Shown here: positions 1-53,136 of the stretch, piece by piece | How positions within the stretch are numbered: position 1 is the stretch's first letter | Layout: each line of letters starts with the position of its first letter | Assembly: GCF_016862795.1 (NCBI RefSeq) | Contig: NZ_BONQ01000019.1 | Location: forward strand, 1-53,136 | From: Dactylosporangium siamense | Lineage (GTDB): Bacteria > Actinomycetota > Actinomycetes > Mycobacteriales > Micromonosporaceae | Direction: 5' to 3' | DNA: 53,136 bases | Made by a program: the position numbers and the translations under genes | The notes under the pieces: generated by a model | Database searches by the model: none | What the model was told of the DNA's origin: nothing | What the model saw: only the letters and a program-made list of their open reading frames with translations

Positions 1-1
1 C

Positions 2-1771
2 GCGCCGACCGACGCGGCACCCGCCGAGACCTCCGCTCCCTACCTGGTGAGTGGCGTCACCACCCTCGACCAGCGCAACCAGATCGCGGCCACCGGTGCG
101 GCGATCGACAGCGTCGACCACGGCGTCGTCGACATCAGCGCGACCCCGTCGGAGGTGGCGAAGCTGCGGCAGCAGGGCTTCACCGTCACCCGGGCGCTGC
201 GACCCGCCACCCCGTCCGGCCCGGCCACGATCCTCGACTTCCCGTCGGCGGACTCGGGCTACCACAACTACGCGGAGATGACCGCCGAGCTCAACCAGGC
301 CGTCGCCGACCACCCGGCGATCCTGAGCCGGACCAGCCTCGGCAACTCCTACGAGGGCCGGTCCATCCCCGTCATCAAGATCTCGGACAACGTCGGCGTC
401 GACGAGAACGAGCCCGAGGTGATCTACACCGCGCACCAGCACGCCCGGGAGCACCTCACTGTCGAGATGGCGCTGTACCTGATCCGCCAGCTCACCGACG
501 GCTACGGCACCGACGCGCGGATCACGAACATCGTCAACTCGCGCGAGATCTGGATCGTGCCGGACATGAACCCCGACGGTGGCGAGTACGACATCGCGAC
601 CGGCGCCTACCGCTCCTGGCGCAAGAACCGCCAGCCGAACAGCGGCAGCAGCAACGTCGGCACCGACCTGAACCGCAACTGGTCCTACAACTTCGGCTGC
701 TGCGGCGGCTCGTCGGGCACCACCAGCTCGGAGACCTACCGCGGGCCGTCGGCGTTCTCCGCGCCGGAGACCCAGCGGGTGCGTGACTTCGTGCTCAGCC
801 GGCGGGTCGGCGGGGTGCAGCAGATCAAGACGCACATCGACTTCCACACCTACGGCAAGCTGGTGCTCTGGCCGTTCGGCTACACCACCGCCAACACCGC
901 GCCCGGCCTGGACGCCGACCAGGAGGCCACCTTCCGCACCCTCGGCATCCAGATGGCCGGCACCAACGGCTACACCCCGGAACAGGCCAGCGACCTGTAC
1001 ATCACCGACGGGTCCATCGACGACTGGATGTGGGGCGACCAGCGCATCTGGTCCTACACGTTCGAGATGTATCCGGGCAACTCCGGCGGCGGCGGCTTCT
1101 ACCCGCCCGACGAGGTCATCGCGGCGCAGACGGCACTCAACCGCGAGTCGAGCCTGCAGATCGCCGAGTACGCCGACTGCCCGTACCGGGTGATCGGCAA
1201 GGAGGCCCAGTACTGCGGGGCGAGCCCGGGCACCACCGTGTGGTCCGACGACTTCGAGACCAACCTGGGCTGGACGGTCAACCCGGCCAGCACGGACACG
1301 GCGACCAGCGGCGCCTGGGAGCGCGGTGACCCCGAGGCCACCGACTCCAGCGGCCCCAAGCAGCTCGGCACCACGGTCAGCGGCAGCAACGACCTGGTGA
1401 CGGCCCGCCTGGCCGGCGCGAGCGCCGGCGCCAACGACGTCGACGGCGGCACGACGAGCGTGCGCTCGCCGAGCATCACGCTGCCGGCGACCGGGACGCT
1501 GACGTTGAGCTACTCGTGGTACCTCGGCCACGGCAGCAACGCCTCGTCGGCCGACTTCCTCCGGATCAGCGTGGTCACGGGCAGCGGCACCACGGTGCTG
1601 TTCACGGCCGCGGGCGCCGCCACCGACCGGGACGCGTCCTGGGCGACCGGCAGCGTCAACCTGACCCCGTACGCGGGGCAGAGCGTCCAGATCCTGATCG
1701 AGGCCGCGGACGCCTCCACCGCGAGCCTGGTCGAGGCCGGCGTCGACAACGTCGTTGTCCGCCAGGCCTGA
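2..1771 (+). CDS. Secreted M14-family zinc carboxypeptidase, 5' end outside window
   Basis: The frame is open from base 2 (A-P-T-D-A-A-P...), so the gene begins before the window and the signal peptide is not visible; the GTG at 47 is internal. The catalytic domain carries the M14 zinc motif HARE (nt 440-451), the substrate Asp/Asn/Arg region DLNRNW, the third zinc ligand in HIDFHTYG (His at 845) and the catalytic Glu in YTFEMYP (nt 1064). After about residue 400 follows a beta-rich, roughly 160-residue C-terminal domain beginning [12 protein letters not shown], of the jelly-roll/MAM-like kind often appended to secreted actinobacterial peptidases. The expected role is extracellular removal of C-terminal residues from peptides. 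A strong hairpin follows the stop codon. Family assignment is firm; substrate preference cannot be read. Confidence 0.93.
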
Positions 1772-1790
1772 CAGGCAGGCTTGAGAAACA

Positions 1791-1825
1791 GTGAGCCGCC
1801 CGTGTCTACGGCACGGGCGGCTCAC
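1791..1825 (+). terminator. Hairpin terminator after carboxypeptidase
   Basis: A perfect 14-bp inverted repeat (GTGAGCCGCCCGTG / CACGGGCGGCTCAC) with a 7-nt loop starts 20 nt after the peptidase stop and ends 15 nt before the sigma-factor start. There is no U-tract, as usual for actinomycete terminators. Confidence 0.75.
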
Positions 1826-1840
1826 CGCGTCTGTAGGGGC

Positions 1841-2344
1841 GTGACGTTCGAGGAGTACGCGTTCGCCCGCACCGCGGCGCTGGTGCGCTTCGCCCGGCTG
1901 CTGACCGGCGACGAGCACCGCGCCGAGGACCTGGTGCAGGACGTCCTCGCCAGGGCGTACGCCCGCTGGGGCCGGATCTCGCGCACCGACCGCCCGGACG
2001 TCTACGTCCGCCGGATGCTGGTCAACGCCCACCACTCGTGGTGGCGGCGGCGCAGCAGCGGGGAGGTGTCCGTGGCGGCGCCGGGGGAGCGGCCCACGAC
2101 CACGGACGAGGCGGCCGAGGTCGCCGAGCGCGACGCGCTGTGGCGGCTGGTCCGCGACCTGCCCGCGCGCCAGCGCACCGTGATCGTCCTGCGCTACTAC
2201 GAGGACCTGGACGACGCGCGCATCGCGGAGATCCTGGACTGCTCGACCGGCACGGTGCGCACCCACGCGAAGCGGGCGCTGACGGCGCTGCGCGAGCGGC
2301 AGGGCGCGGCCGTGCCGGCGACCACAACCACCGGAGGTTTCTGA
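1841..2344 (+). CDS. SigE-family ECF RNA polymerase sigma factor
   Basis: A 167-residue protein with sigma-70 region 2 (about residues 5-70, AEDLVQDVLARAYARW then DVYVRRMLVNAHHSWWRRR) and region 4 helix-turn-helix (about 105-160, LPARQRTVIVLRYYEDL and CSTGTVRTHAKRAL). Size and motifs fit the streptomycete SigE-like ECF group that directs core polymerase to stress or envelope promoters. The GTG at 1841 is chosen because AGGGG lies just upstream and it starts right before the conserved TFEEYAFARTAAL; an earlier in-frame TTG at 1781 would put the terminator hairpin inside the gene. The stop overlaps the next start (TGATG), so both are translationally coupled, consistent with a sigma/anti-sigma pair. 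Confidence 0.9.
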   Translation: MTFEEYAFARTAALVRFARLLTGDEHRAEDLVQDVLARAYARWGRISRTDRPDVYVRRMLVNAHHSWWRRRSSGEVSVAAPGERPTTTDEAAEVAERDALWRLVRDLPARQRTVIVLRYYEDLDDARIAEILDCSTGTVRTHAKRALTALRERQGAAVPATTTTGGF

Positions 2345-3375
2345 TGAGCACCGATCTCGACCAGCGGCTCGCTGCGACGCTGCGGGACCGCGCCGGCGGT
2401 GACGTGGATCCGGCACCGATCGTGGCGTGGGCCCGCCACCGTGGCGGCCGGCTGCGGTTCCGGCGCCGGATGCTGGCCGGAGCCGCCGCCGGGTGCACTG
2501 TCGTGCTCGCGGCGGTGGCGTTGGTACGGGTGGAGCCCCGGCCGCACACCCCGGCCATGCCACCCAGCACGCTCGCGCTGCCCGTGGCCCCCGGCCTGCC
2601 CGGTGCGCTGCAACGCCCCGGCGCGGTCGGTGCCGACCCCGGCGTGGTGCACTTCTCCGCCGACGACGTGCTCGGCGGCGCCGAGTACGCCACGTGGCAG
2701 GCCGGCCGTGGCACGGAGAGCGTCGAGATCCCGAACAAGGCCCGGGTCCTGCTCGCCACCGACGTCGCGGCGCTCGACGCGGCGGGGCTGCACCTGGCCT
2801 CGGCGAGGCAGCCGCGGCCACCGGTCGACGTGCTGGTCGGTGACCGTCCGGGGACGGCGTGGTCGGACGCGGCGCCGACCGGCGGCGGCACCCTGTGGAC
2901 CGTCCGCTGGCAACCGGCCGGCGGCCTGTGGGCGCAGCTCGACCTGTACACCGGCGAGCGCGGCGAGGCGACCGCCGCCGCGGCCCGGGTGCGCTTCGAC
3001 GCCGCCCACCGGTGCGTGGTGCCGTTCCGCCTGGACGTGCTGCCGGTGGGGGCCCGGATCCGCGAGTGCTCGGTCCGCCTCGGCGCGGGCGGCTTCGTCT
3101 CGGGCGCCCTCATCGTCGACGGCGGCGGCGGCCGCTGGCTGGCGGTCCGGGCGGAGCGCCGGCCGCCCGGCGTGGGGGAGAGCGGCGGTGACCTGGTGGC
3201 GGGGCCGTACCGGGTCAGGCGCGTCATCGACGGCCAGCTCGAGATGCTGGTCCAGCAGTGCCTCGTCGACGCGTTTCTCGCCGACCGCGGCGACGACTTC
3301 ACCGAGCAGGACGCGCTCACCGTCCTCGGCGGCTACCGACCCGCGCTGGACCTGGACCATCCGGACACCTGGTGA
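2344..3375 (+). CDS. Membrane protein coupled to ECF sigma factor, putative anti-sigma partner
   Basis: 343 residues. The N-terminal ~38 residues are hydrophilic and cytoplasmic (MSTDLDQRLAATLRDRAGG...), followed by a basic patch and one transmembrane segment (about 40-62, MLAGAAAGCTVVLAAVALVRV), then a large extracytoplasmic region that I do not recognise. The start overlaps the sigma-factor stop by one base. Topology and coupling match single-pass anti-sigma-like proteins in SigE-family operons, but no zinc-binding HxxxCxxC motif is present in the cytoplasmic part, so anti-sigma function is inference from position only. Confidence 0.75.
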   Translation: MSTDLDQRLAATLRDRAGGDVDPAPIVAWARHRGGRLRFRRRMLAGAAAGCTVVLAAVALVRVEPRPHTPAMPPSTLALPVAPGLPGALQRPGAVGADPGVVHFSADDVLGGAEYATWQAGRGTESVEIPNKARVLLATDVAALDAAGLHLASARQPRPPVDVLVGDRPGTAWSDAAPTGGGTLWTVRWQPAGGLWAQLDLYTGERGEATAAAARVRFDAAHRCVVPFRLDVLPVGARIRECSVRLGAGGFVSGALIVDGGGGRWLAVRAERRPPGVGESGGDLVAGPYRVRRVIDGQLEMLVQQCLVDAFLADRGDDFTEQDALTVLGGYRPALDLDHPDTW

Positions 3376-3448
3376 CACCCAATCCCCGTTTTCCTCCTCC
3401 TTTTCAGGTGATTTCTTCTAGATTGCCCGAAGAGGAGCGGGGGTCGAG

Positions 3449-5749
3449 ATGGTGTTCGGCAGGCTGCTGGCGGCGGTGCTGATGGCGGGTGCCTGCGGGC
3501 CGGTGGCGGTCGCGGCGCCCGCGACCGCGGCCACCGGCGTCGCGACCGAGTTCGTGGCCACGGTCCAACCCGGATGGGCCGGCATCGGCGACCTCCAGTC
3601 GCTGGTGCTCATGTTCATCCACGACGCTCCGGGCAACCCCGCGGTCTCGGAGGGCAACGGCGCGACGTTCACCGTGCCGGTGGACATCGAGGTCGACGAC
3701 GGTCACCCCAACTGGTGGCAGAGCACCTGCACCGGGCCGGTGACCGTGACGAAGGCGATCGTCGCCGGCGTCACCAAGGTCACCGTCGGCGGGGCGGCCG
3801 TGGCCAACGGGGACTCCTGCGACGTCCGCGTCGACATCACCAGCAGCGTCGCCAAGTACACCCTCTTCGCCGACGAGACCGTCAGCGCGCCGACCGCCGG
3901 CCTGTGGCACCTGTTCGGCGACCAGGGCATCTTCTTCCTGTCACCGCCGGAGCTGACCGCGAGCTTCGCCGCCGCCACCATCAACCCGGGCGGCACCACG
4001 ATGCTGAACGTCCGCATCGACCGCACCGACAACACCGTGCCGAGCCTGCCGGGGTTCCAGAACGCCAACTACATGCTCACCCTCCCCGCCGGCCTGACCG
4101 TCGCCGCCGGGACGCCGGTGGTCGCCGACTGCGGCGGCGGCCCGGTGCTGACGGCCGCGGGCAGCACGATCACGCTGACCGGCAACACGGTCACGGTCAC
4201 GGACCCCTGCGCCGTGCAGGTCCCCGTCACCGCACCGGCCGCGCAGCTGTTCGACGTCGACGACCTCGGCTTCACCTCCACCGGGCGGGCCACCCTCGTC
4301 GCCGACCTCGACGCCGACGTGTCCTGCTCCGACGTGGTGCTGTGCGGCTCGCCGACCCTGACCGTGGGCACCCCGGCACCGCCGGTGCCCCCGCCGCCGC
4401 CGGCTCCCGCCGTGACCGTCCCGGCCGCACCGGCCGCGCCGACGGCCACCGCCGCGCCGGGCGAGGCGACCGTCACCTGGACCGCGCCGGCGTCCACCGG
4501 CGGGTCGGCGGTCACCTCGTACACCGTGCGGGCCTTCCGCGACGGCAGCCCGGTCACGGGCAGGACGTGCACGCTCGGCGCCCCGTTCACGGCGCCGCTG
4601 CGGTGCACGGTCGGGTCGCTCACCAACGGCACCGCGTACACGTTCCGGGTCACCGCGACCAACGCCGCCGGCTCCGGGTCCGCCTCCGGCGACTCGGCAC
4701 CCGTCACGCCGCGGGCCGCCACGACCGCCCCGGGCGCACCCGTCGCGGCCGCCGCCGTGCCGGGCAACGGTGCCGCGACCGCCACGTGGACCGCGCCGCC
4801 GTCCGACGGCGGGTCGCCGGTCACCACGTACACGGCGCAGGCCTACCGCGACGACCAGCCGGTGGCGGGCGCGGCCTGCACCATCGCCGCGTCGCCGCCG
4901 CTGGCGTGCACCATCACGGGCCTGACGAACGGCACCACGTATCAGATCCGGGTCCGCGCCACCAACCTCGCCGGCACGTCGACCGGCAGCGCCCCGGCGA
5001 CCGTCGTCCCGCTCGCGCCGCCGGCCGTCCCGGGCGGGGTCACGGCCACCGGCGGCACCTCGTCCATCACCGTCGACTGGACCGCGTCCGCGTCCTCCGC
5101 CGGCGCCGCCGTCACCGGCTACACGGTCACCGCCGCGCCGGGGCCGTCCACCTGCACGACCCGCGTCACCGACCCGGACCCGACCCGCTGCGTCCTCGGC
5201 GGGGTCGCCGGCACCACGTACACGTTCACGGTCGTCGCCGACTCCGCCAGCGGCCCGTCGGACCCGAGCGCGCCGTCGGGCCCGGCAACCGTCGCGGCTC
5301 CGGTCGCCCCGCCGACCCCACCGCGGACCACGCTCGAGCTGACCACCGACAAGGGCCGCATCGACACCGCCGCGCCGGGGGAGCAGCTCGTCGTCATCGG
5401 CAACGGGTTCGCCGCCCACTCCACCGCCACCATCACCATCTACTCCGACCCGGTCAACCTCGGCACCGTGGTCACCGACGAGCACGGCGACTTCACCAGA
5501 CCGGTCACCATCCCGGCCGGTCTGGCCGCGGGCGGCCACGCGGTCGTCGCCCAGGGCGTCGACCCGGACGGCCACCAGCACGCGATGCGCCTGGACGTCA
5601 CCGTGACCACCGCCCTCGCGGTGACCGGCCCCGCCACGCCCCGCCTGCTGCTCACCGGCCTGCTGGCCCTCACCGCCGGCGTGGCCCTGCTGCGCACCCG
5701 CCGCCGCCCCACCACGCACCTGCTGCCGCCGGGCGTCGCGTACAACTGA
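3449..5749 (+). CDS. Secreted fibronectin type III repeat protein with LAVTG sortase signal
   Basis: 766 residues. Signal peptide at 1-28 (MVFGRLLAAVLMAGACG...ATAA), then about 290 residues of unrecognised beta-rich sequence, a proline-rich linker (PPVPPPPPAPAV), three fibronectin type III domains (about 327-422, 425-520 and 523-615; repeated pattern TWTAP...YTV...T-N-G-T-x-Y), and an IPT/Ig-like module (about 635-715). The C-terminus is a sorting signal: LAVTG at residues 723-727 (nt 5615-5629), a hydrophobic segment and RTRRRP. LAxTG is the motif used by class E sortases in high-GC actinobacteria, so covalent cell-wall anchoring is expected. It probably acts in surface adhesion or matrix contact. 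A gap of 73 nt from the preceding gene leaves room for its own promoter. Confidence 0.88.
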   Translation: MVFGRLLAAVLMAGACGPVAVAAPATAATGVATEFVATVQPGWAGIGDLQSLVLMFIHDAPGNPAVSEGNGATFTVPVDIEVDDGHPNWWQSTCTGPVTVTKAIVAGVTKVTVGGAAVANGDSCDVRVDITSSVAKYTLFADETVSAPTAGLWHLFGDQGIFFLSPPELTASFAAATINPGGTTMLNVRIDRTDNTVPSLPGFQNANYMLTLPAGLTVAAGTPVVADCGGGPVLTAAGSTITLTGNTVTVTDPCAVQVPVTAPAAQLFDVDDLGFTSTGRATLVADLDADVSCSDVVLCGSPTLTVGTPAPPVPPPPPAPAVTVPAAPAAPTATAAPGEATVTWTAPASTGGSAVTSYTVRAFRDGSPVTGRTCTLGAPFTAPLRCTVGSLTNGTAYTFRVTATNAAGSGSASGDSAPVTPRAATTAPGAPVAAAAVPGNGAATATWTAPPSDGGSPVTTYTAQAYRDDQPVAGAACTIAASPPLACTITGLTNGTTYQIRVRATNLAGTSTGSAPATVVPLAPPAVPGGVTATGGTSSITVDWTASASSAGAAVTGYTVTAAPGPSTCTTRVTDPDPTRCVLGGVAGTTYTFTVVADSASGPSDPSAPSGPATVAAPVAPPTPPRTTLELTTDKGRIDTAAPGEQLVVIGNGFAAHSTATITIYSDPVNLGTVVTDEHGDFTRPVTIPAGLAAGGHAVVAQGVDPDGHQHAMRLDVTVTTALAVTGPATPRLLLTGLLALTAGVALLRTRRRPTTHLLPPGVAYN

Positions 5750-5761
5750 CCGGGGCCGGGA

Positions 5762-5780
5762 GCCCGGCTGTGCGCCGGGC
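5762..5780. terminator. Hairpin between convergent genes
   Basis: GCCCGGC-tgtgc-GCCGGGC forms a perfect 7-bp stem with a 5-nt loop in the 58-nt space between the LAVTG protein stop and the convergent cysA stop. It could end transcription from both sides. Confidence 0.55.
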
Positions 5781-5807
5781 CGTCGCCGTTGCCGGAAACC
5801 TGGTTGG

Positions 5808-6818
5808 TCAGTGGCTGGAGGTGGCCACCTCGAGCGGGACCTCGGCCGGGACCGGGCCGGCGGGAGTGGTGGGGCTGCCCGGGGTGATCCGCAGGTGCAC
5901 CGTCGTGCCGACGTCGAGGCCGAGCGCGAGGAACTCGTTGCGGGTCAGCGTGACGATGACGGCCTGGCCGGTCGCGGTGGTCACGTCGATGCGGATCTCG
6001 AAGCCGATCCGGGTGATGCGCGAGACCTGGCCGGCGACGTCGTCGGGGCCGGCGGGGGTGGTGCTGATCTGCAGGTCGTGCGGGCGCACCAGGTGGTCGC
6101 CGAGCTGCGTGACCGGGCCGAGGAACCGCATGACGAAGTCGTTGGCCGGGCGGTCGTACAGGTCGTCGGGGGAGCCGATCTGCTCGATGCGCCCGTCGTT
6201 GATGACCACGATCTCGTCGGCGACCTCGAGGGCCTCCTCCTGGTCGTGGGTGACGAAGACGGTGGTGACCTCGACCTCGTCGTGCAGCCGGCGCAGCCAG
6301 TCGCGCAGCTCCTTGCGGACCTTCGCGTCCAGGGCGCCGAACGGCTCGTCGAGCAGCAGCACCGTCGGCTTGATGGCGAGGGCCCGGGCCAGGGCCATGC
6401 GCTGGCGCTGGCCGCCGGACAGCTGTGCGGGCAGCCGGTCGGCGAACTGCTGCAGGTGCACGAGCTTGAGCAGCTCGTCGACCCGCTCCGCGATCTCGTC
6501 CTTGGGGCGCTTGCGGATCTGCAGGCCGAAGGCGACGTTGCGGCGCACCGACATGTGCTTGAACGCGGCGTAGTGCTGGAACACGAAGCCGACGTTGCGC
6601 TTCTGCGGCGGCAGGTCGGTGGCGTCGATGCCCTCGATCTCGACCCGGCCGGTGTCGGCGCGTTCGAGGCCGGCGATGATGCGCAGCAGGGTGGACTTGC
6701 CGCCGCCGGACGGGCCGAGCAGTGCCGTGAGCCGGCCCGAGGGGATGCTCACCGTGACGTTGTCGAGCGCGACGAAGTCCCCGAAGCGCTTGCCGACTCC
6801 TGCGATTTCGATGCTCAA
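5808..6818 (-). CDS. cysA: Sulfate/thiosulfate ABC transporter ATP-binding protein CysA
   Basis: 336 residues. Walker [10 protein letters not shown] (35-43), Q-loop in FVFQHYAAF, signature [15 protein letters not shown], Walker [13 protein letters not shown] and the H-loop THDQEEAL are all intact. A C-terminal TOBE-like domain (about 235-330) is present, as in CysA/MalK-type ATPases. It powers sulfate import by CysTW. A TTG start at 6818 is chosen: it overlaps the cysW stop (TTGA) and has AGGAAG five bases upstream; no ATG or GTG is correctly placed. Last gene of the rrf2-sbp-cysT-cysW-cysA operon. Confidence 0.93.
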
Positions 6819-7681
6819 CGGTCTTCCTTCGGCCGGAGGACGGATACGACGATGATGCTTGCCACGGCGACGAGGGCGAGCAGGAACGCGGTGGCGTAGG
6901 CGCCGCCCTTGTCGAAGTTCAGGTACTTCTCCTCGACCACCAGCGGTGCGGTGCGGGTGAGTCCCAGCACGTTGCCCGACACGATCTTCACGGCGCCGAA
7001 CTCGCCGAGCGACCGGGCGAGGCTCAGCACGACGCCGTAGATGATGCCCCACTTGATCGAGGGCAGGGTGATGCGGCGGAAGGTCTGCCAGGCGTTGGCG
7101 CCGAGGCTGCGGGCGGCCTGCTCCTGCTCCTCGCCGACCTCCTCGAGCACCGGCACGACCTCGCGGATGACCAGCGGCAGGGCCACGAAGACGGTGGCCA
7201 TGACCATGCCGGCCTCGGCGAAGATGATCTGCAGGCCCCAGCTCTCCAGGGTCGGGCCGAACCAGCCGTTGCGGCCGCCGTAGACCAGCACCAGGGAGAG
7301 GCCCACGACCACGGGCGACACCGACAGCGGCACGTCGAGCAGGGCGTTGAGGAACCGCTTGCCGGGGAAGCGGTAGCGCACGAGCAGGATCGAGATGGTG
7401 ACGCCGAAGACCGTGTTGATGATGACGGAGATGATGGCGATCTCGACCGACAGGTGCAGCGCGTGCACGATGTCGGGGTCGGTGAGGATCGCCCGCAGGT
7501 CGTCGAAGCCCTTCTTGAAGGTGTTCTGGCCGACCAGGTACACCGGCCAGGCCACCAGGAAGAACAGGTAGGTGACGACGACGAGCCGGATCAGGTAGGT
7601 GACCGGGCCGCGCTTGCGGGTCCAGGCCTTGCCGGCGGACGCCTTCTTCACCGGGGCGGGCTTCACCAGGGTGTCAGCCAC
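6815..7681 (-). CDS. cysW: Sulfate ABC transporter permease CysW
   Basis: 288 residues with six predicted transmembrane helices and the cytoplasmic EAA loop ([20 protein letters not shown]) that docks on CysA. The motif [17 protein letters not shown] is characteristic of CysW permeases. The start overlaps the cysT stop by 8 nt and its stop overlaps the cysA start by 4 nt, showing tight translational coupling. Confidence 0.94.
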
Positions 7682-8531
7682 GGCGCACCGTCCTTCGCTG
7701 GATCACGTCGAGGATCACGATGACGGCGAACGAGATCACCAGCAGGACGGTGGCGACCGCCGCCGCGTTCTCCAGGTGGTCGTTCTCGATGCTGCTGAAG
7801 ATGCGCACCGAGGTCACCTCGGTGCGCATCGGGAGGTTGCCCGACAGCAGGACCAGCGAGCCGTACTCGCTGACGCCGCGGGCGAAGGACAGCGCGGCCC
7901 CGGCGGTGATCGCCGGGGTGAGGCTGGGCAGGATGACCTTCCAGAAGATCGTGAACCGGCTGGCGCCGAGCGAGGCGGCGGCCTCCTCGACGTCCTGGTC
8001 GATCTCGGCGAGCACCGGCTGCACGGTCCGCACGATGAACGGCAGCGTCACGAACAGGAACGCGACGAAGACCGCGGTCCGCGTGTTGGCGATGTCGATG
8101 CCGAGCGGGCTGTTCGGTCCGTACAGCGACAGCAGCACCAGGCCGGCGACGATCGTCGGCAGCGCGAACGGGATGTCGACGAGCACCTCGAGGACCCGCT
8201 TGCCGAAGAACCGGTCCCGGACCAGCACCCAGGCGATGAGCGTGCCCATCACGACGTTGACCAGCGTGACGCCGATCGAGGTGAAGACGGTGAGCTCGAT
8301 CGAGGCGAGCGTCTGTTCGGCGGTGATCGCCTCCCAGAAGCCGCTCCACCCCTCGGAACCGGCGACCGCGATGACCGCGGCGAGCGGGATGAGCACCAGG
8401 AGGCTGAACCACAGCATCGCGACCCCGAGCCCGAGCCCGGAGACGCGTGTGAGGGGGTGGCCGGAAACGGCCGACCGGGCCGGCCGGCGGTTGCCCGCCG
8501 GCCGACCCGAGTCAACGGTCGCGGATGTCAC
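7674..8531 (-). CDS. cysT: Sulfate ABC transporter permease CysT
   Basis: 285 residues, six predicted membrane helices, with the permease EAA loop DVEEAAASLGASRFTIFWK and the CysT-typical SFARGVSEYGSLVLLSGN. The N-terminal 25 residues are a hydrophilic, Arg/Pro-rich lead. GTG at 8531 overlaps the stop of the binding-protein gene by 4 nt. It pairs with CysW to form the sulfate channel. Confidence 0.94.
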   Translation of the reverse strand: MTSATVDSGRPAGNRRPARSAVSGHPLTRVSGLGLGVAMLWFSLLVLIPLAAVIAVAGSEGWSGFWEAITAEQTLASIELTVFTSIGVTLVNVVMGTLIAWVLVRDRFFGKRVLEVLVDIPFALPTIVAGLVLLSLYGPNSPLGIDIANTRTAVFVAFLFVTLPFIVRTVQPVLAEIDQDVEEAAASLGASRFTIFWKVILPSLTPAITAGAALSFARGVSEYGSLVLLSGNLPMRTEVTSVRIFSSIENDHLENAAAVATVLLVISFAVIVILDVIQRRTVRRG

Positions 8532-9565
8532 TTGGCTTTGCCCGACGCGGCGATGATCTTCACGATCAGGCCCTCTTTCTCGTCGAAGAACTTCTTGGAG
8601 AGCTTCGACCAGCTCTCGAAGTCCTTGTCGACGGTGAGCAGCTTCTTCGGCGTCGGGAACGGGCTGTTCGGGTCGATGGCACCCTCGACGCCCTTGGTGT
8701 CGACGCCGGAGATGATCGGCCGGAAGCCCTTGAGCACGAACTGGCGCTGACCGTTGGTGCTCAGCACGAAGTCGAGCCAGTCCTTCGCCTTCGGGTTGGC
8801 GTTGGTGAGGATCGCGCCCGGGTTCTCGATCAGGATCGTGGTGTCCGGGTAGACCCAGTCCAGCTTCTCGCCGCTCTGGCGGGCCAGGATCGCCTCGTTC
8901 TCGTAGGCGAGCAGGACGTCGCCGGTGCCGCCGATGAACGCGGTGGTGGCGTCACGGCCGCTGCCCGGGAGGGCGACGACGTTGCCGAAGAGCTTGGTGA
9001 GGAACTCGCCGGCCTGCGCGTCGGTGCCACCGTTGGCGGTGATGTGTCCCCACGCGGCCAGGGCGTTCCAGCGGGCCGCGCCGGAGGAGGCCGGGTTCGG
9101 GGTGACGATGCCGATGCCGGGCTTGATCAGGTCGTCCCAGCCCTTGATGTTCTTCGGGTTGCCGGGGCGCACCGCGAGGACCACGACCGAGGAGGACACG
9201 ATGCCCTTGGTGGGGCCGGCGTTCCAGGTCGGGTCGACCAGCTTGGCGTCGACCAGGCGGGTCACGTCGCTGGACACCGAGAAGTGCACGTAGTCGGCCT
9301 TGAGGCCGGCCACGACCGCGCGGCTCTGGTCGCCGGAGGCGCCGTAGGAGGTCTGGAACTTGACGCCCTTGCCCGCCGGGGTCTTGTTGAACTCCGTGGC
9401 GATGGCCTTGTTCGCGGCCTCAGGCACCGCGAAGCCGACGATGCTGAGCGTGGTCGACTCGCCGCTGGCGCCGCCGGCGTCCTTCGCCGTGGTCCCCGCG
9501 CACGCCGACAGCAGTAAGCCGGCGGCGAGCATGAGAGCGGCGGTCGCTCTGATCGGGTGCTTCAT
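8528..9565 (-). CDS. Sulfate-binding lipoprotein of the cys ABC transporter
   Basis: 345 residues. Lipoprotein signal peptide with lipobox LSAC (Cys22), followed by a Thr/Gly/Ser linker and a class II periplasmic-binding fold. The Sbp/CysP family signatures are visible: VGFAVPEAANKAI, FQTSYGASGDQSRAV, ADYVHFSVSSDVTRLVD, TPNPASSGAARWNALAAWG and LAYENEAI. It captures sulfate (or thiosulfate) outside the membrane and hands it to CysTW. GGAGG lies 11 nt before the ATG. The gene follows rrf2 after 20 nt and overlaps cysT. Confidence 0.94.
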   Translation of the reverse strand: MKHPIRATAALMLAAGLLLSACAGTTAKDAGGASGESTTLSIVGFAVPEAANKAIATEFNKTPAGKGVKFQTSYGASGDQSRAVVAGLKADYVHFSVSSDVTRLVDAKLVDPTWNAGPTKGIVSSSVVVLAVRPGNPKNIKGWDDLIKPGIGIVTPNPASSGAARWNALAAWGHITANGGTDAQAGEFLTKLFGNVVALPGSGRDATTAFIGGTGDVLLAYENEAILARQSGEKLDWVYPDTTILIENPGAILTNANPKAKDWLDFVLSTNGQRQFVLKGFRPIISGVDTKGVEGAIDPNSPFPTPKKLLTVDKDFESWSKLSKKFFDEKEGLIVKIIAASGKAK

Positions 9566-9585
9566 GGGGAACCTGTCCTCCTGGG

Positions 9586-10014
9586 TCAGCGATGCGCAAG
9601 GGGGTCGTGCGGTGATTCGTCTGCGAGCAGGTCGGCGAGCGTGGCCTGATCGACGATCTCGTTGACGGCGGTGTCCACCGACAGCCAGACCCTCTGTAGG
9701 CCGCGCCCGACCCCTTCGTACGTGGCCTGCTGGGTTGGCAGTCCCCGCACCGTGGTCAGTGCGCCGTTCATGGCGCGCAGGATCTCGCCCACCGTGATGG
9801 CTGCCGCCGGGCGGGCGAGGCCGTAGCCGCGCTCGGTGCCGCGGTGGCTGTGGACCAGCCCGACGCGGCGCAGTTCGAGAAGGACCGTCTGCAGCGAGCC
9901 GATGGACATCTGCTCGCTCTGTGCCAGCTCCGCTGCCGTGATCCGGCCCGGGTCCGCTGCCGCGATGGCGAGCATGGCCCGGATCGCATAGTCGGCCCGC
10001 ACGGAGATGTGCAC
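9586..10014 (-). CDS. Rrf2-family transcriptional regulator of the sulfate operon
   Basis: 142 residues with the Rrf2 winged helix at the N-terminus (ISVRADYAIRAMLAIA..., recognition region AQSEQMSIGSLQTVLLELRRVGLV and wing HRGTERGYGLARPA). There are no cysteines, so the [2Fe-2S] cluster of IscR/NsrR/RsrR is absent; this fits the CymR-like branch that senses sulfur status through partner proteins. As first gene of the sulfate-import operon it most likely autoregulates the operon. GTG start at 10014 with GGGGGACC upstream. Confidence 0.9.
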   Translation of the reverse strand: MHISVRADYAIRAMLAIAAADPGRITAAELAQSEQMSIGSLQTVLLELRRVGLVHSHRGTERGYGLARPAAAITVGEILRAMNGALTTVRGLPTQQATYEGVGRGLQRVWLSVDTAVNEIVDQATLADLLADESPHDPLAHR

Positions 10015-10040
10015 TTCAAGGTCCCCCGTTGTGCTGCCAT

Positions 10041-10075
10041 TGCCTATCTTGTCTAGTTACTAGGTAGGAATAGAA
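10041..10075 (-). promoter_or_regulatory. Candidate Rrf2 operator/promoter region
   Basis: An AT-rich island in otherwise GC-rich DNA upstream of the rrf2 start contains the perfect 11-bp palindrome CTAGTTACTAG (10053-10063). Its position 40-50 nt upstream of the start fits an autoregulatory operator. Binding by the adjacent regulator is inference. Confidence 0.45.
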
Positions 10076-10165
10076 TAATTGCAGGACGGCGGCTGTCAAG
10101 GTTGCGCACCGCAGTCGGCCCGTGTGGGTTGCGTTACATCGTTCGATCGGTGGGGGTGCCGCCGG

Positions 10166-11977
10166 TCAGGGCTTCGCCGCCCGCTCGTGCACCATCCGCA
10201 GCAGGATCGGGTCGATGACCAGGGGGTCGGCGCCGGCGAGGAGGCGCACGACGGCCGGCCCGGCGTCCCGGGCGACCACGACCGTCAGGCCCGTCGACTC
10301 GAACTGGGCCGGCGCGAGCCGGATGCCGTCGGACCGGGTGCCGTCCGTGGTGAGCACCACCACGCAGCCGGCGGCGACCCCGGCCGTGCCCCAGCCGAGG
10401 GGTTCGACGCGGCGCGCGAGCTCCTTCAGCCGGGTGTCGACCGAGGTGTTGGGGCGCCCGTCCGCATACACCCGGCAGGCGTGCCCGTGCGCCGGGTTGA
10501 GGTCGTACGTGCCCGGCCGCACGCCGTCGAGCACCGCGAGGAACACCACGCTGCGGTCGCACACCACGGCGGACCGGACCGTGCCGTCCCGCCACGGCAT
10601 GGCCCGCGCCGCGGGCAGCGGGCCGAGGACGTCGTCGAGCCAGTCCGGCGGGTAGGTGTCGGCCAGCCAGTACCGGTCGCGCATGCCCTGGAACAGCTGC
10701 CCGCGCTCGTGGTTGGCCCGGACGGTCTCGGCCTGCGCCATGTCCTGCCGGACGTATCGCTCGACCTCGTGCACGGCGACGACCTGGCCGCCGGCGGCGA
10801 TCAGGGTGAACAGGGCCATCACCAGGTTGATGAACGGGTGCTCGCCGACGCGGGACAGGTACACCACCAGCGGCACCGCGTAGGCCGCGAGGGTCGCCGC
10901 GGCCGCCGGCCCGGCCAGCCGCCGCAGGTCCAGCGCCCGCCGCAGGGTGAGCGCCGCGCCCAGTGGCAGGGCCACGAGCAGCGCGCTCGACCACCAGGTC
11001 CAGTCGAGCAGGGTCAGCAGGCCCAGGCCGCCGAGCCCGGCGAGCGCGCTCGCGGCGATGTTGCGGCCCAGGTCCGGGTCGGCGGCCGGCACGTCGAGCA
11101 GGCGCGGCCGGACGTCCGCCCCGGGGACGGCCGTCGGTGCCTCGTCCGGCAGGAGTTTGGTCGCGGCGGGCGGTGTCGCGGCGAACGCCTGCTGCGGCGC
11201 CTGCTCGGCCGCGCGGAGCAGGTCCTCGCGCAGCCGCCGGGCCGACTCCGGGCGATCGGCCGGATCGGGTGCGAGCGTCCGGCGCAGGACCGCGGCGACG
11301 GGCTTCGGGACGGTGGCGAGCGCCGCGTGCGGCTCGAGCGCCGACGGCGGCTCGCCGAGCAGCAGCGTGTGCAGGGTCGCGCCGAGGGAGTACAGGTCGG
11401 AGGCGACGCTGTCCGGCTGCCCGGCGTGGACCTCGGGCGCCATGTACCCCTTCGTGCCGATCCTGGCCGTCGCGGTGTACCGGCCGTCGTCGCGATGGAT
11501 CGCGGAGATGCCGAAGTCCGACAGCACCGCGACGCCGTCGTCGGTGAGCAGGATGTTGTTGGGTTTGATGTCGCGGTGCAGGATGCGCGACGCGGCCTCG
11601 TGCGTGTGGATGAGCGCCTCGGCCACCTGCGCGCCGATGCGCAGCACGTCGGCGACGGGCAGCGTCCGCTCGACCAGGAGCCGGTCGGCGACCGACGCGG
11701 CGTAGAGGTCCATCACCACGTATCCGGTGCCCTCGGCGGTGAAGTCCGCCTCCAGCAGCCGCACCACGTGCGGCCGCCCGCGCAGCGCCTGCAATGCCTG
11801 GACCTCGCGCAGGAACCGCCGCCGGTCGGCGTCGTCGAGATCCCGTTTGTACACCTTGATCGCGACGGCCGACTTGTCCAGCGTCGTCTTGTGCGCCCGA
11901 TATACCTGTGCCTGGCCGCCCTTGGCGCTGATCAGCGTGAGGTCACGGTAGCCGTGGATCTGCGGCACAGTGACCAT
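10166..11977 (-). CDS. Membrane-anchored Ser/Thr protein kinase
   Basis: 603 residues. Kinase domain at about 10-270: ATP-anchoring Lys in VAIKVYK (K41), catalytic HRDIKPNN (134-142), DFG (154-156), GTKGYMAPE (174-182). The glycine-rich loop is degenerate (AKGGQAQVY instead of GxGxxGxVY). A juxtamembrane region leads to several hydrophobic segments (about 320-415) and a cytoplasmic-like C-terminal domain of ~180 residues that I do not recognise. No PASTA repeats. ATG at 11977 is preceded by GGGAGG, four bases away; a longer in-frame reading to 12061 lacks a ribosome site. It is divergent from the Pst/WxL cluster across a 403-nt intergenic region, so a regulatory link is possible but not shown. 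Confidence 0.9.
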   Translation of the reverse strand: MVTVPQIHGYRDLTLISAKGGQAQVYRAHKTTLDKSAVAIKVYKRDLDDADRRRFLREVQALQALRGRPHVVRLLEADFTAEGTGYVVMDLYAASVADRLLVERTLPVADVLRIGAQVAEALIHTHEAASRILHRDIKPNNILLTDDGVAVLSDFGISAIHRDDGRYTATARIGTKGYMAPEVHAGQPDSVASDLYSLGATLHTLLLGEPPSALEPHAALATVPKPVAAVLRRTLAPDPADRPESARRLREDLLRAAEQAPQQAFAATPPAATKLLPDEAPTAVPGADVRPRLLDVPAADPDLGRNIAASALAGLGGLGLLTLLDWTWWSSALLVALPLGAALTLRRALDLRRLAGPAAAATLAAYAVPLVVYLSRVGEHPFINLVMALFTLIAAGGQVVAVHEVERYVRQDMAQAETVRANHERGQLFQGMRDRYWLADTYPPDWLDDVLGPLPAARAMPWRDGTVRSAVVCDRSVVFLAVLDGVRPGTYDLNPAHGHACRVYADGRPNTSVDTRLKELARRVEPLGWGTAGVAAGCVVVLTTDGTRSDGIRLAPAQFESTGLTVVVARDAGPAVVRLLAGADPLVIDPILLRMVHERAAKP

Positions 11978-12380
11978 GAAGCCTCCCGCCGGCGATTCTA
12001 GCCGCCGCCGCGCCGGGAATCCGCCCGTCCGCCGGGTTTTGCCACCCGATCTGTCACCCACGTCCCTTTCGCGCGGATGTGTTGATTAGCCCGGACCTCC
12101 GGTGCTGTTCATCTGTTGCATGTCCGGCGCAGGCCTTGAACAATGCCTTTCTTCATGCACCAGGAAAAGGCTGACTCCTTTACGAAGGTGCAGTTCATTG
12201 CCGCGCATATCGTCTATTCGTGAACGCACAATGGGCCGAATGGTCAGCCTCGGATCATGCATTGTGTATTTCGCCGGCACGATTCATCCGTCGTTCATTG
12301 TCGGAGCACTCGGCAGTGGTTCTTCACTGCGAAGGTCGGCGTCGCATTCAACTTTGAGTGCAAGGCGGAAAGGTCATGGA
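11978..12380. other. 403-nt divergent intergenic region, lower GC
   Basis: Between the kinase gene and the first gene of the Pst/WxL cluster lies a stretch clearly poorer in GC than its surroundings. It holds three GTTCAT-type elements (12107-12113, 12193-12199, 12293-12299); only the last is part of an 11-nt direct repeat. An open frame crosses it from 12102 but has no signal peptide, family or codon bias, so I regard the region as regulatory and untranslated leader. Confidence 0.6.
12282..12303 (+). promoter_or_regulatory. PHO-box-like direct repeat
   Basis: Two 11-nt units, ATTCATC-CGTC and GTTCATT-GTCG, lie in tandem about 80 nt before the first gene of the cluster. The actinomycete PhoP box consists of 11-nt direct repeats with the core GTTCACC; these units match 5 of 7 core bases each. 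PhoP control of the downstream operon is a testable inference. Confidence 0.4.
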
Positions 12381-13433
12381 ATGCGACACATCAGTAAGGT
12401 CGGGCTGGGGGTGGCGGGGGTAGCGGTGCTCCTGCTCACCCAGGCCACCGCGGCTCACGCCGATGTCGCGGCACAGGGCAACGACATCGTCGGCATCGGG
12501 TCCGACACCATCCAGTACGCCGCCGACTTCCTGGCCGACGGCGACTACCAGGGCAACCCCGGCTTCAACGCCGCGGGCGGCCGGGTGTTCAACTTCGACG
12601 CGACCGGCGACGCCAGCGGCAAGCTCACGGCGGGTGCCACCGTCGTGCTGCGGGGCGGCAACTTCCCGGTCACGCGCCCGAACGGCTCCGGCGGCGGTCT
12701 GACGTACTTCACCCAGACCGACACCGGCGCCACGAAGAAGGTCCAGTTCGTCCGCAGCTCGCGCAAGCCGAGCAAGGCTGAGGACGACCGCGCGATCGCC
12801 AACGGCTGGGGCGGCCTGCGCTGCTACCAGCTCGGCCTCGACGGTCTGCGGATCGCCGTGTCGAAGAACGTGGCGACGAACGCCGGCACCGCCGGCATCA
12901 GCTCCGCGGACCTGAAGAAGATCTACAGCAGCCCCCCGCAGATCACCACGTGGGGCCAGGTCAGCGGCTACAACGGTCCGAACCCGGGCGCCACGATCGT
13001 CCCGATCCTGCCGCCCGCGACCTCCGGCACCGAGCAGTTCTTCATCGCGCAGATCGGCCTCACCGAGGCTCAGGTCCGCACCACCGCTGAGGGCCTGGTC
13101 CGGGCCGAGGAGCACGACCCGACGCCGATCCAGGGCAACGCGAATGCCATCGCGCCGTTCTCGACCGCCCGTCTGGTCATGATCCACAACGGCTACTTCA
13201 ACGCTGGTACCGCGCAGGACCCGGTGACGCTGCAGTCCGGTGGAGTCGCGTTCGACGTGACCCGGCCGGTGTACTTCATCGTCCGTAACAGCGAGATCAA
13301 CACCTCGTGGAACAAGGCGCTCTTCGCGCCGGGTGGGTTCCTGTCCCAGTCGTTCCTCGCGCAGCCCCTGATCGAGGACTCGGCCGGTTTCACGTACCAG
13401 TACGCCGACGCGGGCCTCTGCCACACCGCCTGA
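12381..13433 (+). CDS. Secreted PstS-like substrate-binding protein, first gene of the Pst/WxL cluster
   Basis: 350 residues with a Sec-type signal peptide (1-27, ending ATAAHA) and no lipobox or membrane anchor, so it is probably released or held by partners. The sequence has the PstS-like fold signature near the N-terminus (DIVGIGSDTIQYAADFL, GSDT at 40-43) and the anion-binding-like SGTEQFF (215-221), but the Arg and Asp that precede SGT in classical PstS (R-S-D/E-G-SGT) are replaced by P-P-A-T. Phosphate as ligand is therefore uncertain. ATG at 12381 has AAAGG seven nt upstream. Only 34 nt separate it from the WxL-like gene, so it is most likely cotranscribed with it. Confidence 0.82.
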   Translation: MRHISKVGLGVAGVAVLLLTQATAAHADVAAQGNDIVGIGSDTIQYAADFLADGDYQGNPGFNAAGGRVFNFDATGDASGKLTAGATVVLRGGNFPVTRPNGSGGGLTYFTQTDTGATKKVQFVRSSRKPSKAEDDRAIANGWGGLRCYQLGLDGLRIAVSKNVATNAGTAGISSADLKKIYSSPPQITTWGQVSGYNGPNPGATIVPILPPATSGTEQFFIAQIGLTEAQVRTTAEGLVRAEEHDPTPIQGNANAIAPFSTARLVMIHNGYFNAGTAQDPVTLQSGGVAFDVTRPVYFIVRNSEINTSWNKALFAPGGFLSQSFLAQPLIEDSAGFTYQYADAGLCHTA

Positions 13434-13467
13434 GCCGGCGCACATCAACCTTCGAAACGGAGTCCCA

Positions 13468-15189
13468 GTGAAGATTCGCTCCAGGTCCCTGATGGTCGGG
13501 GCGGCAGCCCTGGCTGTCGCGGCCAGCGTCCTGGTCGGGGGAGGTGTCGCCTACGCGGCGGTGACCCCGGCCTTCGAGCCGGACCCCAACGCGATCGGCA
13601 GCATCACCCTGTACAACGCCAGCGGCGCTGTCATCACCGGCGGTAGCCTCACCGACAGCCCGATCGCGGCGTACGCGGCGGCTTCCGGCGCGGGCCGCAC
13701 CGGGGACGTGAGGGCCTTCCTCCGGGTGGCCACCCCGAAGGCGGCCACGCCGACCGACCAGTTCGAGTCGGCCGTCGTCACCAACACCACCAATTTCCCG
13801 AACACGGCCGCCCCGGCGCCGCTCAACGGGCTGGGCACGACCCCGCTCGTCAGCGCCACGGCCGGCACCTCCCTGGGCGCCTACATCGCGTCCAAGCCCA
13901 ACACCGAGACGGCCGCGAACCTGGCGAACATCTACCAGCTCCGCCTGATCACGACCGCCCCGGGCCAGTCCCCCGACGTGAACTACTTCCGCCTGGACCT
14001 CCAGGTCGACACCGCGGCCGGCACGTGGAGCATCGCGTACCCGGCGTCGGCGACGGCGACCACGACCACGCTGACCGCCAGCCCGGCCAGCCCGGTCAAC
14101 AGCGGGACCGCGGTCACCCTGACCGCGAAGGTCACGCCGGCCAACACCGCCGGTTCCGTGCACTTCTTCGACGGTGCGACGGACCTCGGTGCGGGCACGT
14201 ACAACCCGGCCACGGGCAACGCGACGCTCAGCGTCACGCCGTCGGTCGGCAGTCACTCGCTCACCGCACAGTTCACCCCGAGTGACACCTCCGCCTTCAA
14301 CGGTTCCACCTCCACGGCGCTGCCCTTCACCGTGAACGCCCCGGGCACGCCGACCACCACCACGCTGACCGTGACCCCGCCCAGCGGGACCGCGGCCGGC
14401 ACCGGTGGCACGCTCGACGCGACGCTCTCCGCGGTCGTGGCCCCGGTCGGCACCGCCGGCTCGGTCCACTTCTTCGACGGCGCCACGGACCTGGGCGCGG
14501 GCACCTACGACGTCGCCACCGGAACGGCGACGCTCGTGAAGACCCTCGCCACGGGCAACCACCTGCTCATCGCGACGTTCACCCCGAGCGTCGGCGGCTT
14601 CCAGTCGTCGTCCTCGGCGATCCTGAACTACGCGGTGGTCGGCGCGAACGGTGCGGCTGTGCCGCTCGACGCGCAGAACAACAGCGAGCCGTTCGCGGGC
14701 GCGCTGGTGCTCCAGGTCGCGGCGGGCACCGCCGTGCACCTGACCCAGGTCCCGGTGAACGACCCGAACGGCCACCCGGCGCAGGCGACCGACCCCACGG
14801 GTCACCGTCACGCCTGGGTGTTCACGGGCAACTTGACCGGCGTTTCGGTCAACGACACCCGGCCCACCCAGGACGGCTGGACGCTCAACGGGCAGGCCGC
14901 GGACTTCCGCAACGGCCAGACCGTCGTGCCGGCCACCAACCTCGGCTGGGTGCCGGCTGCCAGCGGCGGCGACGCCGAGGGCACCGTGGCCGCCGGCGCG
15001 GCGGTCGACTCGAAGCTCAAGACGGCCACCAGCAACGGTCTGCAGACCAGCAGCCAGTTCGCGAAGGCCGCCCCGGGCAACGGGCTCGGCACCAAGGACC
15101 TCACCTCCGCCCTGGAGCTGCGGATCCCGGACACGTCCCCGACCGGCCTCTACACCAGCACCCTCACGCTGACGCTGGTCAGCCCGTGA
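13468..15189 (+). CDS. Secreted Ig-repeat protein with C-terminal WxL-like domain
   Basis: 573 residues. Signal peptide 1-30 (cut after AYA); N-terminal domain about 31-190; two bacterial Ig-like (Big_3-type) repeats at about 194-290 and 296-390 that share the identical stretch GSVHFFDGATDLGAGTY (229-245 and 331-347); and a C-terminal domain about 395-573. The last domain resembles WxL domains of Gram-positive cell-surface proteins: VNDTRPTQDGWTLNGQ with W471-T-L473, an A-x-G-x-G stretch (AAPGNGLGTKDL), and the closing pattern G-L-Y-T-S-T-L-T-L-T-L, where the second W is Leu. WxL domains bind peptidoglycan without covalent linkage. GTG start with ACGGAG upstream. The next gene encodes a WxL-interacting-type protein, which supports the call. 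Confidence 0.8.
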   Translation: MKIRSRSLMVGAAALAVAASVLVGGGVAYAAVTPAFEPDPNAIGSITLYNASGAVITGGSLTDSPIAAYAAASGAGRTGDVRAFLRVATPKAATPTDQFESAVVTNTTNFPNTAAPAPLNGLGTTPLVSATAGTSLGAYIASKPNTETAANLANIYQLRLITTAPGQSPDVNYFRLDLQVDTAAGTWSIAYPASATATTTTLTASPASPVNSGTAVTLTAKVTPANTAGSVHFFDGATDLGAGTYNPATGNATLSVTPSVGSHSLTAQFTPSDTSAFNGSTSTALPFTVNAPGTPTTTTLTVTPPSGTAAGTGGTLDATLSAVVAPVGTAGSVHFFDGATDLGAGTYDVATGTATLVKTLATGNHLLIATFTPSVGGFQSSSSAILNYAVVGANGAAVPLDAQNNSEPFAGALVLQVAAGTAVHLTQVPVNDPNGHPAQATDPTGHRHAWVFTGNLTGVSVNDTRPTQDGWTLNGQAADFRNGQTVVPATNLGWVPAASGGDAEGTVAAGAAVDSKLKTATSNGLQTSSQFAKAAPGNGLGTKDLTSALELRIPDTSPTGLYTSTLTLTLVSP

Positions 15190-15212
15190 CGGTGCGGTAA
15201 CGCACAACACGC

Positions 15213-15245
15213 CAGGTCGGCCCGGGGCCACCCCGGGCCGGCCTG
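15213..15245 (+). terminator. Strong hairpin inside the Pst/WxL cluster
   Basis: A 15-bp stem (one G-U pair) with a 3-nt CCA loop lies in the 95-nt gap between the WxL-like gene and the next gene. It may act as a partial terminator or a 3'-end stabiliser that makes the two upstream secreted proteins more abundant than the transporter subunits. Confidence 0.6.
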
Positions 15246-15284
15246 CGCCCATCTGCTGCACATCCGACGGACGGGAAACCTGCT

Positions 15285-16316
15285 ATGAGACGCCTTTTCG
15301 CACTGGTCGCGGCTGTCGCCGTCGCCGCGGTGCTGACCCCCGCGGCCGCGCACGCCGAGCCCGCCGACGACGGCAACCGCGCCTGGTCGCTGCGGCCCGG
15401 CACGCCGGAGGGCAAGCCCGACAAGCGCACCCACTACACGCTGCAGGGCATCCCCGGCGCGGCAGTGGAGGAGAAGGTGCTCGTCACCAACAGCAGCAAG
15501 GTTCCCGCCTCGTTCGTCATCTACGGCACCGACGCGTTCAACACCTCGACCGGCGCGTTCGACCTGCTGCCGGCCGCGCAGAAGCCCACCGACATCGGCT
15601 CCTGGATGCAGTTCCAGGCACCGGCGATCACCATCGACGCCGGCGCCACCGTCGCGGTGCCGTTCAAGGTGGTCGTGCCGGCCAACGCGACCCCGGGCGA
15701 CCACGCCGGTGGGGTCGTGGTCTCCCTCGCCACCGGCACCGACGTCAAGGTCGACACCCGGGTCGCGGTCCGGCTCTACCTCAGGATTGCCGGGCTGCTG
15801 CGCCCCGTACTCGCGGCCCAAAAGGTGGAGGCGCACTACTTCGGGGTGACCAACCCGTTCAGCGACGGCTCCGTGACCGTGTCGTACACGGCGGAGAACA
15901 CCGGCAACATCCGGCTGCAGAGCCACGCGAAGCTGGTCGTGAAGTCCGCGCTGACCGGCATCACGCTGGCCGAGAAGAAGCTGCCCGACCTGCCGGAGCT
16001 GCTGCCCGGCCAGCGGGTGCCGCACGAGGCCGAGATCGACGGCGTCTTCCCGGCCGGCCCGCTGACCGTGCGGGTCGAGCTGGAGCCGTTCGGCGACCCG
16101 GAGCAGCCCGTCGGGCAGGCCGTGCCGAAGGCGGAGGGGCACACGACCATCTGGGCCTGGCCGTGGCTGCTGCTGATCGTGCTGCTGATCCTGGGCACCG
16201 GCGCCGGGTTCCTGGTGCGCCGCTGGCTGATCCGCCGCCGGCAGGCCCGCGCCGACGCCGCCGCGCTGGAGCGCCGCCGCGCCCGCAAGGAGAGCAAGGC
16301 CGGAGCGGCGGCATGA
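15285..16316 (+). CDS. DUF916/WxL-interacting-type membrane-anchored surface protein
   Basis: 343 residues. Signal peptide 1-25 (ends AAAHA), an extracellular part made of two Ig-like halves, then one transmembrane helix at about 290-312 ([20 protein letters not shown]) and a basic cytoplasmic tail ([20 protein letters not shown]). The layout and motifs ([56 protein letters not shown]) match the DUF916 peptidoglycan-binding plus host-binding (DUF3324-type) proteins of Firmicutes WxL loci, which hold WxL proteins and attach them to the wall. It is coupled by a 4-nt overlap to the LPRTG gene. The molecular role here is inference by family and neighbourhood. Confidence 0.82.
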
Positions 16317-17131
16317 CCAACCGGTTGACGGTTGCTGCGGTGGTACTGGCAGCAGCGGCCGCCCTGACCACCACCGGCTGCTCGGCGGACAAACCGGCCG
16401 CCGTGCCCTACACCGACAGTCGCTCGGCCGGCGGCATCGTGCTCTACGGCAAGGACGGCAAGCCCGCCACGACGGGAAAGACGGCCGACAAGCCGTTCGT
16501 CGCGAAGGCGATCGCCCAGGCGAAGGCGCCCGAACCCTACGACCGGGACGGCCGCAAGGCGACGCTGCTCGCCTTCCTGCCCCGCAAGGACGCCGACCCG
16601 ACGCAGTGGCACGGCCGGTTCCTGACCGGCGCCAGCGCGTATCCCGACGCGGCGCACCCGACGGTCGTCGCACCCGCGGAGGCCGGTTCCCTGGCCGAGT
16701 TCCTGGACGTGTACCCGACCCAGTGGGACGGGCTCGTCCAGCTCCGCATCTACCTCGGGGTGCCCGGCGAGGAGACGCTCACCACGAGCTACGCGACCGC
16801 CGACATCCGGGTCAGCGGCGGCACCTGGACCGTGGTGCGCGGCGGGTCCACCAAGGCCGCCGGCCGGATCGGCGCCGCGATGGCGGGCGCGGCCGTGATG
16901 GACGGCGAGACGGGCGTGCCGATCGAGGTCCGCGTCGACGGTGGCTCCACCAGCCCCAGCCCCAGCCCGACCCCGGCCGGTGGCGGCGGCCCGCTGCCGC
17001 GCACCGGCGCCGACGTGATGACCCTCGCCGGCGGCGGCCTGCTACTCGTCGTCGCGGGCGTCGCCGCTGTCCTGCTCGGCCGGCGACGCCGTGCCACCGC
17101 CACCGCTCCCCGCGAGGAGGCCCACCGATGA
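16313..17131 (+). CDS. Small surface protein with lipobox and LPRTG sorting signal
   Basis: 272 residues. A lipoprotein signal peptide ends TTTGC (Cys23). The mature domain (about 30-180) aligns by eye with the N-terminal domain of the WxL-like protein two genes upstream (GGIVLY at 40-45, LLAFLP at 85-90, LVQLRIYL at 141-148, GTWTV at 170-174). A Ser/Pro/Thr linker leads to the sorting signal: LPRTG at 228-232 (nt 16994-17008), hydrophobic segment, RRRR tail. Small LPxTG proteins are standard members of Firmicutes WxL loci. Having both a lipobox and an LPxTG motif is unusual; one may not be used. It overlaps both neighbours by 4 nt. Confidence 0.82.
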
Positions 17132-18387
17132 CGACCGCGCCGACCGAGGAGTCACACCCGCACGAGCCGCAGCCGGCACCGTTCGCACCACCGGACGGCG
17201 CCGCCCGCCACGCCGCGCCGGACGAACCGGGACCGGACGAACCGGGACCGCAGTACGCCGGTCCGCAGTACACGAGCCCGCAGTACGCGAGCCCCCAGTA
17301 CGCCAGCCCGCAGTACGCGGGTCCGCAGCACCCCGGGCCACCGCATCCAGGCCCGCAGCACTCCGGGCCGCCGCATCCGGGTCCGCAGCACCCTGGGCCA
17401 CCGCATCCGGGTCCGCAGCACTCCGGGCCGCCGTATCCGGGTCCGTGGTCCTCCGGGCCGCAGGAGACGCTGCCGTTCGGTCCCGTGCCGCCGCCGCAGT
17501 TCCAGCCGCCGGGTCACCCCGCGCCGCCACTGGGTTACACCGCGCCGCCGCTGGGCTACCCCGCGCCGCCGCTGGGCTATCCCATGCGGCCGGTCGCGGC
17601 GCCGGCGGCGCCCCTCGCCACGCTCGACGCGCGGGCGATCTCGGCCTGGTTCGGCAGCCGTAAGGTGCTGGACCGGGTGTCGCTGACGATGCAGCCCGGC
17701 CGGGTCACCGCGCTCATCGGCCCGTCCGGCTGCGGCAAGTCGACGTTCCTGCGGATCCTCAACCGGATGCACGAGCTGGTGCCGTCGGCACAGCTGGCCG
17801 GCGAGGTCCTGCTCGACGGCGCCGACATCTACGACACCGGCCGCCGGATCACCGACGCGCGGCGCCAGATCGGCATGGTGTTCCAGAAGCCCAACCCGTT
17901 CCCGACGATGAGCATCTACGACAACGTGGTCGCCGGGCTCAAGCTGACCGGCCTGAAGGTCCGCCGCTCGGAGAAGGACGCCCTGGTCGAGGAGTGCCTC
18001 ATCAAGGCCGGCCTGTGGCGGGAGGTCAGCGACCGGCTGCGCTCGCCCGGCGGCGCGCTGTCCGGCGGCCAGCAGCAGCGGCTGTGCATCGCCCGGTCCC
18101 TCGCCATCCGGCCCCGGGTGCTGCTGATGGACGAGCCCTGCTCCGCGCTCGACCCGACCTCGACCCGGGTCATCGAGGAGACGATCGCCGAGCTCGCCGC
18201 CGAGGTCACCATCGTCATCGTCACGCACAACATGCAGCAGGCGCACCGGGTCTCGCAGCAGTGCGCGTTCTTCCTCGCCGAGCACGGCACGCCGGGCGCG
18301 ATCGTGGAGAGCGGCGAGACCGAGCAGATGTTCGGTTCGCCCGTGGACCGGCGGACCTCCGACTACGTCAACGGCCGGTTCGGATGA
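17128..18387 (+). CDS. pstB: PstB-type phosphate ABC transporter ATPase with repeat-rich N-terminal extension
   Basis: 419 residues against about 255-260 for PstB. The ATPase domain occupies about 165-419: Walker [10 protein letters not shown] (198-206), Q-loop [11 protein letters not shown], signature LSGGQQQRL (from 311), Walker [18 protein letters not shown]-loop THNMQQA; the FQKPNPFP and NRMHEL motifs are PstB-specific. The extra ~160 residues are low-complexity: fourteen five-residue units of the type P-[QP]-[YHW]-x-[GS] (residues 41-110) and three APPLGY units (132-152). The extension is in frame after the overlapping ATG at 17128 and has no alternative internal start with a clear ribosome site. 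First of the transporter genes, with order B-C-A-S instead of the usual S-C-A-B. Confidence 0.9.
17248..17457 (+). repeat. 15-bp tandem repeats coding for the PstB extension
   Basis: Fourteen 15-bp units, each coding for a Pro-Gln/Pro-Tyr/His-x-Gly/Ser pentapeptide. The first five units are PQYxx, the later nine alternate PQHxG and PPHPG, giving a 30-bp higher-order period. A related 21-bp repeat (APPLGYx, three copies) follows at 17521-17583. Confidence 0.85.
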
Positions 18388-19433
18388 GCGTCGTGTCACT
18401 GGAAAAGCCGCAGGACCCGGTGCCGGACCCGGAGCCGGACCTGGTGCCGGAGCCCGAGCAGGACCAGCCGCGCCAGCTGGCGGCGGCGCGCTCGCTGCAG
18501 GACCGGATCTTCCGGGGCGGGTCGCTGAGTGTCGGCATCCTGGTCATGGTCATCTTCGGGTCGATCGGCTTCTTCCTCGCGTTGCAGTCGATCCCCACGC
18601 TGTCGCGGTACGGCTGGGGCTTCTTCACCGAGAGCGACTGGCAGCCGGAGCGCGACGCGGTCGGCATGTCCGCCGTGCTGCTCGGGACCTTCCTGGTCGG
18701 GCTCATCGCGATGATCACCGCGTTCCCCCTCGCGCTGGCCTGCGCGCTGTACATCAGCGAGTACGCCGCGCCGGGGCTGCGCAAGTCCCTCGTCGCGATG
18801 ATCGACCTGATGGCGGCCGTGCCGAGCATCATCTACGGGCTGTGGGGCTTCTTCCTGCTCGGGCCGCAGCTGATCCCGATCGCGCACTGGCTGCACCAGA
18901 ACCTCGGCTTCATCCCGTTCTTCCGGGTCGAGACGGACCCGAACGAGCCGGTCTGGGCGCAGTCGCAGTACACCGGATCCGCGTTCGCGGCGGGTCTGGT
19001 CGTGGCGATGATGGTCATCCCCATCGCCTGCGCCGTGATGCAGGACGTGTTCTCGCAGGCACCGGCCGGCGAGCGGGAGGCGGCCCTCGCCCTGGGCGCG
19101 ACCCGCTGGGGCATGATCCGCACCGTGGTGCTGCCGTTCGGGCGGGGCGGCATCGTCGGCGGCACGATGCTCGGCCTCGGCCGGGCGCTCGGCGAGACCG
19201 TCGCCGTGCTGCTGATCATCGGCATCGCGTTCGACCTCAAGGTCCGGGTGCTCGAAGTCGGCACGATCACGGTTTCCTCGCTGATCGCCAACCGGTTCGG
19301 CGAGGCGACGGCGGCGCAGCTCGCCGCGTTGCTGACCGCCGGCTTCGTCCTCTTCGTCATCACGGTGATCGTCAACACGATCGCCGCCATCATCGTCAGC
19401 CGCGGCCGCAGCGGCGCGTCCACCGAGATCTGA
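18384..19433 (+). CDS. pstC: PstC-type phosphate ABC transporter permease
   Basis: 349 residues. An acidic, proline-rich N-terminus ([18 protein letters not shown]) precedes six predicted membrane helices. The EAA loop [19 protein letters not shown] and the motifs [17 protein letters not shown] and [16 protein letters not shown] are typical of PstC. It forms the channel with PstA and is driven by PstB. The start overlaps the pstB stop by 4 nt. Confidence 0.93.
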
Positions 19434-19447
19434 GACGGGAGGGGATC

Positions 19448-20551
19448 ATGTCGACCACGAGCACGAGCGGCACCCGTACCGACGCCGCAGCCGCAACGAA
19501 AACGGACCCTTCGGCTCCCGAGCGGCCCCGGCGGTTGCGTGCCCGCACGCTCGACGACAAGCTGAGCCTCCTCGGCGCCACGGCCGGCTCGCTCGCGCTG
19601 ACCTGGGTCCTCTACGGCAAGATCCTGCCGTTCTCCGGGCTGGTTGGCTTCCTCATCGTCTGGTATGTCGTGTTCCTGCTGATGTACGCGACCGTGACCA
19701 GCCTGTCCAGCCCGCGGCCGGTCGTGGTGGACCGGGTCGCCGGGGCCGTCGTGATGGCCGGCGCGGGCGTCGTCGCCGTCGCGCTGCTGTCGACCGTGTT
19801 CTACACGTTGGTCCGCGGCGTGCCGGTGGCCCTGCACTGGAACTTCTTCACCAAGGACATGAGCGGGGTGCGGCCGACGGCCCCGATGAGCGAGGGCGGC
19901 ATCCTGCACGCGCTGGCCGGCTCGGCCGTGGAGATCGGCATCGGGGTGCTGATCTCACTGCCGCTCGGCGTGGTGACCGCGGTCTACATGGTCGAGGTCG
20001 GCGGGCGGCTGTCGAAGGTCGTGCGGACCGTCGTCGAGGCGATGACGGCCGTGCCGGACATCCTCGCCGGCCTGTTCGTCTACACGACGCTGGTGGTCGG
20101 ACTCGGGTGGCCGAAGTCGGGGCTGGCCGCCGGTCTGGCGATCGCCGTGACGATGGTGCCGATCATCGCGCGGGCCTCCGACGTGGTGCTGCGGGTGGTG
20201 CCCGGCGGCCTGCGCGAGGCGGGTTTGGCGCTCGGCGCGTCGCAGTGGCAGGTGGTCCGCCACGTGGTGCTGCCGACCGCCCGGCCCGGCCTGGCGACCG
20301 CGCTGATCCTCGGCGTCGCCCGCGGCATCGGCGAGACGGCGCCGGTGCTGATCACCTCCGGAGCGTCCACGTTCCTCAACCTCAATCCGACCGAGAACAC
20401 GATGAACTCGTTGCCGCTGTTCATCTTCATCGGTGTCCGAAGTGGACAGCCGCAGTTCATCGACCGGGGGTTCGGGGCCGCGGCGGTCCTGCTCACGGTG
20501 GTGCTGCTGCTGTTCTCCCTGGCCCGCTGGCTCGCCCGGCCGAAGGTGTGA
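19448..20551 (+). CDS. pstA: PstA-type phosphate ABC transporter permease
   Basis: 367 residues, longer than the usual ~290 because of a hydrophilic 38-residue N-terminus and an additional pair of hydrophobic segments (about 40-85) before the usual six helices. Family motifs are AMTAVPDILAGLFVY, the EAA loop LREAGLALGASQWQVVRHV, and VARGIGETAPVLITSGAS. It follows pstC after 14 nt; GGGAGGGG precedes the ATG. Confidence 0.93.
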   Translation: MSTTSTSGTRTDAAAATKTDPSAPERPRRLRARTLDDKLSLLGATAGSLALTWVLYGKILPFSGLVGFLIVWYVVFLLMYATVTSLSSPRPVVVDRVAGAVVMAGAGVVAVALLSTVFYTLVRGVPVALHWNFFTKDMSGVRPTAPMSEGGILHALAGSAVEIGIGVLISLPLGVVTAVYMVEVGGRLSKVVRTVVEAMTAVPDILAGLFVYTTLVVGLGWPKSGLAAGLAIAVTMVPIIARASDVVLRVVPGGLREAGLALGASQWQVVRHVVLPTARPGLATALILGVARGIGETAPVLITSGASTFLNLNPTENTMNSLPLFIFIGVRSGQPQFIDRGFGAAAVLLTVVLLLFSLARWLARPKV

Positions 20552-20556
20552 CCGCC

Positions 20557-22236
20557 ATGCGACCGACCCGCCCCACGACCGACAGACGAGGAATCATCGT
20601 GCACACTTCCGCCGCCCGCACGCGGCTCGCCATCGTGGCCGTGCTGGCGATGGTCGCGACCCTGGTCGCGCCGGCCACCCCGGCCCTGGCCGTCGGCCAC
20701 GCCCGGATCACCGGCACCGGCTCGTCCTGGAGCGCGAACGCGCTGAACCAGTGGGTCGCCGACGTGCAGAAGCAGGGCCTGCAGGTCGACTTCACGCCGA
20801 CCGGCTCGGCGACCGGCCGCAAGGACTTCGCCGCGCTCGCCACCGACTTCGGCATCACCGACATCGGCTTCCGCGGCGAGGACCCGAAGACCAAGCAGAA
20901 GGACACCGCCCAGGGACGGGAGTTCGCCTACCTGCCGATCGTCGCCGGCGGCACCGCGTTCGTCTACCAGGTCCGGGTCGGCGGCCAGCTGGTGCGCAAC
21001 ATCCGGATGTCCGGCGAGACCCTGGCCAAGATTTTCTTCGGGCAGATCACGAACTGGAACGACGCGCAGATCAGCGCCGACAACAACGGCCGGAAGCTGC
21101 CGTCGCTGCCGATCATCGTGGTCGCGCACTCCGAGGGCTCGGGCTCCACGGCCCAGTTCACCTCGTACCTGGCCAACCAGTACCCCAGCCTGTGGCGGGC
21201 GTACAACGGATCGCCGGAGTTCACCGAATACTTCCCGCCCCTGCCGGCGACCGGCACCCGCGGCAACAAGGTCTACGCGGTCAACGGCTCCGACGGCGTC
21301 ATCAACACCGTCACCGCCGGGTCGAGCAACGGGGCCATCGGCTACGACGAGTACTCCTACGCCCTCGGCGCCGGCTACCCGGTGGTGAAGCTGGAGAACA
21401 AGGCCGGCTACTTCACCTCGCCCAGCGAGTACAACGTCGCGGTCGCCCTGACCGCCGCCGAGCTCAACATGGACCCGAAGGACCCGAACACGTACCTGCT
21501 GCAGAAGCTGGACAAGGTCTACATCAACCCGGACCGGCGCACGTACCCCATGTCGTCCTACTCGTACATGCTGCTGCCGATCGGGGACAGCAAGAAGGAC
21601 CCACGGATCAACAGCGAGAAGCGCCAGACCCTGGTCGACTTCATGGCCTACTCGATCTGCACCGGGCAGCGCTCGATGGGCGCCACCGGCTACTCGCCGC
21701 TGCCGGTCAACCTGGTGGAGGCCGGCTTCACGCAACTGAAACGGCTGAACGCCGCCGACGCGCAGGTCACCGTGGCCGCCAAGCCGGTCAACCAGTGCAA
21801 CAACCCGACGTTCGACCCCGCCGACCCGGCCCGCAACCACCTGGCGCAGATCGCGCCGAATCCGGCGGACTGCGACAAGCGTGGTGCCGGCCCGTGCGCG
21901 GCCACCGGGGCGACCGGCGGCACCAACACCGCGGGCGGCAACGGTAGCGGCGGCACCGGCACCGGCACCGGTGGCGCGACCACCAACCCGTCGGCGTCCG
22001 GATCCGCCGCTGCGGCCGGCCAGATCGACCCCGACACCGGCGAGGTGATCAGCGGCGGCGGTGGCAGCGGCGGCGGGGACGCCAACGCCGTCGGCGTCCC
22101 GAACGACCTCGCGGCGTTCACCACCGGCAAGCACATGAAGGTGCTCGGCCCGGCCGCGGCGGCGCTGCTGCTGCTGGTCGTCTTCGGCCCCGCCCTGCTC
22201 GGTCGCTGGCTGCGCCGCCGCCGGGAGCAGCCGTGA
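20557..22236 (+). CDS. pstS: Membrane-anchored PstS-type substrate-binding protein
   Basis: 559 residues. Signal peptide (hydrophobic core about 24-45, ends ATPALA), PstS fold about 50-420 (ITGTGSSWSANALNQW, DFTPTGSATGRKDFAA, FGITDIGF, GQITNWND, YLANQYPSLW), a Gly/Ser/Thr linker (about 445-515), and a C-terminal helix followed by GRWLRRRREQP. It is thus anchored by its C-terminus rather than by a lipid. The phosphate-loop region reads H191-S-E-G-S-G-S-T instead of R-S-D-G-S-G-T-T, so the conserved Arg is His. The start is uncertain: ATG 20557 follows the pstA stop closely (GAAGG upstream), while GTG 20599 has AGGA six nt upstream and gives a more standard signal peptide. Confidence 0.88.
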   Translation: MRPTRPTTDRRGIIVHTSAARTRLAIVAVLAMVATLVAPATPALAVGHARITGTGSSWSANALNQWVADVQKQGLQVDFTPTGSATGRKDFAALATDFGITDIGFRGEDPKTKQKDTAQGREFAYLPIVAGGTAFVYQVRVGGQLVRNIRMSGETLAKIFFGQITNWNDAQISADNNGRKLPSLPIIVVAHSEGSGSTAQFTSYLANQYPSLWRAYNGSPEFTEYFPPLPATGTRGNKVYAVNGSDGVINTVTAGSSNGAIGYDEYSYALGAGYPVVKLENKAGYFTSPSEYNVAVALTAAELNMDPKDPNTYLLQKLDKVYINPDRRTYPMSSYSYMLLPIGDSKKDPRINSEKRQTLVDFMAYSICTGQRSMGATGYSPLPVNLVEAGFTQLKRLNAADAQVTVAAKPVNQCNNPTFDPADPARNHLAQIAPNPADCDKRGAGPCAATGATGGTNTAGGNGSGGTGTGTGGATTNPSASGSAAAAGQIDPDTGEVISGGGGSGGGDANAVGVPNDLAAFTTGKHMKVLGPAAAALLLLVVFGPALLGRWLRRRREQP

Positions 22237-24992
22237 GCCGCCGCCGGATCGCCAGCGTCGCCGTGCTGCTGGTCTGCTCCGGACTGATCCTGTCCGGGCC
22301 GAGCTACTCCGCGCCGAGCGACGAGCCGGAGCCCGAGTTCACCGCGACCAAGACCATGACGCGCTCGCACGTGGAGGCCGACGGCACCGAGTCCCCGGCC
22401 GTCACGAAGACCGTCACCGCCACCGTCAGCCAGGTCACCGGCCTGCGCAGCAACCAGCAGATCAGGGTGAGCTGGACCGGCGCCCAGCCGACCCGGGCCA
22501 CGTCGAGCGCCCCCAACAGCGTGCAGGCGCCGCTGCAGGAGTACCCGGTCGTGGTGATGCAGTGCCGTGGCGTCGACACCCCGGCACATCCGCTGGACCC
22601 GAGCACGTGCTGGACCCAGGGGGTCGGCGAGCGCCGGTACACGGATCCGACCGTCAAGTTCCCGCCGTGGCGGCTCGACCGGTACGAGACCGCCGCCAAC
22701 CGCCGGGGCACCGTCGGTCTCCCACCCTCGCCGCCGGCGAGCTGCGACCTGGCGTCGGAGGTCAGTCCACCGGCGCGGTACGTGCCCTTCGTCGGCCCGC
22801 CGCCCCAGAACATCACCTACTATCCGCTCAACCGGCGGGAGAACGACAGCTGCGGCCCGGTCCTCGCCACCGACATGGTCAACGTCGAGGACAAGGACTC
22901 GACGCCGACGAACACGACCTACGCGGCGAGCAACGCCAAGGGCGACGGCAGCATCAAGTTCGTGGTGACGACGGACGAACAGAACCAGTCGCTGGGCTGC
23001 TCCACGACGGTCCTGTGCACGCTCGTCGTGCTGCCGATCATGGGCGTGAGCTGCGACCTCGCCGCCGCGGCACTGCCGGCCGAGGACCGCCCCACGGGGG
23101 TCGACCTCAAGGACGGCGGGTCCAAGTGCAAGGCCAACGGGCGCAAGGGCGTTGGCGAGATCTACGACAACAACGACCCCGATCAGATCGACGTCGCGGT
23201 GACCGCCAGATTCTGGTGGAGCGCCTCGAACTGGCGCAACCGGATCACGGTCCCGCTCACGTTCGTCCCATCCGGGAACCTGTGCGTCCTCACCGACAAC
23301 GACATCCCGCTGGACATGTTCGGCTCGGAGCTGATGGTGCAGGCCACCGACCAGTGGGCGACCGCGTTCTGCACCGACCCCACCCGCTTCAAGTTCCGGC
23401 ACGTGCGGCTCGGCGAGCCGCAGGCCAAGGCCGCGCTGGTGGCCAGCGGCGCGAGGGCGGCACTGGTCAGCAGCCCACCACCGGAGCCGTACCCGATCCG
23501 GACGGTCAGCGCACCGATCGCGGTGACCGGTTTCGCGATCAGCTACACGATGGACGACGCGACGGGCAACGAGTACAAGGACCTGAAGCTCAACGCGCGG
23601 CTGCTCGCGAAGCTGCTCAGCGAGTCGTACCCGACGAAGGGTGACCTGAAGGCCGCCTACGGCAAGGCGGACAAGAACGACCCGTACCTGGCGATGGCCG
23701 ACAATCCGCTCGCGGTCACCCTCGACCCGGAGTTCAAGGCGCTCAACCCCACCATCGGCGACGGCTACGCCACCATTCTGAGCTCCTCGACGCTGCTGGC
23801 GCTGTCCGTCAACTCCGACGTGATGTACGCGCTGTCGGCGTACCTCAACGCCGACCCGGAGGCGCGGGCGTTCCTCAACGGCGCCAAGGACCCGTGGGGC
23901 ATGGTCGTGAACCCGGGCTACAAGGGCATCCAGCTGCCGTTGCCGGCCTGGCCGCTGCTGGACTCGTTCGTGTCGCCGAACTTCACGCCGTACACCGGCT
24001 GCTCCAACACCGAGTACACCGACACCCTGGCGCAGATCCCCTACCCGCCGCTGGTCGCCTCGCCGGTGGCGAGCCTCGCCAACGTCGCGCAGCGGGTCCA
24101 ATACGCCCTGGCCAACGCCCACGTCAACTGCTCCCTGCTCCTCGACGAGAAGAGCACGCCGGTCGGCGTCAACATGAGCGCCATCGGCCGTCAGGAGTTC
24201 CGGGGCCGGTTCATGCTCGGCGTGACGAGCCTCGCCGACGCCGAGTTCCTCCAGCTCAACACCGCGGCCCTGCAGTCACACTCGACGGCGTCCACCACGG
24301 CGCAGTTCACCGGCCGGGACGGCCGCACCTTCGTCGCGCCGACCGGGGACTCGATGGCGGCCGCGATGCGGTTCGTCAAGCAGGACACGACCGCGAACAC
24401 CTGGGTCATGCAGTACGACAAGCTCGTCAGCGCCGACGGCGCGAGCGCCTATCCGGGCACCCTGCCCGTGTTCGCGACCATCCCGACGGAGAACATCGGC
24501 GCCGACGGCGCGAAGCTGGCCCAGTTCCTGAAGTTCGCGGTCGGCCCCGGGCAGACCCCCGGGCTGGGCAGCGGCCTGCTCCCGCCCGGCTACCTGCCGC
24601 TGACCGCCGCGAACGGGCTCGGCGACTTCGCCGCCTTCACCCTGCGTGCCGCCGACGCCGTCGCGGCGCAGGCCGGCACGATCCCGCTGGTGCAGGGCGG
24701 CAACGACGTCAAACCCCCGCCGCCCACGACCGGCGGCGGCACGGGCAACACCGGCACGGGCACCGCCACGGTGCCGGCGACCGGCACCCGCCCCTCCGGC
24801 GCCGTGCCGTCCGCCTCCGCGTCCGCGGCGCCGCAAGCGGCGCAGCGGACGGCCGGGTTCACCGCCGGGCTGTCCTCGGCCCTGGCCGCCTGGGCATTGC
24901 CGGTCGCCGTGATCATCACGCTGGCGACCTTCCTGATCGGCTCGGTCACCCGTGCCGTGACGTTCGTCGTGACCTGGTGGAAGGCGACATGA
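22233..24992 (+). CDS. Large secreted, C-terminally membrane-anchored protein of the Pst/WxL cluster
   Basis: 919 residues. Signal peptide about 1-27 (MSRRRIASVAVLLVCSGLIL...SYSA), a Cys-containing extracellular body, a Pro/Thr/Gly linker (about 828-875), and a transmembrane segment near the C-terminus (about 886-912, AWALPVAVIITLATFLIGSV). I do not recognise a family with certainty. The middle part (about 395-480) contains a weak PstS-like pattern: VSAPIAVTGFAISY followed by KLNARLLAKLLSESY, comparable to LPIVAGGTAFVY and MSGETLAKIFFGQI of the preceding PstS. It could be a very diverged binding protein or a scaffold beside it. Both ends overlap their neighbours by 4 nt, so it belongs to the operon. 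Confidence 0.8.
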   Translation: MSRRRIASVAVLLVCSGLILSGPSYSAPSDEPEPEFTATKTMTRSHVEADGTESPAVTKTVTATVSQVTGLRSNQQIRVSWTGAQPTRATSSAPNSVQAPLQEYPVVVMQCRGVDTPAHPLDPSTCWTQGVGERRYTDPTVKFPPWRLDRYETAANRRGTVGLPPSPPASCDLASEVSPPARYVPFVGPPPQNITYYPLNRRENDSCGPVLATDMVNVEDKDSTPTNTTYAASNAKGDGSIKFVVTTDEQNQSLGCSTTVLCTLVVLPIMGVSCDLAAAALPAEDRPTGVDLKDGGSKCKANGRKGVGEIYDNNDPDQIDVAVTARFWWSASNWRNRITVPLTFVPSGNLCVLTDNDIPLDMFGSELMVQATDQWATAFCTDPTRFKFRHVRLGEPQAKAALVASGARAALVSSPPPEPYPIRTVSAPIAVTGFAISYTMDDATGNEYKDLKLNARLLAKLLSESYPTKGDLKAAYGKADKNDPYLAMADNPLAVTLDPEFKALNPTIGDGYATILSSSTLLALSVNSDVMYALSAYLNADPEARAFLNGAKDPWGMVVNPGYKGIQLPLPAWPLLDSFVSPNFTPYTGCSNTEYTDTLAQIPYPPLVASPVASLANVAQRVQYALANAHVNCSLLLDEKSTPVGVNMSAIGRQEFRGRFMLGVTSLADAEFLQLNTAALQSHSTASTTAQFTGRDGRTFVAPTGDSMAAAMRFVKQDTTANTWVMQYDKLVSADGASAYPGTLPVFATIPTENIGADGAKLAQFLKFAVGPGQTPGLGSGLLPPGYLPLTAANGLGDFAAFTLRAADAVAAQAGTIPLVQGGNDVKPPPPTTGGGTGNTGTGTATVPATGTRPSGAVPSASASAAPQAAQRTAGFTAGLSSALAAWALPVAVIITLATFLIGSVTRAVTFVVTWWKAT

Positions 24993-25921
24993 CCGCGACT
25001 GCCGTGCTCGAATCCCCGGCCGATGACGACGACGACTTCGAGGACCTCCTGCCGGAGCCGGTGGTCCTGACCAAGCTGCCCCCGCCGGCCGCCGTGACCG
25101 TCGTCGTGCGGTCGCTGCTGACCCTCGCCGTGCTGTCTGGCTGGCTCGTCGCGTACGCGCTCGGGGTCAGCGCCGTGCAGCAGGCCCGCACCCAGCAGCA
25201 GCTGTACAACGACTTCCGGGAGAAGCTGGCCCTCGCGACCGTGCCCATCGGCGGCGAGATCGATCCCGGCACCCCGGTCGCGCTGATCGAGGCGCCCGGC
25301 ATCGGCCTGCGCCAGATCGTGGTGGAGGGCACCAGCTCCGGCGTCATGCGCGACGGCCCCGGGCACCGCCGCGACACCGCGCTGCCCGGCCAGCCCGGCA
25401 CCTCCGTCGTCTACGGCCACGCGGCCGCGTTCGGCGGCCCGTTCCGCCGGGTCACCGAGCTGCAGCCCGGCGACCCCGTCACCGCCACCAGCGGCCTGGG
25501 CGTCATGCGCTACGAGGTGACCGGCGTACGCCGCGAGAGCGACCCCCTGCCCGCACCCCTGCCCTCCGGCGGCGCCCGGCTGACCCTGGTCACCGCCGAG
25601 GCCGACGGCTGGCGCAGCGGCTGGGCGCCGAACCGGGTCGTCTACGTCGACGCGGTCCTCAAGTCCGGCGACGTCCTGCCCGGCCACCCGGGCCGGCCGA
25701 GGTCGGTGGCGGTGGCCGAGAAGGCGATGCAGGCCGACCCGGACGCCCTGGTGCCGCTGGTGTTCTGGCTCCAGGTGTTCGTGGCCGCGGCCCTCGCGAC
25801 CACGTGGGCCCGGCAACGCTGGGGCGGCCTGCAGACCTGGTTCGTCGGCGCGCCGATCCTGCTCGCCTGCCTCTGGGGCACCGTGGAGACCCTCGCCGAG
25901 TTCCTGCCGAACCTTTCCTGA
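24989..25921 (+). CDS. Class E sortase-like membrane protein lacking the catalytic cysteine
   Basis: 310 residues. An acidic N-terminus (DDDDDFEDLLPEP), a membrane helix (about 37-60), a sortase domain (about 85-225) and two further hydrophobic segments at the C-terminus (about 255-305). Class E features are clear: VEGTSSGVMRDGPGH, TALPGQPGTSVVYGH with His144, FRRVTELQPGD, and the conserved Arg in PNRVVYVD (Arg216). The catalytic Cys, expected in TLVTC, is Ala203 (codon GCC at 25595-25597) in LTLVTAEADGW. The only other Cys is in the C-terminal helix and cannot replace it. It should not perform transpeptidation; binding or scaffolding of sorting signals is an inference. Last gene of the cluster, overlapping the previous one by 4 nt. 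Confidence 0.88.
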   Translation: MTATAVLESPADDDDDFEDLLPEPVVLTKLPPPAAVTVVVRSLLTLAVLSGWLVAYALGVSAVQQARTQQQLYNDFREKLALATVPIGGEIDPGTPVALIEAPGIGLRQIVVEGTSSGVMRDGPGHRRDTALPGQPGTSVVYGHAAAFGGPFRRVTELQPGDPVTATSGLGVMRYEVTGVRRESDPLPAPLPSGGARLTLVTAEADGWRSGWAPNRVVYVDAVLKSGDVLPGHPGRPRSVAVAEKAMQADPDALVPLVFWLQVFVAAALATTWARQRWGGLQTWFVGAPILLACLWGTVETLAEFLPNLS

Positions 25922-25949
25922 CACCTTCCGGCCATCGACCGTTCAGCCA

Positions 25950-25969
25950 GCACGGTGTGCGCATCGTGC
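25950..25969 (+). terminator. Possible hairpin after the Pst/WxL cluster
   Basis: GCACGGT-gtgcgc-ATCGTGC forms a 7-bp stem including one G-U pair, 28 nt after the last stop of the cluster. It is a modest terminator candidate. Confidence 0.35.
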
Positions 25970-26059
25970 CGTGGCCCCGGACGGACGTCCATATTCGTGA
26001 GTGGATGATCGCTGATGGTCACCCCGGCTCGATACGATCGCGCCGGAGGTGGCCCCACC

Positions 26060-27628
26060 ATGACAACCATCGCGCTCGCCCGCGGTGCGAACACCGCCAT
26101 CGACGAACCGGCCGTCCGCGCGTCGATCGCGTGGGGCGCGGGCTCGTCCGTGGACCCGTGTGCGCTGCTGCTCGCCGCGGACGACAAGGTCCGCAGCGAC
26201 GCGGACTTCGTGTTCTTCAACCAGCCGCGCGACGCCGCCGGCACGGTCGAGCTGACCGAGGACGGCCCGCGCGGCGCGAGCCTCGAGGTGCAGCTGCACC
26301 GGCTCCCGGCACAGGTCAGCAGGGTCGTCGTCGCCGGTTCGATGGACGGCGGGACGTTCGACGCCGTGCCCGGCCTGGAGGTCACCGTCGCGACCCGGCA
26401 CGGGCGGATCCTCGCCCGGTTCCCGATCGCCGGGGTCGAGCGGGTCACCGCGATGGTGTTCGGCGAGTTCTACCGGCGCGACGGGCGGTGGAAGTTCCGG
26501 GCCATCGGGCAGGGCTGGGACTCCGGCCTGTCCGGCCTCGCCACCAACTACGGGGTCACCGTCGACGAGGAGGAGCGCGAACCGGGCTGGTACCCAGTGC
26601 CCACCGACCCGCAGCACCAGCGCTGGTGGAACGGCACCGAGTGGGGCGTGCGGACCATCCGGCTCTTCCACGAGACGGCGACCGGCTGCGGGCGGTGCGG
26701 CGGCACGAAGACCCGGGCGCACGCGGACCAGCCGCTCTCGTGCGTCCCGTGCGCGACGGAGATCGCAAACGTGCTCAACGTGTGGAGCACCAAGGCCGCC
26801 AGGGTCCTCGCCGCCGCCGGTCCGCAGGGCCCGGAGTGGGACGCCCTGACCAACGAGCTGCGCTTCCACCGGGTGGGGGAGGCCGCCGGCCGCCGGGCGC
26901 TGCGGCCGGTCGCGTTGCAGCACCTGGAGCAGATGGTGGCGTTCGCGTTCGCCGACGACCTGATCGAGCAGCACGAGGTCGACGAGTTCGAGGACGCGGT
27001 GCGCCGCATCGGCATCACCGACACCGCGATCGCCGACATGCGCCGCCGGCTGCAGCGCGGCCTCGACCTGGCCCGCATCGCCGACGGCGACGTCCCCACG
27101 GTCACGCAGACCTCCCTGCATCTGGAGGCCAGCGAGATCCTCCACCTGGACCTGCCCGCCGCCAGCATCAGGTTCCTGGCCAACGGCCCGCGCCCCAACC
27201 CCGGCCGCCTGATCGCGACCAACACGAAGCTGCGCTTCCTCGGCGACACCGGTGCCGGGTCGGAGATTGCCTGGGGCAGGGTTATGGAGATCCGCCCGGA
27301 GAACGGCCGTGTCGTCATTACGGCGACCGCCAGGGGCGGCAACTACAAGGTCGACGACGCCGAACATGTGGCGGCCGTGCTCACCGGCGTGCTGCGGATC
27401 GCCAAACGGACCGCGAACGTCCCCGCCCAGCGCGACACTCGCGCCATCGCCCCCGCCATCAAGTCCGAGGTGTGGCGTCGCGACGGCGGTGCGTGCGTGG
27501 AGTGCCGGGCCACCGAGTATCTCGAGTTCGACCACGTCATCCCGTGGAGCCGCGGCGGCGCGACCAGCGTCGGCAACCTCCAGCTGCTGTGCCGCAAGTG
27601 CAACCTCGCCAAGGGCGCCCGCATCTGA
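26060..27628 (+). CDS. TerD-DUF2510-PH-like-HNH nuclease fusion protein
   Basis: 522 residues in several modules. TerD/CABP domain about 1-170 (LARGANTAI, ALLLAADDKVRSDADFVFFN, Ca-binding-type acidic loop); DUF2510 about 172-200 (EPGWYPVPTDPQHQRWW); a C-x2-C...C-x2-C zinc ribbon (about 213-235); a helical TerB-like part; a bacterial PH-like domain (about 345-440); and an HNH nuclease at about 468-520 (EVWRRDGGACVECRA, FDHVIPWSRGG, NLQLLCRKCNLAKG). TerD proteins act in membrane-linked stress responses; joined to a nuclease, a DNA-directed defence or damage role is plausible. The ATG at 26060 has GGAGGTGG eight nt upstream, which rules out the earlier in-frame GTG at 26015. Confidence 0.9.
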   Translation: MTTIALARGANTAIDEPAVRASIAWGAGSSVDPCALLLAADDKVRSDADFVFFNQPRDAAGTVELTEDGPRGASLEVQLHRLPAQVSRVVVAGSMDGGTFDAVPGLEVTVATRHGRILARFPIAGVERVTAMVFGEFYRRDGRWKFRAIGQGWDSGLSGLATNYGVTVDEEEREPGWYPVPTDPQHQRWWNGTEWGVRTIRLFHETATGCGRCGGTKTRAHADQPLSCVPCATEIANVLNVWSTKAARVLAAAGPQGPEWDALTNELRFHRVGEAAGRRALRPVALQHLEQMVAFAFADDLIEQHEVDEFEDAVRRIGITDTAIADMRRRLQRGLDLARIADGDVPTVTQTSLHLEASEILHLDLPAASIRFLANGPRPNPGRLIATNTKLRFLGDTGAGSEIAWGRVMEIRPENGRVVITATARGGNYKVDDAEHVAAVLTGVLRIAKRTANVPAQRDTRAIAPAIKSEVWRRDGGACVECRATEYLEFDHVIPWSRGGATSVGNLQLLCRKCNLAKGARI

Positions 27629-27701
27629 CCCGCACCGGGGCAGCCGCCGGGCGGCGCACCGCCTAAGCTCGCACCCGTTCACCGGGACGGGGGAGGTGCG
27701 G

Positions 27702-28487
27702 GTGCACGATCGGCTGTCGGTGCGCTGGCGCCAGGGGCTTTCGGCCGCCGGGATCGCGGTCGGCCTGCTCCCGCTGGTCCAGGGCGAGTGGCGGACCGCG
27801 CTGGTGGCCGCCGTCCTCGGACAGATCGTCGTCGGGGTCTGGGCGTGGGGAACCGGCTTCGGCCCGGTGGTCGGCATCACCGTCGGGGCGGTCCTTGCGA
27901 CGGGGCTGGCGGCGGCGTTCGCCGTGTCGCAACGGCCCAGGGCCGGCCTGCTGCTCCCGCCGGCGGAGGACTACCTGGTCGTGTGGGTCGCCGTGGGCCT
28001 GGTCGCGGTGGCCGCGGTGCTGGTCGAAGGATTGACCCGCGGCCTGAAGCGAGCCGGATGGGCGGTCCTCGGGGCGGCCCTGGTGCTGCTGCCGTGCGCG
28101 TGCTGCACCCAGACCTTCTCGAGGATCGACGAGGACTCCTGGCGATTCCTGGTGCGCGACCAGGAGATCCTGCCGCTGCCGCCGACGTTCCAGCTGGCCT
28201 GGGGCGATCGTTGCGCGTCCGGCGGCACCAGCGGCAACTGCACGGCCGAGTTCGTGGTGACGGCCACCGACGGTGCCGCGCGGACCGTGATGATCGAGCG
28301 TCTGGCCGACCACCTGAGCACGCTCGGCTGGCGCATGGAGACCGACTCCGGGGGACCCCGCGGCCGGTTCGCGGTCGGCGGCATCCTGGCCTGGCGGGAG
28401 CACAAGCTGTGGTTCTCCGACGAGACCGCGCATCGGCGGCGCCCCGCGCCCGCCGGATCGGTCGTCATCTTCATCGACAACGGTTGA
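27702..28487 (+). CDS. Hypothetical membrane protein
   Basis: 261 residues with four to five hydrophobic segments in the first ~140 residues (LSAAGIAVGLLPLV, ALVAAVLGQIVVGVWAWG, VVGITVGAVLATGLAAAFAV, LVVWVAVGLVAVAAVLVEG, AGWAVLGAALVLLPCACC) and a soluble C-terminal domain of ~120 residues. I recognise no family. A GGGGAGG site supports the GTG at 27702. It may be cotranscribed with the TerD-HNH gene (gap 73 nt) and lies 15 nt before the next gene. Confidence 0.72.
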   Translation: MHDRLSVRWRQGLSAAGIAVGLLPLVQGEWRTALVAAVLGQIVVGVWAWGTGFGPVVGITVGAVLATGLAAAFAVSQRPRAGLLLPPAEDYLVVWVAVGLVAVAAVLVEGLTRGLKRAGWAVLGAALVLLPCACCTQTFSRIDEDSWRFLVRDQEILPLPPTFQLAWGDRCASGGTSGNCTAEFVVTATDGAARTVMIERLADHLSTLGWRMETDSGGPRGRFAVGGILAWREHKLWFSDETAHRRRPAPAGSVVIFIDNG

Positions 28488-28502
28488 GACAGGAGCATAT
28501 CG

Positions 28503-29906
28503 ATGTCCCAGGAACACCAGGGATGGCCGGCGGTGCAGGATGAGCTCGCCGACGCGCTGCTGCGGTTGCGGCCCGAGGACGCGATCTCCCTCGACGGTGC
28601 GGACGGCTTCGTGCAGTTCATCCGGTTCGGCCGCGGCATCACCGTCAAGGGGCCGTCGGTGCTGGTCCACACCAAGCCCGGCGAGCCGGGCTCGCCGACC
28701 GAGGCGGCGCTGACGGCGCTGGGCTGGACGCCGTCCGCCGAGACCGAGACCACGGCCCAGCCGGAGGCGCCCGCGCCGCTGGACCAGGCCACCGCTGCCC
28801 GGTGGGCCGACGTGATCGTGCGGACGCTCCGGGACGTGCGCGGGATCGCCGACCCGGCCACGCTGACGTACAGCTCGTTCAACAACAACGGGCTGCGCGC
28901 GCCGCGGCTGCACACCGTGACAGCCGATGCCGAGCAGGCGGCGCCGGACCCGGACCCGGCCACCCTCCTGCCGCCGCCGTCACCCGCGTGGCGGCAGTGG
29001 TGCACGCTGTTCGCCGACGGGATCGGTGACTGGTCGCAGGCCGCGTTCGACCGTCTCGTGGCCGAGCAGGGCTGGCAGGACTCGTCCTCCGGCCGGCACC
29101 CGCGACTCACCGCGGCCGGCGGCGAGCGGGTCAGCGCCCTGACCTACCACGCCGGCCACCGCGGGCACGGCGAGGTCAACGCGGTGAGCGTGGCCCTGCC
29201 GGTCGCCGAGGCCGACCTGGCGCAGGTGTTCCGGCAGGCCCTCGCCGGGGCGGCCGCCGCGCTCGGGCACCCGCCGCTCGTCGGCGACATGGACCGGGAG
29301 CCGTTCGCCCGCTGGCGCGGCGCCCGCACCACGCTGACCCTGTCCGCCCACCTCAGCGGGGAGGTCCAGCTCCTGGTCGAGCCGACCGAACCGCGGGAGA
29401 CCGTCATCTACAACGACCACAAGTGGATGATGTCGCCGGACGACTGGAGCCCGGACGAGCTGTGGATGACCGAACCGGACGTGGAGGCGCCGGAGGCCAA
29501 GCAGCTGCTCGGGATGATGTCCTACCCGCACTCGACGTCGACCACCCTCGACGGGACGATCGAGGAGCTGCGGCTGCTGTTCACGTCCTGGAGTTCGGCG
29601 TTGCCGCTGCTGCACCCGTACGCCCGCACCGCCCGCTGGCGGCTTTCCCGCCGCAAGGGCGACATGATCGCCGAAGGCCGGTTCTCGCGGGAACGGGTGA
29701 CGGCCCGGTTCGGCTGGTCCGACCAGTACGGTGCCCGGCTGGCCGCCGCGCCGGGCCCCGACGTCACGGCCGATCTGGTCGAGCGGGTGCGGGCGGCGCT
29801 GGACCAGGCCGGGATCACCACCCCGGAGGAGCTGGGCGGCGCCGCCTGGTCCGACACCCCCGCCGAACGCATGTACGCCAACCGCCTCACCCTCGAACAC
29901 GGCTGA
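28503..29906 (+). CDS. TY-chaperone-like protein
   Basis: 467 residues without signal peptide or membrane helix. The N-terminal ~80 residues (WPAVQDELADALLRL...FVQFIRF...LTALGW) resemble the N-terminal TY-Chap domain, a type III secretion chaperone-like fold common in actinobacteria next to secretion or toxin genes. A central part (about 165-290) repeats a similar alpha/beta logic (DWSQAAFDRLVAEQGW) as in DUF6301-type proteins. Function unknown; a chaperone-like or partner-binding role is inference. AGGAG precedes the ATG. It converges with the MFS gene, 13 nt between stops. Confidence 0.65.
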   Translation: MSQEHQGWPAVQDELADALLRLRPEDAISLDGADGFVQFIRFGRGITVKGPSVLVHTKPGEPGSPTEAALTALGWTPSAETETTAQPEAPAPLDQATAARWADVIVRTLRDVRGIADPATLTYSSFNNNGLRAPRLHTVTADAEQAAPDPDPATLLPPPSPAWRQWCTLFADGIGDWSQAAFDRLVAEQGWQDSSSGRHPRLTAAGGERVSALTYHAGHRGHGEVNAVSVALPVAEADLAQVFRQALAGAAAALGHPPLVGDMDREPFARWRGARTTLTLSAHLSGEVQLLVEPTEPRETVIYNDHKWMMSPDDWSPDELWMTEPDVEAPEAKQLLGMMSYPHSTSTTLDGTIEELRLLFTSWSSALPLLHPYARTARWRLSRRKGDMIAEGRFSRERVTARFGWSDQYGARLAAAPGPDVTADLVERVRAALDQAGITTPEELGGAAWSDTPAERMYANRLTLEHG

Positions 29907-29919
29907 CGGACCCAGCCGG

Positions 29920-31116
29920 TCAGCCGATCACCCGGTCCTGGCCGGCCCGGACCGCGAAGCCGCCCATCACCGCGATCACCACGCACAGCACCGTCAGCGG
30001 CAGGGTCCAGCCGCCGCTGGCGTCGCGCAGTGCCCCGATGAGCACCGGACCGGACGCGGCGAGCAGGTAGCCGATCGACTGCGCCATCCCGGACAGCGCC
30101 GCGGCCTGCCGGTGGTCGACGGCGCGCAGGCTGAACAGGGACAGGCACAGCACGAGTGACAGGCCCGCCCCGAAGCCGGCGCTGACCAGCCAGAGCACGG
30201 CGGCGCCGGGCGCCAGGAGCAGGCCGCCGACGCCGATCAGGATGAGCGCGGCGCACAGGAGGGCGACGAGTCGCTGGTCGCGCAGGCGGCGCATGAGGTG
30301 CGGCGCGGCCAGGTTCGCGGCGACCGCGGCGATCAGGTAGCCGAACAGGTGCCAGCCGGCGGCCGTCGCGGTCACACCATGGGACTGCTCGATGGTGGGC
30401 AGCCACGCGACCATCACGTAGAAGACGAGTGACTGCAGGCCCATGAACAGGGTGACCTGCCAGCCGATGGCGCTGCGCCACGGTGAACGGTGCGCCGCCT
30501 CGGCGACGGAGGCCGCGGCGAAGGACCGGTGGGCGCGCAGCTGCGGCAGCCAGAACGCCGCCGCGACGACGGTCAGGCCGACCCAGCAGCCCAGCGCGAT
30601 CCGCCAGCCGCCGGGGGAGTCGCCCGCGATCGGCACCGCCACGCCGGAGGCGACGGCCGCGACGATGCTCTGGGTGGCGGAGTAGGAGCCGGACAGCTGC
30701 GCCACCCGGTCCGGGAAGTCGCGCTTGACCAGGCTGGGCAGCAGCACGTTGAAGCCGGCGATCGCCGCGCCGACCGCGACGGTGCCGGCCCAGATGGCGC
30801 CGGTGACCGGCACCGAGCGCAGCACGATGCCGGCGGCGAGCACCGCCAGGGCGAGGCCGATGGTGCGTTCCAGCCCGAGCCGGCGCGCGACCAGGGGCGC
30901 GAGGGGGGAGAAGCCCGCGAAGGCGAGCAGCGGCAGCGCGGTCAGCACGCCCGCGGCGGTGGCGGTCAGGCCCAGGTCGGCGCGGACGTCGTCGAGCACC
31001 GGGCCGACGGAGGTCAGCGCGGCCCGCAGGTTCGTGGCGATGAGCAGGATGCCCACCACGAGCAGGCCGACCCGGGGGCGGGTCCCAGCTGATGGCGAGG
31101 CGACAGAGACGGTCAT
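29920..31116 (-). CDS. MFS transporter, CynX/NimT-like
   Basis: 398 residues with about 12 predicted membrane helices. The segments NLRAALTSVGPVLDDVRADLGLT and PLAPLVARRLGLERTIG are typical of the CynX/NimT (cyanate/2-nitroimidazole) group of the major facilitator superfamily; the true substrate is unknown. The ATG at 31116 overlaps the regulator stop by 4 nt, so the two form an operon and the regulator probably controls the transporter. Confidence 0.87.
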   Translation of the reverse strand: MTVSVASPSAGTRPRVGLLVVGILLIATNLRAALTSVGPVLDDVRADLGLTATAAGVLTALPLLAFAGFSPLAPLVARRLGLERTIGLALAVLAAGIVLRSVPVTGAIWAGTVAVGAAIAGFNVLLPSLVKRDFPDRVAQLSGSYSATQSIVAAVASGVAVPIAGDSPGGWRIALGCWVGLTVVAAAFWLPQLRAHRSFAAASVAEAAHRSPWRSAIGWQVTLFMGLQSLVFYVMVAWLPTIEQSHGVTATAAGWHLFGYLIAAVAANLAAPHLMRRLRDQRLVALLCAALILIGVGGLLLAPGAAVLWLVSAGFGAGLSLVLCLSLFSLRAVDHRQAAALSGMAQSIGYLLAASGPVLIGALRDASGGWTLPLTVLCVVIAVMGGFAVRAGQDRVIG

Positions 31117-31799
31117 GAGGCGCTCCCGTGCAGGATGTCGCGACCCTCGTCGACGAGCGCGACGCTGCACGCCTCGGCCACGGTGGGGTCGCCGGCGGCG
31201 ATCGCGTCGACGAGGCGGTGGTGCAGCTCGTGCACGGCCCGGTCCTCGTCCAGCGCGGCGGTGTCGTTGATGGTCTGGGTGATGACCGGGCTGAGGTGTT
31301 GGTACAGCTCCGCCAGCAGCGGATTCCCACCGGCGATGACGACCGCGCGGTGGAACGCGAAGTCGGCCTCGACGAAGCCGGGCAGGTCACCGGCGGCGCG
31401 GGCGGCGTCGCGGTGTTCGAGGAGCTCGCGGAGCCGGGCCACGTCCTCGGCGGTGGCGTGCAGGGCGGCCCGGCGGGAGCCGCGGTGCTCGAGCAGGGCC
31501 CGGACCTCGAACGCGTCGTCCGGGTCGGCGGCGGCGACCCGGCGGCCGAGCGAGACCTGCAGCTCGCTGTCGGCCCGCACGTAGGTGCCGTCGCCCGGCC
31601 GCGCCTCCAGCAGCCCGAGGTGCACGAGCGCGCTCAACGCCTCCCGCACGGTGTTGCGGCTGACCCCGAGCTCCTCGGTGAGCCGGTGCTCGGGCGGGAT
31701 CCGCCCACCGACCGGCCAGTCGCCGGCCGCGATCAGCGCCCTGAACTGCGTGGCGACCTGCGTGGCGAGCGGCACGCCCCGCCGGGGACTCGACAGCAT
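31113..31799 (-). CDS. FadR-type GntR-family transcriptional regulator
   Basis: 228 residues: GntR winged helix (about 8-75; GGRIPPEHRLTEELGVSRNTVREALSAL) and an FCD effector domain (about 90-215) with the expected metal-site residues around FHRAVVIAGGNPLL and ELHHRLVDAI. GGAGG lies ahead of the ATG. It is the first gene of a two-gene operon with the MFS transporter and divergent from the DinB-like gene; the operator candidate between them could control both. Confidence 0.92.
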   Translation of the reverse strand: MLSSPRRGVPLATQVATQFRALIAAGDWPVGGRIPPEHRLTEELGVSRNTVREALSALVHLGLLEARPGDGTYVRADSELQVSLGRRVAAADPDDAFEVRALLEHRGSRRAALHATAEDVARLRELLEHRDAARAAGDLPGFVEADFAFHRAVVIAGGNPLLAELYQHLSPVITQTINDTAALDEDRAVHELHHRLVDAIAAGDPTVAEACSVALVDEGRDILHGSAS

Positions 31800-31810
31800 C
31801 CAGTGACCTC

Positions 31811-31843
31811 CAAATGTAGGACAGCTGGATTGTAGGACATTTG
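31811..31843. promoter_or_regulatory. Candidate operator of the FadR-type regulator
   Basis: The 66-nt divergent region holds CAAATGT...ACATTTG, a 7-bp inverted repeat centred at 31827, and within it a directly repeated TGTAGGACA (31815-31823 and 31831-31839). The AT-rich composition and symmetric location between both genes suggest a repressor site overlapping both promoters. Confidence 0.55.
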
Positions 31844-31864
31844 CAGCAAGATATCGTGGGCGGC

Positions 31865-32350
31865 GTGGATCATTGCGGTGAGTGCGGGTTCGCCTACGAC
31901 AGCGTCACGGCGCGGGACCTGCCGGGCCGGCTGGCGGCGGCGGGGCCCCGCTTCGGCGCCGCGCTCGCCGGGATCCCCGATCCCCGGCGGCGGCCCTCGC
32001 CCGAGGTGTGGTCGCCGCTGGAATACACCTGCCATGTCCGGGACGTCCTGCGGGTCCAGGGCCGGCGGCTGGACCTGGCGTTGCGCACCGACGACCCGGA
32101 GTTCGTCGCGATGGGCCGGGAGGACCTCGTCGTGTCCGACGCCTACAACGCGCAGGACCCGCGGGTCGTGGTGGCGCAGCTGGCGGCGGCCGCGGACGAG
32201 CTGGCGCGGGCCTTCACCGCGCTGAGCCCGGCGCAGTGGGAGCGCACCGGGATCTACAACTGGCCGGTCGTCGAGTCACGCACGATGCTGTGGCTCGGCC
32301 GGCACACCGTCCATGAGGTCGAGCACCACCTGCTGGACCTGACCCGCTGA
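31865..32350 (+). CDS. DinB-like (DinB_2) family protein
   Basis: 161 residues. A Cys motif at the very N-terminus (HCGECGFAYD) is followed by a four-helix-bundle DinB-like domain with WSPLEYTCHVRDVL and the C-terminal metal-site motif HTVHEVEHHLLDL. DinB_2 proteins are metal-dependent, often thiol-transferase-like enzymes; the reaction here is unknown. Start uncertain: GTG 31865 or GTG 31856, neither with a good ribosome site, and both so close to the operator that the mRNA may be leaderless. Confidence 0.82.
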   Translation: MDHCGECGFAYDSVTARDLPGRLAAAGPRFGAALAGIPDPRRRPSPEVWSPLEYTCHVRDVLRVQGRRLDLALRTDDPEFVAMGREDLVVSDAYNAQDPRVVVAQLAAAADELARAFTALSPAQWERTGIYNWPVVESRTMLWLGRHTVHEVEHHLLDLTR

Positions 32351-32368
32351 GCCAGCCCTGACATGCGA

Positions 32369-32409
32369 CAACCCGGGACCCGCGGCGATGCGGCCGCGAT
32401 CCCGGGTTG
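32369..32409. terminator. Bidirectional terminator between DinB-like and DUF1269 genes
   Basis: CAACCCGGGA (32369-32378) pairs perfectly with TCCCGGGTTG (32400-32409), and an inner CGCGGC/GCCGCG stem continues the hairpin. It sits between two convergent stop codons and can serve both transcripts. Confidence 0.75.
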
Positions 32410-32422
32410 CCCAGCCGGGGCG

Positions 32423-32929
32423 TCAGACGTGGGCCAGGCGGGCGGCCTGGACGGCGTCGTTCAGGTGCTGCTCCGCGTCGCGGCTCAGCGAACTGTGCAG
32501 CAGCCTGCCGCCGAGCTGCAGCGACGCCATCTCGGCCACGACCTTGTCGACGGTGACCTGATCGACGAGGAGGAAGAGCGCCGCCGTGCCGGGCTGCAGC
32601 GTCGCGGCGAGGTCCTTCATGAACTTGTCGTCGACGCCGACGTCGACGCTCTTCCCGGCCAGCGCGCCGGCCCCGGCACCCACCGCCATGCCGATGAACG
32701 GGGCGAGGAACAGCAGTCCGATGAGACCGCCCCACATGGCGCCGCTGGCCGCTCCGACGCCGGTCGCGGACGCCGCCTGGTGCACCTTGATCTTGCCGCC
32801 GGCCTCGACCTGCACGACGGCGGCGTCGCGAACGCTGATGAGTCCCTGTCGCTGCAGGTCGATGATCTTCTCTCGGGCGGTCTTCGCCGTGTCGACGTCG
32901 GTGTACTCGATCGCGATCATTTCGCTCAT
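32423..32929 (-). CDS. DUF1269 family membrane-associated protein
   Basis: 168 residues. The family pattern is visible: IAIEYTDVDTAKTAREKIIDLQRQGLI, then KIKVHQ, then a Gly-rich hydrophobic hairpin (about 58-92, GAASGAMWGGLIGLLFLAPFIGMAVGAGAGALAG), then a regulatory-like half. Function is unknown; these proteins often accompany stress and dormancy genes. GGAGGG precedes the ATG. It lies 115 nt downstream of the PPK2 gene on the same strand. Confidence 0.87.
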   Translation of the reverse strand: MSEMIAIEYTDVDTAKTAREKIIDLQRQGLISVRDAAVVQVEAGGKIKVHQAASATGVGAASGAMWGGLIGLLFLAPFIGMAVGAGAGALAGKSVDVGVDDKFMKDLAATLQPGTAALFLLVDQVTVDKVVAEMASLQLGGRLLHSSLSRDAEQHLNDAVQAARLAHV

Positions 32930-33044
32930 GCTCGTTCCCTCCTGCGGTGTCGAACGGCCGGGATCCTCAACCCGGCGGGCGTCTCAGCCACCTGCAACGT
33001 TGGCCAAACGGCCGTCGAACCGCCTCGCCCGAGGGGAGTGACGG

Positions 33045-33934
33045 TCAGCCTTCCGCCCGCAGCGCCGTCCTCGCGCACAGCAGCTCGCGGCGGGCCGCCG
33101 GGTCGACCGTGGGGTAGTGCGGGTCGAGCGTGATGAGCGCGTCGGCGATCACCGCCGCCGCGGCGATCCGGGCGAACCACTTGCGGTCGGCCGGGATGAC
33201 GTGCCAGGGCGCCCAGTCGGTGCTCGTGTGCGACAGCATGTCGGAGTACGCCGACTGGTAGGCGTCCCAGCTCTGCCGTTCGCGCAGGTCGGCGGCGGAG
33301 AACTTCCAGTTCTTCTCGGGCCGGTCGATCCGGTCGAGCAGCCGGTCCCGCTGCTCCTCGCGGGACAGGTTGAGGAACAGCTTCACCACCTGGAAGCCGT
33401 TGTCGGTCAGGTGCCGCTCCCAGTCGTTGATGGCGCGGAACCGCTGCTTCCAGATGCGGGACGAGGTCGACGGCAGCCTCTGCGGGTCCAGGAGCTCGGG
33501 GTGGACCCGGACGACGAGCACGTCCTCGTAGTGCGACCGGTTGAAGATGGCGATCTCGCCGCGGCCGGGCAGCCGTTGCGCGAAGCGCCACAGGTAGTCG
33601 TGGTCGAGCTCCTCCGCCGACGGGACCTTGAAGCTGTGCACGTGCACGCCCTGCGGGTTGACGCCGCTCATCACGTGCCGGATGGTGCCGTCCTTGCCGG
33701 CGGCGTCGGGGCCCTGCAGCACGACGAGCAGGCCGCGCCGGTTCTCCGCGGCGAGCCGGGCCTGGAAGTCGGTCAGCAGGGTGACCCCGCGCTGGAGCAG
33801 CTCGGCACCGTCCTGCTTGCTCGCCAGGGGTCCGGTGTACGCGGGATCGTGGTGCCGGGGCAACCGGACCCTGGTGCCCGGCTCGACCCGCAACGGTGCG
33901 ATCAGCTCGGCGATGCGCTTGGCGACCCGGTCGG

Positions 33935-33938
<4 letters not shown>
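33045..33938 (-). CDS. ppk2: Polyphosphate kinase 2 family protein
   Basis: 297 residues. Walker A GPDAAGKDG (76-84), followed by FNRSHYEDVLVVRVHP and the lid/Walker B region LFLNLSREEQRDRLLDRIDRPEKNWKFS are all PPK2 signatures. PPK2 enzymes move phosphate between polyphosphate and nucleotides; single-domain members with this sequence type usually phosphorylate AMP or ADP, but the class cannot be fixed by eye. GGAGGAG precedes the ATG, which overlaps the P-type ATPase stop by 4 nt. Supplying nucleotide for the adjacent pump from polyphosphate is an attractive inference. Confidence 0.92.
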
Positions 33939-36670
<2,732 letters not shown>

Positions 36671-36773
36671 GAGTCTGTCGCCTCCTGCAGTCCGGCGCAC
36701 GTATCTCGCAGCGTCGGGCGGCAATACCCACTCGCCGGCCGTTGACCCGTCGCCGGGCGATCCTTGTCGATCA

Positions 36774-36803
36774 CCCGCGCCGGGGGAGGCGGCCCGGCGC
36801 GGG
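36774..36803 (-). terminator. Hairpin terminator after the WD40 protein gene
   Basis: CCCGCGCCGGG and CCCGGCGCGGG form a perfect 11-bp stem around an 8-nt loop, 17 nt beyond the WD40 gene stop (leftward) and upstream of the ATPase gene. Confidence 0.7.
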
Positions 36804-36820
36804 ACGGCGGCCGGAGCGGT

Positions 36821-39800
36821 TCAGCGGCCGGTGCAGATGGGGTGGTACGGGCGGGAGCCGAGGTTCGCCGCCCACTCGGCGCGGCTCAGGACCCGGCCCG
36901 CCGCGCAGATGCGGTGCTCGGCGGCCCGCACGTCGAGGGTCCAGCCGATCAACCGGCCGTCGTCACCGCCGGAGACCAGGTCGCCGTCACCGCCGGAGAC
37001 CAGGTCGCCGTCACCGCCGGGGACCGGGCCGCCGCCGGGACCGGAGCCGGGGTCGGTGGAGGCGCCGCCGGTGGTGAAGGCCAGGCCGCGGACCCGGTCG
37101 GCGTGCCCGCTCAACCGGGCCACCGGCCGGCGCCCGGCGACGTCCCAGACGACCACGGTCCGGTCGTCGCCGGCCGAGGCGAGCATCCGCCCGTCCCGGC
37201 TGAACGCGACCACCTGCACGGCCGCCGTGTGCCCGGACAGCTCGGCGAGCTGCTGCCCGCTCGCGGTGTCCCACAGTTTGATGGTCCGGCTGTCGCCGGC
37301 GGTGGCGTACAGGCGGCCGTCGGGGGACACCGCGATGGACTGGACCGCCCGCTGCCCCGTGTTGACCCGGCCGAGCTGCTGCCCGGTGGTGACGTCCCAG
37401 GTGTTGACGTAGCCGCCGACGCTGGCGCCGAGCAGCCGCCGCCCGTCCGGGGTGAAGGCGAGGGACGTGACGATGCGGCTCGGGAACCGTGCCGTCACGT
37501 CCGCCGGCCGGTCCAGGGTCCGCACGTCCCAGACGACGGGGGCGAACGTGGCGGTGGCGAGCAGCCCGCCGTCCGGGGCGAACGCCACGTCGGTGGTCGG
37601 CCCCGACGGCCGGGCCGCGAACGGCGGCGCCGCAGGCCCGAAGACCGGGCCACCGGGCGGCGCCTGACCGGGTGCGGCGACGTCCCAGACGGTGACGACG
37701 CTGGTCCGGGTGACCGCGGCGAGCAGCCGGCCGGTGGGGTCGAACGCGACCGCGGCCACCTCGTCGGGGTGTCCGGTGAGCGTGCCGAGCGGGCGGCCGT
37801 CGGCGTGCCAGAGCCGCACCACGCCGTCGCCGCCGGCCGTCGCGACCGTCGACCCGTCGGGGCTGACGGCGACGTCGCGGACGGGTGCGGTTGACCCGCC
37901 GAACGCGGCGGCGGTCAGGTCGCGCACGACGATGGTGCCGTTGAACCCGGCGGAGGCGAGCGTGGTGCCGTCGGCGCTGAGCGCGACCGAAACGGTCTCG
38001 GAGCGGCCCCGGTCCTGGAACGTGCGCAGCGGCAGCCGGCTGCCGAGGTCCCACACGGTGACCGCGCCGTTCTCGTCGGCGACGGCGAGCCGCCCGGCGG
38101 ACGGTGCGGAGATCGTCCACGCGGTGCGGCCGCCGACCGGCAGCTGCGGCAGCGGCCGCGGTGTCCCGCCGCCGACGTCCCACAGTTTCACGCCGTCGGT
38201 CTCGGCGGAGCCGGCCAGGACGGTGCCGGTGGTGGCGAAGGCGAGCACGGCGACGGGCCCACCCGGCAGCGCCACCCGTGCCGGCGCGGCATCGAGATCC
38301 CAGAGCCACCCGGTGCCGTCGGTCGCCGCGAGCCACCGCCCGTCGGCGCTGAAGCTCAGCGACGCGACCGGGGCGGAGTGTCCACCGAGGACGGTGCGCT
38401 GTCCGGTGCGCAGGTCGTGCACCGCGATCCCGGTGGGCACGCCGACGGCGACCCGGCCGCCGTCCGGGCTGAAGGCGAGCGCCGAGGTCATGCCCTCCTC
38501 GGCGAACCGGGCCACCTCCCGCCGCGTCGAGGTGTCCCAGATCGCGACGGATCCGGCGGTGCCGTCGAAGCCCGCCGTCGCCAGCCTGGACCCGTCGGCG
38601 GTGAAGGCGAGCCCGGCAGCGCGTCCGGCCGGCCCGGACAGCGTGCCGAGGCGGGCGCCGCGCACCGGATCCCACAGCCCGATCGTGCCGTCGTTGGCGG
38701 ACGCGGCGAGCAGCGCACGGCCGGGGCTGAACGCGACCGCGGCGATGGGCGGGCCGCCGGCGTTGAGCTCGGTCCGGCGGGGCGCGGCGGCGGCGCTCAG
38801 CACGCTGCCGCGGGTCTCCACGTCCGGGTGCAACCTCATGGCCTCGACGGCGAGCAGCCCGGCCAGCTCGGGGTCGGTGCCCAGCAGCGACCGGGCCCGC
38901 AGCGACAGCTCGCCGGACAGCGCGGCCAGCTCCTGCCGGCGGGCGTCCTGCCGTTGCCGCACCGCGATGCCGCCGCCGAGCAGCGCCAGCACCAGCAGCG
39001 CGGCCACCCCGGCGACGAGCCGCCGCAGCAGCCGGGCGCGGCGCCGGGCGGTGCGCTGCTCGGCCTCCGCCCAGACGTTGCTGGCCCGCAGGAACGCCTG
39101 CTCCAGGCGGTTCAGCTCGCCGGGCCGTTCCTCGGCGAGGCCGCGGGCGGCGACCAGCTGCGCGCCGCGGTACAGCGCGCCGGCGTCGTTCGACAGCGCC
39201 GCCCAGGTCTGTGCCGCTCCGGTCAGCCGCCGGTGCACGGCCAGGTCGGCGCGGTCGTCGGTGAGCCACCGGTGCAGCCGCGGCCAGGCCCGGATGAGCG
39301 CCTCGTGGGCGACCTCGACGGTGCCGTCACCGAGCACGACGAGCCGGGCGTCGGCCAGCTCGGCGAGGACCCGCTCGGTGACCGCCTCGTCGGCGATGCC
39401 GTCCAGCTCGGCCCGGGCGATGCGCCGCCGGGTGTCCTCGGTGCCGTCGCCGAGCGCCGCCAGCCGCACGAAGATCCGCCGGGCGGCCTGCCGCTCCGCC
39501 TCGTCGAGGCCCGCGTGGACCCGTTCGGCGCTCTGCGCGATCGCGCCGCGCACCCCGCCGCTCGCCTGGTAGTCCCGCAGCGTCAACGCCGCTGCGGTGC
39601 GCCGCTGCCAGGTCGCCAGCAGCGCGTGCGACACCAGCGGCAGCGTGCCCGGCTCGTCCGCGACGTCGGCGAGCAGCGTCGCGAGCAGGTCCGGGTCGAC
39701 CACCAGGCCGGCCCGCGCGGCCGGCCGCGTCACGATCTCGCGCAGGTCCGGGCCGCCGACCGGGCCGACCAGCACGGTGGCGTCGTCGCCCAGCGCGGCC

Positions 39801-40648
39801 AGCAGGTCGGCGTGCTGGGCCAGGTGGCCGAGGAAGTCGGCCCGCACCCCGAGCACGACCGTGGTGTGCCGGTCCGGGCCGTGGCCCAGGTCCAGCAGCA
39901 CGTCGACGAACCGCCGCCGGGCGACCCGGTCGGTGCAGCTGGTGTAGAGCTCCTCGAACTGGTCGACGACGAGCAGCGCGCGGGTGCCGGGCGGGCCCGC
40001 GGCGAGGGTCCCGCGGATCGCGACGTCGGCCGCGGCCGGGTCCCGCTCGAGCTCGTCGCGCAGCCGGTCCCGGTCGGTGCCGGACAGCTTCGCGATCTCG
40101 GCGGACAACGCCTCCAGGGGCTGCGCGGTCGGCGTGAACAGCATCGTGCGCCACTGCGGGTCGTCCGCCAGGGCGCCGATCAGCCCGGCACCGAGCAGGG
40201 AGGACTTGCCGCTGCCGGAGGCGCCGAGGACGGCGACCAGCGGCGTACGCCGTACCCTGGCCAGCAGCCGGTCGACGAGCGCGTCCCGGCCGAAGAACCA
40301 GCCGGCGTCCTCGGCCCGGAACGCGGTGAGCCCGAGGTAGGGCACCGGCTCCAACGGCTCGACCGGCGGTCCGGCCAGCCGGGTGAGCGCCTCCTCGGCG
40401 GCGGTCCAGCGGGCCGTCCACTCGTCGGCGTCGCCGCCGCACGCCACCGCGTAGGCGACCGTGACCTCCCGCGACGGCAGCCGGTCGCCCTTCGCGGCCT
40501 CGGCGAGGGTGCTCGCGGAGAAGTGCGCCCGCCGGGCGAGCAGCCGGTAGCTGGGCGCGCCGGCCCGTTCACGCAGCTGCCGGAGCTGCCAGGCGAGCCG
40601 CTGCACCGGGCCCGCCTGCGGATCGACGGGTTTCTCCGGCCGGCCCAC
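36821..40648 (-). CDS. HTH-nSTAND NTPase with transmembrane helix and 14 WD40 repeats
   Basis: 1275 residues. XRE-like helix-turn-helix about 15-65 (LRQLRERAGAPSYRLLARRA...STLAEAAKG); novel STAND NTPase about 100-500 with Walker A GASGSGKSS (142-150) and Walker B LLVVDQFEEL (from 225); a single membrane helix about 540-563; then fourteen WD40 blades (each ending LWD/VWD or similar), which would make two seven-bladed propellers. STAND proteins are ATP-driven switches that sense a ligand through their repeats; this layout is common in actinomycetes with signalling or conflict roles. GTG 40648 is chosen for the GAGG site five nt upstream; GTG 40702 would add 18 residues. Confidence 0.9.
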   Translation of the reverse strand: MGRPEKPVDPQAGPVQRLAWQLRQLRERAGAPSYRLLARRAHFSASTLAEAAKGDRLPSREVTVAYAVACGGDADEWTARWTAAEEALTRLAGPPVEPLEPVPYLGLTAFRAEDAGWFFGRDALVDRLLARVRRTPLVAVLGASGSGKSSLLGAGLIGALADDPQWRTMLFTPTAQPLEALSAEIAKLSGTDRDRLRDELERDPAAADVAIRGTLAAGPPGTRALLVVDQFEELYTSCTDRVARRRFVDVLLDLGHGPDRHTTVVLGVRADFLGHLAQHADLLAALGDDATVLVGPVGGPDLREIVTRPAARAGLVVDPDLLATLLADVADEPGTLPLVSHALLATWQRRTAAALTLRDYQASGGVRGAIAQSAERVHAGLDEAERQAARRIFVRLAALGDGTEDTRRRIARAELDGIADEAVTERVLAELADARLVVLGDGTVEVAHEALIRAWPRLHRWLTDDRADLAVHRRLTGAAQTWAALSNDAGALYRGAQLVAARGLAEERPGELNRLEQAFLRASNVWAEAEQRTARRRARLLRRLVAGVAALLVLALLGGGIAVRQRQDARRQELAALSGELSLRARSLLGTDPELAGLLAVEAMRLHPDVETRGSVLSAAAAPRRTELNAGGPPIAAVAFSPGRALLAASANDGTIGLWDPVRGARLGTLSGPAGRAAGLAFTADGSRLATAGFDGTAGSVAIWDTSTRREVARFAEEGMTSALAFSPDGGRVAVGVPTGIAVHDLRTGQRTVLGGHSAPVASLSFSADGRWLAATDGTGWLWDLDAAPARVALPGGPVAVLAFATTGTVLAGSAETDGVKLWDVGGGTPRPLPQLPVGGRTAWTISAPSAGRLAVADENGAVTVWDLGSRLPLRTFQDRGRSETVSVALSADGTTLASAGFNGTIVVRDLTAAAFGGSTAPVRDVAVSPDGSTVATAGGDGVVRLWHADGRPLGTLTGHPDEVAAVAFDPTGRLLAAVTRTSVVTVWDVAAPGQAPPGGPVFGPAAPPFAARPSGPTTDVAFAPDGGLLATATFAPVVWDVRTLDRPADVTARFPSRIVTSLAFTPDGRRLLGASVGGYVNTWDVTTGQQLGRVNTGQRAVQSIAVSPDGRLYATAGDSRTIKLWDTASGQQLAELSGHTAAVQVVAFSRDGRMLASAGDDRTVVVWDVAGRRPVARLSGHADRVRGLAFTTGGASTDPGSGPGGGPVPGGDGDLVSGGDGDLVSGGDDGRLIGWTLDVRAAEHRICAAGRVLSRAEWAANLGSRPYHPICTGR
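36961..37026 (-). repeat. 24-bp in-frame tandem repeat in the last WD40 blade
   Basis: Two identical 24-bp copies (36961-36984, 36985-37008) plus a partial third encode GGDGDLVS units at the start of the final blade. The perfect identity points to recent slippage. Confidence 0.85.
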
Positions 40649-40962
40649 GGTCACCTCGCTGCTGCTGCTGGGTTGTCCGGCGTTGTTTGTCCGGCGCCGC
40701 ACAACCTACCGGTCAAGCCGCGCAGCGCCCAACGTTGATTCCCGAACGACCTCACGTACTGGAGAAGGGAGGCCGACGGTGGTCCGGGACCACCCGGCCG
40801 AGATCGGGGGAGCCGCCGGCGGTGTGCATACCGCCGGCGGCTGCGGCCGGCGCGACCGACCGTCAACTTGCCGACTTGACGCTGGACGCCGGCCGCGGCG
40901 CGGAGCACCTTGCTGGTTGTACGGAACGTGTCCGTACGGTGACCGGTGACTGGGGGGTTCCG
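40649..40962. other. 314-nt divergent intergenic region with two inverted repeats
   Basis: It separates the leftward WD40 gene from the rightward membrane-protein gene. It contains a perfect 13-bp hairpin, AGCCGCCGGCGGT/ACCGCCGGCGGCT with a 6-nt loop (40811-40842), and a 7-bp dyad GTACGGA-N5-TCCGTAC (40919-40937) 26 nt before the downstream start. A short frame (GTG 40779 to 40949, with GGGAGG upstream) overlaps the hairpin and might be a leader peptide, but shows no recognisable features. Confidence 0.6.
40919..40937 (+). promoter_or_regulatory. Candidate operator dyad GTACGGA-N5-TCCGTAC
   Basis: Perfect 7-bp arms with a 5-bp spacer, located 26 nt before the GTG of the eight-TM protein. It has the form of a dimeric repressor site; no cognate regulator is adjacent apart from the HTH of the WD40 protein. 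Confidence 0.4.
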
Positions 40963-41856
40963 GTGCATGAGACATGGGCAAGGTCATACCGCTACGTGCG
41001 GATCGCCATGGTCGCGCTCCTGGTCGGCCTGGGCGTGTCGGTGATCTACCAGACCGCGCAGCAGGGCTGGCACCTGCTGTCGTCGGTGAGCGCGTACTAC
41101 TACACGCCGGCGCAGAGCATCTTCGTCGGTTCGCTGATCGGCCTCGGCGCGTGCATGATCGCGCTGCGCGGGACGACGGACCCGGAGGACGTGCTGCTCA
41201 ACATCGGCGGCATGTTCGCGGCCGTGGTCGCGATCGTCCCCACCGGCCGGGACAACGACTTCCGCACCGCGGTGCGGCTGTGCGGCGTCGCCACCGACAA
41301 GCTGCCCGACGGCGTGGACTGCCTGTCGGTGCGCGCGCTGGAGGCCGCCGCCCGGGCGAACGTGGAGAACAACATGTTCGCCCTGCTGGTGTTGGGCGGT
41401 CTGGGCATCCTCGCCACCGTCGTGATCGTGGCCCGCGAGCGCCGCCCGGGGCGGCACGGCCGGTCGACCTGGATCGGCATCGCGGTGGCGCTCCTGGTGT
41501 ACGCCTCGGCGCTGGGCTTCTTCGTCGCGGCCGAGGACCGGTTCATCTCGACCGCGCACTACGTCGCCGCGCTCGGCCTGTTCGCCTGCATCCTGGCGGT
41601 GGTGTTCATCAACGCCCGCCGGCACCAGCAGGAACGCACCCCCGACGCGCCGCCGGCGCAACTGCCGAGGAACCGGTACAGCGTCATCGCGCTGGTGCTG
41701 ATCGGCGCCACCGGCCTGCTGCTGGTGCTGTGGCTGACCGGCGTGCTCACTCTGTTCTGGCTGGAGATCATCGTGGCCGGCCTGTTCGCCGTGTTCTGGA
41801 CGGTGCAGACGGTCGAGCAGATCCCGGCCGAGACCGCGGAGGAACCGCCGGCTTAG
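40963..41856 (+). CDS. Hypothetical eight-helix membrane protein
   Basis: 297 residues with eight predicted membrane helices (for example IAMVALLVGLGVSVIY, SIFVGSLIGLGACMIAL, NIGGMFAAVVAIVP, MFALLVLGGLGILATVVIVA, IAVALLVYASALGFFVA, YVAALGLFACILAVVFI, VIALVLIGATGLLLVLWL, LEIIVAGLFAVFWTV). The loop after helix 1 has SSVSAYYYTPAQSIFVG, a pattern I associate with small actinobacterial proteins of unknown function. GTG 40963 is preceded by GGGGGG. The stop overlaps the convergent DUF4132 stop by 4 nt (TTAG). Confidence 0.75.
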   Translation: MHETWARSYRYVRIAMVALLVGLGVSVIYQTAQQGWHLLSSVSAYYYTPAQSIFVGSLIGLGACMIALRGTTDPEDVLLNIGGMFAAVVAIVPTGRDNDFRTAVRLCGVATDKLPDGVDCLSVRALEAAARANVENNMFALLVLGGLGILATVVIVARERRPGRHGRSTWIGIAVALLVYASALGFFVAAEDRFISTAHYVAALGLFACILAVVFINARRHQQERTPDAPPAQLPRNRYSVIALVLIGATGLLLVLWLTGVLTLFWLEIIVAGLFAVFWTVQTVEQIPAETAEEPPA

Positions 41857-43925
41857 CCGCGCAGCCCGTACACCTCGACCAACGCCTCGGACAACGCGGC
41901 CGGGTCGCACCGTCCCATCGGGATCTGCCGGGTGGGCTGCCAGTGCTCGGACCAGGCGTGATCGGCCCAGAGTTCCGTGATCCGCTGCTGATGGGACACG
42001 ATGTGGGCCGACCGCGCCAGGCCCGGGTCCAGCTCGACCAGCAGCGTCAGCCCGCCGCCCAGGTCGCGGGCCAGCTGGGTGTGCGTGTCCTGCTCCAGGT
42101 CGTAGGCGTTGCCGCGCCACCCGTCCCGGTGCATCAGAGCGATCACCTCCCGCGTCGGCACCGGCCCGAATCCCGCCAGGCTCGTCGCCGTGCGCTGCGC
42201 CCCGGTGAGCGCCACCGCCGGCCGGTGCACCTGCGGGAACGGTTGCAGGATCTCGTAGTCGGTGAAGATGCGGGCCCATCGTGCCCGGTCGCCGCGCAGC
42301 TCCGCCGGGTGCGCGATGCCCAGCGGCGCGTCGCCGGCGACGGTCGCGGTGGCGTCGTGGAGGTCGGCGAAGCTGCCGTCCTCCGCGATCCGCAGCGCCC
42401 GGATCAGCCGGTGCCCCGGACCGTACTGCGCCCACAGCAGCCGCCGGGCGATCGGGCCCAGCACCGGGTGCGGCAACAGGACCGCCGTGACGTGCCGGGC
42501 CGGCCGGAGCCGGTGCGCGAACATGTCCCGCTCCAGCCGCGCGGTGTGCGCCGCCGCGGTCACCCGCAGGTGCCGTTTCAGGCGCAGGAACTGTTGGTGC
42601 GCCCCGGGCTCGGTGTCCCTGACGCCCGGCCGGGGCGGCCTCGCCAGCCGGCGCCCGCCGGCGTCGACGGCGAACGGGGTGAGGTGCTCGTCGACGGCGA
42701 CCCGGAACGCCCGAGGTCCATAGTGGAGGGTGACGCCGGTGTCGAGTCCGTGCGGGTCCGCGAGCCGGTCCGCCAGCTGCGGCACCGACAGCCCGCGCCG
42801 CGCGGCGGCCTGCGCGAGGTAGTCGCCGACCCGGTCCTTCGTCGGGCCGCCCGAGATGCGCCCCTCCATCGCCAGCACGTGCCGCAGCGCGACGTCGGTG
42901 CCGACCGTGGCCAGCACCGCGACCCCGTGCCGCGACCGCTCCCACCGGCCGCCGGCGGGCCACGTCCGCACCAGCGGTGCCAGGACGTCCATCGTGGCGT
43001 CGTCGCCGACGTGTGCCTGCGCCGGCACCACCCACGCCTGCGCCGGCGGCATCCCGTCCGCCAGCCACTGGCTCAGCAGCCACCGCCCGAACCCGGCCAG
43101 GCTCCCCGGCTCGCACTCCGCGAGCAGTTTCTCCGTGTCCGGATCGGGCGGGTGCACGAGTGGCTGCACGGCCGCCGCCGACGCCACCGCCAGCGGCGGC
43201 CCGCCGTGTGCCGGGGCCGGATCGCCCGGCGGCGGCTCGGGCGGGTCCGCCAGCCGCGCCCGGGTCAGCGCCTCGACCAGCCGCGCGACGTCGCGCCGTG
43301 GCATCGTCCCGCCGCCGGCGAGCCGGATCCGCGGCAGCGTCCACGCCGCCGGGACCACCGTGCGCGCGGGGGCCGGCGCCGGCTCCCCGGCCAGGTGCCG
43401 CAGCGCCTCCTCGGCCTGCCGGCGGGCCCGGCCCGGGCGCCCGCCCGCGACCGGCGCGAGGGCCCGCGCGGCGAACCCGGCGTGCCGCCGGAACCACAGC
43501 CGTGCCCACAGCCGCGCGGACCCGAGGTGCCCCAGCCACCCCGCGACGAGCTCGGCCACCTCCGGCGCCCGGAACGGCAGCACGACCGAGCCCAGCAGGT
43601 CCGGTTGCTCCGCCGCCTCCTTGAGCGCGAACCCCAGCGCGTCCAGCTCGAACCGCGCGACCGCGACCCGGCCCAGGTCGGCGCGTTGCCGGCGCCACAT
43701 CAGCTGCAGCGGCCACCCGAGCACCGCCTTCGCCGGCGCCTCGGGGCCCTTCGCGATCAGCCACGACAGCTGCGGCGGACTCAGGTCGGCGACCCGCTCC
43801 GCGCGGGCCGCCACCGCGTCCCAGTCGGGCCGTTCCAGGCCGTGCTCGAGCGCAGCGGCCCGCGACCACCACCGCTCCCGCTCCCCGTCCTCCCACGCCA
43901 TGCCCGCCGCCATGCCCGCCGTCAT
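41853..43925 (-). CDS. DUF4132 domain protein
   Basis: 690 residues from the chosen start. The C-terminal ~300 residues carry DUF4132 motifs: LADRLADPHGLDTGVTLHYGPR, FRVAVDEHLTPFAVDAGGRR, LKRHLRV, TARLERDMFAHRLRPA, HPVLGPIARRLLWAQYGPG, IFTDYEILQPFPQVHRP. The N-terminal part is alpha-helical and repeat-like. DUF4132 occurs in large soluble proteins, often with WGR or MolR-type regions; function unknown. ATG 43925 has no clear ribosome site; the longer reading from GTG 44063 would run from inside the terminator hairpin of the upstream gene (44064-44102), which argues for the shorter form, possibly leaderless. Confidence 0.78.
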   Translation of the reverse strand: MTAGMAAGMAWEDGERERWWSRAAALEHGLERPDWDAVAARAERVADLSPPQLSWLIAKGPEAPAKAVLGWPLQLMWRRQRADLGRVAVARFELDALGFALKEAAEQPDLLGSVVLPFRAPEVAELVAGWLGHLGSARLWARLWFRRHAGFAARALAPVAGGRPGRARRQAEEALRHLAGEPAPAPARTVVPAAWTLPRIRLAGGGTMPRRDVARLVEALTRARLADPPEPPPGDPAPAHGGPPLAVASAAAVQPLVHPPDPDTEKLLAECEPGSLAGFGRWLLSQWLADGMPPAQAWVVPAQAHVGDDATMDVLAPLVRTWPAGGRWERSRHGVAVLATVGTDVALRHVLAMEGRISGGPTKDRVGDYLAQAAARRGLSVPQLADRLADPHGLDTGVTLHYGPRAFRVAVDEHLTPFAVDAGGRRLARPPRPGVRDTEPGAHQQFLRLKRHLRVTAAAHTARLERDMFAHRLRPARHVTAVLLPHPVLGPIARRLLWAQYGPGHRLIRALRIAEDGSFADLHDATATVAGDAPLGIAHPAELRGDRARWARIFTDYEILQPFPQVHRPAVALTGAQRTATSLAGFGPVPTREVIALMHRDGWRGNAYDLEQDTHTQLARDLGGGLTLLVELDPGLARSAHIVSHQQRITELWADHAWSEHWQPTRQIPMGRCDPAALSEALVEVYGLRG

Positions 43926-44063
43926 CCTGAGGAGGGTAGCGGCCGCGACGGTCAGCGGATCGCTGAAGACAAACGATTCCGACCGGGTGGATATCCAGGC
44001 GCCGGCGAGCCGGTCGACGACGCCTTCGCCCGGGCCGGCGGCGACCCGCTCGCGGTCCTGCAC

Positions 44064-44102
44064 GGCGGGCGGGTCCGCGCCGTCGTGCCCCGGCCGCCCG
44101 CC
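44064..44102 (-). terminator. Hairpin after the GntR/YtrA regulator gene
   Basis: GGCGGGCGG (44064-44072) pairs with CCGCCCGCC (44094-44102) starting 10 nt beyond the regulator stop. The 21-nt loop makes it weaker than the other terminators here. Confidence 0.45.
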
Positions 44103-44112
44103 GCGGGCCCGG

Positions 44113-44481
44113 TCATCCGCCCCTGGTCAGCGCCGCCCGGACGATGCGGATGGCCTCGTCGGTGTCGAGGCCGACGCTGGCGATGATGGCCGCGTACTCG
44201 GCGGCGGCGCGGCCGGCCCGTTCGCGGCCCTCCTCGCCGGCCGCCGACACGAAGGACCCGGCCGCGCCGCGGGTCTCGATCAGCCGCGCCTCCTCCAGCT
44301 CCCGGTAGGCCCGGCCGACGGTGTTGACGGCCAGGCCGAGGTCCGCGGCCAGGCGGCGGATGGTCGGCAGCCGGGTGCCCACGGCGAGGGTGCGGTCCTG
44401 GATCTGTGCGGCCAGCTGGGCGCGGAGCTGCTCGAACGGCGGGACGGGCGAGGCCGGGTCGATGACGAGCATCCGGCTCAC
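44113..44481 (-). CDS. YtrA-type GntR-family regulator
   Basis: 122 residues: a GntR winged helix (about 10-75; PPFEQLRAQLAAQIQD, LPTIRRLAADLGLAVNTVGRAYRELEEARLIETR) with a short C-terminal dimerisation helix pair, as in the YtrA subfamily, which usually controls membrane transport genes in its operon. GTG 44481 overlaps the stop of the membrane-protein gene (GTGA); an ATG at 44472 is an alternative. The regulator follows rather than precedes its partner gene. Confidence 0.88.
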   Translation of the reverse strand: MSRMLVIDPASPVPPFEQLRAQLAAQIQDRTLAVGTRLPTIRRLAADLGLAVNTVGRAYRELEEARLIETRGAAGSFVSAAGEEGRERAGRAAAEYAAIIASVGLDTDEAIRIVRAALTRGG

Positions 44482-45293
44482 CGGGCGCTCGTGGCCTGCC
44501 GCGCCACCACGCCGCTGCGCGCGGTCCGCAGGTTGACCAGCACGAGCGCGACGGTGGTCAGGACGATGAAGGCCATCCAGGCGGCCAGCCACCAGCCGAG
44601 CCCGGTGGTGAACACCGACGCGACCGGCAGCGACCAGACGGCGGCCGGCGTGGCGATCTCGCGGGCGTCCTCGACCCGCATCGCGAGGTCGGCGGTCAAC
44701 GAGTCCTCGTCGTCCGCCACCGCCGGATGCGTCAGCACGTGCCGCAGTTGTGCGACCGTGCCCACGGCGACCCCGCCGAGCCCGATGAGCAGCACGACCG
44801 CCGCATACCTCGTGGTGGGGTCCCGCACGGTCAGGGCGCCGACCGCGAGCGCCGTCGCGCCGGCGAACGTGGTCACGGCGACCGCGGCCCGCGGCCGGCC
44901 GAGCACGGTGCGCCAGCCGGGCCGGACCGAGTGCGCCGCCCGCCGCGGCAACGTCGCGGCGGCCCGCCCGTCGACCCGCCGCACCCACCGGTCCAGCAGC
45001 GACTGGGCCAGCACCAGCCCGATCACCAGCGCCGTCAGCACCAGCAGCGACCCGCGCCGCAACGGCTCGAACCCGTCGGCCGGGATGGGCAGGTCGCTGA
45101 CGTAGGTGAGGGCGACCGCGAGGATGAAGACGGCCAGCAGGACGGCGCCGGCCAGCCGCGCGCGGCGCCGGACCGCCAGCCGGGCCGCCAGCACCGGGGT
45201 CGGCGCGACGCCGGCCAGGTCGTGCCCGGCCAGCCACTGGCGGGCCTCCTCGAGGTCCGGCGCACCGACCTCCCGCAGCGATTCGTCCGGCAT
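44478..45293 (-). CDS. Six-helix membrane protein paired with YtrA-type regulator
   Basis: 271 residues. A soluble N-terminus (PDESLREVGAPDLEEARQWLAGHDLAG) is followed by about six membrane helices in three pairs. No family recognised. AGGAGG precedes the ATG at 45293. Coupling to a YtrA-type regulator and the palindromic element directly upstream suggest induction by cell-envelope or antimicrobial stress; this is inference from the subfamily. Confidence 0.78.
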   Translation of the reverse strand: MPDESLREVGAPDLEEARQWLAGHDLAGVAPTPVLAARLAVRRRARLAGAVLLAVFILAVALTYVSDLPIPADGFEPLRRGSLLVLTALVIGLVLAQSLLDRWVRRVDGRAAATLPRRAAHSVRPGWRTVLGRPRAAVAVTTFAGATALAVGALTVRDPTTRYAAVVLLIGLGGVAVGTVAQLRHVLTHPAVADDEDSLTADLAMRVEDAREIATPAAVWSLPVASVFTTGLGWWLAAWMAFIVLTTVALVLVNLRTARSGVVARQATSAR

Positions 45294-45304
45294 GACCCCT
45301 CCTA

Positions 45305-45350
45305 TGTCGCAAGCCTTGTCTCAACATCGTGCGACAAGACTTGCGACAAG
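45305..45350 (-). promoter_or_regulatory. Nested palindromic operator candidate for the YtrA-type regulator
   Basis: TGTCGCAAG (45305-45313) pairs with CTTGCGACA (45340-45348), and inside it CTTGTC (45315-45320) pairs with GACAAG (45333-45338), both centred at 45326.5. TGCGACAAG also repeats directly (45330-45338, 45342-45350). It lies 12 nt before the start of the operon, consistent with a repressor site overlapping the promoter. Confidence 0.65.
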
Positions 45351-45364
45351 TCAATCGGAAGGGC

Positions 45365-46585
45365 TCAGAGCTCGACGGCGACCCTCCGGAGCCGCTCCAC
45401 GACCTCGGGCGGTGGCCAGGTGCGCAGCCGGAACCGCTCCGGCAGGAGCGCCGCGTCCGGCACCAGGTCCACCTCCCGCGCGGCGTCGTCCCAGGCGACG
45501 AAGAACACCTCGGGCCCGTCGGCCCCGTCGGAGCCGAATGCCACGATGTCGGCCCGCGGCAGGAGCGTGTCGACCCGGTCCGCCCAGCTCGTGGCCGAGA
45601 ACACGGACCCGTCCGGCTGTTCCGCGACGCTGTACCGCGCCACGAACGGCATCATCAGGTCGTCGCCCCAGATCGGGTCGTCGAACTCGAACTGCTCCAG
45701 GTGCTCGGCCTGGGCGGCGTACTCCCGCGCGGCCAGCAGCACCTCCGACCGGTGGGTGATCGCGTGCAGCGGGTGCCCGGCCGGGACGGTGAACGGCACC
45801 ACCGCGCCGGTGTCGTCGACGGTGTAGGCGACCGGCGAGATCTGGCGCGGGGCCTCGCGGTACTGGGACTCGATGAGCTCGAAGATCGGGGCCAGGTCGC
45901 CGGGCCCGTCATCGGGGGAGGTGCCGACGAGGAGCGCGCCGGTGGTGTCGGGGACGAAGAACAGGGGACGGCCGCCGTCCGTCGGGGCGATGGCGGCCAG
46001 CCAGCCGTCGACGAAGAGATGCGACGCCCAGTACGCGTTGCCGTCGTCGACCAGCCGGATCAGCCGCTTCGACTCGGCGGTGAGGTCGGCCGCGGTGGCC
46101 TGGGCCGAGCCGGACAGGTTGTGGCGGGCCTGGTCGAAGACCGCGGCCTCGGGAACGCCCCACTGATCGAGGTCCTTGGTGGTGACGAACGCCATCTTCG
46201 TGGGCAGGTCGACCACGACGAACTCGGACACGAACGGCCACGCCGGCCGGCGCACGTGTTCGATCGTGTCGGCGACGGCGAGGTGGTGGGTGTCGGGGCG
46301 CAGCAGGGGGCGCAGCAGCGGCCAGGCCTCGTCCCACGTGTCGGGGGTCTCGGAGACGTCGACGATGGCGGCCACGAAGGCGGCGACGCGCTCGTCGCGC
46401 TCGTCGGGTTCGACGCCCTCGCACTCGCTGTAGAGGTTGCCGAGGTAGATGTGGGTCGGCGACTCGTCGGGGGAGTCGCGCCGGACGGCGATCGTGAACT
46501 GGTCCCGTTGGTACTGCGCGTCGGCCACCCCCGCCGCACGGATCGCGGCGAGCACGATGCCGGCGAAGTCCTTTTTGGAAGACAT
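45365..46585 (-). CDS. YtpQ/DUF1444-like protein
   Basis: 406 residues, soluble. The segment VSEFVVVDLPTKMAFVTTKDLDQWGVPEAAVFDQARHNL (about 122-160, given here in part as family pattern) is the hallmark of YtpQ/DUF1444 proteins, and IRLVDDGNAYWASHLFVDGW follows in the expected place. Function unknown. ATG 46585 is chosen; the longer in-frame reading to 46669 overlaps the divergent SDR gene. Only 61 nt separate it from that gene's start. Confidence 0.72.
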   Translation of the reverse strand: MSSKKDFAGIVLAAIRAAGVADAQYQRDQFTIAVRRDSPDESPTHIYLGNLYSECEGVEPDERDERVAAFVAAIVDVSETPDTWDEAWPLLRPLLRPDTHHLAVADTIEHVRRPAWPFVSEFVVVDLPTKMAFVTTKDLDQWGVPEAAVFDQARHNLSGSAQATAADLTAESKRLIRLVDDGNAYWASHLFVDGWLAAIAPTDGGRPLFFVPDTTGALLVGTSPDDGPGDLAPIFELIESQYREAPRQISPVAYTVDDTGAVVPFTVPAGHPLHAITHRSEVLLAAREYAAQAEHLEQFEFDDPIWGDDLMMPFVARYSVAEQPDGSVFSATSWADRVDTLLPRADIVAFGSDGADGPEVFFVAWDDAAREVDLVPDAALLPERFRLRTWPPPEVVERLRRVAVEL

Positions 46586-46646
46586 CTGCGGCACGGTACC
46601 GGTTCGCCGCCCGTCGCGCGGGGCCGTGGTGAGGGATACTGCATCG

Positions 46647-47456
46647 ATGGATCGAACTGTGGTGATCACCGGTGCGAGTTCCGGGGTGGGGCTGGCGGCG
46701 GCGGTGCGGTTCGCCGCCCAGGGCGATCAGGTGGTGGTCGTCGGGCGCACCACGGAGCGCCTGGACGCGGCGGTCGCGCGGGTGCGGGCCGCGGGCGGCG
46801 GCCGCGAACCGGGCCGGTTCCAGGCCGACTTCGAGCGGCTCGCGCAGGTGCGTGACCTCGCCGCGTACCTCCTCGACACGTATCCGGTGATCGACGTCCT
46901 CGCCAACAACGCCGGCGGCATGGTCGGCGGCTACCGGCGCACGGTCGACGGCTACGAGGCGACGATCCAGGGCAACCACCTGGCCCCGTTCCTGCTGACG
47001 ACCCTGCTGCGGGAGCGGCTCACCGGCGGCCGGGTGGTGAACACCGCGTCCCGGGTGCACACGCAGGGCCGCCCGGACCCCGACGACTTCACCGGCGACC
47101 CGGAGAAGTTCCGCTGGGGACGGGCCTACGGGGCGGCGAAGTCCGCGAACATCCTCTTCGCCGCGGAGGCCGCGCGCCGCTGGCCGGACATCACCAGCGT
47201 CTCGTTCCACCCCGGGGTCGTGCGCACCAACTTCGGCGAGGGCGCGGTCCGGCTGGTCTACCGGTTCGCGCCGTTCCTGACCACCCCGGAGAAGGCCGGC
47301 GCGCTGCTGGTCTGGCTGGCCACCACCCCGGCCGCCGAGCTGACCGACGGCGGCTACTACGTCGGGCACAAACTCACCAGGCCGGCCGCGCACGCCGGCG
47401 ACCGGGAAGCGGCCACCGCCCTCTGGGACGCGAGCGCGGCGGCCGTCGGCGTCTAG
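46647..47456 (+). CDS. Short-chain dehydrogenase/reductase
   Basis: 269 residues with a Rossmann fold: cofactor motif TGASSGVG near the N-terminus, VVGRTTERL (Arg suggests NADP), NNAGG, active-site region VVNTASRVH and YGAAKSAN (catalytic Tyr and Lys), then FHPGVVRTNFGEG. The retinol-dehydrogenase-like group of classical SDRs is the closest type. Substrate unknown. The following MFS gene starts directly after the stop codon, so the two are cotranscribed. Confidence 0.92.
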   Translation: MDRTVVITGASSGVGLAAAVRFAAQGDQVVVVGRTTERLDAAVARVRAAGGGREPGRFQADFERLAQVRDLAAYLLDTYPVIDVLANNAGGMVGGYRRTVDGYEATIQGNHLAPFLLTTLLRERLTGGRVVNTASRVHTQGRPDPDDFTGDPEKFRWGRAYGAAKSANILFAAEAARRWPDITSVSFHPGVVRTNFGEGAVRLVYRFAPFLTTPEKAGALLVWLATTPAAELTDGGYYVGHKLTRPAAHAGDREAATALWDASAAAVGV

Positions 47457-48755
47457 GTGAGCGAGCTCGGCACCGACTTCCGGCGGCTCTGGATCTCCTC
47501 CGGCGTCTCCAACCTGGGCGACGGTGTCCGCCTCATCGCCGTGCCGCTCCTGGCCGCCACGATCACCCGCGACCCGATGGCGGTCGCCGGCATCACGATC
47601 GCGGCCGAGCTGCCGTGGCTGCTGGTCAGCCTCTTCGCGGGCGCGGCCGCCGACCGGTACGACCGCCGCTGGCTCATGATCGGTGTGCAGCTGGCCCGCT
47701 GCGCCGTCGCCGCGCTGCTGGCGCTGACCGTGTTCACCGGCACGACCCGGATGCTGCTGCTGTACGGGTTCGTGCTGGCGCTCGGGATCTGCGAGGTCCT
47801 CTACGACGTGGCGGCCCCGACGATCCTGCCGCGCGTGGTCGGCAAGGACCAGCTACCCCGCGCCAACGCCCGGCTGTCCGCCGTGGAGCTGACCACCAAC
47901 GAGTTCCTCGGCCCGCCGCTGGGTGGCCTGCTGTTCCGGCTGGCACCGGCCGTCCCGTTCGTTCTCGACGCGGTCAGCTTCGCCGCCAGTGCCGCGGCGC
48001 TGCGCCGCGTGCGCGGCACGTTCCGGGCCGATCAGGGTGAGGATCAGAGCCGCGGCGGCGTCCGCCGCATGCTGCGCGACATCGGCGAGGGCGCCCGCTG
48101 GCTGCGGCACCGGCCGCTGCTGGTCGGGATGACCGCGGTGGTCACGGTCATGAACCTGGCCCGCGCGATGACCCTGGCCGTCTTCGTCCTCTACGCCCTG
48201 GAGCTGCTCCGCCTCGGCGCGATCGGGTTCGCGGTGCTGAGCAGTGCGGTCGCGGTCGGCGCGGTCGCGGCGACCTTCGTCGCCGACCGGCGGGGGTGGC
48301 GGCACGCCGGTCCCGTCATGCTGGCGTCGGCGCTCGGCCACGGCGTGACCACCGCCGCCACGGGCCTCACCACCAACGCGTGGGTCGCCGGCGCGGCCGG
48401 CGCGGGGTTCGGCTTCGCCACGATGACGTGGAACGTGCTGTCCTCCTCGGTGCGCCAGGCGGTCGTGCCGGACCGGTTGCTGGGTCGGGTCGGCAGCGTC
48501 CACCGCTTCGTCAGCTGGGGCAGCCTGCCGATCGGCGGCGTGCTCGGCGGCCTGCTCGCCGAGTGGCTCGGGCTACGGGCGCCGTTCCTCGCCGGCGGCG
48601 CGGCCGTCATCGTCGCCGCCCTTGCCGCGTCGCCACTGCTGCTCGGCGTCGCCGCGCTGCTCCCCGAAGCCGAAGCCGGCGGCGAGAGCAACAGCGGCGG
48701 CGAGAGCGGCAGTGACGGCGAGAGCGGCAGTGACGGCGAGAGCGGCGGCGGCTAG
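47457..48755 (+). CDS. MFS exporter, EntS/MFS_3-like
   Basis: 432 residues with about 11-12 membrane helices. LWISSGVSNLGDGVRLIAVPLLAA, AGAAADRYDRRWLMI and ARLSAVELTTNEFLGPPLGGLLF are typical of the MFS_3 (enterobactin-exporter-like) group. The C-terminus is a hydrophilic tail of repeated GESGSD units. The GTG start abuts the SDR stop. The stop overlaps the convergent gene's stop (CTAG). Confidence 0.9.
   Translation: MSELGTDFRRLWISSGVSNLGDGVRLIAVPLLAATITRDPMAVAGITIAAELPWLLVSLFAGAAADRYDRRWLMIGVQLARCAVAALLALTVFTGTTRMLLLYGFVLALGICEVLYDVAAPTILPRVVGKDQLPRANARLSAVELTTNEFLGPPLGGLLFRLAPAVPFVLDAVSFAASAAALRRVRGTFRADQGEDQSRGGVRRMLRDIGEGARWLRHRPLLVGMTAVVTVMNLARAMTLAVFVLYALELLRLGAIGFAVLSSAVAVGAVAATFVADRRGWRHAGPVMLASALGHGVTTAATGLTTNAWVAGAAGAGFGFATMTWNVLSSSVRQAVVPDRLLGRVGSVHRFVSWGSLPIGGVLGGLLAEWLGLRAPFLAGGAAVIVAALAASPLLLGVAALLPEAEAGGESNSGGESGSDGESGSDGESGGG
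48680..48753 (+). repeat. 18-bp repeats in the MFS protein tail
   Basis: About four imperfect 18-bp units coding for GGESNS, GGESGS, DGESGS and DGESGG. Two adjacent copies are identical, indicating slippage. Confidence 0.8.
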
Positions 48756-49423
48756 GCCGCCTCCCAGACGACGGCGTCGAAGGTGACCGAGCCCGCCTTG
48801 GCGTCGATCTTCTTCGCGGTGAGCCTGGCGACGCGGCCCTCGGTGGTGCGCACGCAGAGCACCGCGCCGACCTCGACCATGGGCGCCTGGTGCACGCCGC
48901 GGGCCGTCGCGGCCTCCTTGCACTGCGCGAACTCCGGCGCGCCGCCGCCGTCCCAGACCATGAACGACGCCGAGGAGCTGAAGGGCGGCGTTCGCATCTC
49001 GAACCGGTCGCCGTCGATCTGGCCGACGCTCACATCGGTCTTGTATTCGGAATTGTCCATGGACTGCGGCGGTTTCGTGTCGAGCTCGACGGCGTCGGCC
49101 AGGCCGGCGCCTGCGGCGTTCGAGCCGACGAGCGGCCCGGACCACCGGACCGCCCCGGCGCCGCCGGGTGCGGCGGCGGTGGTGTTGCCCGGATCCGGCG
49201 GCTGACCCGCCGAGGTCGTCTGCCGGGGGGCCGGCGGCGCGGCGCCGGTCGCCGCCGGCGGCGGGCTGTCGCCCCGGCGGGCCGCGACGACGGCGAAGCA
49301 GCCGCCGATGATCGCGGTGATGATGGTGCCGGCGAACGCCAGCCAGATGCTGAGCTTGGTGTGGTCGCGTTGCGGCGGCCGCACGGTGTTCTGGGGCGGT
49401 GGTCCCCACTGGTTCGGTGCCAT
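48752..49423 (-). CDS. Hypothetical membrane-anchored secreted protein
   Basis: 223 residues. A short cytoplasmic, Pro/Gln-rich N-terminus (MAPNQWGPPPQNTVRPPQRD), one membrane helix (about 24-46, LSIWLAFAGTIITAIIGGCFAVVAA), a Pro/Ala/Thr-rich linker (about 50-90), and a beta-rich extracellular domain of ~130 residues with two Cys (AQCKEA and VGAVLCVRT). No family recognised. ATG 49423 has GGGGGA upstream; longer in-frame starts at 49444-49456 are possible. Confidence 0.75.
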   Translation of the reverse strand: MAPNQWGPPPQNTVRPPQRDHTKLSIWLAFAGTIITAIIGGCFAVVAARRGDSPPPAATGAAPPAPRQTTSAGQPPDPGNTTAAAPGGAGAVRWSGPLVGSNAAGAGLADAVELDTKPPQSMDNSEYKTDVSVGQIDGDRFEMRTPPFSSSASFMVWDGGGAPEFAQCKEAATARGVHQAPMVEVGAVLCVRTTEGRVARLTAKKIDAKAGSVTFDAVVWEAA

Positions 49424-49765
49424 GTTCCCCCGCTGCTCGTCCATCGATGGAGACATCGTCGATCGAGGACTGTAGCCAACGCGGGCGAGGGAAACGACCC
49501 GGCGACCCGCGTTGCCCCGGCGCGATGTGATCAAACGTCGGATAACCGGCCTCTGACCTGGGAGAATTTGGGTCGTCGGGCCCGATCGTGACGAGTCCCG
49601 GCGGGGCCGATCGATGCCCCTGAGCGGCACCGCATGAGTCGACAGTTGTCACTGGACCGCACCGCGCAGCCAACCGCCCCTAGAGCACACAACCCACCGC
49701 CCGACGGCGCCTCAGCCGGTGCCGGCGTCGCGGGAGCGTGCTCGAAGCACGAAAGGCGTCATCGA
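49424..49765. other. 342-nt divergent intergenic region
   Basis: It lies between the leftward membrane-anchored protein and the rightward GH15 gene. It contains the palindrome CCATCGATGG (49441-49450) and a 9-bp inverted repeat, CAACGCGGG/CCCGCGTTG (49477-49514, 20-nt spacer). No gene with good features was found; promoters for both genes are expected here. Confidence 0.6.
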
Positions 49766-51181
49766 ATGTCCACCAGTACGATCACCGCGCCCGCCCGGAC
49801 CAACCGATCGGACGCGACGTCGCAGCCGCGGGCCCAGGTCCAGAACTCCCTGGCGCCCGGGACCGTCGACCTGCCATCCCTCGTGCCACTGATGTACGCC
49901 CTCATGTTCCGCAACATCGCCAGTGACGGGTTCACCTTCAGCGACCCGCAGGCGCCGGGGGACTACTCCAAGGACTCCAGGCCGGGCTGCGTCATCGCCG
50001 CCCCGTCGTTCCCGGCCGACACCGCCGGCATCGACGAGGACTACGTCTTCAACTGGGTGCGCGACGGCGCCATCACCGCCATGGAGGTCGCGCACGCCGG
50101 CCTGCCGGAGCGGCCGGGCGGGTCGGTCCAGACGCTCAACGACTACGTCCAGTTCGCCGACCTCTGCCACGGCAACGCCCAGCCGACCAAGGGCCACGCC
50201 TGCTTCACCATCGCGGGGGAGTCCCGGCCGTGGACGGAGCAGAACGACGGGCCGGCCCTGCAGTCGGTCACCATCCTGGCCGCCTACGACCAGCTCGACC
50301 CCGGCGTCCGGAAGACCGCGGTCGCGCTCGTCAACGCCAACGTCGCCTTCCTCCTCGGCGTGTACAGGGATCCCACGACGAACCTGTGGGAGGAGCACGT
50401 CGGCTACAGCTTCTTCGCCCGCGCCGCGCAGCTGCGCTGCTTCCTCGAGGTGCAGGCGACCCGGGTCCAGGGGATCGACAAGCCGGACGGGCTGCAGCCG
50501 GCGATCGACTGGCTGCGCCAGGCCCTCGACTGGCACTGGGACGGCACGAAGTACGTCAGCATGGTGGCCGACCCCGGTGACGGCAGCGCGCCCTCGCCGC
50601 AGCGCCCGGTGGTCAGCGGGTACGACCCCAACATCGACATCGTCCAGGCGGCCGTCTACGGCGCGGTGCCCTACGACGACCCGAAGCTGCTGGCCACCGC
50701 CGCCCAGTTGCGGGCCCAATGGGAGGAGGGCGGCATCGCCTTCTACCCGATCAACCGGGCCGACCGGGCGCTGGGCCTCGGCCCGATGTTCGGGCGCTAC
50801 CCCGGCGACGTCTACGACGGCGACACCGCCCACCCGGTGCTCGGCGGCCACCCGTGGGCGTTGTCCACCTGCAACGTGGCGGAGCTGCACTACCGGCTGG
50901 CCGCCGCGGTCAGGTCGAGCGGCCGGATCCCGATCGACGACCTGTCCGCCCCGTTCTTCGCCCAGTCCGGCATCACCGCCACGACCCCCGCCGACGCCGC
51001 CGCGAAGGCCCTGGTCGCGACCGGGGACGCGATGGTGCGGGCGGTCGTGTACCACAGCGACAACTTCGAGATCTCCGAGCAGTTCGACGGCACCACCGGA
51101 TATGAGCGCAGCGTCCACAACCTCACCTGGAGCTACGCCTCCTACCTGTCGGCGATGCGCGCCCGCGCCGCCGCCGTCTGA
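49766..51181 (+). CDS. Glycoside hydrolase family 15 glucoamylase-like protein
   Basis: 471 residues forming an (alpha/alpha)6-barrel enzyme. GH15 motifs in order: DYVFNWVRDGAITAMEV, TEQNDGPALQ, NLWEEHVGYSFFARA (general acid Glu209), GYDPNIDIVQAAVYG, GHPWALSTCNVAEL, and ISEQFDGTTG with general base Glu438, closing with LTWSYASYL. GH15 enzymes release glucose or related sugars from the non-reducing end of alpha-glucans. No signal peptide is seen, so it is either cytoplasmic or exported by another way. ATG 49766 has AAAGG nine nt upstream. The next gene follows after 12 nt. Confidence 0.92.
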   Translation: MSTSTITAPARTNRSDATSQPRAQVQNSLAPGTVDLPSLVPLMYALMFRNIASDGFTFSDPQAPGDYSKDSRPGCVIAAPSFPADTAGIDEDYVFNWVRDGAITAMEVAHAGLPERPGGSVQTLNDYVQFADLCHGNAQPTKGHACFTIAGESRPWTEQNDGPALQSVTILAAYDQLDPGVRKTAVALVNANVAFLLGVYRDPTTNLWEEHVGYSFFARAAQLRCFLEVQATRVQGIDKPDGLQPAIDWLRQALDWHWDGTKYVSMVADPGDGSAPSPQRPVVSGYDPNIDIVQAAVYGAVPYDDPKLLATAAQLRAQWEEGGIAFYPINRADRALGLGPMFGRYPGDVYDGDTAHPVLGGHPWALSTCNVAELHYRLAAAVRSSGRIPIDDLSAPFFAQSGITATTPADAAAKALVATGDAMVRAVVYHSDNFEISEQFDGTTGYERSVHNLTWSYASYLSAMRARAAAV

Positions 51182-51193
51182 AGGGGTAGCTCG

Positions 51194-53098
51194 ATGTACG
51201 TGAAATTCCCCGAGGGCGCGGCGAACCGCACCGACCACGACGACGCCGCCGAGGTCCTCTACGACGCGGTCATCGTCGGTGCCGGGATCGCCGGCGCCAT
51301 CATCGCCGCGCGGCTGAGCGAGGCCGGCAAGCGGGTGCTGATCCTCGAGGCCGGACCGGCCGAGGACCTGACCCTGCGCGGCTACGAGAGCTACCTCGAC
51401 CGCTTCTACTCCGCGACGAGCAAGGACAACCAGGCGCCGTACCCGGTCAGCCTGAACGCGCCGATGCCGCGGGGGACCGACGCCCGCAAGATCTTCCCCG
51501 GTACGCCGGACGCCTCGGCGTACATCGTGCAGAGCGGGCCGTTCGCCACCGACACGACGTACACCCGGGTGCTCGGCGGCACGACCATGCACTGGGAGGC
51601 CAAGACGCTGCGGATGCTGCCCGACGACTTCCGGATGCGCACCCTGTACGGCGAGGGCAACGACTGGCCGATCGGCTACGACGACCTCGCGCCGTACTAC
51701 AACGAGGCCGAACGGGAGATCGGCGTGTCGGCCGACGTCGAGGACCAGGCCTACCTCGGCATGACGTTCGACGACGGCTACGTCTTCCCGATGAAGGGCC
51801 TGCCGCTGTCGTACCTGGACAAGATGGTGGCCAAAGACCTGGACGGCATGCCCGTCGAGCTCGACGGCGAGCGGACCGAACTGAAGGTGCGGCCGTTCCC
51901 ACAGGGCCGCAACGGCATCCCCAACCCGGCCTACGACGGCGGTGACGGCTACCTCCCGAAGGGCGCGGTCAGCACGTACCAGGTCGAGGTTGGCGGCCGC
52001 TGCCAGGGCAACAACAACTGCGTGCCGATCTGCCCGGTGCAGGCGAAGTACAACGCCGGCAAGACCCTCGCCCCGGCGCTGCGCAGCGGCCTGGTGGACC
52101 TGGTCGCGCAGGCGGTGGCGTACAAGGTGCACATCGACGAGGAGACCGGGCGGGTCAGGGAGATCGAGTACCGCCGCTACGAGCGCCCGGACAGCACCGA
52201 GTGGACCACGGTCCGGGCCAGGGGCCGGATCTTCGTGCTGGCCGCCAACGCGGTCGAGAACCCGCGGCTGATGCTGGCGTCCGGCCTGCACAGCTCCAGC
52301 GGCATGATGGGCCGCAACTTCATGGACCACGCCTACCTGCTGGCCTGGGCCCTGATGCCGGAGGTCGCCGGCACGTGGCGGGGCACCAACTGCACGGGCG
52401 GCATCACGGACCTGCGCGGCGGCCGGTTCCGCCGGCGGCAGGCCGCGTTCAGCGTCGACATCCACAACGACGGCTGGGGCTGGGCCCGCGGCGCGCCGAC
52501 GACCGACCTGATCGACCTGGTGGACAACGGCGGCCGCTACGGCGAGACGCTGCGCCAGGGGCTCGTGGACCGCCTGTCGCGGCAGCTGCAGCTGGCGTTC
52601 ATGGTCGAGGTCCCGGCCAACCCGAGCAACCGGGTGAGCGTCGACCCGGCGTACACCGACCATCTCGGCAACATGCGGCCGATCCTGAGCTACTCCACGC
52701 CGGACTACACCATGCGCGGCATCGCCTACGCCCGGCAGCTGTCCAAGCGGATCTTCGCCCGGCTCGGCGCGGAGGACCACACGGACTACGACCCGAACTT
52801 CTGGGGCTACGCCACGTACGACGGGCAGGGCTACGAGGTGCGCGGCGGCAACCACCTGGCCGGGACGCACATGATGGGCACCGACCCGTCGATGTCGGTG
52901 GTCGACGTCGACCAGCGGTCCTGGGACCACCGGAACCTGTACCTGGTCGGCGGCGGGAGCCTGCCCACCATCGGGACGGCCAACGTCACCCTCACCATCG
53001 CCGCGCTCTGCCTGCGCAGCGCCCGGGCCATGCTCACCCAGCTCGACCAGGAGCAGTCGCCGATCCGGATCGCGCAGCTGCAGGGGGTGGGAGCATGA
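51194..53098 (+). CDS. GMC-family FAD-dependent oxidoreductase
   Basis: 634 residues. FAD-binding Rossmann motif VIVGAGIAGAIIAARLSEAG (about 26-46) and LILEAGP, then RVLGGTTMHWEAKTLRM, a Cys motif GRCQGNNNCVPICPVQAKY (about 270-290), VLAANAVENPRLML, and the C-terminal active-site part HLAGTHMMGTDP and GGGSLPTIGTANVTLTIAAL. GMC enzymes of this type oxidise sugars or polyols. It is probably cotranscribed with the GH15 gene, which suggests joint use of a glucan-derived sugar; substrate unproven. The stop overlaps the next start. Confidence 0.92.
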   Translation: MYVKFPEGAANRTDHDDAAEVLYDAVIVGAGIAGAIIAARLSEAGKRVLILEAGPAEDLTLRGYESYLDRFYSATSKDNQAPYPVSLNAPMPRGTDARKIFPGTPDASAYIVQSGPFATDTTYTRVLGGTTMHWEAKTLRMLPDDFRMRTLYGEGNDWPIGYDDLAPYYNEAEREIGVSADVEDQAYLGMTFDDGYVFPMKGLPLSYLDKMVAKDLDGMPVELDGERTELKVRPFPQGRNGIPNPAYDGGDGYLPKGAVSTYQVEVGGRCQGNNNCVPICPVQAKYNAGKTLAPALRSGLVDLVAQAVAYKVHIDEETGRVREIEYRRYERPDSTEWTTVRARGRIFVLAANAVENPRLMLASGLHSSSGMMGRNFMDHAYLLAWALMPEVAGTWRGTNCTGGITDLRGGRFRRRQAAFSVDIHNDGWGWARGAPTTDLIDLVDNGGRYGETLRQGLVDRLSRQLQLAFMVEVPANPSNRVSVDPAYTDHLGNMRPILSYSTPDYTMRGIAYARQLSKRIFARLGAEDHTDYDPNFWGYATYDGQGYEVRGGNHLAGTHMMGTDPSMSVVDVDQRSWDHRNLYLVGGGSLPTIGTANVTLTIAALCLRSARAMLTQLDQEQSPIRIAQLQGVGA

Positions 53099-53136
53099 CC
53101 GGCCAGCGAAGCGTCTCGGGCCGGTCATCAGGGGGT
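53095..53136 (+). CDS. Start of a further gene, cut by the window end
   Basis: ATG 53095 overlaps the GMC stop (ATGA) and has GGGTGGGAGC upstream; fourteen codons (MTGQRSVSGRSSGG) are visible. It continues the GH15-GMC operon. Small subunits of membrane GMC dehydrogenases often follow such genes, but nothing in the visible residues proves it. Confidence 0.45.
   Translation, partial: MTGQRSVSGRSSGG

Follow-up and report, generated by a model that had tools for sequence, protein, structure and literature searches.

How does a Pst-type ABC importer come to share an operon with cell-wall proteins and a sortase-like protein, and which of these genes form a conserved set? The question is raised by ten consecutive rightward genes of Dactylosporangium siamense, on contig C19 of a 12.7-Mb genome; we refer to the whole stretch of DNA that was analysed (53,136 nt, NZ_BONQ01000019.1) as the window. 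The initial annotation had described these genes, at 12381–25921, as a complete PstB-PstC-PstA-PstS set merged with a second PstS-like protein and several surface proteins, nearly all joined by 4-nt overlaps. All ten genes are indeed present (Table 1), but only five of the nine junctions are 4-nt overlaps. The others are gaps of 34, 95, 14 and 5 nt, with the 95-nt gap lying between g2 and g3 and containing a hairpin. One caveat for the loci of relatives is that gene calling was GC3-based and crude: some called genes are shadows, and g10 was missed in several loci, where it was recovered by profile models.

Table 1. Features of the operon and its upstream region (window coordinates)
Feature	Coordinates	Strand	Description
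PHO-box-like direct repeat ATTCATCCGTC-GTTCATT	12282..12299	+	13/14 positions fit GTTCAYY x2, period 11
g1	12381..13433	+	Secreted PstS-like protein, no anchor; PBP_like_2 3.9e-14
g2	13468..15189	+	Secreted; N-terminal domain as in g4, two Ig-like domains, C-terminal WxL-like domain
GC-rich hairpin, no T-run	15215..15243	+	Between g2 and g3; fold energy of the gap given in text
g3	15285..16316	+	DUF916/WxLIP protein, C-terminal membrane helix; WxLIP_PGBD 1e-8
g4	16313..17131	+	LPRTG wall-anchor protein, motif 16994-17008; TIGR01167 LPXTG_anchor 18.6 bits, cut-off 15.9
g5	17128..18387	+	PstB ATPase; 165-aa Pro/Gln-rich N-terminal extension
g6	18384..19433	+	PstC permease; TIGR02138 262 bits, cut-off 196; PDB 9k3s_B 4e-49
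g7	19448..20551	+	PstA permease; TIGR00974 203 bits, cut-off 193
g8	20557..22236	+	PstS, C-terminal membrane helix as anchor, not lipid; TIGR00975 1.6e-52
DPDTG motif (IDPDTGEV)	22027..22041	+	Membrane-proximal linker of g8
g9	22233..24992	+	Giant PstS-fold protein, 919 aa; extra N-terminal domain, C-terminal membrane helix
g10	24989..25921	+	Pseudo-sortase; PF04203 Sortase 1.4e-16

The proposed pump, its PstS and the second PstS-like protein have Pfam or NCBIfam matches in g5, g6, g7, g8 and g1. Both permeases (g6 and g7) score over their NCBIfam phosphate equivalog cut-offs. For g5, the PstB model TIGR00972 is the best of the listed ABC models, matching from residue 166 with 331 bits, under its cut-off of 343, and both Walker motifs are present (A, GPSGCGKS; B, LLMDEP). 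The g8 protein falls under its TIGR00975 cut-off as well (179 versus 205 bits). Altogether, the operon encodes three PstS-like proteins, g1 and g8 by sequence and g9 by fold.

We sought g9 in 61 genomes including the window's own, found a match in 18, and took 19 neighbourhoods (L020–L038). The nearest relatives are Dactylosporangium, with g9 at 76% identity in the same-genus genome G006. Using profile models and all six-frame open reading frames, we detected g1, g8, g9 and g10 in 19/19 of these same-order loci, PstC and PstA in 18 (L024 stops at a contig end) and PstB in 17 (not seen in L024 and L025); g2-like and g3-like genes were found in 16 and 14. The models for g1–g10 were built from these same loci plus the window, and hence this tally is not an independent test of them. 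The genome itself carries a second copy of the operon on contig C172, with the order C-A-S-g9-g1-g2-g3-?-g10-B.

A wider search (tblastn E ≤ 1e-3, one search pattern, 84,980 species genomes) yielded 356 stretches encoding a g9 relative, raising the possibility that the system is a widespread form of actinobacterial nutrient capture that goes unnoticed behind annotations like PstS, sortase or hypothetical protein. The best 80 of the 356 (L039–L118), in which g9 is present by construction, come from Dactylosporangium, Nocardioides, Aeromicrobium, Cellulomonas, Frankiales, Acidimicrobiia MAGs and others. Components were tallied in the 45 loci that extend more than 7.5 kb from g9 in both directions, the remaining 35/80 being dropped as incomplete. 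PstC, PstA, g8 and g10 accompany g9 in 45/45, and g1 and PstB each in 44/45. The surface genes are far less constant, with g2-like genes in 18/45, g4-like in 14/45 and g3-like in 10/45; the seven-gene core (pump, g1, g8, g9 and g10) stands without any WxL-module match in 27/45. In a draw of 296 genomes from the phylum, g9 scored at least 100 bits in 8 genomes (9 loci), a lower bound on prevalence since at most 3 and 7 candidates were scored per genome, and all nine loci have a g10 match above 200 bits no more than 6 kb away.

These data show that the gene set recurs in relatives far beyond chance; the absence of synteny that the initial annotation named as refuting its reading is thus not what is seen. 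The constant unit is the importer together with the giant PstS g9, the anchored PstS g8, g1 and the pseudo-sortase g10. Given the low counts of WxL/DUF916/LPxTG genes in the wider set, this module is accessory to that unit. The initial annotation read the genes as a wall-spanning machine for capture and import, with a putative peptidoglycan-bound scaffold for the secreted binding proteins. Of this reading, the union of a Pst-type importer with surface proteins in one conserved gene set is supported, but the module as a fixed part (18, 14 and 10 of 45) is not.

DUF916 proteins have a distribution of their own. They occur in 22 of the 296 phylum-sample genomes, 18 of which lack a g9 match of at least 100 bits; the other four are among the eight g9 genomes, and DUF916 lies within 20 kb of g9 in the window's own genome and in G236. 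(In G230, a contig end near the operon limits the view of this linkage.) We considered the WxL module as the defining part of the system and ruled this out, as it is absent from most complete loci and DUF916 resides mostly in g9-free genomes. The module is optional: it is frequent in loci close to the window's order and less frequent in the others.

Within the window, membership of g3 in the DUF916/WxLIP family is clear (WxLIP_PGBD 35.7 bits, cut-off 27.3; C-terminal transmembrane helix). The g2 protein contains two Big_3_5 domains (6.8e-19), and its N-terminal domain resembles that of g4 (blastp 2e-8). The window copy of g2 has no WxL Pfam match and is WxL-like by motif and at the family level: the first WxL-like motif (DTR..GWTL) is kept at 14854–14886, the second W is replaced, and WxL PF13731 matches 8/20 rows of the family alignment A3 (best 7e-6), the window row not among them. 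A fold model of g2 (mean pLDDT 79, pTM 0.42) gave a string of beta-domains with unspecific Ig-like matches and was set aside; no WxL structure appears among the structure matches listed for it.

Three further genes of the same genome each fuse a g8-like PstS to a g2-type WxL-like domain in a single protein. No other match to the g1–g10 models is seen among the called genes of the 20-kb stretches around them. Across the 61 genomes, counting adjacent matches read in one open frame, such fusions number eight and come from four genomes, all of the same genus (three in G000, one in G001, three in G002 and one in G003). They lend weight to a connection of PstS with the WxL-like domain.

The sortase domain of g10 is clear (PF04203 60.8 bits, cut-off 26.6; family profile A2 versus a PDB sortase-like chain, 3e-19). 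The best NCBIfam model for the window protein is class E sortase, at 67 bits versus a cut-off of 160, and this model matches 14/14 members of A2. With catalytic residues taken from SrtE1, as given in an excerpt of PMC5148588, the Cys site is Ala in g10 (LVTAE, 25586–25600). The initial annotation had called this a sortase-like protein without Cys; the catalytic Cys is absent as described, but a single Cys remains at residue 294, near the C-terminus, where the protein ends in LPNLS. Most family members likewise end in LPN plus two residues. Among 89 family rows, the Cys site holds Ala (54), Ser (23), Gly (8), Thr (2), Val (1) or a gap (1), with no Cys in the 88 rows that have a residue there, and the His site holds Arg (78), Lys (5) or His (6), the window retaining His. 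Three loci enter the pooled sets twice (L021/L039, L022/L041 and L023/L040), and hence the Cys-site, pocket, g9-motif and DPxTG tallies double-count one to three entries. The genome has ten sortase matches: three align with both Cys and His, three more have Cys in the motif, and those with Ala at the Cys site are g10 and its C172 paralogue, L123 and L124 falling outside this reading. On these alignments, g10 is a conserved pseudo-sortase that has lost its catalytic Cys. Compared with class E sortases as described in that excerpt, g10 shares the sortase domain and the model match but differs in its replaced Cys, its mostly replaced His, an extra C-terminal membrane helix and its LPNL-type end. 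In this operon, a family of catalytically dead sortases has a gene setting dedicated to it.

No Pfam or NCBIfam model matches g9. An AlphaFold2 model built from 16 sequences (pTM 0.71, mean pLDDT 69, better over residues ∼330–820) was compared to the PDB with Foldseek, and all 27 matches at E ≤ 0.001 are phosphate-binding or DING proteins (best 3.6e-9, TM-score by target 0.67). Alignment of g9 to g8 by hhalign gives 99% and 4e-18. According to this model, g9 is a PstS-fold protein. The initial annotation listed it as a large anchored protein; the PstS fold lay beyond what that annotation could see. PstS-type phosphate-binding proteins (PDB 1qui, 4lvq, 9k3x) have the same fold; compared to them, g9 is distinguished by its length, the extra N-terminal domain, conserved Cys residues and the replacement of most phosphate contacts.

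To compare the pockets, we used a list of eight PstS phosphate contacts from an excerpt of PMC10846223. In g8 (92 rows), G140 is found in 92, S38 in 81 and S139 in 77; T10 is T in 55 and S in 34, T141 is T in 58 and S in 22, R135 is R in 57 and H in 30, and D56 is E in 54 and D in 34. In the window protein, R135 is His and D137 is Glu. The g8 pocket thus appears largely kept, and it fits phosphate or a phosphate-bearing compound. The changes at R135 and D137 in the window, together with Glu for Asp56 in 54/92, raise the possibility that the solute is not free phosphate. In g9, reading of the hhalign alignment to g8 indicates that T10, F11, S38, R135, G140 and T141 are replaced and S139 is kept, with the D56 position in a gapped stretch; g9 seems to retain few phosphate contact residues, most being replaced. 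All 11 genomes examined have a separate PstS match away from the operon (open frames of 369–451 aa in ten genomes and 655 aa in one), and hence the operon may not be needed for basic uptake.

A C-terminal transmembrane helix is predicted in 73/75 g8, 79/80 g9, 72/75 g10 and 15/16 g3 proteins, and in 0/65 g1 proteins. No lipobox was found by a simple pattern in the g1, g3, g8, g9 or g10 sets. These predictions show that g8 is anchored through a membrane helix, with a long, flexible linker, and not through a lipid. The linker contains a recurrent motif, DPxTG, in 60/90 relatives, versus a mean of 1.5 and a maximum of 6 in 500 shuffles (two g8 proteins without the C-terminal helix were dropped from this test). 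Its median position is 39 residues before the helix (interquartile range 37–42; 62 matches to a relaxed pattern). Among 431 other called proteins with C-terminal transmembrane helices, a control that excluded GYxPLP-type PstS endings to skip g8, DPxTG occurs in two, and both are g8 copies. The motif is absent from 30/90 g8 proteins (28/90 even by the relaxed pattern). All but four of the 28 motif-less loci (L045, L055, L060 and L115, which are all cut at g9) still show g10, and thus the pseudo-sortase exists without DPxTG. We also looked for residues of g10 associated with DPxTG; the top columns (p ∼ 1e-6) are not separable from kinship, and this association was not used. The g9 linker has VPATG in the window (24771–24785). 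Reading of such an LPxTG-like g9 motif by the pseudo-sortase was rejected as a family-wide feature, as the motif is found in only 13/99 proteins (3.4 in shuffles), 7 of the 13 from Dactylosporangium.

Evidence regarding regulation comes from the DNA upstream. The Streptomyces PHO box consists of two 11-nt repeats with the core GTTCACC, according to the part of PMC4415409 consulted. The repeat in the window sits 81 nt before the g1 start codon, is kept in three Dactylosporangium orthologues, and is the sole match in the window at ≤1 mismatch (0.06 expected; 6/100 shuffles with a match). Of the 80 wider loci, 56 have usable upstream regions, 24 being dropped for a truncated or uncertain first gene. 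A pair with ≤3/14 mismatches is seen in 33/56 on the forward strand, compared to 4/56 on the reverse strand and 7/159 upstream regions of other genes. Out of 14 positions, the best pair mismatches on average at 3.29 (forward strand), 4.80 (reverse strand) and 4.97 (upstream of the 159 other genes). The true PHO core ranks first of 420 permutations, followed by its own shifted forms, and period 11 alone stands out among periods 8–15. After removal of similar sequences, pairs remain in 27/48 regions, and outside the Nocardioides group in 14/27. A perfect pair precedes the genome's own canonical pstS, on C130. No pair within 3 mismatches is found in 23/56 upstream regions, and likewise none before the C172 copy. 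We infer that the operon is under phosphate-starvation control of the PhoP type.

The operon encodes a real Pst-type importer variant that is conserved among relatives. What is new about it lies above all in the sortase family without the catalytic Cys, the giant PstS, the PHO-box footprint and the tether with DPxTG. With the PstSCAB importers of E. coli, Streptomyces and Mycobacterium it shares PstC, PstA, PstB and PstS homologues, the PstS fold and, judging from the upstream repeats, probably PHO-box-like control; it differs in having PstS on a C-terminal membrane helix and linker, the extra proteins g1 and g9, a pseudo-sortase, optional wall proteins and another gene order. Like the Csc (WxL-DUF916-LPxTG) clusters of Firmicutes, as far as excerpts of PMC1534035 and PMC9772566 describe them, it places a secreted WxL-like protein, a DUF916 protein with a C-terminal helix and an LPxTG protein side by side. 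Here, however, the module is joined to an ABC importer and contains Ig-like domains, one of the two WxL motifs is present in the window copy, the LPxTG protein has 272 rather than 90–140 aa, and there is one WxL-like gene instead of a small and large pair. The terms ABC transporter, actinobacteria and phosphate are absent from PMC1534035. Among the matches listed in open PMC full text (subscription papers lie outside this search), none describes sortase-like, WxL or DUF916 partners for a Pst system, in line with the initial annotation, which knew of no description.

On balance, we favor, with moderate confidence, a further Pst-type importer that is controlled by phosphate starvation and has its binding proteins tethered at the surface. 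The repeats before the operon would be bound by PhoP or an equivalent, and PstC-PstA-PstB, assigned by family, would act as the pump, fed by g8 on its helix and linker. The g10 protein, without its cutting residue, might hold DPxTG or a neighboring element and so keep the binding proteins at the pump, and g9 and secreted g1 may complete the outer complex. In the subset of genomes that includes the window's, g2, g3 and g4 could extend the complex to the wall and so allow solute capture at the peptidoglycan or beyond it; this step follows what is proposed for WxL and LPxTG proteins of Firmicutes. The most likely solute, judging from the g8 pocket, is phosphate or a phosphate-bearing compound. 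The idea of docking comes from the resemblance of DPxTG to the sorting signals LPXTG, NPXTN and LAXTG, which appear in the excerpt of PMC5148588. In its full form, with the pseudo-sortase as a non-cutting DPxTG reader, a receptor that holds both g8 and g9 at PstCAB under PhoP, we regard this idea as unlikely; if true, a sortase fold would serve as a reversible tether in wall-level, multi-protein phosphate capture by Gram-positives. The motif makes a docking mechanism directly testable. The system also bears on how Gram-positive bacteria, which have no outer membrane, retain binding proteins close to the pump when phosphate is limiting.

Other readings of the operon are less favored. A Pho-regulated importer whose altered g8 and g9 pockets catch a solute different from free phosphate (a phosphonate, an organic phosphate, a wall-derived phosphate compound or another oxyanion) is possible if somewhat doubtful: the substitutions at R135 (His in 30/92) and Asp56 in g8, a g9 that keeps the fold with few contact residues in the hhalign alignment, and the separate PstS in 11/11 genomes are all consistent with it, but most polar g8 contacts are kept and PstC and PstA exceed phosphate equivalog cut-offs. 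The same cut-offs, along with the Walker motifs of PstB, argue against a complex that only senses phosphate or wall stress, in which a Pst-like core, a dead sortase and a tethered PstS signal to a regulator with no import; the separate PstS, the degenerate catalytic site of the sortase and the degenerate second PstS would suit such a sensor, which we nonetheless consider improbable.

A machine for surface assembly, in which the ABC part aids assembly or release of WxL/LPxTG fibers and import is secondary, would explain why wall proteins and a sortase-like gene share the operon and why PstS-WxL fusions exist. This seems highly improbable, because the permeases are of the importer type, not exporters, and because the 27/45 complete loci without a WxL-module match still have the pump, giant PstS, g1 and pseudo-sortase. 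That a wall-protein operon lies next to a pst operon by chance deserves almost no credence. The many DUF916 genomes without g9 (18 of 22) point in that direction, but the core is kept in 45/45 complete loci and 19/19 near relatives, save for genes cut off or not seen, which refutes chance for the core, and the fusions speak against it as well.

The tethered importer may be transcribed in two parts. The gap between g2 and g3 has a predicted fold energy of –53.7, compared to –37.1 ± 3.7 for 200 mononucleotide shuffles, and the stem is present in three orthologues. A terminator scan of the + strand within the operon returned none. The hairpin separates g1-g2 from the remaining genes and could split the transcript. 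In S. lividans, termination sites between pstS and pstC have been suggested as the reason for the higher level of pstS transcript (PMC7866108, as excerpted), and the g2-g3 hairpin is a possible parallel by analogy.

The PstB ATPase of the operon (g5) carries an N-terminal extension of ∼165 aa, rich in repeats typified by a 14-residue sequence (not shown), which are specified at the DNA level by tandem repeats of 15/30/60 bp and 21 bp (window 17218–17592). PstB of the second operon copy in this genome, on contig C172, is only 276 aa long and hence has no room for an extension of this kind. In g4, the signal peptide ends in TTTGC (window 16313–16400), a possible lipobox that comes in addition to the LPRTG anchor.

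The genome also encodes orphan PstS-WxL fusion proteins, and the pocket is degenerate in the one on contig C15.

Orphan PstS-WxL fusion genes, by 20-kb stretch
Feature	Location	Remark
PstS-WxL fusion	L119:8863-10548	same genome as window
PstS-WxL fusion	L120:7314-9161	same genome as window
PstS-WxL fusion	L121:8318-10111	C15 copy; same genome as window

In two Nocardioides loci (L067 and L079), the operon is immediately followed by additional pstC-pstA-pstS-like genes, which may reflect a tandem duplication. In a third Nocardioides locus (L108, 13464 onward), the g1 open frame spans 922 aa; its C-terminal extension is basic and, on visual inspection, appears Ig-like.

Directly 3′ of the operon (window 26015–27628), a single protein combines TerD, DUF2510 and HNH nuclease domains. 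A separate ABC importer, perhaps for sulfate or molybdate, is encoded on the minus strand (window 5808–9565), with an SBP_bac_11 binding protein and a TOBE_3 ATPase.
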